36,669 bases of DNA, taken from the IMG/VR virus record IMGVR_UViG_3300028610_001191, positions 1 to 36,669 of that record; one strand, given 5' to 3'. The translations under genes were made by a program, and so were the position numbers. The notes beneath the pieces are model-generated. The model had not been told where the DNA came from. It saw nothing but the letters and a program-made list of their open reading frames with translations, and did no database searches. Positions 1-36,669 of this stretch are shown here, one piece after another. This DNA comes from a virus. How positions within the stretch are numbered: the stretch's first letter is position 1; each line of letters opens with the position of its first letter.

Positions 1-1275
1 ACCAGCCGGATTACCAATGGCACGAAGAGCGTCAAGGGGATCAGCCCCAGGAGCGGGGATAGCAGAGGTTTCGATGGTGGCACCATCAGGGGTGGGACCA
101 GTGCCATAGATTGCTCGTGCTGTTTCAAGACGAGCCGCAGCTTCCCCGCCTGCTTTGTCATACCCAGCGAAACGCCAAGCGTTGTTCATCAGAGTGACAG
201 CTTCCTCGACCGAGGTGGCCTTCTCAAGAGCTGCCATCAGAGCCGGATCTTCCTGAAGGAAGAAAGCAGCCTGGGCCTCGGGAGATTTGTCGTCACCAGT
301 GAACTTCTGCATCGCTGCAAGACGATCACCATTCCAAGACATAACGCCACCAGCCCTGCGCTTACCATCCTTCCATGTGCCACTAGCGTTCTCCGCAGTG
401 AAGGCACTCTCATGTTGGCCTGTGGCAGCAATAGCAGCCAAGGCAAAAGGATTGCGAACCTTATCGGCAATCACAGTCATGAAACCACTCTCAGTTTCGG
501 TTTTGGTCTTGTAGCTTGGCAGAGCTGTCGGAGCAGGAGTACGGGCCTTCTCAACGAAAGCAGCTTCGTGGGTTGCAGCAATCTCAGGTTCCATGAGCCA
601 GCCGTTTTCATCTATCCAAACCCTCTCACCACTGGAGGATACCCAAGGTTCAATAGTTCCCGCAGGGGGAGCAGAAACAGCAGGAGTAGGAGCAGCACCA
701 GGGATCACAGGGACCGAAGCTTCAAGGGCAGCAGCGGCACCTCCAGGGGGAACAGTTGCGGTAGGCGCTCCAGTGGGAGCGACGACAGGTGCAGCTCCAG
801 TACCGGTGAGACCAAACTCTCTACCCTCCTCCGTACCTGCAATGAAACCAGGAGTAAGACCACGAAGCTCTGCACGGGCTGCAATCCGATCGACTTCCTC
901 TGCCGCCCGATCCACCTCGACAGCTTTCCTAATACCTGTGCTCGCAAGAGTGCTGGCAGTGGTTGCACGAGTAGATGCCAAACCAGCCGCATCAGCATAA
1001 AGCGCACTGACACGCTCTTTCATATCGGCAGAAATCCGCTTGCCCCTTAGACCACCACCCTCAAACCAGGCAGCAATTTCCTCTCGGTTTTTCAGACCGG
1101 AAATTTCAGCGAAAACCTCATCATCGGCTTTGGCTTCTTGGCCTGCCTGATAAGATGCAAGCACACCACCGGCAGCCTCAAAGCCCCGATCCAGGGAAAG
1201 ACCAGCCTGAGCCAAGATCTGAGACGTGCCCGTGAGATTGGGGGCTCGGGTAGGTTTGAGTTCGAGAACTGCCAT
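1..1275 (-). CDS. Internal virion protein with phage-tail lysozyme domain (partial)
   Basis: Open for 425 codons from an ATG at 1275 to the window edge, so the C-terminus is missing. AAGGAG lies ten bases upstream of the start. Residues about 1-150 are Ala-rich and helical, and 155-210 form a Pro/Ala/Thr-rich linker. Residues about 265-385 look like the Phage_lysozyme2 (phage tail lysozyme) family: a helix with GQHESAF (candidate catalytic Glu289), then GGVMSWNGDR, then an AQAAFFLQE helix. That family cleaves peptidoglycan from within virions. The gene is last in the late virion operon, on the side where the N4 virion RNA polymerase gene is expected, so it is probably an ejected internal protein that opens the cell wall. 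The lysozyme call is fairly sure; internal location is inferred. Confidence 0.72.
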   Translation of the reverse strand, partial: MAVLELKPTRAPNLTGTSQILAQAGLSLDRGFEAAGGVLASYQAGQEAKADDEVFAEISGLKNREEIAAWFEGGGLRGKRISADMKERVSALYADAAGLASTRATTASTLASTGIRKAVEVDRAAEEVDRIAARAELRGLTPGFIAGTEEGREFGLTGTGAAPVVAPTGAPTATVPPGGAAAALEASVPVIPGAAPTPAVSAPPAGTIEPWVSSSGERVWIDENGWLMEPEIAATHEAAFVEKARTPAPTALPSYKTKTETESGFMTVIADKVRNPFALAAIAATGQHESAFTAENASGTWKDGKRRAGGVMSWNGDRLAAMQKFTGDDKSPEAQAAFFLQEDPALMAALEKATSVEEAVTLMNNAWRFAGYDKAGGEAAARLETARAIYGTGPTPDGATIETSAIPAPGADPLDALRAIGNPAG

Positions 1276-1288
1276 CTGGTATCACTCC

Positions 1289-1702
1289 TTACAGACGATT
1301 TTCCGCAATCTTCGCATCAGCCTGCTCAGAACGACCTTCGGTCGCATAACGAGCACGGATACGATCTTCCAGTGCGGTATTATACACCTTGGTGGAATTT
1401 GCAAGGTTGGTCCGGAAAGCATCCTTCTGGAATTTCAGAGACTTCTTGGCCAGCTTCATCTGTTGGAAGCTGCTCCAGATGGAACCCAGGGTCTGCAATC
1501 CACCGAGAGCGAGACTGGCACCACCACCTTCGCCGAAGAAACCTTCACCAAAGAAACCACCACCACCTGCTCCAGCACCAATGGTGCTACCAGTACTGGT
1601 CAGGGCACCACTCGTGGCGCTAGGGGCACTTCCTGCAATAGCTCTGGATGCGAGAGGACCAACTCCACTGCTATCCAATGGGGGAATTCCATGTAGACTC
1701 AT
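1289..1702 (-). CDS. Small Gly-rich virion-operon protein
   Basis: 137 residues, with GAGGT about eight bases before the ATG at 1702. The N-terminal half is low-complexity Gly/Ala/Ser, with two tandem copies of GFFGEG near residues 49-59. The C-terminal half is a charged amphipathic helix ending in an Ala/Glu-rich tail. Glycine-rich hydrophobic segments followed by a helix are typical of small ejection proteins that sit next to large internal virion proteins. It lies 15 bases downstream of the 918-residue gene and 13 bases upstream of the lysozyme-domain gene, so it belongs to the same transcript. I do not recognise a named family; N4 has small virion proteins (gp51-gp53 region) in this position. 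A virion role is inferred from context. Confidence 0.6.
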   Translation of the reverse strand: MSLHGIPPLDSSGVGPLASRAIAGSAPSATSGALTSTGSTIGAGAGGGGFFGEGFFGEGGGASLALGGLQTLGSIWSSFQQMKLAKKSLKFQKDAFRTNLANSTKVYNTALEDRIRARYATEGRSEQADAKIAENRL

Positions 1703-1716
1703 GACGTTACCTCTTT

Positions 1717-4473
1717 TTACGACGGCAGTTCTAGGCTTAGATCTGCGAAATCATTGATCAGGGCCAGGTTGATATCAACAATATCCGAACCTGTCATTGT
1801 GGTTCTGTGGATGAAGACATCCAACGTCTCAGTGACATATCCACCATTGGACGATGAAGCATCATTGCCTCTCACACTGTCTGTAAGCTTTAATGGATCA
1901 AACATCAATCCACTATTTCCTCTAAGCTCTACGAGCATTTTTGAGATCTTGTCCATCCGCTCATTGAACTCTTCCAGATTGTCCTCCATCTTAGCGCCAA
2001 TCTCTGCAATGGCTCCCTGAGTATAACCCTCGTAACCATTTGCAATAGCAGACGTAAATTTCAAAAGGTTCTCTACGGTTGCAAGTTCGCTGAGACTACT
2101 AATATCAAAACCACCGGCAACACCCATGGTTATGGCCAGATTGACTACGGCAGCGATAATCGCACCCCACTTGGCACCAAATATGGCCGTGGCTCCGGCA
2201 GAGATGATCTGGGATATGGCAACAGCCACGAGAGCATTGACAATAGCACCAGCAAGAATGGCAGCCGTACCAGTCAAACCCATGGCTGCACCTATGGCAG
2301 CATTGGCACCAAGTATACCGACACCTCCTCCGGCTGGAGCAAAGATGACAGTAACCACAATCATAACAATGAAGATGATCAACATTCCAATGAAACCCTG
2401 GTACCATTTCTGCTTCACAATCTCGTAGGAGTTGAAGACGATGTTGGTATTGGCCGTAGCCATCTGGGTCGAGTCTTTGAGACCAAGGTCTTTCATGGTA
2501 TTGTAATGCAACGGGATGATGAAACCACTAGGATCCACCTCGTTAATAGCTTCTTTTGCATGAAGCTTGACTGCCTCACCGCCATATACAAAATTCTTGT
2601 GGACTAGGCCCCAGCATTCCAAGCTTTTCCAGTTAGTAGCGTCAACCTGCCAACCCAAATGTACCCGTTCAATTTTGAAATTTCTGGTGATGGCGTTGGG
2701 ATATACTCCAGATACCACTTCCCACTCAAGATCCACACCCTCAGTCCACCAAATTTCGCCTGCTACGGCGAGCAAACCTGTCTCGGTATTTGTGAGAGTA
2801 CCAGTGCCGGTGGTCTCCGTGATGTTTACGAAGTTGGTGCGCTGATCCGCATGGTCACATTGCTCGTCGGCAGGACGCAACGTAACAGAGGTCACTTCCG
2901 GCGAGGCCAATAAAGGTGTCGGAGGTCTTGCATCTCCATACCGAGGCCGAGACGAAAGCCCCTGGTCGAAGATCCAGTCATTCAGATCAGCCACTTCAGC
3001 CAAGTAGGTAGCCACCAAACTGGAGTAACCCGTCATGTAGGACGAAGAGGTGGTCTGGTGGGCAGATGCATTCTTGAGCCAAGTGTACATGTATTTGCGG
3101 CAAGCGGGCTCAATCACATTGAGAGAGACCCCGAAGTGTATAAATGCGTAGTCAATGTCATTGATGTCCGGGTTTTCCTCCACTTCGGTAACAAGCCTTG
3201 AAAACCTCTGACCACCACCAGAGGCACGTCTATAGGCTCGATTGGTTTTCTCATAGAGCCCGCTGCCTGTGATATCGTCGTATTCCGTGTTGGTGATCGA
3301 GTTATTATTTATCCGGATAGGTAGAAAGGGGAAATACTCAGCCTCCTCTGCGGTGGTGCTTACAGTCGCGAATAGGGCATCCAGAGTGGCGTTACCTGTG
3401 CCGATCTCGTAGCTGAACAGCTCTACACCGCCCTCCATTTTCAGGAGGGTAGTCGGCTGAGTATCAATACGCCAATCGTAAATTGGCCGGATATGTTCAC
3501 CTATCCTGGTTGTCGTGATAGTCTCAGTCTGACCTGCCACCGGGGTATTCTCATTGACCACAACTGAGACGGTGGTAGTGGTGCTGTAGATCTGCCGATA
3601 TTCGGAGATCTCCAGAAAATGCTCCGTAGAGATTGTCTCTTCGGTATTCCCATCGCCACCGTCATAAGTGATCTTGGACCAGGTTTCATCTAGACCATCG
3701 AAACCAGGGTTGTCACTGTCGGGAGTGGTCACGTCGGTATCCACCGGAAGGGTGGGAGGCTCAGAGCCAGTGTAGACCGTCACAACTCGTGTATCGAAGG
3801 TCATGGGGTAGTTGACCACGCCCGTGTTGACGGAGGCATCCAGGCCATAACCAGTCGTGGAAGGCTTGGTCAGCACTCCTACCGTGGTCCCACCTGTCAC
3901 CAGGCTGCCAACGCTGGCTGGTAGATAGTGGTAATACTCGGCTACGATATAGGATTTGGTCACGTCGTATGTACCGGCAGAAATCACAGTGGAACCTCCC
4001 GGAGGACTTGCCCACTGGATCGTGATGTCGTTGGTGATCTTGTCGTAGGATGTCACATAAGCTGTGTCATACCGATCCGGATGGTTATCCAAAACGTACT
4101 TCTCCACGATATGCTCATAGCTACCCGAAACCAGATTGGCCGACTGCATGGAGATAACCAAACCAGCAGGAGACCCAGGAGTAGGGATCTCCCCAGCCAC
4201 CACAGTAGGATCCACACTGGTCTCGCTGGTCACAGAAAATGTAGGCAAACCAGGATAGTTCTGCCTCACGCACCACTTATAAAATTGCCGTTGGTTCATC
4301 CCCGGACCATTGAGAAGATTGTAAGCAATCGCTTCCCCGAGGTAAGGATTATGAGGGGACATGACTGCCCCAAAGATCGTGTTCTTCAGGTAATCCGGAC
4401 GGGTCGCTTCGTCTCCGGCCATATTGTAAACCGTTGACGAAACGACAATAGTTTTACCACCCAACAGGCCCAT
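1717..4473 (-). CDS. Large virion protein with membrane-active segment (N4-like late operon)
   Basis: 918 residues, starting at ATG 4473 four bases after the stop of the upstream gene. Residues 1-680 are a beta-rich, Thr/Val/Tyr-rich region without transmembrane segments. Residues about 685-786 are strongly hydrophobic and Gly/Ala-rich, with several membrane-length stretches (one contains IIFIVMIVVTVIF). The last 130 residues are charged and helical, with a short coiled coil around 830-850. A soluble domain plus an internal hydrophobic block suits an ejection protein that inserts into the cell envelope, or a tail-hub protein. Position between the repeat coiled-coil protein and the small Gly-rich gene matches the internal-protein block of N4-like phages. 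No enzymatic motif was seen. Structural role is likely; the exact function is unknown. Confidence 0.6.
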   Translation of the reverse strand: MGLLGGKTIVVSSTVYNMAGDEATRPDYLKNTIFGAVMSPHNPYLGEAIAYNLLNGPGMNQRQFYKWCVRQNYPGLPTFSVTSETSVDPTVVAGEIPTPGSPAGLVISMQSANLVSGSYEHIVEKYVLDNHPDRYDTAYVTSYDKITNDITIQWASPPGGSTVISAGTYDVTKSYIVAEYYHYLPASVGSLVTGGTTVGVLTKPSTTGYGLDASVNTGVVNYPMTFDTRVVTVYTGSEPPTLPVDTDVTTPDSDNPGFDGLDETWSKITYDGGDGNTEETISTEHFLEISEYRQIYSTTTTVSVVVNENTPVAGQTETITTTRIGEHIRPIYDWRIDTQPTTLLKMEGGVELFSYEIGTGNATLDALFATVSTTAEEAEYFPFLPIRINNNSITNTEYDDITGSGLYEKTNRAYRRASGGGQRFSRLVTEVEENPDINDIDYAFIHFGVSLNVIEPACRKYMYTWLKNASAHQTTSSSYMTGYSSLVATYLAEVADLNDWIFDQGLSSRPRYGDARPPTPLLASPEVTSVTLRPADEQCDHADQRTNFVNITETTGTGTLTNTETGLLAVAGEIWWTEGVDLEWEVVSGVYPNAITRNFKIERVHLGWQVDATNWKSLECWGLVHKNFVYGGEAVKLHAKEAINEVDPSGFIIPLHYNTMKDLGLKDSTQMATANTNIVFNSYEIVKQKWYQGFIGMLIIFIVMIVVTVIFAPAGGGVGILGANAAIGAAMGLTGTAAILAGAIVNALVAVAISQIISAGATAIFGAKWGAIIAAVVNLAITMGVAGGFDISSLSELATVENLLKFTSAIANGYEGYTQGAIAEIGAKMEDNLEEFNERMDKISKMLVELRGNSGLMFDPLKLTDSVRGNDASSSNGGYVTETLDVFIHRTTMTGSDIVDINLALINDFADLSLELPS

Positions 4474-4477
4474 GGAC

Positions 4478-5743
4478 TTAGGTCGTCAGGTTGTTGTTGT
4501 CACGGACCCTTGCGAGGACGATATCAACCTGAGCGTTCACAAACTCAGTCGGAGCTGCCAGACCCTCATCGAGCGTCTTCTGAGTGATCCAGCTATCGAG
4601 ATACATCTTCGCAGTCTTGTGCTGGGCATCCTTCACGAAGCTGTCAATCTGCTGAGTGTAGAGAGCCTTCTGCTTGCCGATCGCACCAACGACGGTCACA
4701 GCGTCGCTACGAGTATCCAGGGTCTTGGCACGCTCAGCCTCGCCCTGCTCACTCAGCAAGGTCCGCTGACGGCCAAGGAGACCAGTGACAGGTGTCAGAC
4801 CATCGGAACGGTTGTCCAAGGTCTGGGCCCGCATGGCTTCCTTCTGCTCATTGATCAGATTGGTTTGTGCCGGGAGCTGGAAATTCAACTTATGCTGCTC
4901 CTGGGCATGAGCAATGACCACGGCATTATCCAGCTTGAACTGCTCCAAAGACGTTTGCAGAGGCAGGACAGTTGCCAACTGATACGCCTGAATATCCTTC
5001 TCAATCGGGAGAATTTCCCGATGATTGAACTCGTTGAGGGCAGCCTCGGAAGGAAGCACACGCTCATGCTTGACCCTCCGAATGGCCGCTTCTGCTGGCA
5101 GGATAAATTCACGCTCATAAGTCTTGAGAGCCAAATCAGCCGGAAGCAGGAAGTTCCGGTTGTAGGTCTCACTCTCATTCTTGGACTTGGTGAGGCAGTA
5201 TTCCACGTCGGCATTGGCGATCTTCATTTTGGTCAGACCGTATTCGGCACCAGAGTTCTGCATCTCGAAGACGGCTTTCTGCGTCTCCATTTTGACCTTC
5301 TCCAGTTCGATCAGAGCTTCAGTGGCTTTGATCTCAGCGATACGTGCATTCATCTGTGCCGTAACAGCATCCCAACGAGCTTTGTCCTTCGCAAGAAGGA
5401 AACTAACGCTCTGGCCGAGAACGGTTGTGAGGGCGTTCAGATAAACAGTGGCATACTGGTCTCCGGTGAGACGGTTGCCTTTGAATTCACGGGCAATGTG
5501 GATGTCCACTGAGGCCATGAGTACGTCGAAAACACCAGCACCATCCAGATCACCTGCGGTCAATTCGGCCAGTGTGGCAGCGGTGATATCTGTATACAGG
5601 GCGGAGGTGGTATCTGGAACAAATGAGTAAATTTCCCCCGACAGATCTACCGTCGGGGGAGTAGGGGCATCAGCCGTGAGAGAGGTATACAAGTGGTTGG
5701 CTTGTACGTCTGCATCGCAGTTAACTCCAGTATGTCCAGCCAT
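4478..5743 (-). CDS. Virion protein with tandem 15-residue coiled-coil repeats (gp54 position)
   Basis: 421 residues. The region from about residue 115 to 310 is almost all helix. From residue 199 it contains seven consecutive 15-residue repeats of the form hLPxE/Q-x2-L-x-E/K: the prolines at 201, 216, 231, 246, 261 and 291 are spaced exactly 15 (position 276 has Val). Upstream, EYGLTK (167) and EYCLTK (181) look like degenerate repeats. A second repeat of about 33 residues follows (RAQTLDNRSD at 305 and RAKTLDTRSD at 338). A 15-residue period suits a right-handed coiled coil or helical tube. The gene occupies the N4 gp54 position between the gp55-like and large virion genes, so an internal ejection or tail-tube protein is inferred. 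The start is the only in-frame ATG before the conserved N-terminus. Confidence 0.62.
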   Translation of the reverse strand: MAGHTGVNCDADVQANHLYTSLTADAPTPPTVDLSGEIYSFVPDTTSALYTDITAATLAELTAGDLDGAGVFDVLMASVDIHIAREFKGNRLTGDQYATVYLNALTTVLGQSVSFLLAKDKARWDAVTAQMNARIAEIKATEALIELEKVKMETQKAVFEMQNSGAEYGLTKMKIANADVEYCLTKSKNESETYNRNFLLPADLALKTYEREFILPAEAAIRRVKHERVLPSEAALNEFNHREILPIEKDIQAYQLATVLPLQTSLEQFKLDNAVVIAHAQEQHKLNFQLPAQTNLINEQKEAMRAQTLDNRSDGLTPVTGLLGRQRTLLSEQGEAERAKTLDTRSDAVTVVGAIGKQKALYTQQIDSFVKDAQHKTAKMYLDSWITQKTLDEGLAAPTEFVNAQVDIVLARVRDNNNLTT

Positions 5744-5774
5744 GGTGACTTCCTCTCAAGGCTTACGTTACGGT

Positions 5775-6410
5775 TCAGTCCGAGATGGACTGGCTTGCAG
5801 ACTGACGATCGGCCAGAGCTTTCAGCTCGTCTGGGGTCAGATCCGGCAGAATGGTGATGGCGAACTTGTTCACATAGGTGCTCTTGTAGGTCTTCACACC
5901 GAACGGGCTGCCCTTGACCGCCTTGCGGATCACGAACTTCTGGTCCTGGAGATGGTTCAGGATGATCTGGGGAATGTGGTAGCCACTCTCCGTGCCCTCG
6001 CCGAAGGGAATGAACTTGGACACCTTGCCGGTGTATTTGTTCATGACCGTGATGATCGCACCCGGCAACTCGGAGTCGGAAGGATCGAGATTGGTGATCT
6101 TCACACGACGCAGGACGAGAGCCTTGGCACGGACCACCTGACGAACCAACGCCTGGTTCTTGGGATCGATGTCATTGACGACCATGGTCTGAAGCTGAGC
6201 GAGAGTGGGCGGAGCTGCCTTCTGAGGAGCCTTCGGCATGATCTCAGGAAGGGGCTCATTGTCACCCAGAATACTCGCAGCACCCTGGTTCATGGGCTTG
6301 GTCATCTCGCGATTGATCTTCTCCTGGAGCGTCTTGGCACCGGTATTGCCGGAGAACTTGATGTTCAGCTCTGTTGCCTGCACTCGGAGACTTTCGATGT
6401 CGTTTGCCAT
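5775..6410 (-). CDS. gp55-like protein with N-terminal HeH/LEM-type helix pair
   Basis: 211 residues from ATG 6410. A longer reading upstream would run into the terminator hairpin and is rejected. Residues about 5-35 (a LRVQATELNIKF helix, NTGAKTL loop, then an EKINRE helix) resemble the small HeH/LEM/SAP-like fold seen at the start of many phage head proteins. Residues 85-200 form a beta-rich domain. It lies directly downstream of the capsid gene, behind a terminator, as gp55 does in N4. The terminator suggests that it and the genes beyond it are made at lower levels than the capsid. Function is unknown; a minor head role is plausible. Confidence 0.6.
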   Translation of the reverse strand: MANDIESLRVQATELNIKFSGNTGAKTLQEKINREMTKPMNQGAASILGDNEPLPEIMPKAPQKAAPPTLAQLQTMVVNDIDPKNQALVRQVVRAKALVLRRVKITNLDPSDSELPGAIITVMNKYTGKVSKFIPFGEGTESGYHIPQIILNHLQDQKFVIRKAVKGSPFGVKTYKSTYVNKFAITILPDLTPDELKALADRQSASQSISD

Positions 6411-6442
6411 GTTGTGTTCTTTCTGTTGTTTCCGGTTAAGTG

Positions 6443-6470
6443 AAAAAGGGCGGCTCACGATGAGCCGCCC
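6443..6470 (-). terminator. Rho-independent terminator downstream of the capsid gene
   Basis: Read on the minus strand: a perfect 10-bp stem GGGCGGCTCA/TGAGCCGCCC with a 3-base loop, followed at once by TTTTT. It sits 25 bases after the capsid stop codon and before the gp55-like gene. No clear promoter follows it, so it probably trims transcription past the abundantly needed capsid mRNA, with partial read-through. Confidence 0.88.
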
Positions 6471-6494
6471 CCTTTGTTAGCTCAGTCGCGCACC

Positions 6495-7952
6495 TTACTG
6501 AGGCGCAACCGCTTTGACAAGGCCAATCCGCTCGGCCCGCAGAGTGATGAACCCGTGGTAGAAGGTAATCGAGGAGAACCCGACCTTCCCGTAAGGATCG
6601 GCGACGGTCGCCATTTCCTTGCCAGGCTTCTTCACGATGATCTTGAACTTCTGCTTGCCACCCTTGGCACCCGAAGACTGGAGACCGACCGTGGCGAAGC
6701 TCTCACCACCGACAACCAGCATCGGGAAGACATCGTAGCGACCTTCGGTCACCTTGAAGCCAGGGTTGGTACCCTCGATGGCACCGGCACCGACCCAGTT
6801 CATCATGTTCGGAACCACGATGATCCGGAAGTCACCGACCGCACCAATCTCGCCATTCAGGATCGAACCCGCATCCGCATACTCGCGAACCGGCTTGAAG
6901 GCGGCATTGGACAGACCGTCAACCATGTTCTCGAACGTGGTCTGGAGATCGGAGCCGATATACATCAGGCGAGCAGCATTCACCGTCCGAGTATCGATCA
7001 TCCGCGAACCCTTGATGATCTTGGTATTCTTGGGGGTCCGGTTATCATCCAGAGCGATCGAGAGACGCTTCAGATCCGCATAGTCGACAACACCCTGGGC
7101 AGCACCCGCCTCACCAGAAAGCTCCTGGTCAGCCGTGGCAGTACCAGCGAAGACGATCGTACCGGCAGCCGACAGGATGTCGACCTGAAGCAGATCCTCG
7201 GTGACCTCGTTGGCACCAGCAACCAGCTCGCGGGACATATGCCCGTACAGCTCGCTATCGGTGTCGAAGGTCAGCGAGTCTTCGGTGAACTCGGTGAAGA
7301 AGCCATGCTCGGCCAGAGTACCCGAACGCTCGATACGGGTGAAGCCCACCCGGTTGACGCGACCACCGGTCTCCGTCAGCGTCGGCATACGAGCCGAAAT
7401 GGTACCGACATCCTTGGAGTTACCATAGATGTTACCACCACCTGTGAGGGCGACAGCACCGATAGCCAGGGCCAGAACCGCATCACGCTTGGTCGAGTTC
7501 AGATACTTCGCCTGAAGGCTGGCAGAACCAGTACCGGTCAGGGTCAGGGCAGTAAAGCCAGTACCGGAGAAACCAGAACCGTTGGCACCGTCGGTGCAGA
7601 CGATCGTGGAACCCACGTTGTCATCGATGGCGGTCTTGGCAGCGGCAGACGCCGCATCCGTGGTCTCCATGACGAGGCGAGGGAAAGTCACCCAGAACTC
7701 GGTCTGAGCAATGACGACGCCAGCGGCATCCAGCCCCTGATCGTTCAGGTTGCGTTCGTCGAGCAGCGGCACGTAGTAGTACACCTTCAGCTCTTTGCCG
7801 TAGTGCTTCGGCATCGAACGAACGTCGGCCAGCGGGCTGAAGAACATCAGCTCGGCAGCGTCGATCAGCGACCGGCGATCCCAGTACGAAGTGTTGAACT
7901 GGGTACCGATGCTCGACGCAGAGCCATTCGGGTCATTGTAAATCTGAGTCAT
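6495..7952 (-). CDS. Major capsid protein, N4-gp56 family
   Basis: 485 residues, with AAGGAA seven bases before ATG 7952. The N-terminus carries the family signature: YWDRRSLIDAAE, then SMPKHYGKELK, VPLLDERNLNDQGLDAAG (residues about 62-78). The middle has GGRVNRVGFTRIER (197-209) and TRTVNAARLMYIGS, and the C-terminus ends GKVGFSSITFYHGF-L-x-ERI-LVK, all as in N4 gp56. It forms the icosahedral shell. The protein is longer than N4 gp56 (about 400 residues); the extra length lies mainly at about 85-172, a Gly/Thr/Ala-rich stretch that may be an inserted surface domain. It follows the scaffold gene and is followed by a strong terminator. Codon use is strongly biased to C-ending codons, as expected for a highly expressed gene. 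Confidence 0.93.
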   Translation of the reverse strand: MTQIYNDPNGSASSIGTQFNTSYWDRRSLIDAAELMFFSPLADVRSMPKHYGKELKVYYYVPLLDERNLNDQGLDAAGVVIAQTEFWVTFPRLVMETTDAASAAAKTAIDDNVGSTIVCTDGANGSGFSGTGFTALTLTGTGSASLQAKYLNSTKRDAVLALAIGAVALTGGGNIYGNSKDVGTISARMPTLTETGGRVNRVGFTRIERSGTLAEHGFFTEFTEDSLTFDTDSELYGHMSRELVAGANEVTEDLLQVDILSAAGTIVFAGTATADQELSGEAGAAQGVVDYADLKRLSIALDDNRTPKNTKIIKGSRMIDTRTVNAARLMYIGSDLQTTFENMVDGLSNAAFKPVREYADAGSILNGEIGAVGDFRIIVVPNMMNWVGAGAIEGTNPGFKVTEGRYDVFPMLVVGGESFATVGLQSSGAKGGKQKFKIIVKKPGKEMATVADPYGKVGFSSITFYHGFITLRAERIGLVKAVAPQ

Positions 7953-7989
7953 GGTTCTTTCCTTTTAACTCTCTGTGGACCCCTTGGAT

Positions 7990-9291
7990 CTATCCGCCCG
8001 GTATTCCGAGTTTCATGAAATCCTCGTCCGACATGGACAGGTAGTCCGGTTCGTTGGGAACTGCTTTTGCGGCAGCATTGGGGGTTGTTTTCGCTGAAGA
8101 GAGATTAGGATTGGGCTGCGATTTGGGAGCGGCCTTCCTTGAACCAGACGCGATTGGGGCTAGGCCCGTCTTTTTCTGGACTTCTTTCTTGTCGAACACA
8201 CCAGCTTTGTGCATCGCATTGCCTACTTGTTCGTAAGCCTGTAAGAAGGGAACGTCGGCTAGATAGCCCATTGTCCGCTGGTGTAGTAATTCTGTCTTGA
8301 TCTGCTCATACACCCCAGTATCTTTTTGTTCAAGCAGTTTTCCAAAAATACTCGGATTATCTCGCAGAGCCTCTTTCGACTCATCGTCCCAATCTCTATT
8401 GACATCGCTCAGAAGTTCCTTGCCACCTTCGACCTGGAGAGTATTGTCAATAGCATCCTGGAACGCCACATCTTTCGGATCACTGCGGTAGTTGGGGGTT
8501 GTGTGAGCATCACCCTTGGAGGGGTCCAGATCCAGAGGATCAATATTGTGCTTCTTCAGGTACTTCTGGATAGCCTCTTTGGAGCCCTTAGACAAATCGA
8601 TCAGTTCATTGAGTTTTTCGGGGTTGTTCAGTCCATGCTGCGTCAACATGGCATCCATTTCCCGAAGAGGCTTCATCTCACTCATGCGACGGGAGTAGTT
8701 AACTCCCATCTGCATAAGGCGAATAGCCTCCTCGGGGGTCCGAACCTGAACATCTTTGCCATCGGCCTTAAATGGGGCAGAGACCTTCTTGAAGAAGCTT
8801 GTGGCGTGCGTCTGCTCCTCAGCGACCTTGGCAGCCACTTTTTCTTCAGCAGTCTCTTCACCCTCATCCTCGCCATCTTTGGCTTTGAGCTTCAGAGTTT
8901 CCTTGTCATCGTTGACACCCTTGGCTTTTGCAGCCTCCTCTTCGGCAAGAGCAGCAGCAGCCTTTTCCTCGTCGGTTAGCTCTTCGCCGCTACCAGTGCT
9001 GCCTCCTCCGTCTTCTTCTTCGCCTCCACCTTCACCGTCAGATCCGTCACCAGCTTCTCCATCTTCGCCAGTCTCAGACGCAGCGCCCTCTGGATTGTCT
9101 CCGCCGCCAGCAGCTTCAGCCGCAGTATCGGCAGCAGCTTGAGCAGCGTCCTCAGTAGAAACTCCACCATCTTCATTCTCCTCGGCATTCGGATCGGCCA
9201 CCTCGGCGGGGGGCACGTCCAGTTTCATGAACTCATCATCCGAAAGGGTATCCGGATCGATGATCTTCTCCTGACCAGTTTCCCCGCTCAT
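7990..9291 (-). CDS. Probable scaffolding protein (N4 gp57 position)
   Basis: 433 residues, very acidic. Residues 30-150 are Glu/Asp/Gly/Ala/Ser low complexity, and 165-380 are helical and charged. The two ends carry the same short motif: SDDEFMKL at 17-24 and SDEDFMKL at 421-428, five residues from the C-terminus. Position between portal and major capsid, acidic helical composition and length fit a capsid-assembly scaffold, as gp57 of N4-like phages. The start codon overlaps the previous stop (ATGA), so translation is probably coupled. The repeated end motif may bind the capsid protein; that is inference. No protease motif was seen that would suggest a protease-scaffold fusion. Confidence 0.65.
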   Translation of the reverse strand: MSGETGQEKIIDPDTLSDDEFMKLDVPPAEVADPNAEENEDGGVSTEDAAQAAADTAAEAAGGGDNPEGAASETGEDGEAGDGSDGEGGGEEEDGGGSTGSGEELTDEEKAAAALAEEEAAKAKGVNDDKETLKLKAKDGEDEGEETAEEKVAAKVAEEQTHATSFFKKVSAPFKADGKDVQVRTPEEAIRLMQMGVNYSRRMSEMKPLREMDAMLTQHGLNNPEKLNELIDLSKGSKEAIQKYLKKHNIDPLDLDPSKGDAHTTPNYRSDPKDVAFQDAIDNTLQVEGGKELLSDVNRDWDDESKEALRDNPSIFGKLLEQKDTGVYEQIKTELLHQRTMGYLADVPFLQAYEQVGNAMHKAGVFDKKEVQKKTGLAPIASGSRKAAPKSQPNPNLSSAKTTPNAAAKAVPNEPDYLSMSDEDFMKLGIPGG

Positions 9292-9662
9292 GACGCCACC
9301 GCTTCTGCACGAGCGATTTCGAGGTTCTCAAGCTCGCCTGCGGCAATATTGCCCTTCTCGATGAACTCCTGGAGGTACTTGCGAAGATGGCCGATCGCTC
9401 TCAGATCGCTGACTGCATCATCGAAACCCTTGGGGGTCAAACGACCCGAAGCCATCAGGCAACCCAAACGCTTGGGTTCATTCGAGAAGTAGTCTTCCAT
9501 GATGATCTGCTTGAAGGCAGGATCCTGGGCCAGCTTTGCAGCCGCCTTGGCCTGATCGATGAGATACAAGCAGGACGCCTTATACTCATCGAACTCCGCC
9601 ATTGTCATCATCGTAGGTCCGTCGTCTTGGTCCTGGTTGTCCGTTGCGTTGTATATGTCCAT
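9288..9662 (-). CDS. Small gene between portal and scaffold (gp58 position)
   Basis: 124 residues from ATG 9662; a GTG six bases upstream (9668) is an alternative, both served by the same AGGAG. The N-terminus is acidic and Met-rich, and the rest is predicted helical, with a central KRLGCLMASGRLTPKGFDDAV segment and an Ala/Glu-rich tail. It lies between the portal and scaffold genes and overlaps the scaffold start by 4 bases. I know of no biochemical function; small genes in this slot in N4-like phages are usually left as hypothetical. A role in head assembly is only suggested by position. Confidence 0.6.
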   Translation of the reverse strand: MDIYNATDNQDQDDGPTMMTMAEFDEYKASCLYLIDQAKAAAKLAQDPAFKQIIMEDYFSNEPKRLGCLMASGRLTPKGFDDAVSDLRAIGHLRKYLQEFIEKGNIAAGELENLEIARAEAVAS

Positions 9663-9703
9663 TGCCACTTATCTCCTGTGTGGTTGGTAGGTTCAGTTAG
9701 TAG

Positions 9704-12016
9704 TTATCGGGGTATTTGCCCCAGATTGGGGTCAAGTGCAAGCTCTTCTTCAGAAGGGAAGACACTGGTATCCTGAGGAACAGGGCCAGGGAACTGCTCT
9801 TGCGGTGCAGATACAGGCTTCTTGGTAGCAGCCCGGCGACGATCGGCGTCATCGGTTATCTTGTTGAAACCAACACCAGCTTCGATGTTACCCGGAGCAG
9901 CTTCACCACTCAGCAGGGCCTTGGTCACTTCCAGATCACGGTTGCCAGATGCCTGAGCACCCATACTTTCGACAGCACGCTCATGACTGGTGCCATCAGC
10001 ATCCAACTGCGTATCCAGAGCAATGTTCTCAGCCTCGGCCTGGGTCTTCATGGTCTTGGCCTGCTCCAGAGCAATCTTGCCCTCCAGCTCAGCAATCTGA
10101 AGCTCCTGAAGCTTCTCAGCCAAGGGATCAGGCTGGGGCTGGTAACTACGGATACGCTCTGCCAGATCGGGCATACGTTTCAGATCGGCGATCTCACTCA
10201 AGATCACCTGTGACAAACCAGGATCCATCTCTGGGCCCATGGTCTGCAACATGTATCCAAGATCATTGGAGCGAGCCTCATCAACTGAAGCTGTGGAAAT
10301 GTCCACGATCAGATCGAACTCACCAGCCAGATCTGAACGCTTGATGACAACAAACTCTTCATCCGTCACACGAATAACCTCTTCCTCGGTGAGGAACTTG
10401 GCATTCATGGAGGTGATCTTGCGGCCAATCATGATCATGCCAGCAGACAGCCTACGGAGAATACTCATCTCACGCTGGGCAGCAGCATCCATGGCACCAG
10501 AGATACCACGGGCAACCTTACCAAAAGACTCACCAGTGATACCAGCAGAGAAGCTCTTGACCCCAGAGAGACCCTCGGCCTCCGCATTCTGGAGCTGCGA
10601 CATCTGGAGAGCTGAATTGGGGATCTCCGGGTAAACCATCTGTTGGATGTTAACCTTCGGATCCTTGTTCGGATTGAACTCGAAATCCTGTCCACTCGTG
10701 AAGCGTTTGTGGTTCACGGGATCAAGCATACCCTTGGCATAACCAGTCTGAGCATTTGCAGAGCGACCCAACAGATCGACCATACCTCGGGTGACTGCAC
10801 CCAACACACGCTGATTATCCTGAAGGAGTGAAGCATCAGCCTCACCAAAGTGCGAGCCCATGATGGGCATATAAGGAACCAAGACGAAAGGGGGACGCCT
10901 GTCCGGGAACGGGTTCTCGGTCATCTGAATAACGGTATTACCGAGAAACGTAACCAGGATCGGAACCATGACACCATCCTGATGGATATCGCACTCGCCC
11001 CAGTACTCGTACACCAAGACGGTGGACTTCTTGTTGCTGGTCCGTGTGTCCACCACCGGAGTATTGGACGTATGGTCCTGTGTACCAAGATTGGAGGTGA
11101 TCCGGGCAGCTTCCCAGTTCACCTTGTCCAGGTTCTTGTAAATCTTCTTCTTACGCAGCTCTGACGCGGTTGACTCGTAGGTATGGATCATGAACCTAGC
11201 TTCGGTCCACTCACCATTCACGGAGGGATCGATAAAGAAGTTGGCTACGTCAACGATCTTGAGCGAAGGCTGGTTGAAGGTAATCTTGGTCTCTGAGACC
11301 ATCTCAGTACCAACCTCCTCAGCGAATACCGCTACCTGGTTGTCAACACCATATTCAACAGATGCACGAAGAGAGTCAGGGATCTCCGGATCGCTATCAA
11401 AACCTTCGGGATCATTCTGGAAATATTCTGTGGCTTGACGCAACATTTCCATCTGCTCTGCATCTTCGATCTGGAAATACTCGTAGACCGGTTTCTCAAC
11501 CAAAACTTTCTCAGTCTTGCGCTCCCAACCAACACGAACAACGGCTGTACCTTCGTCAACGGTCTTTCGGATATATTGATCGATGAAGGCCACTTTGCTC
11601 AGCTTGGTATCAAACTGCCAATTGAGGACCAGCTCATTCTGCCTGGATGCGTCTTTGTCCGCAGCGGTTCGGGGCTTGATCCGGAACATACGATCGGTGT
11701 TCAGAAACGGCTCAGACAGAGCCGGATACCGCCACTCATTGTGCTTACGGATCAGCTTGGGCTGGACATTGGATCTGCCAGCCACCTTGGCCTTTCGGCC
11801 CGTCTCGGAACCGGTAGTATTCCGGAGATCCAACCAACCCTTGACGTTGTTGCTCTGGTCCTGATTGTCCTGACGGGCGTACTCAAGATCCTCTTTGAGA
11901 AATGCAATGGTGGGCTCATATGCCCAATCAGTCAACTTTTCAGCCTCGACAGTATCGAGCTTCTCAGGATCGAAAACGACTTCGGGCTCAGAATTCTTGG
12001 TCGGATTGTCAGCCAT
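9704..12016 (-). CDS. Portal protein, N4 gp59-like
   Basis: 770 residues; ATG 12016 is chosen because AGGAG lies six bases upstream. The pattern is typical of the N4 gp59 portal: a WLDLRNTTG region, then RYPALSEPFLNTDRMFRIKPRTAADKDASRQNELVLNWQF split across residues about 96-135, then VDEGTAVVRVGWERKT. The central domain includes GSHFGEADASLLQDNQRVLGAVTRG and SFGKVARGISGAMDAAAQREMSILRR. The C-terminal 150 residues are a Gln/Glu/Ala-rich helix, the usual portal barrel and coiled coil. It forms the dodecameric DNA channel at one capsid vertex and nucleates head assembly. A promoter candidate and a terminator directly upstream suggest its own transcription unit with scaffold and capsid. Confidence 0.9.
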   Translation of the reverse strand: MADNPTKNSEPEVVFDPEKLDTVEAEKLTDWAYEPTIAFLKEDLEYARQDNQDQSNNVKGWLDLRNTTGSETGRKAKVAGRSNVQPKLIRKHNEWRYPALSEPFLNTDRMFRIKPRTAADKDASRQNELVLNWQFDTKLSKVAFIDQYIRKTVDEGTAVVRVGWERKTEKVLVEKPVYEYFQIEDAEQMEMLRQATEYFQNDPEGFDSDPEIPDSLRASVEYGVDNQVAVFAEEVGTEMVSETKITFNQPSLKIVDVANFFIDPSVNGEWTEARFMIHTYESTASELRKKKIYKNLDKVNWEAARITSNLGTQDHTSNTPVVDTRTSNKKSTVLVYEYWGECDIHQDGVMVPILVTFLGNTVIQMTENPFPDRRPPFVLVPYMPIMGSHFGEADASLLQDNQRVLGAVTRGMVDLLGRSANAQTGYAKGMLDPVNHKRFTSGQDFEFNPNKDPKVNIQQMVYPEIPNSALQMSQLQNAEAEGLSGVKSFSAGITGESFGKVARGISGAMDAAAQREMSILRRLSAGMIMIGRKITSMNAKFLTEEEVIRVTDEEFVVIKRSDLAGEFDLIVDISTASVDEARSNDLGYMLQTMGPEMDPGLSQVILSEIADLKRMPDLAERIRSYQPQPDPLAEKLQELQIAELEGKIALEQAKTMKTQAEAENIALDTQLDADGTSHERAVESMGAQASGNRDLEVTKALLSGEAAPGNIEAGVGFNKITDDADRRRAATKKPVSAPQEQFPGPVPQDTSVFPSEEELALDPNLGQIPR

Positions 12017-12048
12017 GATCACTCCTGATTGTTAGTTAAGGTCCGCTC

Positions 12049-12077
12049 TAAGTATTTTGGTTAGCTCTCCCTGTCAA
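12049..12077 (-). promoter_or_regulatory. Candidate sigma70-type late promoter for the portal-capsid unit
   Basis: On the minus strand a perfect -35 box TTGACA (12077-12072) is followed, after 17 bases, by TACTTA (12054-12049), a poor -10. It sits just after a terminator and about 33 bases before the portal ATG. N4 late genes are transcribed by host RNA polymerase, so a host-type promoter here makes sense. The weak -10 keeps confidence low; an activator may be needed. Confidence 0.38.
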
Positions 12078-12090
12078 TATCCTTGATATG

Positions 12091-12121
12091 GAAAAGGCCG
12101 CTAGTCTTCACCAGCGGCCTC
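12091..12121 (-). terminator. Rho-independent terminator upstream of the portal gene
   Basis: On the minus strand: stem AGGCCGCT / AGCGGCCT with a 10-base loop, followed by TTTTCC. It follows the stop codon of the 54-residue gene (12142) and separates the terminase/lysis unit from the portal/scaffold/capsid unit. Confidence 0.8.
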
Positions 12122-12141
12122 ATTATTCCAAGTCTGCTTAC

Positions 12142-12306
12142 TCAGCCGCAACCAGGTTCCCTGGTAGTGAACGACATGAGAGCGTAGTAGGTGTTTGCCG
12201 AATTCAGGGCAGCTTGTGAGAACTTTAGAGCGTCCGTCGAGTCGGCAGCATGTACGGCTTTCTCGTTCAAAGTTTCCACAACTTTCTTGATCTTTTCGAA
12301 GTCCAT
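12142..12306 (-). CDS. Small protein, 54 residues
   Basis: ATG at 12306 with GGAGGT nine bases upstream; stop TGA at 12142-12144. It reads MDFEKIKKVVETLNEK and continues as an Ala/Ser/Asn-rich amphipathic helix, ending in REPGCG. The whole protein is probably two short helices. It is the last gene before the terminator of the terminase/lysis unit. The strong ribosome binding site and good spacing support translation, but no family is recognised and no function can be given. Confidence 0.55.
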   Translation of the reverse strand: MDFEKIKKVVETLNEKAVHAADSTDALKFSQAALNSANTYYALMSFTTREPGCG

Positions 12307-12370
12307 CGGGTTCTACCTCCGATTAGGATGTCAGCTCTTAGGTAGGGGAGCTGGCTGGCCCTTGAAGTTA

Positions 12371-12544
12371 TCAGGTTCGCTTGGTGTTATTCAACAGCGG
12401 ACCTAATTTCAGTGATGGTTTGTTGCCTTCCTCCCGCAAAAGCTCGAATTCTCTCTTACGTTCACCCTGTTCTCGAATGAGTTTTCGACCCCGAGCAGCA
12501 GCAACCTGACGGGGGCTTGAGCCCCCTTTGATGGTTGTGCTCAT
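12371..12544 (-). CDS. Small basic protein, 57 residues
   Basis: ATG 12544 is chosen over an upstream in-frame start because GAGGGGAA lies seven bases before it and the gene then just clears the lipoprotein stop at 12558. The protein is Lys/Arg-rich: a SSPRQVAAARGRKLIREQGERK stretch forms a basic helix with a Ser/Gly lead, followed by a charged helix. High basic charge could mean nucleic-acid or membrane-surface binding. No family is recognised. It follows the lipoprotein gene and precedes the 54-residue gene, within the same late transcript. Confidence 0.5.
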   Translation of the reverse strand: MSTTIKGGSSPRQVAAARGRKLIREQGERKREFELLREEGNKPSLKLGPLLNNTKRT

Positions 12545-12557
12545 GGTTACGTTCCCC

Positions 12558-12863
12558 TCAGAGACCGTTGCATTCGGCAGCATGGGGAGCCGCCTCACAG
12601 AACATCATCCGTGCCCAGGTCTCGACGCCAGGACCAGTCATGTCCATCCCACCTTCCGGTGTGACAGTCAGAGTGCCGAGAGGTAGTTCCACATCCTTCT
12701 TGTAGGTGGTCGAACGTCCCCTTACGCCACCACCCATGCCCCAAAGCGCACCCTCGATCTCCAGATCGATACCGCGTTCGGTGCCTTTGTAGCCTCCGCC
12801 AGCACCACAACCCGAGAGGGCAGCAGCACAGACCAAAGCGACGATTGCGAATGTCGTCTTCAT
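12558..12863 (-). CDS. Small lipoprotein in the lysis region
   Basis: 101 residues. The N-terminus is a lipoprotein signal: MKTT, a hydrophobic stretch, then lipobox LSGC with the modified Cys at 19, followed by a Gly-rich linker. The mature part is short and Gly-rich with two Cys near the end (89 and 98). An exported lipoprotein next to a holin suggests an outer-membrane lysis role (o-spanin-like), but the mature part has no obvious spanin coiled coil or Pro-rich stretch, so it may instead be a surface or superinfection-exclusion lipoprotein. A weak promoter (TTGACT at 12925-12920, then TAAGAG) may lie upstream in the 72-base gap before it. Export and lipidation are fairly sure; function is not. 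Confidence 0.6.
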   Translation of the reverse strand: MKTTFAIVALVCAAALSGCGAGGGYKGTERGIDLEIEGALWGMGGGVRGRSTTYKKDVELPLGTLTVTPEGGMDMTGPGVETWARMMFCEAAPHAAECNGL

Positions 12864-12935
12864 CTTGTTCTCCTTAGGTTTGCCATTGTGGGCTTGCTCT
12901 TATTACCTATTTTGGGTCAAGTCAACGTGGATCGT

Positions 12936-13049
12936 TTACGCCGAGAAAACCGTGAAGATAAGCAACGTGCAAACAATACCTACCATCAGAACCCTGGAGT
13001 CCTCAGCATTTTTTGAAGGCCCATTGAGCCACTCTCTGAATACGGTCAT
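12936..13049 (-). CDS. 37-residue single-pass membrane protein next to holin
   Basis: ATG 13049 overlaps the holin stop as ATGA, with GGGAGG upstream inside the holin gene; stop TAA at 12936-12938. An N-terminal charged stretch (MTVFREWLNGPSKNAEDSR) is followed by one transmembrane helix (LMVGIVCTLLIFTVF) that ends near the C-terminus. Overlap with the holin implies coupled translation. It could be an antiholin, a holin partner or an i-spanin remnant; the topology alone does not decide. Confidence 0.5.
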   Translation of the reverse strand: MTVFREWLNGPSKNAEDSRVLMVGIVCTLLIFTVFSA

Positions 13050-13372
13050 TTCACAGTACCTCCCTTAATGTGGGTGAGTATACGCTCCACAATAGTGACT
13101 GAAATGAGTCCCAGCAGAAACGCGGAAGCAGTAAGCGCACCCATAGAGCCAGATGTACCAAGGTCGCCAAAAATGGGAGCTACTACGCGAGGACCGGCAA
13201 TCCCAACGCTAAAAGAAACAGCACCACCTACGAAAATAACTCGCAAGCTTTCACGCCATCCCGTCTTCAAAACGGCAGCCCTGACGGACCCACCTAGTGA
13301 ACCAAAGACCATGAGGACCAGGGCCTTCTGGTTGAATACTTGAGCGAATATATCAGGTTCCTGGTTCGACAT
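13046..13372 (-). CDS. Holin (three transmembrane segments)
   Basis: 108 residues. Hydrophobic helices at about 17-34, 43-60 and 79-96 are separated by short loops containing LKTGWRES and GPRVVAPIFGD. The C-terminus is basic (ILTHIKGGTVK). Size and topology match a class I-like phage holin, which forms the inner-membrane lesion that times lysis. The gene overlaps the gp67-like stop by one base (TGATG) and sits in the late operon between gp67-like and lipoprotein genes. No endolysin gene adjoins it; the window's cell-wall hydrolases are the SleB-type gene at 27488 and the virion lysozyme domain at the left edge. Membrane topology is seen; the holin name is inferred from it and from context. 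Confidence 0.68.
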   Translation of the reverse strand: MSNQEPDIFAQVFNQKALVLMVFGSLGGSVRAAVLKTGWRESLRVIFVGGAVSFSVGIAGPRVVAPIFGDLGTSGSMGALTASAFLLGLISVTIVERILTHIKGGTVK

Positions 13373-14061
13373 CAGACAAATCCGTTGTCAGTGAAGCGAT
13401 CGTGCTCTTCGACTTCGGAGGTGCCACTCGTGTTATTGATGACATCCTCCCCAACCTGACGGAGGTACAGGGCGTAGTAGCCATCGCCCCGTTGCACATG
13501 CTCCTTGCTACCCATGTCGGAAATGTACTGGGAAGCTACGAAGAGCTGGAGAGCTGCGATCATGTTGGGGGGCAGATCAATATTCTCACTGTCGTCGATC
13601 TCCAGATGCTTGGCCTGGTACTGAATACGCACCTTCGGGCCGATATAGACACTCTTGGTCGAGTCCCGATAGTCAGCAGAGAAGCGCAGACTGTTGTAGG
13701 TAGGGGTGGTGATGTGTCCACCGGTGTTGGGTTGATACCGAGTGCCATCGGCATCGTAGACATCGAGCACCTTGACGAAAGTCTCATCCACGAACGCATC
13801 TAGATCGTTGGTGGTGGTGTCGAGATAGGCTCCTGCGACAACCAGGGGATACACGTACTGGTCCGTGACAAACGTCAGGTCGACAAGCTTCTTGATCAGA
13901 GGAAGCCGGGTCGTGATGTCGAGTAGTCCCTGGTTTGTGAGATTGAGGATCGTGGCAGTGTAATCTGGGCAGATCTCACCGAGGTTGGTCTCGTCCACCG
14001 CTGAGGTGTTCTTGAGCTGACCTCGTGCCAATCGTTCCGCGAATTGGATGTATGTGAGCAT
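13372..14061 (-). CDS. gp67-like structural protein, probable head-tail adaptor
   Basis: 229 residues, GAGAGGT five bases before ATG 14061. The first 60 residues are helical, followed by a beta-rich middle (VTDQYVYPL, TPTYNSLRFSADYR, KVRIQYQAKH). A helix LPPNMIAALQLFVASQYISDMG and a long amphipathic C-terminal helix come after. The order (helical bundle, beta insertion, long C-terminal helix) resembles podovirus head-tail connector/adaptor proteins. It lies directly downstream of the large terminase, as gp67, a virion protein, does in N4. A head-completion or collar role is inferred from fold pattern and gene order. Confidence 0.6.
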   Translation of the reverse strand: MLTYIQFAERLARGQLKNTSAVDETNLGEICPDYTATILNLTNQGLLDITTRLPLIKKLVDLTFVTDQYVYPLVVAGAYLDTTTNDLDAFVDETFVKVLDVYDADGTRYQPNTGGHITTPTYNSLRFSADYRDSTKSVYIGPKVRIQYQAKHLEIDDSENIDLPPNMIAALQLFVASQYISDMGSKEHVQRGDGYYALYLRQVGEDVINNTSGTSEVEEHDRFTDNGFV

Positions 14062-14077
14062 GGTGACCTCTCATTTG

Positions 14078-15706
14078 CTAGACCACATAGGATCCAAAGT
14101 TTCCATCATCAGCACCGTCTTGGTGCGAGTCTACGCTGCCCCAGATATGCTCGTCTCGTTGTTCTTCCACGACGAGGACTTCCGGGACGTTAGGTTTCCA
14201 CGGATACATGTATTGAAGCATTGAAACTGTGTCAATGCAATCATCCTTGCCTTTTATCCCGTCTTTGGTGGCTAGAGCGATCTGTTCGACGAATAATCCG
14301 AACATTTCGGTCTCTTTCATCTCCTCGGCGAAGAAGATTTTGCCCTTCTTGAACAGAGGGACCACCATATTGAAGCGAGAAAGTTTATCAGTGGCGGGGC
14401 GAATTCCTGTGCTACCGTTGTGGGTCGACAGATTGAAATACTGCTCCCGATAATCCATCTCCGCCTCGATCCAAGCGATAAACCCCTGCTGCTGACCAGT
14501 AATTTCTACACCCACACCTTGGGGCTCATATTCCTTGGCGAACTTAAAGAGGGCGTTGATACTCTTGTCCATGGTCTGCCGTTTGCACACACCATCGATC
14601 AAGGTCCAATTTCCCAGATTGTCATAAGCCCATACAGCGATCACTGAGTAGTCCGCTGTCTGTTTTGCCGAGGTGGCAAAATCGGTTGTGATATAAAAAT
14701 TGTAGAGATGCTTATTGGCAAGAATTTTCGCTCTGGGGGCCCAAAGGATTTCTGCCTCCTTGACCAAACGAGACTCATCAGACGTAATGCGGAGCATCAG
14801 CTCCTGCCTGAAGTTCTTCAGCTTGCCCTCCATCTTGGCTGAGTCGTACTGACCCTTCACGTAGGCGTATGTGAACCGATCCTCCCACGCACCCCGGAAT
14901 TCTTCTTCGGAACAAGGGAACCGTTCACAGATCGGCCAGACGTTGACCTTCCACGCCCCACTCTCGATCGCTGAGTAGACGATATCCTCCTTGTTGAAGG
15001 GGGTACCGTTCATGATCATCTTGTTCCTGGTTGGATCCAAGGCATACTGCACGCCAGAATAGACTGTATCCTTGATTGCCTCCATGGCAGTGACCGACTT
15101 GGAGTCAGCATCGGAAACCAGATCATCCATGACAGCCAGCACGGGGCGTTTACCAAATATCTTGGTTCCCCGGATACCCGACTTGGCACCGAACATCTTC
15201 ACACCCAGCATGTGGCCCTTGGTATTCTTGAATTCCAGATAGTTCTCAGTGAACCGGGTATTTTTCGGATGGATCCAGCTCTGGAGGAACTCGGAGTTGT
15301 TGTAACGGAACTCGATGGAGTTTCGGGCCGATTTGACGCCGTTATCCATGGAGTCGGAGATATAAAGCATACCTGTGACCTTGCCAAACTTCGGCAACTC
15401 ACCAAACAGGGCGAGATATAAAACCAAATACTCCATGAACAACGTGGTCTTCGCTGTACCACGGGCACACAGGTTTGCAATCTTGGGCCAATTCTCAGCC
15501 AGAATATCAAGCATGGCAAGGTGCATCACTGGAGTTTTATTATCCTCACCCACATCTCCATTTACCAGCTTAATGAAATTCATGAACTTGAGCGAAAACA
15601 GCGACGGCACATAGTTGGCGTTGCTGTTGAGTAGCTGGAAGTCTACCTCATTCAGGTAGTCATCCACACTCTTAGGTTTGATATAATGCTCCGGATCGTG
15701 CTTCAT
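14078..15706 (-). CDS. terL: Terminase large subunit, N4 gp68-like
   Basis: 542 residues. The ATPase domain shows Walker A ARGTAKTT at 81-88, Walker B VLAVMDDL at 189-196 and a coupling NGTPFN motif at 233-238. The nuclease domain shows YITTDFATS (Asp342), VGVEITGQQQG (Glu401) and GKDDCIDTVSM (Asp488/489/492), the RNase H-like acidic residues. It pumps DNA into the prohead through the portal and cuts the concatemer. The length is as for N4 gp68 (about 530). The start overlaps the small terminase stop (ATGA), so the two are translationally coupled. N4-like phages package between terminal repeats, which fits the predicted ends at 20360-21082. Confidence 0.95.
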   Translation of the reverse strand: MKHDPEHYIKPKSVDDYLNEVDFQLLNSNANYVPSLFSLKFMNFIKLVNGDVGEDNKTPVMHLAMLDILAENWPKIANLCARGTAKTTLFMEYLVLYLALFGELPKFGKVTGMLYISDSMDNGVKSARNSIEFRYNNSEFLQSWIHPKNTRFTENYLEFKNTKGHMLGVKMFGAKSGIRGTKIFGKRPVLAVMDDLVSDADSKSVTAMEAIKDTVYSGVQYALDPTRNKMIMNGTPFNKEDIVYSAIESGAWKVNVWPICERFPCSEEEFRGAWEDRFTYAYVKGQYDSAKMEGKLKNFRQELMLRITSDESRLVKEAEILWAPRAKILANKHLYNFYITTDFATSAKQTADYSVIAVWAYDNLGNWTLIDGVCKRQTMDKSINALFKFAKEYEPQGVGVEITGQQQGFIAWIEAEMDYREQYFNLSTHNGSTGIRPATDKLSRFNMVVPLFKKGKIFFAEEMKETEMFGLFVEQIALATKDGIKGKDDCIDTVSMLQYMYPWKPNVPEVLVVEEQRDEHIWGSVDSHQDGADDGNFGSYVV

Positions 15707-16383
15707 GAGCTACCAATCACCCTCAAGGATTTGCCCGCCACATCATTGGCTGATGTATTAGGGTCATTGGCGATCGAGTTTAGCTGACGCTCACTCATCT
15801 CAATCAAGGAAGCTTCGAGTGCGGCCATGCCATCATTCAAGCCGATGTCAATCTTCAACTCAGTCTTGTGAACCTCTGGCTTTTTCAGATGGGTGAGCAG
15901 GCTGTTGGCAGCCTCACAGCGAACCTTATCGGACACATGGTCATCAATCATGAGATCATGCTGAGTTTGAAGGGCTTTCTGGTGCATATCCTGGTTCAGG
16001 ATCCATGTCGGAACGATTGCCCTCTCCATAACCTTGGTCACCAGGGCCCCCTTGTTGTATGCCGTGACAATAGAGGAGATGTCCTTCGGCTCCTTTTTTC
16101 GGTCCACCATGGATTGATAACGATCGGGGAAGGTGGCGATATAGGACGCCATATTCGACTTGCCCATGACCTTGTGACTGACGTACATTACGGCCCTTAC
16201 GTAGTCACCGACTTTGTACCGTCCCTCCATAAGTACCTGAGAGAACGACACAAAGTTCTCTCGGATATACCGAGCCTCCTCCGGATCGGATGAGAGACCG
16301 TTGAGCTGAGTAACCATATCCTCCGTTATGTTGTTGCGGAAGTTGGCTGGCAGAGACTCTCGAACTTGTCCTAGTGTAAGCAT
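15703..16383 (-). CDS. terS: Probable terminase small subunit (gp69 position)
   Basis: 226 residues, AAGGT nine bases before ATG 16383. It is helical throughout: LGQVRESLPANFRNNITEDM (an N-terminal DNA-binding-like helical part), a central VGDYVRAVMYVSH region and a Ser/Asn-rich C-terminal tail ending LRVIGSS. It is the first gene of the late minus-strand operon and overlaps the large terminase start, the usual place of the small subunit, which recognises the packaging site and stimulates the large subunit. The assignment is by position and size; a helix-turn-helix is not obvious. Confidence 0.62.
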   Translation of the reverse strand: MLTLGQVRESLPANFRNNITEDMVTQLNGLSSDPEEARYIRENFVSFSQVLMEGRYKVGDYVRAVMYVSHKVMGKSNMASYIATFPDRYQSMVDRKKEPKDISSIVTAYNKGALVTKVMERAIVPTWILNQDMHQKALQTQHDLMIDDHVSDKVRCEAANSLLTHLKKPEVHKTELKIDIGLNDGMAALEASLIEMSERQLNSIANDPNTSANDVAGKSLRVIGSS

Positions 16384-16429
16384 TGCATGATTACCTTGTG
16401 TTGTGCTACATGAGTATTTACTCGATCCC

Positions 16430-16435
16430 TATAAC
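16430..16435 (+). promoter_or_regulatory. Candidate -10 box for the rightward appendage genes
   Basis: TATAAC lies 25 bases before the ATG chosen at 16461, in the 77-base gap between the divergently transcribed small terminase and appendage genes. No good -35 is found 16-18 bases upstream, so the call is weak. Confidence 0.25.
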
Positions 16436-16460
16436 CTGGAAACAGACTGGAAATCAAGCC

Positions 16461-16757
16461 ATGGTATGCACAACAAACTACACCTGCGTCCTCAAATGGT
16501 ATGTCCTTACGGATACTACCGTTATCGCTCAGGCGGGCGGGCCCAGTGAACCAGATCTGAATGTGACTTGTATCGTGAATACTGGAAATATCCAGTTTCA
16601 GGTGAAGGACGAACTCGACGCATGGTTCACCCCTGCGGACGCTTCGTACACAGTCACAGTCTCCAATGTGATCCGGATGCCTCGGGGCAATATGCCTGAG
16701 ATGCGTATTCTGGCCACTGGCAATGCGACCTTCGCCGTCCATGGTGCTCTCACCTGA
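16461..16757 (+). CDS. Small beta-rich protein, first of the appendage genes
   Basis: 98 residues from ATG 16461, with GGAAA seven bases upstream; an in-frame ATG at 16410 would add 17 residues but has no ribosome binding site. The protein is beta-rich, with short alternating hydrophobic strands and three Cys near the start and middle. No signal peptide is seen. It ends in TGATG, sharing one base with the next gene, so the two are coupled. A small beta-sandwich or chaperone-like partner of the next gene is possible. Function is inferred only from neighbours. Confidence 0.5.
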   Translation: MVCTTNYTCVLKWYVLTDTTVIAQAGGPSEPDLNVTCIVNTGNIQFQVKDELDAWFTPADASYTVTVSNVIRMPRGNMPEMRILATGNATFAVHGALT

Positions 16758-17968
16758 TGACGCATCAAGCCGATAAGGTAACCGATGCGGTCCAGGATCG
16801 TCACGTTGAGCAGATCATTCTCAGCGGATCTCCGTTCGTATCCTCGATCCTTGGACCCGATGCTTATCACATATCGGCAGCGACCGTACCTCTGTTCTAT
16901 GGGGCTCCTATCGTTGTGGGTAGTGTTGTTGAGTTGTCTGTGCTCCTTTGCAGTGAGGGAGCTTTCCATTCGTCCCCTCGTGCTGTGGCTACCTACCAGT
17001 GGAAGAAAGACACGATCGATATTCCTGGGGAAACCAGCAACATGTACGCCACGGTCATCGGGGATATCGGGTCAGAGATTACCTGTCTGGTAACGGCAAC
17101 CAACGCCTCGGGAAATGACAGTCTGATTTCCAACGGTATCACGATGGAAGCTCTCGTCGCCAGCAGTGTCTTCACAGTGGATTGGAGTGTCATCCAAGGA
17201 TTGTCGACCCCAATCCAGGCTCAACAGATGACTCTTGACGCCATGATAATGCAGGGTCTTGCTGTCGAGGGTCAGATCGCTGTAGAGGAGCAATGTGCGT
17301 TCATTATAAATGGGATGGGCGATCCTGACTCACAAACACACTTTGAGGCGGAGAGTTATGTGATGACCGGCCTGCCCTGTCTCCCTGCACAATCGCATAT
17401 GGAGCTAGGTGCTTATGTCATGGAGATGGTGACATCCCTGACACCTCTGGTCGTTGTTAACGGTGATGCGGAAAACTCCGTCATGACCGATTGGACCATG
17501 GACACCGGTACAGTCACCTCCGTTACCACGGCCACAGATCACAATGCGGGTAACAGAGAGGGTCTGCGCTTCTTCATGCCTGCTGATCTCGGCCAAGGTG
17601 TCGACTCCCAGATGAGCCAAGTGATACTCATTCCTGCGGGTGATTTCACTGATGTCGACACAGGACTCTGCTACTGCTTTGCCAATTTCCTTCACCAGTC
17701 CAAACAAGAGTACGATATCCTGGTAATCACCCTGGAAGCTCTCAATGCGGCAGATGGAGTATTGAACACGGCGGTAGCCACTATGCCAGCGAGCCCAGCC
17801 AACGAAGGATGGATGCGAGACCAGACTTTGGACGATAAACTGAGCCTACCCACCCTGACCAGGAAAGTAAAAATAACTGTACTTTTCAAGGCGCATGATA
17901 CACTAGGTAGCACCGCCAACAGCGTCTATGCTGACGACATCCAGATCGAGTTGATCAAAATACTGTAA
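16757..17968 (+). CDS. Probable tail-appendage protein with Ig-like domain
   Basis: 403 residues. Residues about 40-125 look like a bacterial/phage Ig-like domain: a strand pair, then ATYQWKKDTIDIPGETSNMY and GSEITCLVTATNASG, the usual YQW...C-x-V-x-A-x-N pattern. Residues 135-225 are Met/Gln/Glu-rich with repeated units around AESYVMTGL and ELGAYVMEM. Residues 230-403 form a jelly-roll-like carbohydrate-binding domain (GDAENSVMTDWTMDTGT at the start, DDIQIELIKIL at the end). Ig and carbohydrate-binding modules on phage surfaces aid host attachment. It is transcribed opposite to the virion operon, together with the next gene. A fibre or appendage role is inferred. Confidence 0.58.
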   Translation: MTHQADKVTDAVQDRHVEQIILSGSPFVSSILGPDAYHISAATVPLFYGAPIVVGSVVELSVLLCSEGAFHSSPRAVATYQWKKDTIDIPGETSNMYATVIGDIGSEITCLVTATNASGNDSLISNGITMEALVASSVFTVDWSVIQGLSTPIQAQQMTLDAMIMQGLAVEGQIAVEEQCAFIINGMGDPDSQTHFEAESYVMTGLPCLPAQSHMELGAYVMEMVTSLTPLVVVNGDAENSVMTDWTMDTGTVTSVTTATDHNAGNREGLRFFMPADLGQGVDSQMSQVILIPAGDFTDVDTGLCYCFANFLHQSKQEYDILVITLEALNAADGVLNTAVATMPASPANEGWMRDQTLDDKLSLPTLTRKVKITVLFKAHDTLGSTANSVYADDIQIELIKIL

Positions 17969-17984
17969 CCGAGGAGACCACCCC

Positions 17985-18965
17985 ATGCCGAATATTGTAT
18001 TCGTTTCCAACAACAAAGCTCACTGGGTCAACGGTGTGTCGTCCACGACGGCAGGTACTTTTGACTCAACGAGGGTGCCTTACGCCATTGAATTGGCCGA
18101 ACAGGAGGTGATGACTTCGCCTGTATTCACTCCTGTAGCTGGGGACGACACTTGGATGCACTTTCGCATGTTCATGGATAGCATCGAGAACAATGGCTTC
18201 TTCACGTTCTTCAAGGCTTTTGATGTCAGCGGTAATCTTTTGTTCGTGATGTCCAAGAAGGTTCCATCAGTCGCCTACACAGTTACATTGACCCACTACA
18301 ATGGTGCTGGTGGTAGTGAGACTGCCGAGCAAACCATCCCCTTCAACCGTAACCGTGTCAACAACGTCGATATCAAAGTCGAGATGACTGGCGTTCTCAT
18401 GGCTGTGCATATGTACGTGAATGGCGGCCTTGCCATAACGAACTCCATCGCCAGTAATCCCGCTTCCTGGGGTGCTCCTGCCTACTTCACCGTGGGTTGT
18501 GCATTCTCAGATCTCGTCACAGATACGATGAACTTCTCTGAGTTCATCGTCGCCGACGTGGATACCCGGAACGCTCGTATGAGCCTGGTCCGTCCGACGG
18601 CTACTGGTGGAGAGGCTGATTGGATCGGCCCGGCTGCGAACCTGTCCGATGATGATCCCGCCTCGGGTATCACCACCACAGCGGCCAATGCACGTCATAC
18701 CCTGGATCTGGCAGCCTACGGTGGTGCATCCAACATCTCCGCCGTGATGGTGGCTTCCCAGAGCCTGGCTGGTGCCAACGGCCCCCAGAACATGCGACAC
18801 ACAGTCCGCATGAGTGCCGTGAACTACGACAGCACAGCCGATATCCTGCTGGGAGCAACCCTAAGCTACGAACTGACGCAGTTCGATATCAACCCGGCTA
18901 CCAGTTTGCCGTGGGTTGGTGGGGATCTGGCTACGATGGAAATGGGGTTCATCTCGAAGGCATAA
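17985..18965 (+). CDS. Probable tail fibre/receptor-binding protein
   Basis: 326 residues, GAGGAG nine bases before ATG 17985. Residues 1-195 look like a concanavalin-like beta sandwich (alternating strands such as WMHFRMFMD, FTFFKAFDVSG, DIKVEMTGVLMAVHMYVNGG). Residues about 205-326 form a second beta domain beginning EADWIGPAANLSDDDP and ending MEMGFISKA, a type often found at the C-terminus of phage tail proteins. No enzymatic residues are evident. It ends before a hairpin terminator that separates it from the convergent minus-strand cluster. Receptor binding is the likely role; it takes the slot of the N4 appendage genes but I see no clear similarity to gp65 or gp66. Confidence 0.58.
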   Translation: MPNIVFVSNNKAHWVNGVSSTTAGTFDSTRVPYAIELAEQEVMTSPVFTPVAGDDTWMHFRMFMDSIENNGFFTFFKAFDVSGNLLFVMSKKVPSVAYTVTLTHYNGAGGSETAEQTIPFNRNRVNNVDIKVEMTGVLMAVHMYVNGGLAITNSIASNPASWGAPAYFTVGCAFSDLVTDTMNFSEFIVADVDTRNARMSLVRPTATGGEADWIGPAANLSDDDPASGITTTAANARHTLDLAAYGGASNISAVMVASQSLAGANGPQNMRHTVRMSAVNYDSTADILLGATLSYELTQFDINPATSLPWVGGDLATMEMGFISKA

Positions 18966-18970
18966 AAGGA

Positions 18971-19000
18971 GGGAGGCGGCCAATGTTCTGGTCGCCTCCC
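18971..19000. terminator. Bidirectional hairpin terminator between convergent genes
   Basis: GGGAGGCGGCC and GGTCGCCTCCC form an 11-bp stem with one G-T pair and an 8-base loop. On the minus strand it is followed by TCCTTTT, on the plus strand by TAACTCTTATTT. It lies between the plus-strand gene ending at 18965 and the minus-strand gene ending at 19007, so it can end both transcripts. Confidence 0.75.
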
Positions 19001-19006
19001 TAACTC

Positions 19007-19408
19007 TTATTTGAGGGTGTCGAATTTCTCACTGATCCGATGCAGGATATGAGTTGCATACGCCGTGAGCTGGGCCTCCGGGATACTCCGGACATTCGCA
19101 TCCACATCTTCATGGGCAAAGGGTGATCGCTTGATGAGGGCTTTCTTTGCCTCAATCCGCTCCTCGGACGTTGTGCCTGCGGCACCGCCCTTCGTCGCTG
19201 GGATATCCTTGACGACAACCTCGCCACCGGGGAGCACCCCATAAAGCTGAGCGATATCGTTCACTGCGGATTTCAGCACATCCAGAGTCTCAGCTACCTC
19301 CTTCTCCGTGGGTTTGTACCTCGCCCCATTGGTCAGGAGCAGAATGGCCTTGACGGCCTTATCAGTACGGGGGGAGAATATTCTGGTAAACTCGGTCTTC
19401 TTCGTCAT
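19007..19408 (-). CDS. Unknown helical protein, last of the four-gene minus cluster
   Basis: 133 residues from ATG 19408, chosen for AGGAG seven bases upstream; an upstream in-frame start lacks this. The protein is helical and Lys/Glu/Ala-rich with a central Gly-rich loop (LPGGEVVV, then TKGGAAGTTSEER). No signal peptide or membrane segment is present. The start overlaps the stop of the 76-residue gene (ATGA), so it is translated by coupling. No family is recognised. The convergent terminator follows. Confidence 0.55.
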   Translation of the reverse strand: MTKKTEFTRIFSPRTDKAVKAILLLTNGARYKPTEKEVAETLDVLKSAVNDIAQLYGVLPGGEVVVKDIPATKGGAAGTTSEERIEAKKALIKRSPFAHEDVDANVRSIPEAQLTAYATHILHRISEKFDTLK

Positions 19409-19635
19409 ACAGGGTCTCCTTTTACTTTTCGGGCGGCTTCCCAACGATTGTCAGCCATGACACAGGCTGTCCTGTGCTTGACATCCCCTACAACCATCGG
19501 CAGGTAGTCTTGAGCAAATAAGAGGCGCTCTTCACATATTGCCTTGTTTGGCTGCTGAAGAGGTGCCCACCCATCGGCCACTGCAAAGTCCTGGATCGCT
19601 GGGTTCCAGAACAATAAAACGAGAAACCAGTTCAT
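19405..19635 (-). CDS. Small exported or membrane-anchored two-Cys protein (paralogue B)
   Basis: 76 residues, GGAGG about ten bases before ATG 19635. A hydrophobic N-terminus (NWFLVLLFW) is followed by a polar domain with two Cys (AICEERLLFAQ and TACVMADNRW). The layout matches the neighbouring 81-residue protein: W-aromatic-LVLL start, Pro/Lys/Gln before C-x-[DE]-E, then C-[IV]-x-A-D-x-W. The two are likely diverged tandem copies with a disulfide in the periplasm or on the membrane surface. The start overlaps the previous stop (ATGA). Function is unknown; the DUF1353 neighbour hints at envelope or lysis-related work. Confidence 0.55.
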   Translation of the reverse strand: MNWFLVLLFWNPAIQDFAVADGWAPLQQPNKAICEERLLFAQDYLPMVVGDVKHRTACVMADNRWEAARKVKGDPV

Positions 19636-19877
19636 ACGTTATCTCCTCCGAATTTGAACGCTTTGAGCATGATGTCGTGCAGATCCTGCCAGTCATCGGC
19701 CTCGATGCAGTAGAGCTTGGCTTTCTCGTTACGACGATCGATCATCAGGCTGAAACCTTCATCCACACATTCCTGCTGGGTCTTGAAGGGTGCCGGGAGA
19801 TGATTGGGGTCGAGGGACCAGTGGTCGCCGACAGCAACCAGGAGTACCAGATACCAGGTGGTGACCATGGTAATCAT
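19632..19877 (-). CDS. Small exported or membrane-anchored two-Cys protein (paralogue A)
   Basis: 81 residues from ATG 19877, which overlaps the DUF1353 stop (ATGA). A hydrophobic N-terminal segment (WYLVLLVAVG) serves as signal or anchor, followed by PFKTQQECVDEGF and LYCIEADDW, the same Cys spacing pattern as in the 76-residue neighbour. Its own stop overlaps that neighbour's start, again as ATGA. Homology of the pair is read from the aligned pattern, not a search. Function is unknown. Confidence 0.55.
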   Translation of the reverse strand: MITMVTTWYLVLLVAVGDHWSLDPNHLPAPFKTQQECVDEGFSLMIDRRNEKAKLYCIEADDWQDLHDIMLKAFKFGGDNV

Positions 19878-20359
19878 GACGGGATATGCAGGAAAAGGTG
19901 CTTGTCGCGGTTCTTGTAAACACCCCAAGAAAACTGCATGGCCACCTTGATAGCTGTTCGGACAGTCCACTTGACTTTGGCAGCCTTCAGACCAGCGTAC
20001 AGCACCTTGTTGGCAAACTTCCAGTCAGCCTTGGTCGGCGACCGTTCCTGCAATTGCCAAGCGACGTACAGCCAGTCATGGACGATACAAGCCTCCAGAT
20101 GGGGCCCCACCCTCCCGACGATATTCCTGAAGCTCTTCGGAACACTGGCCAGATCCGTCGTCAGACCTTTGGGAACTACGATGGTATACGGATACCCTTC
20201 GATAGTCAGCTCCACCGGGTAATCCTCCATCACAACATACATGGCCTCGCGATCACCCACAGCCTGTAGTACATCAGGACATCGGCCCAGAACGAGCCAG
20301 TCGGTGTATCGGAAATTGGTAATCTCCGCCTTGGGATCAAAGTATGGGTACATTGCCAT
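19874..20359 (-). CDS. DUF1353 family protein
   Basis: 161 residues, AAAGGA eight bases before ATG 20359. It carries the DUF1353 core: PKGLTTDLASVPKSF (64-77), then EACIVHDWLYVA (89-100) and SPTKADWKFANKVL (107-120). The invariant Thr-Asp, His-Asp and Ala-Asp residues suggest a metal-dependent or structural active site, but the family has no established activity. DUF1353 proteins are common in phages, often close to lysis or tail genes. It is first in a four-gene chain linked by ATGA overlaps. Upstream lies a palindrome-rich stretch that may hold its promoter or operator. Confidence 0.78.
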   Translation of the reverse strand: MAMYPYFDPKAEITNFRYTDWLVLGRCPDVLQAVGDREAMYVVMEDYPVELTIEGYPYTIVVPKGLTTDLASVPKSFRNIVGRVGPHLEACIVHDWLYVAWQLQERSPTKADWKFANKVLYAGLKAAKVKWTVRTAIKVAMQFSWGVYKNRDKHLFLHIPS

Positions 20360-20379
20360 GGGACGTTTCCTTTCGTTGC

Positions 20380-20411
20380 GTGAGAAACCCCTGTACAGGA
20401 GAAAATCTCAC
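20380..20411. promoter_or_regulatory. Nested palindrome upstream of the DUF1353 cluster
   Basis: GTGAGA (20380) and TCTCAC (20406) flank a perfect 10-base palindrome CCTGTACAGG (20390-20399). It lies 21 bases upstream of the DUF1353 ATG, so it falls in that gene's leader or operator. GGTGAGAAATTTTCC just upstream can also pair with GAAAATCTCAC, giving an alternative fold. Operator or transcript-structure roles are both possible. Confidence 0.4.
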
Positions 20412-20695
20412 AGATCAAACCATTGGTGAGAAATTTTCCTAATCCCCTCCTGCAAATTTAGGAGATTATCCCACGAATAACCCTCACAGCCGCATAATCT
20501 CCCACCAATGCGGCGGCCCACGCCACTTTTTTCTCACGAACCAGCTCATACGCAGGAAAATATCCCAATCCAAAAACTTGACAGGCCGGACCCGAGTCGG
20601 GGTATACCTACGGCCTGGCAGATGCTGAGGAGGAGGGCTTGGCCGAACTATGATAATTATCCCCCTCCCGCCCAGGTGATAATCCTCCATACGAT

Positions 20696-20735
20696 ATGAA
20701 AGGTGACCACAACTTCCTCCATGGAGACCTTTCAT
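20696..20735. repeat. Inverted repeat ATGAAAGGT/ACCTTTCAT with internal palindrome
   Basis: Perfect 9-bp arms at 20696-20704 and 20727-20735. The 22-base loop contains CTCCATGGAG, itself a perfect palindrome. It is in the gene-poor region and not followed by a T-run, so a terminator is unlikely. A protein-binding or packaging element is possible. Confidence 0.45.
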
Positions 20736-20792
20736 GACTGAAACTCCACCCACTCTCAAACCAAGGGAAGAACGAACGAAGGACCAGAACCG

Positions 20793-20803
20793 AGCGCAGC
20801 GAG
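20793..20803 (-). promoter_or_regulatory. Possible leftward virion-polymerase promoter hairpin
   Basis: On the minus strand this reads TCGCTGCGCTC, identical to the four rightward early elements except for the middle base of the loop. The strand that would be template carries GCGCAGC, still a C(GNA)G mini-hairpin. It points left, towards the DUF1353 cluster 430 bases away. A G start would fall one or two bases later than in the other copies, so it is less certain. Confidence 0.3.
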
Positions 20804-21082
20804 GTGGTAGGGCCGAGAGTGAGTTCTGACCGACCCCCAGTATCATTACCCTCCATTACCGTTCACTAACTATGTTTCTGGTTTAACATGGCTCCATGTG
20901 AAATAGGTTTTTGATATACTCAACCATAATATATTTAAATTTGAGAAAAGTGGTATGTGTCGAGAGGTGTAGGTCTTTCACTACACTGGGGTACACATCT
21001 GAAGAACTACCCCCCCGCTTCTTTGACATACACCCATTCATGCCCCCCCTTGTTACTTACACCACCAGGGCCCAGCGTCCCT

Positions 21083-21099
21083 TCGCTTCGCTCTTACTG
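21083..21099 (+). promoter_or_regulatory. Early promoter candidate E1 (mini-hairpin type)
   Basis: TCGCTTCGCTC at 21083-21093. The template strand carries GCGAAGC, a C(GAA)G mini-hairpin of the kind recognised by N4 virion RNA polymerase. Nine bases after the loop the predicted start is G21099, 37 bases before the first early ATG. It shares TCGCTTCGCTCTTAC with E2. Confidence 0.6.
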
Positions 21100-21135
21100 A
21101 ACCCTTAACCATCAACCCCATCTGGGAGCACTCAC

Positions 21136-21387
21136 ATGTCCATGTTTCGCACCATGTCTCAGTTCGTGCAGAGCACGTTCAACACCCTCACCTCCACCGT
21201 GGACTCACTGCAAAAAGTCCTCGACATCGGCAATGATTATATTGCCAATCAGCACAAGTCAGTCACCAGGACCGTAGCAAAGGCTGCTATCCTCAACACT
21301 GCACACCAGCACGTCGCCATCCAGAATGAGCTGGAAGCAGACGATAAACTGGCCAAGATCTTCGCCGACCTCGAAGCCGAGTGGTAA
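21136..21387 (+). CDS. First early gene, helical protein of 83 residues
   Basis: GGGAG lies seven to eight bases before ATG 21136, 37 bases downstream of predicted early start E1. The protein is helical with Ser/Thr-rich heptads over residues 8-40 (TFNTLTSTVDSLQKVL), then a basic helix (HKSVTRTVAKAAIL) and an acidic C-terminus (LAKIFADLEAEW). No family is recognised. As the first gene expressed from the left end it is a good candidate for a host-takeover factor, but the sequence itself does not show how it would act. Confidence 0.6.
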   Translation: MSMFRTMSQFVQSTFNTLTSTVDSLQKVLDIGNDYIANQHKSVTRTVAKAAILNTAHQHVAIQNELEADDKLAKIFADLEAEW

Positions 21388-21403
21388 GTTCAACTCCCTG
21401 TCC

Positions 21404-21430
21404 TCTCCTGGAACCCTCCCAGGAGAGGGC
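21404..21430. repeat. Perfect 10-bp hairpin after the first early gene
   Basis: CCTCTCCTGG (21404-21413) pairs with CCAGGAGAGG (21421-21430) across a 7-base loop. No T-run follows. Two weaker hairpins follow (TCTCTA/TAGAGA and CTGAGG/CCTCAG), and GATTGACC occurs twice between 21450 and 21475. It may attenuate or process the early transcript between the first and second genes. Confidence 0.5.
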
Positions 21431-21527
21431 CCTAACTCTCTAGATAGAGATTGACCTGAGGGATTGACCATCAACCTCAGCGAGCCAATCTCAGCCTCTC
21501 ACGCATCAACAAGTAGGAGCAACTCCA

Positions 21528-21839
21528 ATGGCCCAGGCCAACCTGCCTACCACGCCTTTGAGAGCCGTGGATATCCCTGCAACCGACCAGCACAATCCAT
21601 CCCAACAGTGGTTCTTCACCGATGACGACATACACCGGTTCCTGGCTGCCAGGATGATGTATGCCGCCAAAGATGGCTCCATCAAAGACACCGATGGAGA
21701 AATCGTCGGACTGTGGTATTTTGCAGAGTTCTCCTGCAAATACCCTGGTGCAACCACTGACCAAGGTCATGGTGATCCGGCCTGTGAGGCCGAGAACGAC
21801 GACATGATTGCTGACCGTGATGATGGTCTGCTGTCATGA
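21528..21839 (+). CDS. Early protein, 103 residues, acidic
   Basis: AGGAG eight bases before ATG 21528, within a CAAGTAGGAGC leader repeated before two later genes. Residues 25-75 include PSQQWFFTDDDIHRFLAARMMYAA and a WYFAEFSCKYPG segment; the last 25 residues are strongly acidic. No known domain is recognised. The stop overlaps the next start (ATGA), so the downstream gene is coupled. Confidence 0.6.
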   Translation: MAQANLPTTPLRAVDIPATDQHNPSQQWFFTDDDIHRFLAARMMYAAKDGSIKDTDGEIVGLWYFAEFSCKYPGATTDQGHGDPACEAENDDMIADRDDGLLS

Positions 21840-22006
21840 TCAGATATGTAATCACCGGACCAGACTCAGATGGCCTGTTCAGGCTTGATGAGGTCACCGT
21901 AACCAAGAGACGCTGGTGGGTAGGTCATCGAGTATCCAAGTTCTTCATGGGATACTTCTCGAACTACATGGGAGCCCATATGGCCCAAAGGAGGTATGAG
22001 GGATGA
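21836..22006 (+). CDS. Small basic early protein, 56 residues
   Basis: Starts inside the previous stop (ATGA) and ends TGA at 22004-22006. It is basic and aromatic, with TKRRWWVGHRVSKFFMGYF in the centre and a short Met-rich end. No membrane segment is long enough to call. Translation is supported by the overlap chain on both sides. Function unknown. Confidence 0.5.
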   Translation: MIRYVITGPDSDGLFRLDEVTVTKRRWWVGHRVSKFFMGYFSNYMGAHMAQRRYEG

Positions 22007-22107
22007 ACCTTGCCCTGAAACCAAAGATCGTCATTGGGGCCGAGGAAAATACTCCTCCAACCAACCCTGTCACCAACGCTGGGATCAAGTCTCTGTATCC
22101 CAAGTAG
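22003..22107 (+). CDS. Very small early protein, 34 residues
   Basis: ATG 22003 overlaps the previous stop and has AGGAGG eight bases upstream. It reads MNLALKPKIVIGAEENTPP and ends in SLYPK at a TAG that lies within the CAAGTAGGAG leader of the next gene. Pro/Asn-rich, no domain. Good ribosome binding site, but small size limits confidence. Confidence 0.42.
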   Translation: MNLALKPKIVIGAEENTPPTNPVTNAGIKSLYPK

Positions 22108-22118
22108 GAGATGTGCTT

Positions 22119-22304
22119 ATGTCTATGGCACCCCCAGACAACAGACCTGTTAACCCTGATCCAGTCACGGCTGCCGAGGTCCGGAGGATGCTCAACAGCA
22201 TCTCCTGGTATTTCAAACGCAGCAATACTCTTGACGTTCCTTCTGATTTGGCAGAGAAGCTTTACATGCCACTGAGTGAGATCTGCCGAAGATATACCTC
22301 GTAA
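22119..22304 (+). CDS. Small early protein, 61 residues
   Basis: ATG 22119 follows AGGAG by eight bases; earlier in-frame starts lie inside the preceding gene and lack a site. An N-terminal Pro/Asn-rich stretch precedes a helix (TAAEVRRMLNSISWYF) and a second helix (PSDLAEKLYMPLSEICRRY). It looks like a small helical hairpin protein. Function unknown. A strong hairpin follows. Confidence 0.52.
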   Translation: MSMAPPDNRPVNPDPVTAAEVRRMLNSISWYFKRSNTLDVPSDLAEKLYMPLSEICRRYTS

Positions 22305-22335
22305 CAACCTATTCCGGAATGATCCGGGATCACAG

Positions 22336-22375
22336 CCTGTCCCCGCTGTTTGATGGCTCACGCAGTGGGGACAGG
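22336..22375 (+). terminator. Strong hairpin, possible early terminator or attenuator
   Basis: CCTGTCCCCGCTG (22336-22348) pairs with CAGTGGGGACAGG (22363-22375) with one G-T pair, a 13-bp stem and a 14-base loop. It is followed by TATAAACTC rather than a T-run, so it may attenuate or shield RNA rather than terminate. A short hairpin CCGGA/TCCGG lies just before it. Confidence 0.45.
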
Positions 22376-22415
22376 TATAAACTCATCACCAACCAAGTAG
22401 GAGCGATCGAGCGGT

Positions 22416-22565
22416 ATGAGACTGTCTTTTGTAGCCCTTTGCGCGTCGGTCGTCGTGACCACGCTGCTCGTCTCGATGCTCCTGGCACCCATCCTGTGGA
22501 GTGCTGCTGGCTACATCGAGAACATCATCACCCTCATCTACAACCCGATGGAGAACCTGCAATGA
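22416..22565 (+). CDS. Small membrane protein, 49 residues
   Basis: ATG 22416, with the repeated CAAGTAGGAGC leader about 12 bases upstream. One long transmembrane segment spans residues 5-31 (FVALCASVVVTTLLVSMLLAPIL by pattern), followed by a short polar tail. The stop overlaps the next start (ATGA). It could be a small inner-membrane effector; nothing more specific can be read. Confidence 0.5.
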   Translation: MRLSFVALCASVVVTTLLVSMLLAPILWSAAGYIENIITLIYNPMENLQ

Positions 22566-22681
22566 GCAAGCCCATCCCGAAGAATGACCTGCCAGTGTGG
22601 GTCAAGCTGCTCTGCATTCCCGCTGTCATCCTCATCTTGGTGGCACAAAACTTCACTCTCATCCTGGAGCAACTCCCATGA
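22562..22681 (+). CDS. Small membrane protein, 39 residues
   Basis: Coupled to the previous gene by ATGA. A basic, Pro-rich start (MSKPIPKNDLPVW) leads into a single transmembrane helix (LLCIPAVILILVAQNF) and a short acidic end. Its stop overlaps the following start, again ATGA. It sits beside another single-pass protein, so the two may form a pair. Confidence 0.48.
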   Translation: MSKPIPKNDLPVWVKLLCIPAVILILVAQNFTLILEQLP

Positions 22682-22857
22682 AGAAGTTCACCCTGTGGTG
22701 GCTAAATGGCAACCGTGAGGTTGTCAGTGGCCGCACACTCAATGACGCCATGAACCGTGCAGGCTATGCACATGGTGCCGTTATGGCACTGGATTTCTAC
22801 TCCCGAGGCGACTCTGACAAGTTCGTTCGGGGAGAGCAGAGCTGGGTGTTGAAATGA
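22678..22857 (+). CDS. Small early protein, 59 residues
   Basis: Coupled by ATGA to the preceding gene. The sequence starts MKKFTLWWLNGNREVVSG, followed by RTLNDAMNRAGYAHGAV. The beta-strand then helix pattern with W-W-L-N-G-x-x-x-x-V-x-G is often seen in small phage proteins of unknown role. No catalytic motif. Confidence 0.52.
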   Translation: MKKFTLWWLNGNREVVSGRTLNDAMNRAGYAHGAVMALDFYSRGDSDKFVRGEQSWVLK

Positions 22858-23102
22858 ACCCCAGCTTCATGGCCTTCTACAAGGCGTCCATCAATCTCAT
22901 GATGGGCGTCTCTCCCTCGAAGAGGGACCAACGGCTTGACCAGACTGATAGCAAGCTGTTCGCAACCAAACCACAGAGAGATCCCAAGACCGGGTTCCCT
23001 CGCTCTGACATGGTAGTTGAGGCCGAAGAGGCTGAGGCCAAGGAACTGGCAGCTCGTGCCCACCTCACCAAACTGGCCAAGGATGTGAAGGCTCGCATCT
23101 AA
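22854..23102 (+). CDS. Early protein, 82 residues
   Basis: ATG 22854 overlaps the previous stop. A hydrophobic/aromatic start (NPSFMAFYKASINLMMG) is followed by a charged, Lys/Asp-rich stretch and an Ala/Glu-rich helix (EAEEAEAKELAARAHL). The stop shares a base with the next start. Function unknown. Confidence 0.52.
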   Translation: MNPSFMAFYKASINLMMGVSPSKRDQRLDQTDSKLFATKPQRDPKTGFPRSDMVVEAEEAEAKELAARAHLTKLAKDVKARI

Positions 23103-23221
23103 TGGAGTATCTTCTGTTCTACATCGGTGCTCGTATCATGCTGATTATCATGATCAGCACGCCGATTGCCCTAATGTATTGGGCTTTTACCCGACAAGCC
23201 AACAACATGGACAAGGAGTAA
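23102..23221 (+). CDS. Small membrane protein, 39 residues
   Basis: ATG 23102 shares the last A of the preceding TAA. One transmembrane segment covers residues 3-29 (LLFYIGARIMLIIMI and STPIALMYWAF); the end is polar (TRQANNMDKE). The stop contains the ribosome-site-like GGAG for the HD gene four bases later. Confidence 0.48.
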   Translation: MEYLLFYIGARIMLIIMISTPIALMYWAFTRQANNMDKE

Positions 23222-23225
23222 GCCC

Positions 23226-23825
23226 ATGGCAGACAACTCACCCGATATGGTAGGTGTCCCGGTGACTAACCGAGGCACCTGGATGCAGCTCCGAGGTGGA
23301 CGCAGGTTCTATCCTCTGGACCCCAGAGCCGACGAGGTGTTCATCGAAGACATCGCACATAGCCTGAGCCGACAAATCCGTTACAATGGTCTGTCCGATC
23401 TGGATGTCAGCGTTGGTCAACACTCGGTTAATGCAGCATGGATTGCCGACATTGAGGGCTATCACGCTGGTGTCCAACTTGCAGCATTAATGCACGATGC
23501 ACCTGAGACCTACGTTGCCGACATGGTGCGTCCACTCAAGGTGGAGTTCCCGGACTACCGGGCACTCGAAGATACTGTTGCAACCGTGATCTGGGAACGG
23601 TTCAACCTGCCGGTCATCGATCATAAGCTCATCAAATACTTCGACAATCTGTGCTTGTCCTGGGAGAAACGGGACATGTATTGGAGTGCTGAGGAGTGGC
23701 CCAATATGCTGGACGTTCCAGAATATTGTCCCACGATGACAACGTGGTCACCAGACTATACCAAGGCCAGGTTCCTGAACCTGTTTCGTTGGCTCATGCT
23801 GGAGGTAGAATTCACCAATGGCTAA
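23226..23825 (+). CDS. HD-domain phosphohydrolase (YfbR/YfdR-like)
   Basis: 199 residues, with AAGGAG upstream of ATG 23226. The HD pattern is complete: H66 in VGQHSVNAAW, H90-D91 in ALMHDAPETYVADM, and D140 in LIKYFDNLC. This is the layout of 5'-deoxynucleotidases such as YfbR and of prophage YfdR-like proteins: His, His-Asp followed by a Glu/Asp-rich helix, then Asp. Such enzymes dephosphorylate deoxynucleoside monophosphates with a divalent metal. Expressed early, it could shape nucleotide pools (with Dcd and ThyX further on) or degrade a signalling nucleotide used by host defence. The family call is firm; substrate is not readable. Confidence 0.82.
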   Translation: MADNSPDMVGVPVTNRGTWMQLRGGRRFYPLDPRADEVFIEDIAHSLSRQIRYNGLSDLDVSVGQHSVNAAWIADIEGYHAGVQLAALMHDAPETYVADMVRPLKVEFPDYRALEDTVATVIWERFNLPVIDHKLIKYFDNLCLSWEKRDMYWSAEEWPNMLDVPEYCPTMTTWSPDYTKARFLNLFRWLMLEVEFTNG

Positions 23826-24021
23826 GCCTTCGGCATGGATCATCGTCAAGAAGCTCAATAACCACTTGGCGTGGAACCACTGGGCCGGTAAGTGGGACAC
23901 ATTGGCCCTTGCTTCTGTGTTCCACAACCAGGACTACTTGCTGCCCCAGGGCGGCAAGTGGGTTCCATGGGCAACCAATCCCAATTACGAGTGGAGCGAG
24001 GGTCCACTCATGAACACCTGA
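23818..24021 (+). CDS. Small Trp-rich protein, 67 residues
   Basis: ATG 23818 lies inside the end of the HD gene (8-base overlap). Eight tryptophans in 67 residues (for example LAWNHWAGKWD, KWVPWATNPNYEW) are unusual. No signal peptide. The protein probably forms a small beta sheet. Its overlap with the HD gene suggests coupled synthesis. No family recognised. Confidence 0.55.
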   Translation: MAKPSAWIIVKKLNNHLAWNHWAGKWDTLALASVFHNQDYLLPQGGKWVPWATNPNYEWSEGPLMNT

Positions 24022-24082
24022 ACCTACCGATAAACTTGGCACGAAAGAGAGGTCCAGATGAAATAAAGCCCAGAAACCCAAA

Positions 24083-24102
24083 TGCGGCCTGAAATGGCCG
24101 CA
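24083..24102. repeat. Hairpin TGCGGCC/GGCCGCA in the gap before E2
   Basis: Perfect 7-bp stem with a 6-base loop, in the 202-base gene gap between the Trp-rich gene and promoter E2. No T-run. The rest of the gap (24022-24190) shows no gene. It may end the first early transcript. Confidence 0.4.
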
Positions 24103-24190
24103 CATATGGGGGTATCGCGAACGGTAAGCTTATGGGAAAATCCATAGCATATGACCGACTGGCGGTGCCCCTTTATGTGCGACCTCATCA

Positions 24191-24207
24191 TCGCTTCGCT
24201 CTTACAG
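24191..24207 (+). promoter_or_regulatory. Early promoter candidate E2 (mini-hairpin type)
   Basis: TCGCTTCGCTC at 24191-24201, then TTACA and a predicted start GG at 24207, nine bases after the loop as in N4 early promoters. The predicted leader is only 17 bases, and its GGAAGG serves as ribosome binding site for ATG 24224. Confidence 0.62.
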
Positions 24208-24223
24208 GAAGGAAACCAAGCCC

Positions 24224-24427
24224 ATGACCTCGGGTATTTCGTGGATACTTCGAGAGGTCTTTGACCTCGATAGGCTACAGGATACGTTGGACACCGTGAA
24301 CTGGGTTCGTAACCATGTTGGTCGCAACCCTCCCGATCGTATCACGGACCAAGACATCATCGAACTGGACAAAGCCTCCCAATCCCTGGAGGCTATCCTG
24401 TCACGTATGAAGGACAACCAGTCATGA
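24224..24427 (+). CDS. Small helical early protein, 67 residues
   Basis: First gene after E2, with GGAAGG about 12 bases before the ATG. Helical and acidic: ILREVFDLDRLQDTLDTVNWV, then ITDQDIIELDKASQSLEAIL, a likely two-helix coiled coil. The stop overlaps the next start (ATGA). Function unknown. Confidence 0.56.
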   Translation: MTSGISWILREVFDLDRLQDTLDTVNWVRNHVGRNPPDRITDQDIIELDKASQSLEAILSRMKDNQS

Positions 24428-24543
24428 AGAAACTGCTCGTCGTCCTCAGCGTTATGGGGGCACTCAGTCTCACTGGCATACCCACCGCAACCGCCATTTT
24501 CATCTGGACTGTTGCCATCCCATGGATGGAACAGTTCCAATAA
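24424..24543 (+). CDS. Small membrane or secreted peptide, 39 residues
   Basis: Coupled by ATGA to the preceding gene. MKK start, hydrophobic stretch (LLVVLSVMGALSLTG), a Pro/Thr turn, then a second hydrophobic stretch (AIFIWTVAIPW). Either a signal-anchor or a two-helix hairpin membrane peptide. Confidence 0.48.
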   Translation: MKKLLVVLSVMGALSLTGIPTATAIFIWTVAIPWMEQFQ

Positions 24544-24557
24544 ATCAGGAGCTTACG

Positions 24558-24890
24558 ATGCCTGCTGTCATCAAACGCCAGCTCACTTACTCGATCCCTT
24601 TGGAGATCATGAGCCGAACTTCCCTGATCCAGGACATGATCGCCACGGAGGCGATGAACATCAACGGTCAGTGTCTCATCACGTATGAGAGCCTGCACAC
24701 CTATCGGGAGACTCTCTCAACCATGGTCCTCACCATGGTCGTTGCCATCGACCAGTGCGATCGTGTGCATGTCGCCATGCAGAAGACGATCGCTCTCACT
24801 CTCTCTATCTACAGCCCCTCAACCGAAGCCATCCAAGTCACTGACGAACCCGTCATGACTCGTGATTTCAACGTCAAGGAGATCCTCTGA
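24558..24890 (+). CDS. Early protein, 110 residues
   Basis: ATG 24558 has AGGAG six bases upstream; an earlier in-frame start lies within the previous gene and is rejected. Helical with many Met and Thr: SLIQDMIATEAMNI, then ETLSTMVLTMVVAIDQCD and a beta-rich end. No signature motif. The stop shares a base with the next start. Function unknown. Confidence 0.58.
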   Translation: MPAVIKRQLTYSIPLEIMSRTSLIQDMIATEAMNINGQCLITYESLHTYRETLSTMVLTMVVAIDQCDRVHVAMQKTIALTLSIYSPSTEAIQVTDEPVMTRDFNVKEIL

Positions 24891-25237
24891 TGCCCAAGAT
24901 GGTTGTTCCCAAGTCCATCAAGAAGGCCGAGTTCACCGACTACACGCTGGCTGATACCGTCGGCGGCACAATACGTGCAGCAGTGCTGCGTGAGAACTAC
25001 GAACGTGAGCAGATGCAGATCGGTATCCATCGTCAGCTCGGGATCTTGGCGTCCATCGACAACCCCGAGCATATCGGTCATCAGGCTCAGCCGCGTGGTG
25101 GCTACCCGCATCGACGCTACATCAATCCCGATTTGCCCAGCAAACGTGGGGCGTCGAAACTCCTCCATCGCTTCAAGATGATCGGAGGAAAAATCTATAT
25201 GCTTCATGCCACTCGTGGCTGGAAGGCGTATGCCTAA
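24890..25237 (+). CDS. Basic early protein, 115 residues
   Basis: ATG 24890 follows the previous stop by overlap (TGATG). An N-terminal helix (VPKSIKKAEFTDYTLADTVGGTIR) is followed by an Arg/His-rich middle (QPRGGYPHRRYINPDLPSKRG) and a C-terminal segment (RFKMIGGKIYMLH). Basic composition might suit nucleic-acid binding. No family recognised. Confidence 0.58.
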   Translation: MPKMVVPKSIKKAEFTDYTLADTVGGTIRAAVLRENYEREQMQIGIHRQLGILASIDNPEHIGHQAQPRGGYPHRRYINPDLPSKRGASKLLHRFKMIGGKIYMLHATRGWKAYA

Positions 25238-25467
25238 TGCTCAGCCTCTTTTGGCTGTGGAATATCATACGACCGTGGGTTCGTATGGTTAGAGTAGCGG
25301 GACTAGCCCGCTCCTCATCTTATGGTGTTAGTGGTAACTCCAATAGCCGCCAGGTTCCGGTCCTGGTCTGGTTATATGGGAAACCAACCCACACTTGAAT
25401 CGACGAGGCGGGTCATACCTGGTTCATAGGATCCAGATTGGCCCGCCCACATCAACAGGAGCTATCT
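25238..25467. other. Structured intergenic region with several hairpins
   Basis: 230 bases without a gene. Stems that can be read: CATACGA/TCGTATG, AGCGGG/CCCGCT with a 5-base loop, GTTA/TAAC with GTGG loop, CCAGG/CCTGG with a 7-base loop TTCCGGT (tRNA T-arm-like), and GGCGGG/CCCGCC with a long loop. No full tRNA cloverleaf can be drawn. It may be a structured leader or a small RNA ahead of the exported-protein gene. AGGAG at its end serves ATG 25468. Confidence 0.45.
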
Positions 25468-25821
25468 ATGTGTAACTTCGCAAAGGTTCTACTCTTCATC
25501 GGCATCGCCACTCTCGGTATTGTTCTTTACGGTATGTTCGCATCTCAGGCGTCTGCGGACACGCTTACGCCTGAACCTGCCGAAGAGTATATGTATGAGG
25601 ACTGCATATCCTCCGGCCTGTTCACGGACATGATCGTCGATCTGGAAGGCCGTATGGCTGCCAATGGCGAGGTCATGTCCGGCAACGTATTCGTCATCGT
25701 CTTTCCCGACAACACCTTCGGCCTGTTCGTTTATCTGGATCTGATCGACGGTCCTGACACGGTGTGTCTGCTGGATACCGGTGCGTTCGAGGCGTCTCAG
25801 CCCTTTGAGATGCCTGTCTGA
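25468..25821 (+). CDS. Exported (periplasmic) early protein, 117 residues
   Basis: ATG 25468 has AGGAG seven bases upstream. A signal peptide is clear: hydrophobic residues 7-24, then ASQASA with predicted cleavage after Ala30. The mature part is acidic, has two Cys (46 and 100) that could form a disulfide, and a beta-rich core (NVFVIVFPDNTFGLFVYLD). It is made early from the structured leader upstream. Early export suggests an envelope task such as superinfection exclusion or receptor masking; that is inference. E3 begins eight bases after its stop. Confidence 0.62.
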   Translation: MCNFAKVLLFIGIATLGIVLYGMFASQASADTLTPEPAEEYMYEDCISSGLFTDMIVDLEGRMAANGEVMSGNVFVIVFPDNTFGLFVYLDLIDGPDTVCLLDTGAFEASQPFEMPV

Positions 25822-25828
25822 AGAAGGG

Positions 25829-25845
25829 TCGCTTCGCTCCTCAAG
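25829..25845 (+). promoter_or_regulatory. Early promoter candidate E3 (mini-hairpin type)
   Basis: TCGCTTCGCTC at 25829-25839, then CTCAA and predicted start GGG at 25845, nine bases after the loop. It shares TCGCTTCGCTCCTC with E4. GGGTC...GAACCC around it can also pair weakly. The leader to ATG 25894 is 49 bases. Confidence 0.6.
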
Positions 25846-25893
25846 GGAAGAACCCGTAGCTACTAACCCAACCATCCTTGAAAGGATATGTCC

Positions 25894-26280
25894 ATGGCCG
25901 TAATTTCTGTCAACTCTCCTCGCCGCAACCCGATCATCAACGACAACGATGAGTATCAGGGTCTGTGGCTCAACGTCGGCATCATGCAGTCCGGCGTCGA
26001 AGAGGGCGATGAGCCCTCGTTCGTGCGTCTGCCTCGTGGCGTCGCCGTCTCCGACCTGAAGTCCCGGAAGATCTATGACAACATGGATCCGGACTTCGCC
26101 GCGTCGGCCAACCTGATGAACCAGCTTATCACCGAGATCCAGAAGAAGGCTCTCACCCTCGGCGAAGGCGAGTCGATCCCGGTCAATCTGTCGGTCCAGC
26201 TCTACCGCCGTCAGGAAGAGTCGGTCCAGGCTGCCACTCCGGCTGCCAACGAAGACTTGGCCACGGCTCTCTTTGCCTAA
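25894..26280 (+). CDS. Conserved-looking early protein, 128 residues
   Basis: Start ATG 25894 is chosen over ATG 25888 because AAAGGA is then at normal spacing. A soluble beta-rich protein: DEYQGLWLNVGIMQ, FVRLPRGVAVSDL, a helix LMNQLITEIQKKALTLGEGESIPVNLSVQLYRR split over residues 75-108, and an Ala-rich tail. It has the look of a small single-stranded-DNA or RNA-binding beta-barrel, but no motif proves it. Codon use is strongly C-ending (GTC, CTC, GGC) compared with neighbours, which suggests high expression. It is alone between E3 and a strong hairpin. Confidence 0.6.
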   Translation: MAVISVNSPRRNPIINDNDEYQGLWLNVGIMQSGVEEGDEPSFVRLPRGVAVSDLKSRKIYDNMDPDFAASANLMNQLITEIQKKALTLGEGESIPVNLSVQLYRRQEESVQAATPAANEDLATALFA

Positions 26281-26315
26281 GGCCGCTTTCTGCCACATGT
26301 GTGGTTCTATACTGT

Positions 26316-26356
26316 CATACCCCTGCGCTCCAACCAAGTTGGAGCGTGGGGGTATG
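26316..26356 (+). terminator. Very strong hairpin ending the E3 unit
   Basis: An 18-bp stem with two wobble pairs (arms begin CATACCCC and end GGGGTATG), closed by a 5-base loop. It lies 35 bases after the stop of the 128-residue gene and 46 bases before E4. No T-run follows (AACTTTG), so it may act as a transcript 3' end protector or a factor-dependent stop. Confidence 0.55.
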
Positions 26357-26401
26357 AACTTTGAACTAGGAACAAATAGATTGACGAAATAGACTGCATT
26401 G

Positions 26402-26418
26402 TCGCTTCGCTCCTCCCG
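26402..26418 (+). promoter_or_regulatory. Early promoter candidate E4 (mini-hairpin type)
   Basis: TCGCTTCGCTC at 26402-26412; the predicted start nine bases after the loop is G26418. It precedes the NADAR gene and the small genes after it. The leader to ATG 26521 is about 103 bases and contains a duplicated segment. The flank CCGC-GTT-GCGG just downstream is a second small hairpin. Confidence 0.55.
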
Positions 26419-26484
26419 CGTTGCGGTCAACTTCGAGTTAATCTACGTGAAACTGGAAATTGGCCAAAAGTTCAAAATATGGAT

Positions 26485-26538
26485 GGAAACTCCCTGAAAC
26501 CTAACTGGAGTATAAATACTATGGGAAACTCCCTGAAA
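26485..26538 (+). repeat. In-frame direct repeat at the start of the NADAR gene
   Basis: GGAAACTCCCTGAAA occurs at 26485-26499 and 26524-26538, 39 bases (13 codons) apart, each preceded by an ATG context. Both copies read GNSLK in the NADAR frame. It looks like a duplication of the gene's first codons, leaving two possible starts (26479 and 26521). Confidence 0.6.
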
Positions 26539-26994
26539 ATCGCTGGCTTCTTCGGAGAATATCGCTTCTTGAGTAACTTCTGGCCCGCCTCCATCACCAT
26601 ACTGGGTATACCTTATTTGAATGTAGAGGCCGCCTATCAAGCAAGCAAAAGCTATGACATGACCGTTCGAAAATCATTCTCACATCTCAGCCCCAAAGAG
26701 GCCAAGGCCAAAGGCAGAATAATCAAATTTGGTGGTGACTGGAGTGACGTAAGCAAAGTCACATCCATGGAATTATGCCTACGGGCAAAGTTCAATATCC
26801 CTGAGCTGAAAGCTCGACTCATATCTACAAACGGTTTTGAGTTGGAGGAAACCAACACCTGGAATGATCAATTCTGGGGTGTTTGCCGAGGCAAAGGCCG
26901 AAACCTCATGGGTAAGCTACTTATGGGACTCCGTGACGAACTGGTCATGTATGACTACCCAAACATCGACGATGTAAGAGAAATCCCCTTCTGA
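26521..26994 (+). CDS. NADAR-domain protein (YbiA-like N-glycosidase fold)
   Basis: 157 residues from ATG 26521 (GGAG ten bases upstream); ATG 26479 would add 14 residues. NADAR motifs are in order: GEYRFLSNFWPA (12-23), VEAAYQASK (35-43), a middle helix SMELCLRAKF, NDQFWGV (115-121) and GKGRNLMGKLLMGLR (124-138). The family includes the riboflavin-pathway N-glycosidase YbiA and DNA ADP-ribosylglycohydrolases that reverse DarT-type guanine modification. Which activity this one has cannot be read. In a phage early region, removal of ADP-ribose placed on DNA or nucleotides by host defence is an attractive role. The gene is under E4. Confidence 0.85.
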   Translation: MGNSLKIAGFFGEYRFLSNFWPASITILGIPYLNVEAAYQASKSYDMTVRKSFSHLSPKEAKAKGRIIKFGGDWSDVSKVTSMELCLRAKFNIPELKARLISTNGFELEETNTWNDQFWGVCRGKGRNLMGKLLMGLRDELVMYDYPNIDDVREIPF

Positions 26995-27006
26995 AAGGAA
27001 ACTTCC

Positions 27007-27216
27007 ATGAAAGACGCACAGCTCATTCTAGTTCTGGAAAAACTCTTCCACGATCTGGATGAAAACATCTGCTATGCCGCACGCAACTGCCGATGCAGCG
27101 ATGCAAACACTGCTCTCCATGAGCTGTCGGGGGCCATCAACATGATGGATATCCCCTACTTGGTTCGAGAGGCACTGGAGATCCCTCACCCCGTATACAT
27201 ACCCAGCAAAAAGTAA
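27007..27216 (+). CDS. Small early protein with Cys cluster, 69 residues
   Basis: AAAGGA seven bases before ATG 27007, 12 bases after the NADAR stop. Helical start (AQLILVLEKLFHDLDENI) then CYAARNCRC, three Cys within nine residues, then an amphipathic helix (ANTALHELSGAIN). The Cys group might bind metal, but there are too few ligands to claim a zinc finger. Function unknown. Confidence 0.56.
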   Translation: MKDAQLILVLEKLFHDLDENICYAARNCRCSDANTALHELSGAINMMDIPYLVREALEIPHPVYIPSKK

Positions 27217-27222
27217 ATCCCC

Positions 27223-27306
27223 ATGAACTGGCGACTCATCATACCTGTCACAGCGAGTTTCATGTCATGGGGAACCCTGATCTGGTTAATAGGAGGAGCA
27301 GTATGA
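27223..27306 (+). CDS. Very small membrane protein, 27 residues
   Basis: ATG 27223 to TGA 27304-27306, which overlaps the next start (ATGA). Nearly the whole protein is hydrophobic (LIIPVTASFMSWGTLIWLIGG), one transmembrane helix. No good ribosome binding site of its own, so translation may depend on the preceding gene. Confidence 0.4.
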   Translation: MNWRLIIPVTASFMSWGTLIWLIGGAV

Positions 27307-27491
27307 ATAACCTGCAATTAGCTGAGCAGGATCGCAATGAAATCTACATCAGATACCTGCGTGCTCCCTCAGCAGGAAACTTTGCCCTGAAAGAGCGACT
27401 CAACGATGCCAACAATGAAGTGCGACGTATCAAACGACTCATCGAAAAAGTAACAGAACTCAGGAAAAAGCGGAAAGGTGCTGAATCATGA
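27303..27491 (+). CDS. Small coiled-coil protein, 62 residues
   Basis: ATG 27303 overlaps the previous stop and has AGGAGG upstream. Highly charged, helical: QLAEQDRNEIYIRYLRAP, then NDANNEVRRIKRLIEKVTEL with a heptad pattern and a Lys/Arg-rich end. Its stop overlaps the SleB-type hydrolase start. Function unknown. Confidence 0.52.
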   Translation: MNNLQLAEQDRNEIYIRYLRAPSAGNFALKERLNDANNEVRRIKRLIEKVTELRKKRKGAES

Positions 27492-27862
27492 TCATCGAGC
27501 TATGTCTGGCTACGGCTCTCTTCTTTGAGGCACGTAACCAACCCATCGATGGACAAATGGCTGTAGCCGAGGTCATCCTCAATCGCGTTGAGGACTCGCA
27601 ATGGCCTGATACTATCTGTGGAGTGGTCAACCAGTCCAAGCAGTTCAGCTTCACCCATGATGGATTGTCCGACGATCCAACCAAGTATGGAGACGCTGCT
27701 GCCTGGGTAACTGCCCAGATCATCGCCAGGGACGCTGTGGAGGGCCACAACACCCTGGGTCTGACAGCCACTCACTATCACGCCACGTCTGTGCATCCCT
27801 CCTGGACCCACGCTCTGGAGCTGGATGGACAGATCGGAGATCACATCTTCTACAGCAAATAA
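27488..27862 (+). CDS. SleB-type cell-wall hydrolase, likely endolysin
   Basis: 124 residues, starting inside the previous stop (ATGA). It matches the Hydrolase_2/SleB family: FFEARNQPIDGQMAVAEVIL (12-31; Glu14 is the expected catalytic residue), LNRV, then VVNQSKQFSF (46-55), a helix with A-x-x-A-R-D-A-V-E-G, and ATHYHATSVHPSW (76-88 region). Such enzymes cleave the peptidoglycan sugar backbone. There is no signal peptide, so release would need the holin encoded far away at 13046-13372. The gene lies in the early/middle region rather than the late lysis block, which is odd for an endolysin. Family call is firm; the endolysin role is inferred. Confidence 0.8.
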   Translation: MIIELCLATALFFEARNQPIDGQMAVAEVILNRVEDSQWPDTICGVVNQSKQFSFTHDGLSDDPTKYGDAAAWVTAQIIARDAVEGHNTLGLTATHYHATSVHPSWTHALELDGQIGDHIFYSK

Positions 27863-27873
27863 GGAGATCTGCG

Positions 27874-28098
27874 ATGATTGTAACAGTCATCTGGAATGAC
27901 TTCACCTCTGATGGTGACAATGCCCATGCCGAGGCTGTCGAAGTCCGTGAACGCGACGATGGCAGTCTCTACATCGAAGGTATCGTTCGTCAAGGTATGA
28001 GGCAAATGGGATATGCCGAAACACTGATCAATGAAGCCATCAAACGAAGCTACGGCTTGATTGGCATTATCAAAGGCCGTGTCGAGTGGCTGGCGTAG
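27874..28098 (+). CDS. Small protein, 74 residues
   Basis: AGGAG seven bases before ATG 27874. A beta-rich N-terminus (IVTVIWNDF, HAEAVEVRERDDGSLYIEG) is followed by a helix (YAETLINEAIKRSYG). No motif. It overlaps the next gene if that gene starts at GTG 28086. Confidence 0.55.
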   Translation: MIVTVIWNDFTSDGDNAHAEAVEVRERDDGSLYIEGIVRQGMRQMGYAETLINEAIKRSYGLIGIIKGRVEWLA

Positions 28099-28328
28099 TC
28101 CTGGTCTACAATCGGCAGATGCCCTACGGCGACTGCATGGACCGAACCTACCCAGCCACATTCAAAAACCGAGACTGTCCCAAGCTTAAACAAGCCATGG
28201 CTGAAGTATGCCAGAAATGGATTGTCTCAAACTTGAGGATCTACGACGGAAATTACGTGCCGAACACACCAAAATGGCCTGAATGTGCTTACGGTCATAG
28301 ATATGAACTCAAGGAGCTTAGGAAATAA
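28086..28328 (+). CDS. Small Cys-containing protein, 80 residues, start uncertain
   Basis: The frame can start at GTG 28086 (AAAGG about nine bases upstream, 13-base overlap with the previous gene) or at ATG 28119. I prefer the GTG because VVLVYNRQ reads as a natural first strand. Four Cys (in YGDCMD, NRDCPK, AEVCQKW and WPECAYG) are spread over the protein and could bind a metal. The gene ends two bases before RNAP1. Function unknown. Confidence 0.48.
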   Translation: MAGVVLVYNRQMPYGDCMDRTYPATFKNRDCPKLKQAMAEVCQKWIVSNLRIYDGNYVPNTPKWPECAYGHRYELKELRK

Positions 28329-28330
28329 CC

Positions 28331-29119
28331 ATGGACCAAAAACAAAGCGACCTGGAGATCCTCTACTCGAAACATCAACTCCTCCCAGTCTTACGGGAAG
28401 AGTTCGATGCAATCGCAATCCAGTACCCGATCGACGCCGACCATGAGTTCGTACGTGACATGCTGAGCCAGATCTACCTGCACCGTCAGGCTGATCCTCC
28501 TACCTTGGTTGGGATCCTGTCCCCCAAGTATGGCACTCCCCAAGAGGTGGCAGACAAACTGCTGCTCATGTGTGAGTTCGACTACCTCGATTTCAGTGAA
28601 ACCACCGGCAACTTCATGGTCAAATACGACGTGAGCGATAACATCGAGGCCATGCTGGAGAGATACCAGTATCCACTGCCAATGATCGTCAAACCCGACA
28701 CGATCCACGATAACTTCTCCACCGGGTACCACACCATCAAAGGCTTAGTGATCCTGAATGGGTCGACATATTTCAATAATCTCGACGTATGTCTGGATCA
28801 CCTTAACCGCGTGAACGCTGTTCCTCTGGTTCTGGACTTCTCGGTGATCCGCTCTGCCGAGGGCAAATACATCAAGCCCACCCGCAAAGAGGGGGAGTCC
28901 TACGATGACTTCCGCAAGCGACTGAAGCAGGCATCTGTCTTCTACAGCGTCTCTTTGGAGGTCATGGAGGGTCTCGCTGAACTCTCTGATGTTCTGTACC
29001 TCACCCACAAATACGACCGCAGAGGTCGCTGCTACGCCTCTGGTTATCACGTCAACACCCAGGGGACCGACTACAACAAAGCAGTCCTCCAGCTCGCAGC
29101 AAAGGAAAAATTAACATGA
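28331..29119 (+). CDS. RNA polymerase II subunit RNAP1, N4 gp15-like
   Basis: 262 residues, AGGA seven bases before ATG 28331. The C-terminal part has THKYDRRGRCYASGYHVNTQG (about 225-245), which corresponds to the D-x-R-G-R motif of single-subunit T7-type polymerases. GSTYFNNLDVCLDHLNRVNAVPLV (about 143-165) matches the preceding N-terminal palm/thumb region. In N4, gp15 and gp16 together make the heterodimeric polymerase that transcribes middle genes; this is the gp15 part, and the length agrees (269 in N4). Here the partner gene lies 1.1 kb downstream instead of adjacent. Assignment is by motif and gene order. Confidence 0.86.
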   Translation: MDQKQSDLEILYSKHQLLPVLREEFDAIAIQYPIDADHEFVRDMLSQIYLHRQADPPTLVGILSPKYGTPQEVADKLLLMCEFDYLDFSETTGNFMVKYDVSDNIEAMLERYQYPLPMIVKPDTIHDNFSTGYHTIKGLVILNGSTYFNNLDVCLDHLNRVNAVPLVLDFSVIRSAEGKYIKPTRKEGESYDDFRKRLKQASVFYSVSLEVMEGLAELSDVLYLTHKYDRRGRCYASGYHVNTQGTDYNKAVLQLAAKEKLT

Positions 29120-29199
29120 CCACAAAAACTATGATCGAACTGACCGTGGCCTTTGTAGCAATCTGGCTACTAGGCTTCTCAGCGGGGTTGTCACAATAG
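29116..29199 (+). CDS. Very small membrane protein, 27 residues
   Basis: ATG 29116 overlaps the RNAP1 stop (ATGA); AAAGGAA lies upstream. A single transmembrane helix (LTVAFVAIWLLGFSAG) makes up most of it. It is the first of five small genes between the two polymerase subunits. The 68 bases after its stop hold no gene with a usable start. Confidence 0.42.
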   Translation: MTTKTMIELTVAFVAIWLLGFSAGLSQ

Positions 29200-29267
29200 C
29201 CAAAGAGAGGTTTGACAAACTGCTCGAAAACATCGAAAGATTGAGGTGCCATATACAGGAGTAAATC

Positions 29268-29537
29268 ATGGACCTCTTAGACCGACTGATCTTTCTATCC
29301 GAATGGGTTTGTTTCATCCTCTTCAACCGAGAAGAAATGACTTTATCTGCCAAGTCTCACGAGGTCGCTCGGTTACGGGGACACAAATCTTGTGTCTATT
29401 CCTTCGCTATCGATCTGTTATTTTGGTTTGACCCTCACCACTGCCGCAATGCGTATCTCTGGTATAGGTACAAACGTCGAAATAGATACAGGAGCCTCCA
29501 ATGTCTCTCAATCGATACTCTTCGCCCGCTGAAATAA
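29268..29537 (+). CDS. Small protein with hydrophobic start, 89 residues
   Basis: CAGGAG seven bases before ATG 29268. A hydrophobic N-terminal segment (LIFLSEWVCFILF) is followed by a basic, Tyr/Arg-rich C-terminal half (HHCRNAYLWYRYKRRNRYRS). The last 37 bases overlap the next gene in another frame. Possibly membrane-associated. No family recognised. Confidence 0.48.
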   Translation: MDLLDRLIFLSEWVCFILFNREEMTLSAKSHEVARLRGHKSCVYSFAIDLLFWFDPHHCRNAYLWYRYKRRNRYRSLQCLSIDTLRPLK

Positions 29538-29689
29538 AGGCCCATTCGCCGAAAGCAGGACCAGTCACCTCCATGTTGATGTTCCTGCACACCTTCTACC
29601 CCCACGAAGTCAATGCGTGTGGGATCGACGAAGCCGGACTGGAGAAGATGGTCAATGCCCTCACCACCAAGTCCATGGAAACCCTCTAG
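29501..29689 (+). CDS. Small protein, 62 residues
   Basis: AGGAG seven bases before ATG 29501. Pro/Ser-rich start, then a SMLMFLHTFYPHEVNACGIDEAGLEKMVNAL-type helix pair (residues about 24-54). The gene ends just before the ribosome binding site of the next one. Function unknown. Confidence 0.52.
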   Translation: MSLNRYSSPAEIKAHSPKAGPVTSMLMFLHTFYPHEVNACGIDEAGLEKMVNALTTKSMETL

Positions 29690-29699
29690 GAGGAGCCCA

Positions 29700-29891
29700 A
29701 TGCCTGCTGATCTGAAACTTTCTGAGGATGCTCACAACCGAGTTGCTATCCTGTTTAAAATACCAGGAAGCATCGGCAAAAATGCAACCTTGGTAGCTTT
29801 ATCTGTGAAATGGCTCTTGGTTCATGGTGTCCCCACTGACTCCGAAACCAATGAAAAGTACGAATATGAAGGTACTCACATCATCCAATAA
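29700..29891 (+). CDS. Small protein, 63 residues
   Basis: AGGAGG ten bases before ATG 29700, an overlap-free start right after the previous stop. Sequence PADLKLSEDAHNRVAILFKIPG and LVALSVKWLLVHG suggests two helices. Function unknown. Confidence 0.52.
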   Translation: MPADLKLSEDAHNRVAILFKIPGSIGKNATLVALSVKWLLVHGVPTDSETNEKYEYEGTHIIQ

Positions 29892-29908
29892 CCCGAAAGG
29901 TCAAGCAA

Positions 29909-30253
29909 GTGGCACATAATTCGAAGAAGAATAAACGTCACGCTCCTAAACAGGACGAAGATGACTATGTATATCCGACTGCAAAGGTCCGAGAGACCAA
30001 GACACGAGGTCGGCGACACGATGCCAATCTCATCAAAGATGGATTGTTGGCTTACGAAAACCCTGATGAAGATGCTGATGAAAATGAAGACCAGGAGATC
30101 ATGGACGACTGCAATGACATGATCACCGAGTTCAACGAAACACAAGATGTTATCTTCAATCAAGACGATGCTGATGAATACGATCACATCGACCACGACA
30201 CTCTACATGATGCCATCATGGATGACTACGATTACGAATGGGAGGATTACTGA
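29909..30253 (+). CDS. Very acidic protein, 114 residues, directly upstream of RNAP2
   Basis: GTG start at 29909 with AAAGG eight bases upstream. A basic N-terminus (NSKKNKRH) and Arg-rich TKTRGRRH are followed by about 65 residues dominated by Asp and Glu (for example DEDADENEDQEIMDD and AIMDDYDYEWEDY). It shares one base with the RNAP2 start (TGATG), so the two are coupled. Such a tail could mimic DNA or bind the polymerase. No domain is recognised; the coupling makes a polymerase-related role worth testing. Confidence 0.58.
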   Translation: MAHNSKKNKRHAPKQDEDDYVYPTAKVRETKTRGRRHDANLIKDGLLAYENPDEDADENEDQEIMDDCNDMITEFNETQDVIFNQDDADEYDHIDHDTLHDAIMDDYDYEWEDY

Positions 30254-31443
30254 TGTTTCAGACGCTTACTGGTACCGAATACCTCAAAGCCGAAATCGCC
30301 TGCAAACACGACAAGTCCTTTGAGAAGAAGAACTGGAGCGATCGTATCGCCCATTTCAACTTCATGCTCCTCGATGACGAAGACACCTACAAGAAGGCCA
30401 GCAACCCTGTTGGTCTTCGTGCAGCCGTCGAGGCGTACAAGAAGGGAATGGCAGGCCATCCCACCGGCTACATGATCACCTTGGATGCCAGCAGCTCTGG
30501 CCTCCAGCTTCTGTCTCTTCTGGTCTCTTGTCCTCACTCCTGGTTGCTCTGCGGTGGAGACATGTATGATTGTGTCGACTCTTACACCACCATCTACGGG
30601 GCAATGAACCTTCACGGGGCCCTGACACGCAAACAAGTGAAGGACGCCATCATGACGAGCCTTTATGGCTCGGTATCCACACCAGAAGAGGTCTTCAAGG
30701 AGAACATCGACGTGTTCTACGAAACCATGGAGACCATGGCACCTGGGGCATGGGAACTGAACCTCAGCCTTCAAGATTTGTGGAACCAGGTCAAGGGATC
30801 CGCCTACATGTGGAGGCTCCCGGATAACTTCCATGCTGGCATCGAGACCAAGAACAAAGAGACTAGGAACTTCTCCTTCTTGGGTGTCGATCACAAGCTC
30901 ATTGTGGAAGTTGACGGAAGACCTGACTTCCACAAGGGTCTAGGCCCAAACCTAATCCACTCGATCGATGGCATGATTGTTCGTGAGATGGTTCGTCGCT
31001 GCTCTTACGACCAGCCTCACATAACCAATATCACCTTCGCCATCACCAAAGACTTAGAATTCGAAATCGACACCTACAATAAACACGAAATGACCCAGAA
31101 GCTCTGGGACAATTACGTCGATTCAGGGTTCTTGAGTACCCGCATTCTTGACTATCTGGATACTCAAACTTTGACTGTGGTGGATACTGTGGTCATCGCT
31201 AAGATGATCCTGGGACTTCCGGATGAACCCTTCCATGTGGTTACAGTCCATGACTGTTTCCGGGCTCACCCTAACTACGGCAACGATGTGCGCCAGCAAT
31301 ACAACACTATCATGGCCGACATCAACGACTCACGAATGCTGTCTGATATCTGTTCTCAGATCGCTGAGAGAAATCTCAATGCCAGGAAGGTTGGAGTGAT
31401 TAACCGTCAAAACATCCTCAATGGCAACTACCTGCTTACCTAA
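30253..31443 (+). CDS. RNA polymerase II subunit RNAP2, N4 gp16-like (catalytic)
   Basis: 396 residues from ATG 30253, with GGGAGG eight bases upstream; a GTG/ATG further 5' lies inside the acidic gene and is rejected. Catalytic motifs of T7-type polymerases are present. Motif A is GYMITLDASSSGLQ (72-85, Asp78) and motif B LTRKQVKDAIMTSLYGS (124-140; Arg126, Lys130, Tyr138, Gly139). The PNLIHSIDG segment is at 232-240 and motif C FHVVTVHDCF at 327-336 (Asp334). With RNAP1 it should transcribe phage middle genes. N4 gp16 is about 404 residues. A strong terminator follows six bases after the stop. Confidence 0.92.
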   Translation: MFQTLTGTEYLKAEIACKHDKSFEKKNWSDRIAHFNFMLLDDEDTYKKASNPVGLRAAVEAYKKGMAGHPTGYMITLDASSSGLQLLSLLVSCPHSWLLCGGDMYDCVDSYTTIYGAMNLHGALTRKQVKDAIMTSLYGSVSTPEEVFKENIDVFYETMETMAPGAWELNLSLQDLWNQVKGSAYMWRLPDNFHAGIETKNKETRNFSFLGVDHKLIVEVDGRPDFHKGLGPNLIHSIDGMIVREMVRRCSYDQPHITNITFAITKDLEFEIDTYNKHEMTQKLWDNYVDSGFLSTRILDYLDTQTLTVVDTVVIAKMILGLPDEPFHVVTVHDCFRAHPNYGNDVRQQYNTIMADINDSRMLSDICSQIAERNLNARKVGVINRQNILNGNYLLT

Positions 31444-31448
31444 AAAGC

Positions 31449-31488
31449 AGGCTACCCCGTCCCAAACCAGGGATGGGGTAGCCTTTTT
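31449..31488 (+). terminator. Rho-independent terminator after RNAP2
   Basis: A 15-bp stem with one G-T pair (arms AGGCTACCCCGTCCC and GGGATGGGGTAGCCT), a 6-base loop, then TTTTT. It closes the polymerase transcript six bases after the RNAP2 stop. Confidence 0.93.
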
Positions 31489-31562
31489 AGTACACACAAC
31501 AGCAACAAGGCAGGAAGGAAACGTGAAAGGAGTTACGCACTAAACATCAACGAACGATTGTA

Positions 31563-31585
31563 GACACCATTTTAGAAATGGTGTC
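31563..31585. promoter_or_regulatory. Perfect inverted repeat upstream of the AAA operon
   Basis: GACACCATTT and AAATGGTGTC form a perfect 10-bp stem with a 3-base loop TAG, 25 bases before ATG 31610. It lies after the RNAP2 terminator where a new promoter is needed, so it may be an operator, a middle-promoter element or a leader hairpin. No T-run follows. Confidence 0.5.
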
Positions 31586-31609
31586 AATCTCAAACAAGAG
31601 GAAAATCAC

Positions 31610-31798
31610 ATGACTCATTACTATTTTTTTGATGAGGATACCAAGACTATCTGGTATTCCGATGTCATGCTCACCATAGGCGTTTATATAGGAGAATCTG
31701 GCAACCCCAACCCCAGGGCCGCAGGAGCTGCACTTATGCAACAACGTCCAGGCAAAAAAGTATTCGGCTGTAAAATCAAAAAGTATATCGAAGAGTGA
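31610..31798 (+). CDS. Small protein, 62 residues
   Basis: AGAGGA seven bases before ATG 31610. A short beta-rich start (HYYFFDEDTKTIWYSD), then GVYIGESGNPNPRAAGAALM and a Lys-rich end. First gene after the RNAP2 terminator. The stop lies at the start of the structured leader of the AAA gene. Function unknown. Confidence 0.55.
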   Translation: MTHYYFFDEDTKTIWYSDVMLTIGVYIGESGNPNPRAAGAALMQQRPGKKVFGCKIKKYIEE

Positions 31799-31853
31799 GT
31801 GCCCTCTTCTTTGGTTTTCTTTTGACCAAATCCTGATACAACTCGGAGGGCAC
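31799..31853 (+). promoter_or_regulatory. Leader structure that can hide the AAA gene ribosome binding site
   Basis: GTGCCCTC (31799-31806) is fully complementary to GAGGGCAC (31846-31853), which contains the ribosome binding site for ATG 31859. Inside the loop TTTGGT (31810-31815) pairs with ACCAAA (31825-31830), bringing the outer arms closer. The fold would limit translation of the ATPase until opened, for example by ribosomes finishing the upstream gene or by a protein. Confidence 0.5.
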
Positions 31854-31858
31854 ATACC

Positions 31859-33034
31859 ATGTTGGAACTGACACCCAGTGAAATGAAAAAGTTCATTACC
31901 AACGCATTGAAAATCCGCAAAATACCCTACACCGCTGGTCCCCCAGGTATTGGAAAATCCGATATTTATGCACAGATTGCCGAAGAATTCAATCTCAAGC
32001 TGCTGGACATTCGTCTGAGCCAAAAGCTCCCAGAAGATCTCACCGGTTTGCCAAGACTCAATGAAATCACTGGCAAAGCCGAATACACCCCCTTCGACAC
32101 CTTCCCTATGGTGGGAGACAAGATCCCCGATGGGTACTCTGGCTGGCTAGTATTCCTGGATGAGCTTTCCAGCGCCTCAGACGAGGTGTGGAGCGCCATC
32201 TACAGTCTTTTGCTGGGACACACTGTCGGTGGTCGTCGACTGCACGAGAAAGCCCTAATTTGTGCAGCAGGCAACCGTGCCAGTGACTCGGCTCTAGCTC
32301 GTGAGCTGCCTGATACCCTGATCACACGACTGCTTTGTGCCAACATGAAAGTCTCAGTCAGGGACTGGCTCACATGGGCTGCGATCCCCATCAACAACAT
32401 CAACCAGGCTGTTCAAGACTTCATCACCAAAAACCCTGATACGTTGATGAGCCTGATCCCCTCATCCAGTCGTGAAGAGCTGGAGTCTTATGGCACCCCT
32501 CGGGGGTGGGAATCTGTGTCTATGTTCACCAATCTTCATGAAAGAACCAACAAGACCCCAAGTGATCCCTTGTCCAACAACAAGCCCAAAGCCATCACAG
32601 AGGATATTGCCCACAACATGTACTCTGCCGTTGGTTTCATGGAAGCAAAAGCCTTCATTGAGATGTTCAATGAACAAATGGTTGTCCCCTATCCTTGGGA
32701 GGTGGCCCAGTCTGCATCTTCAATCCGGATACCCACCTCTGCGATCGCTCGGGCTGAGCTGACAGAGGAGCTGGCCAAGCACTTCATGGAGTCTGGAGCC
32801 CAGTCCCGTGAGGCATTGCTGCTCTATATGAACCGCAATGATGCCGAAGCCAGAGCCCTCTTCTGTAGCCTCATCAAACAAGCCCTGGGAGAGACTGTAT
32901 CAGACCTCGCTCTGCTGGAAGACATCAATAAGCGTCTGATGGTTACTCATGTGCTGAACCAAAGCCAAGGTATGCAGGTACAAGATGATGGAACCAGCAT
33001 CTCTACCGATCCATTGGGCGTTTCTACCCACTGA
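31859..33034 (+). CDS. MoxR-type AAA+ ATPase, N4 gp24-like
   Basis: 391 residues. AAA+ core: Walker A GPPGIGKS (27-34), Walker B WLVFLDEL (96-103), sensor-1 ALICAAGNRASD (132-143, Asn139), and an arginine-finger-like RLL after DTLIT (near 157). The C-terminal 200 residues are helical. MoxR ATPases remodel partner proteins and are nearly always paired with a VWA-domain gene, as here with the next gene 12 bases downstream. N4 carries the same pair (gp24/gp25). Its role in N4-like phages is not established. A structured leader may control translation. Confidence 0.85.
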   Translation: MLELTPSEMKKFITNALKIRKIPYTAGPPGIGKSDIYAQIAEEFNLKLLDIRLSQKLPEDLTGLPRLNEITGKAEYTPFDTFPMVGDKIPDGYSGWLVFLDELSSASDEVWSAIYSLLLGHTVGGRRLHEKALICAAGNRASDSALARELPDTLITRLLCANMKVSVRDWLTWAAIPINNINQAVQDFITKNPDTLMSLIPSSSREELESYGTPRGWESVSMFTNLHERTNKTPSDPLSNNKPKAITEDIAHNMYSAVGFMEAKAFIEMFNEQMVVPYPWEVAQSASSIRIPTSAIARAELTEELAKHFMESGAQSREALLLYMNRNDAEARALFCSLIKQALGETVSDLALLEDINKRLMVTHVLNQSQGMQVQDDGTSISTDPLGVSTH

Positions 33035-33046
33035 GGAGAATACATC

Positions 33047-34276
33047 ATGGAACAGGTATCAGTTACCATAGCCACTGAGCTTCGTACTGAAGTAGAAAAG
33101 ATGATCCAGGATGATCCCAAAATGGTTGGAATCGCTCGATACCTGGCTAATGTCGAGATCTTCTGGTCGTACTCCATTAAGACAGCCTGTGCTGGTCATG
33201 GTTTTATTTTTTTCAACCCAGATTTCTGGGTCTCTCTTTTCGAACAGACCCGTATTACTGTGGTTGCACATGAAGTTTGGCACCTGATCTTGAAACATCT
33301 GGAAAGGGGCGTATTCTTCGACCCAGAAGACTACAATGAAGCCGGAGACCATGTGATCAATAATTTACTATGGGATGAAGGATTTACTTTCGAAGGAGCT
33401 GATGAAGTCAGAGATCCTAAATATCGAGGCATGAGTACAGAAGAGATCTACGATATTATTCATGCTGATAAAAAGAAAAATCCTCCTCCTCCTGGATCTA
33501 AGTGCAAAAAATCAAAGCACGTTCCTAAGTCTGTTATTGAAGATTTAGTTAAAGCAGCAGCAGATGCTATAGCTGGAAATGATAAATACAACAACGTGCC
33601 TGATCATATTGAAAAAGATCAGAAAAAACTAGAAGACCTTAAAGTATCTCTGGGCAAAAATAAAGGCTATAAGCATATTGCGCTAGAAATTACCAATAAA
33701 AAGGTCGCTGTTAGAAACTCCACCTACGAGGATATCTTCAAAGACTACCTGATAGATCCTATCTCTGGAGGAAGACGATCCTTCATGAGGCCAAATCGTC
33801 GTCAGCATGGCGTATCAAATACAACCTTCAGATTACCTGGTAGGGTTGCACGTAAAATCAAAAGCAATCGTCTAGCTCATTTAATCTATGCTTTAGATGT
33901 CTCTGGCTCTATTAATCAAGCAACAGCTCAGACTTTTCATAACTCAGTGAGAACCATCAAGGAGCTGCTTAACCCTAATCTACTAACAGTATTATTCTTT
34001 GATACAGAGATTAGACTGATCAAGATATTCAAGGATACCGAACCATATGGAAAGATTGCAGTAAAAGCTGGTGGATGTACCAGTCTCGATGCGGTCTATA
34101 CCTATGCAGCCACCAGAAACCCTGAAGCCATGGTTATTTTCACTGATCTATGTGTAACTATTCCACGCGAACCCAAGTGGCATACTATCTGGTTAGTCCC
34201 AGAACGCCACAGAGAAGAAACTACATCCCAGCTATATGGTGACGTGTATGTCATCCCCAAAAACCAGGAGAAATAA
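33047..34276 (+). CDS. VWA-domain protein with metallopeptidase-like motif (DUF2201 type, N4 gp25-like)
   Basis: 409 residues, partner of the upstream AAA ATPase. An N-terminal metallopeptidase-like domain carries HEVWHLILKH (75-84, HExxH) and a following Asp/Glu region. The C-terminal VWA domain has the MIDAS residues: DVSGS (284-288), a threonine in GGCTSLDAVY and Asp in MVIFTDL. This is the DUF2201 arrangement. The middle third (bases about 33340-34110) is markedly AT-richer and uses codons such as AAA, GAT and GCT far more than flanking genes: two 60-base lines I counted had about 32 and 40 percent GC against roughly half elsewhere. Active-site residues look intact. Confidence 0.84.
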   Translation: MEQVSVTIATELRTEVEKMIQDDPKMVGIARYLANVEIFWSYSIKTACAGHGFIFFNPDFWVSLFEQTRITVVAHEVWHLILKHLERGVFFDPEDYNEAGDHVINNLLWDEGFTFEGADEVRDPKYRGMSTEEIYDIIHADKKKNPPPPGSKCKKSKHVPKSVIEDLVKAAADAIAGNDKYNNVPDHIEKDQKKLEDLKVSLGKNKGYKHIALEITNKKVAVRNSTYEDIFKDYLIDPISGGRRSFMRPNRRQHGVSNTTFRLPGRVARKIKSNRLAHLIYALDVSGSINQATAQTFHNSVRTIKELLNPNLLTVLFFDTEIRLIKIFKDTEPYGKIAVKAGGCTSLDAVYTYAATRNPEAMVIFTDLCVTIPREPKWHTIWLVPERHREETTSQLYGDVYVIPKNQEK

Positions 34277-34783
34277 ATGATCGTCAATCGGAACAGTCTG
34301 TTAGCGGCTCAACCTATCAAAAATATGCGTATAATGAAGCACCAAGCCCATGGTACTTCTTATGGTCTCACTGAAGCTGGCTACGACATCCGTATCCAGG
34401 AGACAATCACCTTCAACTACCACGAGACTCGTCCATGGGTAACCATCAATGATCCCCGTAACAGATATGAGGGTAGAGGAAAGAGGGGACGGTTTATCCT
34501 TGCATCTTCCATGGAAATGTTCCAAATGCCTCTCGATCTTGTTGGCACCGTCAGTGACAAATCTTCCTGGGCTCGCAGAGGTGTGTCGGTCTTCAACACA
34601 GTTATCGAGCCAGGCTGGAATGGCATCTTGACGTTGGAGTTGGTCTTTCATGGTAGTGAGGATCTTACCATACCAGCCGGGTCAGGTATTGCTCAAGTCC
34701 TCTTCGCACGACTCCAGTGTACCGGAGACTACGGAAACGGAAAATATCAGGATGCCAGGGGCATCGAAGAAGCAAAGTTCTAA
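34277..34783 (+). CDS. dcd: dCTP deaminase (Dcd/Dut superfamily)
   Basis: 168 residues starting directly after the VWA stop. Dcd signatures are in order: EAGYDIRIQE (33-42), VSDKSSWARRG (92-102), TVIEPGWNGILTLEL (108-122, with the expected catalytic Glu121) and IPAGSGIAQVLFARL (132-146). The enzyme deaminates dCTP to dUTP and may also hydrolyse it to dUMP, the substrate of thymidylate synthase. Its neighbour encodes ThyX, so the pair supplies dTMP. A bifunctional form cannot be told from motifs alone. Length is slightly below the bacterial enzyme (about 190). Confidence 0.88.
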   Translation: MIVNRNSLLAAQPIKNMRIMKHQAHGTSYGLTEAGYDIRIQETITFNYHETRPWVTINDPRNRYEGRGKRGRFILASSMEMFQMPLDLVGTVSDKSSWARRGVSVFNTVIEPGWNGILTLELVFHGSEDLTIPAGSGIAQVLFARLQCTGDYGNGKYQDARGIEEAKF

Positions 34784-34795
34784 GGAGAACCACAC

Positions 34796-36250
34796 ATGGA
34801 ACGCAGAAAACCGAAGCTACTTGTCATTGGTCACGCACGCCATGGCAAGGATACTGTTGGTGACATGATCACCGATCTGATGGACTTAGCCTTCACTTCC
34901 TCATCTATTTTCGTTGGTCGAGAGTGTGTTTGGCCTCATTGGGGCAAAGACCGCTACGCCTCCTTCGATGAGATGTTCGAGGATCGAGTGAATTTCCGAT
35001 CGACTTGGGCCAATCTAATCCTGGCCTACAACACTCCCAATCTGGCTCGCACGGCCACAGAGATGTTGAAGGACAATGACCTATACGTCGGAATGCGTAA
35101 CCGTGCCGAACTCGATGCCTGCAAAGAGCAGGGCATTTTCGACTACATCATCTGGGTCGACGGCAGCTCACGTCATCCTCCGGAAGGCAAGGACTCCAAC
35201 CAGTTGACTCCTGATGTTGCTGACCTTCACATCGACAACAATGGACCAGAGTCCAACTTGCATGTCGCAATTCGGAACTTACAGGTGCGTCTATATGAGG
35301 AAGGTTTCGATGTCGATTACACACCTCCTCCTGCATTGCCGGGTGGTCTAGAACAAGAAGAATATGACAACCTGCACCGAACCGAAATCAGTGAAGATGC
35401 GGATGAAGATCTTCGAAAATGGGTCGGACTTCCTCTTGCCGATGGCATACTTCGTACTTGGGAGGATATGCCAGAAGGTGCCACCCAAGTCTTGGACCAT
35501 GGCTTCTTCAAAGTGTTGGAGGTCATGGGCTCAGATACCACCATCTGTGAGTCAGCACGTATGTCCTACGGACGTGGAACCAAGAAGGTCAGCAACGATG
35601 CTGGTCTCATCAACTATCTGGTTCGAAACAAGCACACGTCCCCCCTGGAAATGGGAGAGATCCGTTTCCACATCCGTATGCCCATATTCGTGATGCGACA
35701 GTGGGTCCGTCATCGGACTGCCAACCTGAACGAATACTCGGGTCGATATTCGGAGATGGTTCCTCTGTTCTACGTACCAGAACTGGATCAGATCTGCCTC
35801 CAGGACAAGGTGAACAAGCAGGGATCTGCCGAACCTATGAGCCCCAAGAACGCGGAAATCATGCGCCAGAAGATCTACAAGACCTGTGGAATGGCCTTCC
35901 ACGAATACCAGGAACTGCTAACCTGGGGAGTTTCCCGTGAGACAGCTCGGATTGTCCTGCCCCTGAATACCTATACCGAGGTAGTCTGGAAGCTGGATAT
36001 CTCGAACCTGATCAAGTTCCTATGGCTCAGGGACGACAGCCATGCTCAGTGGGAAATCCGGCAGTATGCTCAACTGGTTTCCTTGGCAGTCAAGGAGAAT
36101 TTCCCTCTGGTTTACAATGCTTACATCGAAACTCGAAACTCTCAGAGCTTTACCCCAGAGGAGATTCATACTCTCATCACAGGTGACAGTACGAACCTAT
36201 CCAACAGTCAAATGCAGAGGATTGCCAGTTTCCGAGAAGGCCACTTCTGA
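34796..36250 (+). CDS. thyX: Fusion: P-loop nucleotide-kinase-like domain plus flavin-dependent thymidylate synthase ThyX
   Basis: 484 residues, AAGGAG eight bases before ATG 34796. Residues 1-180 form a P-loop domain: LLVIGHARHGKDT (8-20, Walker A type GxxxxGKDT as in phage deoxynucleoside-monophosphate kinases) and later YIIWVDGS. A 50-residue acidic linker follows. ThyX starts near 237 (FFKVLEVMGSDTTICESAR) and has the diagnostic RHR-x7-S motif RHRTANLNEYS at 305-315, then GRYSEM, and a C-terminal REQ-free but normal RIVLPLNTYTE. ThyX makes dTMP from dUMP with flavin and folate; the N-domain could phosphorylate dTMP or another nucleotide, which would channel product. The start and intact frame rule out a sequencing join inside the linker as far as can be read. 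Confidence 0.87.
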   Translation: MERRKPKLLVIGHARHGKDTVGDMITDLMDLAFTSSSIFVGRECVWPHWGKDRYASFDEMFEDRVNFRSTWANLILAYNTPNLARTATEMLKDNDLYVGMRNRAELDACKEQGIFDYIIWVDGSSRHPPEGKDSNQLTPDVADLHIDNNGPESNLHVAIRNLQVRLYEEGFDVDYTPPPALPGGLEQEEYDNLHRTEISEDADEDLRKWVGLPLADGILRTWEDMPEGATQVLDHGFFKVLEVMGSDTTICESARMSYGRGTKKVSNDAGLINYLVRNKHTSPLEMGEIRFHIRMPIFVMRQWVRHRTANLNEYSGRYSEMVPLFYVPELDQICLQDKVNKQGSAEPMSPKNAEIMRQKIYKTCGMAFHEYQELLTWGVSRETARIVLPLNTYTEVVWKLDISNLIKFLWLRDDSHAQWEIRQYAQLVSLAVKENFPLVYNAYIETRNSQSFTPEEIHTLITGDSTNLSNSQMQRIASFREGHF

Positions 36251-36259
36251 GAAAAAATG

Positions 36260-36287
36260 GTCAAGGGGGGAAAGATCCCTCCTTGAC
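36260..36287 (+). terminator. Hairpin terminator candidate after thyX
   Basis: GTCAAGGGGGG and CCCTCCTTGAC form an 11-bp stem with one G-T pair and a 6-base loop, 9 bases after the stop codon. The following TTGTTGATCT is only partly T-rich, so efficiency is uncertain. Confidence 0.6.
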
Positions 36288-36290
36288 TTG

Positions 36291-36320
36291 TTGATCTAAT
36301 CCATTCTCTCGTGCTATAGG
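36291..36320 (+). promoter_or_regulatory. Candidate sigma70-type promoter for the last gene
   Basis: TTGATC (36291-36296) and TATAGG (36315-36320) are 18 bases apart, or 17 to CTATAG. The promoter lies between the terminator hairpin and ATG 36351. Both boxes deviate from consensus; the location is the main support. Confidence 0.35.
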
Positions 36321-36350
36321 CTCCAAGACCCGTCAATTTGGAGGCCGCCA

Positions 36351-36669
36351 ATGACCGATAGCCCGAAGATCCTGTTCAAGCGAGGTGACACCTTTAAGCT
36401 TGACATCACCATCACGGATCCGAACAGTACTGCCGCCCTTGCAGCCGCTGCTGATCTGGTCATCACGGAAGCTGCCTATCAAGCAGCTCTTATCGCAGAC
36501 CCTGTGGTGCCGCAGGATGTCATCGACACCGAAGCAGCCCGAGATGTTGACCAAGCCGAGTACGACGCATTGATTATTGTCGACATCACTGGGTGGACAA
36601 TCACCTCGAAATTGACCTGGTGTGGTTCGGCCATTACCACTTTCACAGTTGCAATCGTCAGTGCTGTAG
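36351..36669 (+). CDS. Start of a baseplate/tail-type protein (partial)
   Basis: ATG 36351 with GGAGG eight bases upstream; open to the window edge (106 codons). The TAG in the last three bases is out of frame. The N-terminus ILFKRGDTFKLDITITD followed by GWTITSKLTW and FTVAIVSA resembles the small beta-sandwich at the start of many phage tail and BppU-like proteins (KRGDTF, then a strand pair). Residues 27-70 form an Ala/Asp-rich helical insertion. If right, a structural gene follows the nucleotide genes. A short preview only; assignment tentative. Confidence 0.5.
   Translation, partial: MTDSPKILFKRGDTFKLDITITDPNSTAALAAAADLVITEAAYQAALIADPVVPQDVIDTEAARDVDQAEYDALIIVDITGWTITSKLTWCGSAITTFTVAIVSAV

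Follow-up and report, generated by a model that had tools for sequence, protein, structure and literature searches.

Four identical copies of an 11-base word in a 36,669-nucleotide stretch of viral DNA (hereafter the window) are very probably early promoters of a virion RNA polymerase (vRNAP), and they suggest an unusual, mismatched build of the DNA hairpin read by this particle-carried enzyme. From comparison with related genomes, we consider it quite likely that they are N4-type vRNAP early promoters in which the template strand forms a hairpin with a tandem A.G/G.A mismatch. The window represents part of the genome of an N4-like phage (Schitoviridae), and its best named relatives are roseophages of the Rhodovirinae. 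It carries an N4-like module (RNAP1, RNAP2, ATPase, portal, major head protein, and large terminase), and its RNAP1 sits in a supported 22-row tree group containing the named roseophages; the ATPase, used as a query for related loci, retrieved no relatives.

Repeated words ahead of early genes

A scan of both strands of the window found exact copies of TCGCTTCGCTC starting at 21083, 24191, 25829, and 26402, all on the plus strand. The expected number is 0.02 (sd 0.14) and none of 100 shuffles attained four, confirming the initial annotation, which had called the word rare by chance. The core GCTTCGC is ordinary by itself (5 in the window versus a shuffle mean of 3.2), so the signal is carried by the flanks. 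The template strand reads 5'-GAGCGAAGCGA-3', with C(GAA)G and two Watson-Crick pairs including the closing pair; the stem of "2 bp plus the closing C-G" described previously was one pair too many.

A ruler from loop to start, taken from N4 in the annotation, was borne out: it places G at +1 at all four sites, at 21099 (GA), 24207 (GG), 25845 (GG), and 26418 (GC). When the first 15 kb of N4 were searched with a hairpin rule of at least 4 pairs, exactly three sites were returned, namely P1, P2, and P3, with GG at +1 in all, and the core of N4 P1 is GCTTCGC, as in the window sites. According to the accessible part of one report, N4 vRNAP recognises the template bases −11A/G, −10G, −8G, and +1C (PMC4496689). 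These bases are present in all four window sites, as are the 3-nt loop, its C-G closing pair, and its 5' G and 3' A (C(GAA)G).

The sites stand before early gene groups, as the annotation had also stated. Predicted promoter E1 (21082..21094, plus strand; non-template T-TCGCTTCGCTC-T; +1 G at 21099) would combine the template loop C(GAA)G and the tandem A.G/G.A with an unpaired A.A at the outer level. It has a P1-like place before the first early gene (21136..21387, plus strand, 83 aa), a PHROGs match to phrog_14155, which has no assigned function. In 5 of 6 other loci with a match to this gene, a site of one or the other stem type is located ∼45–55 bp upstream. The site ahead of the phrog_14155-type gene in locus L070 has A at +1. 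Predicted promoter E2 (24190..24202, plus strand; outer pair A-T; +1 G at 24207) is an extra one, an equivalent place not having been found in the relatives compared, and is followed by a small ORF (24224..24427, plus strand, 67 aa) without a PHROGs family. Predicted promoter E3 (25828..25840, plus strand; outer pair G-C; +1 G at 25845) has a P2-like place ahead of a gp2-like early gene (25888..26280, plus strand, 130 aa, PHROGs match phrog_4099), whose relatives in DFL12phi1 and Roseovarius sp. 217 phage 1 carry the annotation "N4 gp2-like protein"; an E3 transcript would start GGGAAGAACCC. Predicted promoter E4 (26401..26413, plus strand; outer pair G-C; +1 G at 26418) has a P3-like place ahead of the gene for a NADAR-domain protein (26479..26994, plus strand, 171 aa, PF08719). 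RNAP1, the N4 gp15-like subunit of the middle polymerase (28331..29119, plus strand, phrog_2166), lies 1.9 kb further, and RNAP2, the N4 gp16-like subunit (phrog_2051), is at 30238..31443 on the same strand.

E1, E3, and E4 correspond in position to N4 P1, P2, and P3, standing before the first early gene, the gp2-like gene, and the RNAP1 unit, respectively; direct homology of the first early gene to N4 gp1 and of the gp2-like gene to N4 gp2 was looked for and not found. E1 falls within a 65-aa TTG ORF, and E3 and E4 within an antisense 313-aa TTG ORF (25489-26430) that has no family match in PHROGs or Pfam; both ORFs were taken as spurious.

At the equivalent places, many relatives have N4-type hairpins of 5–7 bp with an identical ruler to the +1 G. 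Upstream of the gp2-like gene in 22 roseophage-type genomes, the site was GA-type in 7, Watson-Crick of 5–7 bp in 13, of 4 bp in 1, and not found in 1; in 15 more distant loci with matches to this gene, 6 had a Watson-Crick site, none a GA-type site, and 9 no site. The two stem classes agree in their preferred letters (−4 T, −1 T, +1 G, and +2 G) and in having a 5'-terminal RNA stem near +1.

The identity of the four copies would also fit a sigma-factor promoter, or a word bound in double-stranded form by a regulator of host or phage origin, that merely resembles an N4 hairpin. However, the words of relatives differ (TCGCTGCGCTC, TCACTTCGTTC, TCCCGTTGGTC) with the pairing pattern retained, and other relatives have true inverted repeats at equivalent places. 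Sigma-70-like sites in the window were below expectation (2 versus a shuffle mean of 10.8), neither of the two being near the four sites or on their strand. We thus regard a regulator or sigma-factor word as highly improbable. We find it scarcely credible that the word lacks promoter function and stems from a mobile repeat or from composition: although single GAGCGNAGCGA-like words turn up in other places (one, at 20792-20802 on the minus strand, has T where +1 would fall), 18 of the 19 exact copies of the 11-mer in 20 records are at early sites, and the remaining one is elsewhere in record G016. The word is thus not equally common elsewhere; what the annotation had named as contradicting its promoter reading was equal abundance inside genes of related phages.

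A probable tandem G.A stem

The annotation had proposed virion-polymerase early promoters with a "reduced hairpin." The first part is strengthened by the canonical hairpins at equivalent places in relatives, whereas "reduced" is probably wrong, because the flanks fit a tandem mismatch in a stem of five levels: two Watson-Crick pairs can form in the template, then a tandem A.G/G.A and an outer pair, which is Watson-Crick in three of the four window sites. Inverted-repeat flanks forming a Watson-Crick stem of ∼5–7 bp are absent at the window sites, which have only two such pairs and are therefore classed as a variant predicted to work like an N4-type promoter. A scan for Watson-Crick hairpins only, since dropped, found hairpins in the relatives and missed all four window sites, which led to the mismatch idea.

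We infer that, as the phage DNA supercoils in the host, the template strand would extrude as a small hairpin with the loop GAA closed by C-G and then G-C, a tandem, probably sheared, A.G/G.A mismatch at −7/−15 and −6/−16, and the outer pair at −5/−17. Good folding is expected of the template strand only, since its partner would have to form C.T/T.C pairs. The ejected polymerase would bind the hairpin and start RNA at the G eleven positions past the loop centre, and early genes, the middle polymerase RNAP1/RNAP2 among them, would be transcribed from such sites.

The tandem is enriched across the family. Among CTNCG sites that have +1 G and pair at the second level, at most 9 kb upstream of RNAP1 in 82 loci (the RNAP1 list being the best 80 of 116), the template-type tandem was present in 22 of 310 sites (10 loci) versus 4 of 604 controls (Fisher P = 1e-7), and in 18 of 304 without the window. 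In this table the next commonest other non-Watson-Crick combination numbered 4 and the mirror (non-template) tandem 3, leaving the tandem G.A as the only clearly enriched non-Watson-Crick stem. The excess of template over sense tandems (22 versus 3) counts against a 5'-leader RNA element or a terminator that works at the level of the transcript and not of DNA; this would suit the 5'-terminal RNA stem that often follows the sites, but U.C/C.U pairs would be required in the sense strand and an Rfam search returned no family at gathering score, and we give it very little credence.

Only certain loops showed the enrichment: CTNCG and, in DFL12phi1, CGTTG. Generic three-base loops showed none upstream of RNAP1 when an outer pair and +1 G were required (36 on the plus and 37 on the minus strand). 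Four-base loops, also rejected, gave 16 on the plus versus 3 on the minus strand upstream and 14 and 21 downstream over more sequence, with no repeated word. A rule that the inner pair, which adjoins the tandem, has its purine on the left was obeyed by all 22 GNA-loop sites with +1 G, but three of four DFL12phi1 sites break it and it was therefore abandoned.

The pairs flanking the tandem covary. In 19 distinct sites the outer pair was GC in 9, CG in 4, UG in 2, AU in 1, and other in 3, and the inner pair was GC in 15, AU in 2, and CG in 2; these rows had been selected for GA, the inner pair for pairing, and the DFL12phi1 rows for the outer pair too. The level beyond the outer pair was unpaired in 13 of the 19. 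The covariation score and the number of cells changed on both sides were matched in 0 of 500 shuffles and slid versions scored far lower, while two of five measures failed against the shuffles (pairs changed on both sides, 289/500; pair types, 173/500). Neither copies within one genome nor those in sister genomes count as independent. Of 29 GNA-loop tandems upstream of RNAP1, the outer pair was Watson-Crick in 17 of 22 with +1 G and in 2 of 7 without; only one of these seven (L070 8137, before a first early gene) is in the 27-row alignment.

A vRNAP promoter with a 2-bp mini-hairpin only, in which the TC...TC flanks are read as bases or aid extrusion while unpaired, would accommodate E1, which has no outer pair. 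GCGAAGC-type 2-bp hairpins are very stable, and a 2-bp hairpin with a Tm of 76.5 °C is listed in the accessible part of one source (PMC10527192). Nor do energy models favour the addition of the tandem: at three of the four window sites nearest-neighbour DNA energies gave no stable hairpin, at the fourth they gave a different register, and the drawn tandem structure scores +2.4 to +2.9 kcal/mol. However, GCGAAGC, which we take to be the hairpin of that Tm, itself scores +1.2 in the same model, which is thus probably blind to such hairpins, and folding energy was set aside as uninformative. Weighing against the mini-hairpin alone, Watson-Crick outer pairs lie past the tandem in 17 of 23 GNA-loop sites versus 33% of opposite-strand tandems (P = 7e-5), and the outer pair changes on both sides; the tandem is retained where the loop or inner pair is altered (L062 and L068) and with the different loop CGTTG of DFL12phi1; and in L064 and L080, each of which combines GA and Watson-Crick stems with a single loop letter, a second promoter has ordinary pairs of different letters at these levels, which fits base reading poorly. 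We thus judge the 2-bp hairpin unlikely and favour the five-level stem with the tandem mismatch.

Stem switching and the virion polymerase

Stem type switches repeatedly among the relatives. On the RNAP1 tree, from which L066 was omitted (stop in the translated stretch) and in which 4 near-copies were merged, the stem-type label changes 7 times, at least 5 of them forced by supported branches, and is somewhat clustered (12 of 500 shuffles as low). Under the strict rule 26 of 78 loci (RNAP1 list, best 80 of 116) had no site, some of them with little upstream sequence. In the pieces of Roseovarius sp. 217 phage 1 examined, and likewise in its near twin L076, the rules found no promoter before early genes. 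The former has two scan-passing sites, one inside and one behind the RNAP2 gene.

The annotation had named absence of a vRNAP gene from the genome as evidence against its reading. The gene is not within the 36,669-nt fragment, which ends before its expected place: the left edge (1..1702, minus strand) encodes an end-cut protein (1-1275) and a 137-aa protein (1289-1702) at the place of N4 gp51 and gp52, assigned from order and size only, and in N4, phiCB2047-B, RD-1410W1-01, and R7L the vRNAP gene comes beyond the genes at these places. It was found in 16 of 17 related records, the one lacking it being a 43.7-kb record, and the GA-type phages RD-1410W1-01 and phiCB2047-B both encode a vRNAP, cysteine-free. 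The N4 contact residues are mostly not kept in roseophage vRNAPs of either promoter type (a weak alignment of ∼24% identity) and were dropped as a membership test. No specificity residue could be named from the close pair L077 (−11 A) and L085 (−11 G), because their vRNAP pieces are only ∼78% identical over 1565 residues.

More tentatively, schitovirus early promoters may follow a genome-wide code open to rewriting, with a −11 letter nearly constant within a phage and differing among relatives (including C and T, against the reported purine rule) and a stem switchable from Watson-Crick to a template-only tandem G.A. Such one-sided hairpins could act without a single-strand-binding protein to melt the partner hairpin and would escape scans for inverted repeats. 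A stem on one strand also makes the roles of that protein and of supercoiling in promoter opening testable. Predicted early promoters are now available for RD-1410W1-01, phiCB2047-B, and DFL12phi1; in RD-1410W1-01 the GA-type sites put +1 G at 8938 and 9520, while the first site has A at its ruler position, 8150. These natural pairs of promoter and polymerase could serve to study the reading of folded single-stranded DNA by a polymerase.

Comparison with known hairpin promoters

In the portions of the literature available, the DNA hairpins of vRNAP-class promoters are described as having stems made of inverted repeats; a mismatched stem would mean that an inverted-repeat scan misses such sites in the window. 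A 2014 study, in its accessible part, reports no promoter consensus for roseophages RPP1/RLP1 (PMC4193335). The GCGAAGC-type extra-stable DNA mini-hairpins have a core identical to the window template, but they are known, from the accessible text, as oligonucleotides (PMC10527192), whereas the window core would be part of a longer, mismatch-bearing stem before genes. Phages LUZ7, LIT1, and PEV2 and the Pectobacterium CB1-like phages resemble the window in having predicted 3-nt-loop hairpins before early genes, three in their case, but are described with 4–5 nt hairpins and a central purine, and the accessible text of these reports, supplementary tables aside, does not mention a mismatched stem (PMC3715699, PMC6027278). 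With N4 P1, P2, and P3 the window sites share the P1 heptamer core, the loop-to-start ruler, the recognised bases, and the places before early genes; they differ in that N4 stems have 5 to 7 Watson-Crick pairs and the window two, with a tandem A.G/G.A and an outer pair in three of four sites, and in number, N4 having three promoters and the window a predicted four.

The repeated element and its predicted stem

The element TCGCTTCGCTC, which the initial annotation proposed as an early promoter of a virion RNA polymerase (vRNAP) with a reduced hairpin, has four plus-strand copies, at 21083 (E1), 24191 (E2), 25829 (E3) and 26402 (E4), and the window contains no others. Four copies compare with 0.02 expected, and none of 100 shuffles reached four; the inner 7-mer by itself has an ordinary frequency in the window. 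This 36.7-kb virus record is of an N4-like phage. Up to 16.4 kb it carries minus-strand genes, chiefly for structure and packaging; beyond, the genes are mostly on the plus strand, and an early region starts at ∼21 kb. RNAP1 and RNAP2, the N4 gp15-like and gp16-like subunits of the middle polymerase, start at 28331 and 30238, both on the plus strand. Among named relatives, the best RNAP2 matches come from Rhodovirinae (Sulfitobacter phage phiCB2047-B, 60.8%; Dinoroseobacter phage vB_DshP-R7L, 58.5%; others). Twenty records searched whole held 19 exact copies of TCGCTTCGCTC, 18 of them early sites and one elsewhere (in related record G016); in the same search, the looser pattern TCRCTNCGYTC also matched scattered places, among them minus-strand 20792-20802 of the window.

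On the template strand the element reads 5'-GAGCGAAGCGA-3', in which C-G and G-C pairs around the loop are followed by A.G and G.A. These mismatches form the tandem 5'-GA-3'/5'-GA-3', which is known to form sheared pairs in DNA. Just beyond the tandem, the outer pair at −5/−17 is Watson-Crick in three of the four window sites (A-T, G-C, G-C) and A.A in E1. The N4 double-strand/single-strand junction lies between −5 and −4 (excerpt of PMC4496689).

The predicted start (+1) was located by counting from the loop centre, taken as −11 as in N4, and is a G at all four sites (21099, 24207, 25845 and 26418). When a hairpin rule (C-TNC-G loop, at least 4 pairs) was applied to the first 15 kb of N4, it picked out three plus-strand sites and no others, each with GG at the ruler +1. 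The early promoter P1 has the core GCTTCGC and 5 bp, and the same hairpin is contained in the P1 oligonucleotide of a 2025 structure preprint (excerpt of PMC12633501); P2 and P3 have 7 bp each. The template-strand bases that N4 vRNAP is reported to recognize (−11A/G, −10G, −8G and +1C; excerpt of PMC4496689) are all present at all four window sites. Tandem and Watson-Crick classes share a preference for T at −4 and −1 and for G at +1 and +2. The predicted transcript opens with a stem (at least 4 pairs from +1) in 0.50 of tandem and 0.61 of Watson-Crick sites; this fraction falls to 0.05–0.26 when the start is moved at least 2 bases downstream and is about equally high one base upstream, so the transcript stem cannot place +1 with single-base precision. 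Many predicted starts at the P2 place have one of two readings, GGCAATNATGCC or GGGAATNATCCC, related by a compensated change, and transcripts there would often open with the 5'-terminal stem GGSAATNATSCC, whose third pair changes from C-G to G-C between phages (related loci L064 at 8682, L069 at 2679, L070 at 8925, L077 at 9008 and others; window 25845).

Several other features of the region were recorded. A single TCGCTGCGCTC on the minus strand (20792-20802), of tandem type but with another loop letter, faces leftward with T at the +1 place and is probably a chance occurrence. A 313-aa antisense TTG ORF (minus strand, 25489-26430), lying across two plus-strand ORFs and matching no family, is probably a mirror ORF. 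Directly downstream of E4 is a NADAR-domain protein (PF08719, 26479-26994), possibly an early counter-defence or NAD/ADP-ribose gene. A cell wall hydrolase (PF07486, 27488-27862) lies between E4 and RNAP1, and a strong terminator-like stem (15 pairs and a T tail, 31449-31484) is right behind RNAP2.

Enrichment and covariation of the tandem stem

Across 82 loci we took each plus-strand CTNCG within the 9 kb upstream of RNAP1 that had a Watson-Crick second level and +1 G (310 sites). Of these, 126 had Watson-Crick pairs at both the third and the fourth level, and 22, spread over 10 loci, had the template-type tandem there; the most frequent of the other non-Watson-Crick combinations was found 4 times, the reverse order never, and a tandem on the non-template strand 3 times. 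Among 604 control sites (minus strand upstream, both strands downstream of RNAP1) only 4 had the tandem (Fisher P = 1e-7, a guide only because the loci are related), and with the window left out it remained in 18 of 304 test sites. When any three-base loop was allowed, the tandem with outer pair and +1 G was not enriched (36 plus vs 37 minus); the signal is therefore tied to the promoter loops and does not come from the tandem by itself.

The covariation set comprised 27 tandem sites, 19 of them distinct, selected for the tandem itself and second-level pairing, and for the four rows of Dinoroseobacter phage DFL12phi1 also for the outer pair. In the distinct sites the outer pair is GC 9, CG 4, UG 2, AU 1 and other 3, the inner second-level pair GC 15, AU 2 and CG 2, and one level further out only 6 sites are paired. 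Cells changed on both sides numbered 11 (shuffles, 3.4) and the covariation score was 0.40 (shuffles, 0.10); none of 500 shuffles reached either value, and slid registers gave far lower covariation. Pairs changed on both sides and pair types did not beat shuffles. Because of what had been selected for, only the outer pair of the 23 sites outside DFL12phi1 counts as clean evidence: 17 Watson-Crick, 2 T.G and 4 neither, as compared to 33% Watson-Crick in opposite-strand tandems. Upstream of RNAP1 there are 29 GNA-loop tandems in total; a Watson-Crick outer pair is present in 17 of the 22 that have +1 G and in 2 of the 7 that lack it.

The strongest single case of covariation is DFL12phi1, whose four sites share a common tandem; among them, in one genome, both flanking pairs flip, the inner from G-C to C-G and the outer from C-G to G-C. 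Its sites carry a non-template C(GTT)G loop (template AAC) instead of the GNA type, and three of the four pass a separate site filter. Tandem sites with this loop are at 987, 2456 and 3260 of L164 (DFL12phi1, reversed) and 1437 of L071.

Predicted promoter places and polymerases of relatives

An RNAP2 search gave 57 viral loci, and an RNAP1 alignment gave 79, from the best 80 of 116. Roseophage-type relatives have up to three or four recurring predicted promoters, located before the first early gene, before an 'N4 gp2-like' gene (an annotation from two named records), and before RNAP1 or a short RNAP1-containing unit, and this arrangement mirrors the P1/P2/P3 layout of N4; a direct match in N4 to the window's first-gene and gp2-like proteins was not found. 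E1, E3 and E4 sit at these recurring places, and no equivalent of E2 was found among relatives. The gp2-like gene was matched in 37 of the 83 loci searched. In the 22 roseophage-type loci, the site before it is GA-type in 7 (the window, L062, L068, L069, L070, L071 and L072); 13 have a Watson-Crick stem of 5–7 bp there, L065 has one of 4 bp, and in L076 no site was found. Of the 15 more distant loci, 6 have a Watson-Crick stem before the gene, none has a GA-type one, and 9 yielded no site. By the rules used, the Roseovarius phages L076, L166 and L167 showed no promoter of either stem type before early genes, yet the L076 record (G020) has the gp2-like gene and vRNAP, and a different hairpin form may exist in these phages. 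The strict rule finds no site in 26 of 78 loci, some with little upstream sequence.

Mapped on the RNAP1 tree (78 loci), the tandem label, defined for GNA loops only, requires 7 changes, of which at least 5 fall on supported branches; the label shows some clustering (mean 9.3 after shuffling, with 12 of 500 shuffles as low). In both L064 and L080, one site of tandem type and one with a 6- or 7-bp stem share their loop, so a single polymerase presumably reads both.

Judged by gene order in N4, phiCB2047-B, RD-1410W1-01 and R7L, the vRNAP gene of the window's phage would be just left of position 1. A vRNAP relative was present in 16 of 17 related records (open frame 3362 to 3796 codons), the one record without a match being 43.7 kb long. 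Those of the tandem-type phiCB2047-B and RD-1410W1-01 have 3330 and 3352 aa and no cysteine. Stretches around N4 R424, D559, K670 and Y678, named as catalytic (excerpt of PMC2784036), align over 20 rows, with L163 deviating around R424; in both promoter classes, conservation is lacking at most N4 promoter-contact residues.

Comparison with known hairpin promoters

Standard DNA parameters left three of the four template sites unfolded and folded the fourth in another register, scoring the proposed tandem structure at +2.4 to +2.9 kcal/mol. GCGAAGC, which we take to be the 2-bp hairpin listed at 76.5°C, scores +1.2 under the same parameters. We treat these energies as uninformative and not as support, since the temperatures listed for 2- and 3-bp hairpins of this kind are 76.5 and 88.5°C (excerpt of PMC10527192).

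Hairpin promoters with inverted-repeat stems have been described or predicted for N4, LUZ7/LIT1/PEV2 and CB1-like phages (excerpts of PMC4496689, PMC3715699 and PMC6027278). For roseophages RPP1/RLP1, no promoter consensus was identifiable (excerpt of PMC4193335), and the words promoter and hairpin are absent from a 2020 review of the group (PMC7650795). The excerpts of the open-access literature that were covered do not describe tandem G.A stems for vRNAP promoters; the tandem hairpin promoters are predicted, and we saw no experiment on these phages in the literature.

The −11 letter is nearly always uniform across a genome's early promoters (114 of 120 within-genome pairs agree vs 36 expected; 52 genomes) and varies between relatives, sisters included (e.g., L090, L067, L063, L077/L085, L068/L069). 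Whole promoter sets have template C (L067, L068, L079) or T (L090, eight sites) at −11, departing from the purine rule reported for N4 vRNAP; in N4 itself A and G are mixed at this position.

Follow-up and report, generated by a model that had tools for sequence, protein, structure and literature searches.

The 36,669-base virus sequence analysed here (hereafter the window) encodes a NADAR protein in an accessory slot of an N4-like phage genome. Its gene is accessory, likely early, and probably specifies an ADP-ribosyl-guanine glycohydrolase with which the phage counters a host defence based on ADP-ribosylation.

The open reading frame originally called for this gene (Table 1) encodes a real protein of the NADAR superfamily. 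It matches the Pfam NADAR family PF08719 (3.7e-16; 60.2 bits, exceeding the cut-off of 35.1), PHROG 1017 (4e-36) and the sequence of the E. coli YbiA structure 2b3w (9.4e-11), and a tblastn search with the protein matched 436 phage records. A profile built from 13 phage relatives retrieves the ADP-ribose-bound NADAR 8bau at 2.1e-18. The AlphaFold model, computed from 66 aligned sequences, has a mean pLDDT of 90.3 and adopts the alpha+beta fold of YbiA and other NADARs, with Z scores of 18.4 against 2b3w, 16.8 against 8bau and 8.0 against 8bat, the DarT1-associated NADAR of G. lovleyi. Besides these three structures, the comparison of the model gave no match above Z 2.3. NCBIfam has two NADAR models, and the protein stays below the curated cut-off of each.

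Translation probably starts at the second ATG of the frame, giving a protein of 157 aa, because a GGAG is located about 10 nt 5' of this codon, residues 1-18 of the 171-aa form are modelled with low confidence, and homologue matches mostly start at residues 19-21 of that form. The first ATG, at 26479, has no Shine-Dalgarno sequence. The beginning of the frame looks duplicated (26479-26540): the peptide GNSLK occurs twice, 13 codons apart, within the first 20 residues.

Table 1. Position and description of the NADAR gene and of the features surrounding it in the window.
Feature	Position	Strand	Description
NADAR gene (predicted YbiA-type), original call	26479..26994	+	open ORF, 171 codons + stop
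Likely true NADAR coding region, second ATG	26521..26994	+	157 aa; GGAG, model confidence, homologue starts
N4 gp2-like gene, upstream slot border	25888..26280	+	phrog_4099 1.7e-27
Possible terminator hairpin between gp2-like and NADAR genes	26315..26357	.	20 bp, 3-nt loop; RNA fold -37 kcal/mol
NADAR promoter element, early-type candidate (virion RNA polymerase)	26402..26412	+	TCGCTTCGCTC
Small accessory ORFs after NADAR	27007..28328	+	same slot, including cell-wall hydrolase
Cell-wall hydrolase	27488..27862	+	PF07486 2.1e-25
RNAP1 (N4 gp15-like), downstream slot border	28331..29119	+	phrog_2166 1e-75

The preliminary description of this DNA had called the NADAR motifs complete, and the conservation read from an alignment of 217 NADARs bears this out. 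The six residues concerned are nearly invariant: E50 is found in all 217 sequences, D130 in 216, K57 in 213, W133 in 212, W88 in 209 and E124 in 208. In the order E50, K57, W88, E124, D130 and W133, they align with E43, K50, W89, E125, D130 and W133 of 8bau, for which PMC11543638 describes roles in binding and catalysis. The catalytic Glu and Lys of 8bau (E43 and K50) thus both have their equivalents in the window protein. A residue in the last strand splits the NADAR subfamilies, being Glu in YbiA, Asp in the DarT1 partners and His in the T4-type phage NADARs, according to PMC11125620; PMC11543638 also gives Asp at the key position of the DarT1-associated type. In the window protein, this catalytic position is occupied by Glu (E124), which by sequence places it in the YbiA type. 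The residue mapping was checked, since the His of T4 gp30.3 falls in the alignment column of E124. Membership of the T4 gp30.3 type (His) and of the BC4488, DarG1 or DarT1-associated type (Asp) is ruled out by E124.

The window represents part of the genome of an N4-like phage (Schitoviridae) related to the roseophages of the subfamily Rhodovirinae. Its portal, major head protein, terminase and RNAP1/RNAP2 indicate an N4-like phage, and both RNAP2 and the major head protein have their best matches in roseophages at ~54-65% identity. The host may be roseobacter-like. No near-identical DNA was found in the phage sequence collection. The contig probably joins two ends of the phage genome, because late genes including the terminase (- strand) adjoin early genes (+ strand) at 16757-21136, whereas late and early genes lie at opposite genome ends in N4.

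The NADAR gene is an accessory gene in a slot common to related phages, bordered by an N4 gp2-like gene, 37-54% identical to those of ten Rhodovirinae genomes, and by RNAP1, which shares 51-64% identity with Rhodovirinae and close relatives. Roseophages R2C and RPP1 have a NADAR in this same interval and are the only two of the ten named Rhodovirinae that carry one; the remaining eight and N4 have none, their records having been searched whole. In the two closest viral-contig relatives (RNAP1 identity 64% and 58%), no NADAR occurs within 10-13 kb around RNAP1, a region covering the slot. It is this distribution, limited to R2C and RPP1 among the ten Rhodovirinae and N4 and lacking in both closest relatives, that identifies the gene as accessory. 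The NADAR frame is also AT-richer than the slot borders (GC 0.459, versus 0.593 for the gp2-like gene and 0.522 for RNAP1). In the tree, the window NADAR falls into a phage-rich cluster away from E. coli YbiA; the tree separates the NADARs of the slot from each other, yet remains compatible with a single clade (p-AU 0.128).

Some other elements of the slot deserve mention. The possible terminator hairpin upstream of NADAR has no clear T run. Among the small ORFs following NADAR, a Pfam match was obtained for the cell-wall hydrolase and for none of the others; an early slot is an odd site for such a lysis-type enzyme. The equivalent early interval of N4 includes gp12 (N4 positions 3605-3973), a DUF4326 protein.

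The NADAR gene is likely expressed early, because of its gp2-like/RNAP1 neighbourhood and of a promoter-like heptamer, GCTTCGC, located ~75 bp upstream within the element TCGCTTCGCTC. The complete element is present four times in the window (21083, 24191, 25829 and 26402), always on the + strand and each time preceding an early ORF, compared with a mean of 0.02 copies expected from dinucleotide shuffles. N4 served as positive control: in its left 12 kb, GCTTCGC or GCTCCGC is found solely at 93, 562 and 4551, all in hairpins, fitting in number and form the three known early promoters of this phage, the biology of which is treated in PMC4496689. The heptamer also precedes the gp2-like genes of relatives; the identical 11-mer is present three times in RD-1410W1-01 and a one-base variant twice in V13. 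No extended hairpins were found at the copies of the window, whereas the N4 controls (stems of 5-7 bp) and the relative L255 have them. The position of the gene and this element support the early expression proposed in the preliminary description.

The activity proposed for the window protein is based on analogy with tested members of the family. The set studied in PMC11125620 includes four E. coli-related NADAR subtypes, among them T4 gp30.3 and YbiA; in vitro, all of its NADARs release guanine-linked ADP-ribose from DNA and none the thymine-linked form, in line with the earlier statement that some NADARs reverse this guanine modification. PMC11833690 reports cleavage of guanine-ADPr in RNA too. 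In the mechanism considered here, a stand-alone YbiA-type NADAR would be made early in infection by the N4-like phage. E50, K57 and E124 would form its catalytic centre, with the ADP-ribose held by W88, D130, W133 and basic residues. The enzyme would hydrolyse the N-glycosidic bond by which ADP-ribose is attached, through its ribose, to the guanine base, and may in this way restore nucleic acid of the phage, or RNA of the host on which the phage depends, after modification by a host ADP-ribosyltransferase. DarT1, a YarT-like enzyme or another toxin would be candidates for the latter. PMC11125620 offers a precedent in a myxobacterial YbiA, which protects cells against YarT, the toxin it is partnered with. 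Alternatively, the enzyme could be directed against a different guanine ADP-ribosyltransferase, at RNA or at a small ADP-ribose signal. Several points speak against the counter-defence explanation, namely the NCBIfam scores below cut-off, the promoter-like copies devoid of the N4-type stems, and the lack of protection from DarT1 by YbiA and T4 gp30.3 (PMC11125620).

Specific action against DarT1, the narrower form in which the preliminary description had worded its proposal, is plausible but unproven, and we consider it doubtful. A 2025 paper deals with phage orphan antitoxin-like enzymes that neutralize DarTG1, and it reportedly shows this for NADARs of T4-like and unrelated phages. The lysine on which rescue by the DarT1 partners depends is K115 in E. 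coli C7. DarT1 modifies guanine (PMC11543638). The intact active site, the early accessory slot and the guanine-ADPr activity of the family are the parts of the earlier proposal that find support. What does not support action on DarT1 is the type of the window protein, which lacks the Asp of the DarT1 partners, and the fact that cells suffering DarT1 toxicity are not rescued by YbiA or T4 gp30.3 in PMC11125620. No Pfam ART or DarT match to an adjacent DarT1 gene was seen in the neighbouring ORFs scanned, and no ORF of the window matches the DarT profile built for this analysis; as the window is a fragment, other ADP-ribose genes of the phage may be missed. The search was extended to genomes of two bacterial classes, one represented by an alphaproteobacterial MAG (338 genomes) and the other by a gammaproteobacterial MAG (275 genomes). 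DarT was detected in 17 and 21 of them and NADAR in 20 and 18, respectively. The two genes were side by side in none of the 338 or the 275, which also argues against DarT1 specificity, albeit weakly, as the Pfam DarT model may be poor at detecting DarT1.

A second possibility, which appears unlikely, is that the enzyme cleaves small ADP-ribose derivatives of host immunity, such as cyclic ADP-ribose signals, instead of nucleic acid. A viewpoint (PMC9503650) ascribed such a role to most phage NADARs on the basis of domain networks, and its authors also tie DUF4326 to ADP-ribose processing, so that gp12 of N4, at the equivalent early position, would fit this scheme. The direct NADAR assays, on the other hand, concern guanine-linked ADP-ribose, and their accessible descriptions contained no test of cyclic ADP-ribose.

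Still less probable is a metabolic N-glycosidase acting on riboflavin intermediates or in nucleotide salvage, and aiding the nucleotide supply of the phage or the cofactor balance of the host; salvage had already been named as an alternative in the preliminary description. YbiA is indeed described as a riboflavin-intermediate cleaver in PMC11543638, and the window protein matches the corresponding N-glycosidase model TIGR02464; its 49.9 bits, however, do not reach the curated cut-off of 73.7. The nucleotide genes of the phage lie elsewhere (dCTP deaminase at 34277, thymidylate synthase at 34796), and a role in host conflict fits better than core metabolism because the gene is patchily present in an early slot. 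A superinfection-exclusion or defence gene shielding the infected cell from other phages is very improbable: a model for a 'NADAR family anti-phage protein' exists in NCBIfam, and the validated defences discussed in DefensePredictor (PMC13092281) include NADAR-domain proteins, but the score to this model is 43 bits against a cut-off of 240 and the gene is early in an N4-like, probably lytic phage.

Phages that are related but differ in having or lacking a NADAR at this location form a clean, testable set, which could reveal the host ADP-ribosylation system answered by these enzymes. As a tentative and rather unlikely extension, the gene may point to a guanine ADP-ribosylation defence of marine alphaproteobacteria that has escaped recognition and is distinct from DarTG1; to reverse it, the N4-like phages of these bacteria would have acquired YbiA-type NADARs, possibly repeatedly, into one early slot. 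Promoter-like elements are moreover supplied for a group in which no promoter consensus was reported for the two roseophages examined (PMC4193335).

In comparison with known systems, the DarG1 or DarT1-associated NADARs (BC4488 type; G. lovleyi 8bat) share the general fold (Z 8.0) and, in the literature, the guanine-ADPr chemistry; they differ by the Asp at the key position (PMC11543638) and the window is devoid of a DarT gene match. T4 gp30.3 likewise comes from a phage and cleaves guanine-ADPr in vitro (PMC11125620), but is only 22% identical and has His in place of Glu. The NADARs of R2C/DFL12phi1 and RPP1/RLP1 have the gp2-like/RNAP1 slot and the Glu type in common with the window protein at ~43% identity, yet are not its nearest neighbours in the tree (a single clade being compatible, p-AU 0.128). 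In these phages, unlike in the window, NADAR is not separated from RNAP1 by a series of extra ORFs. E. coli YbiA (2b3w) resembles the window protein in fold (Z 18.4), in the catalytic E-K-E set and in the last-strand catalytic Glu; the identity is 34%, the loop before the ND..WG motif differs by one residue more, and the two proteins are on different branches of the tree. The window NADAR is a further instance of an already known type of gene, and it extends the YbiA (Glu)-type phage NADARs to N4-like relatives of the roseophages, in their early accessory region.
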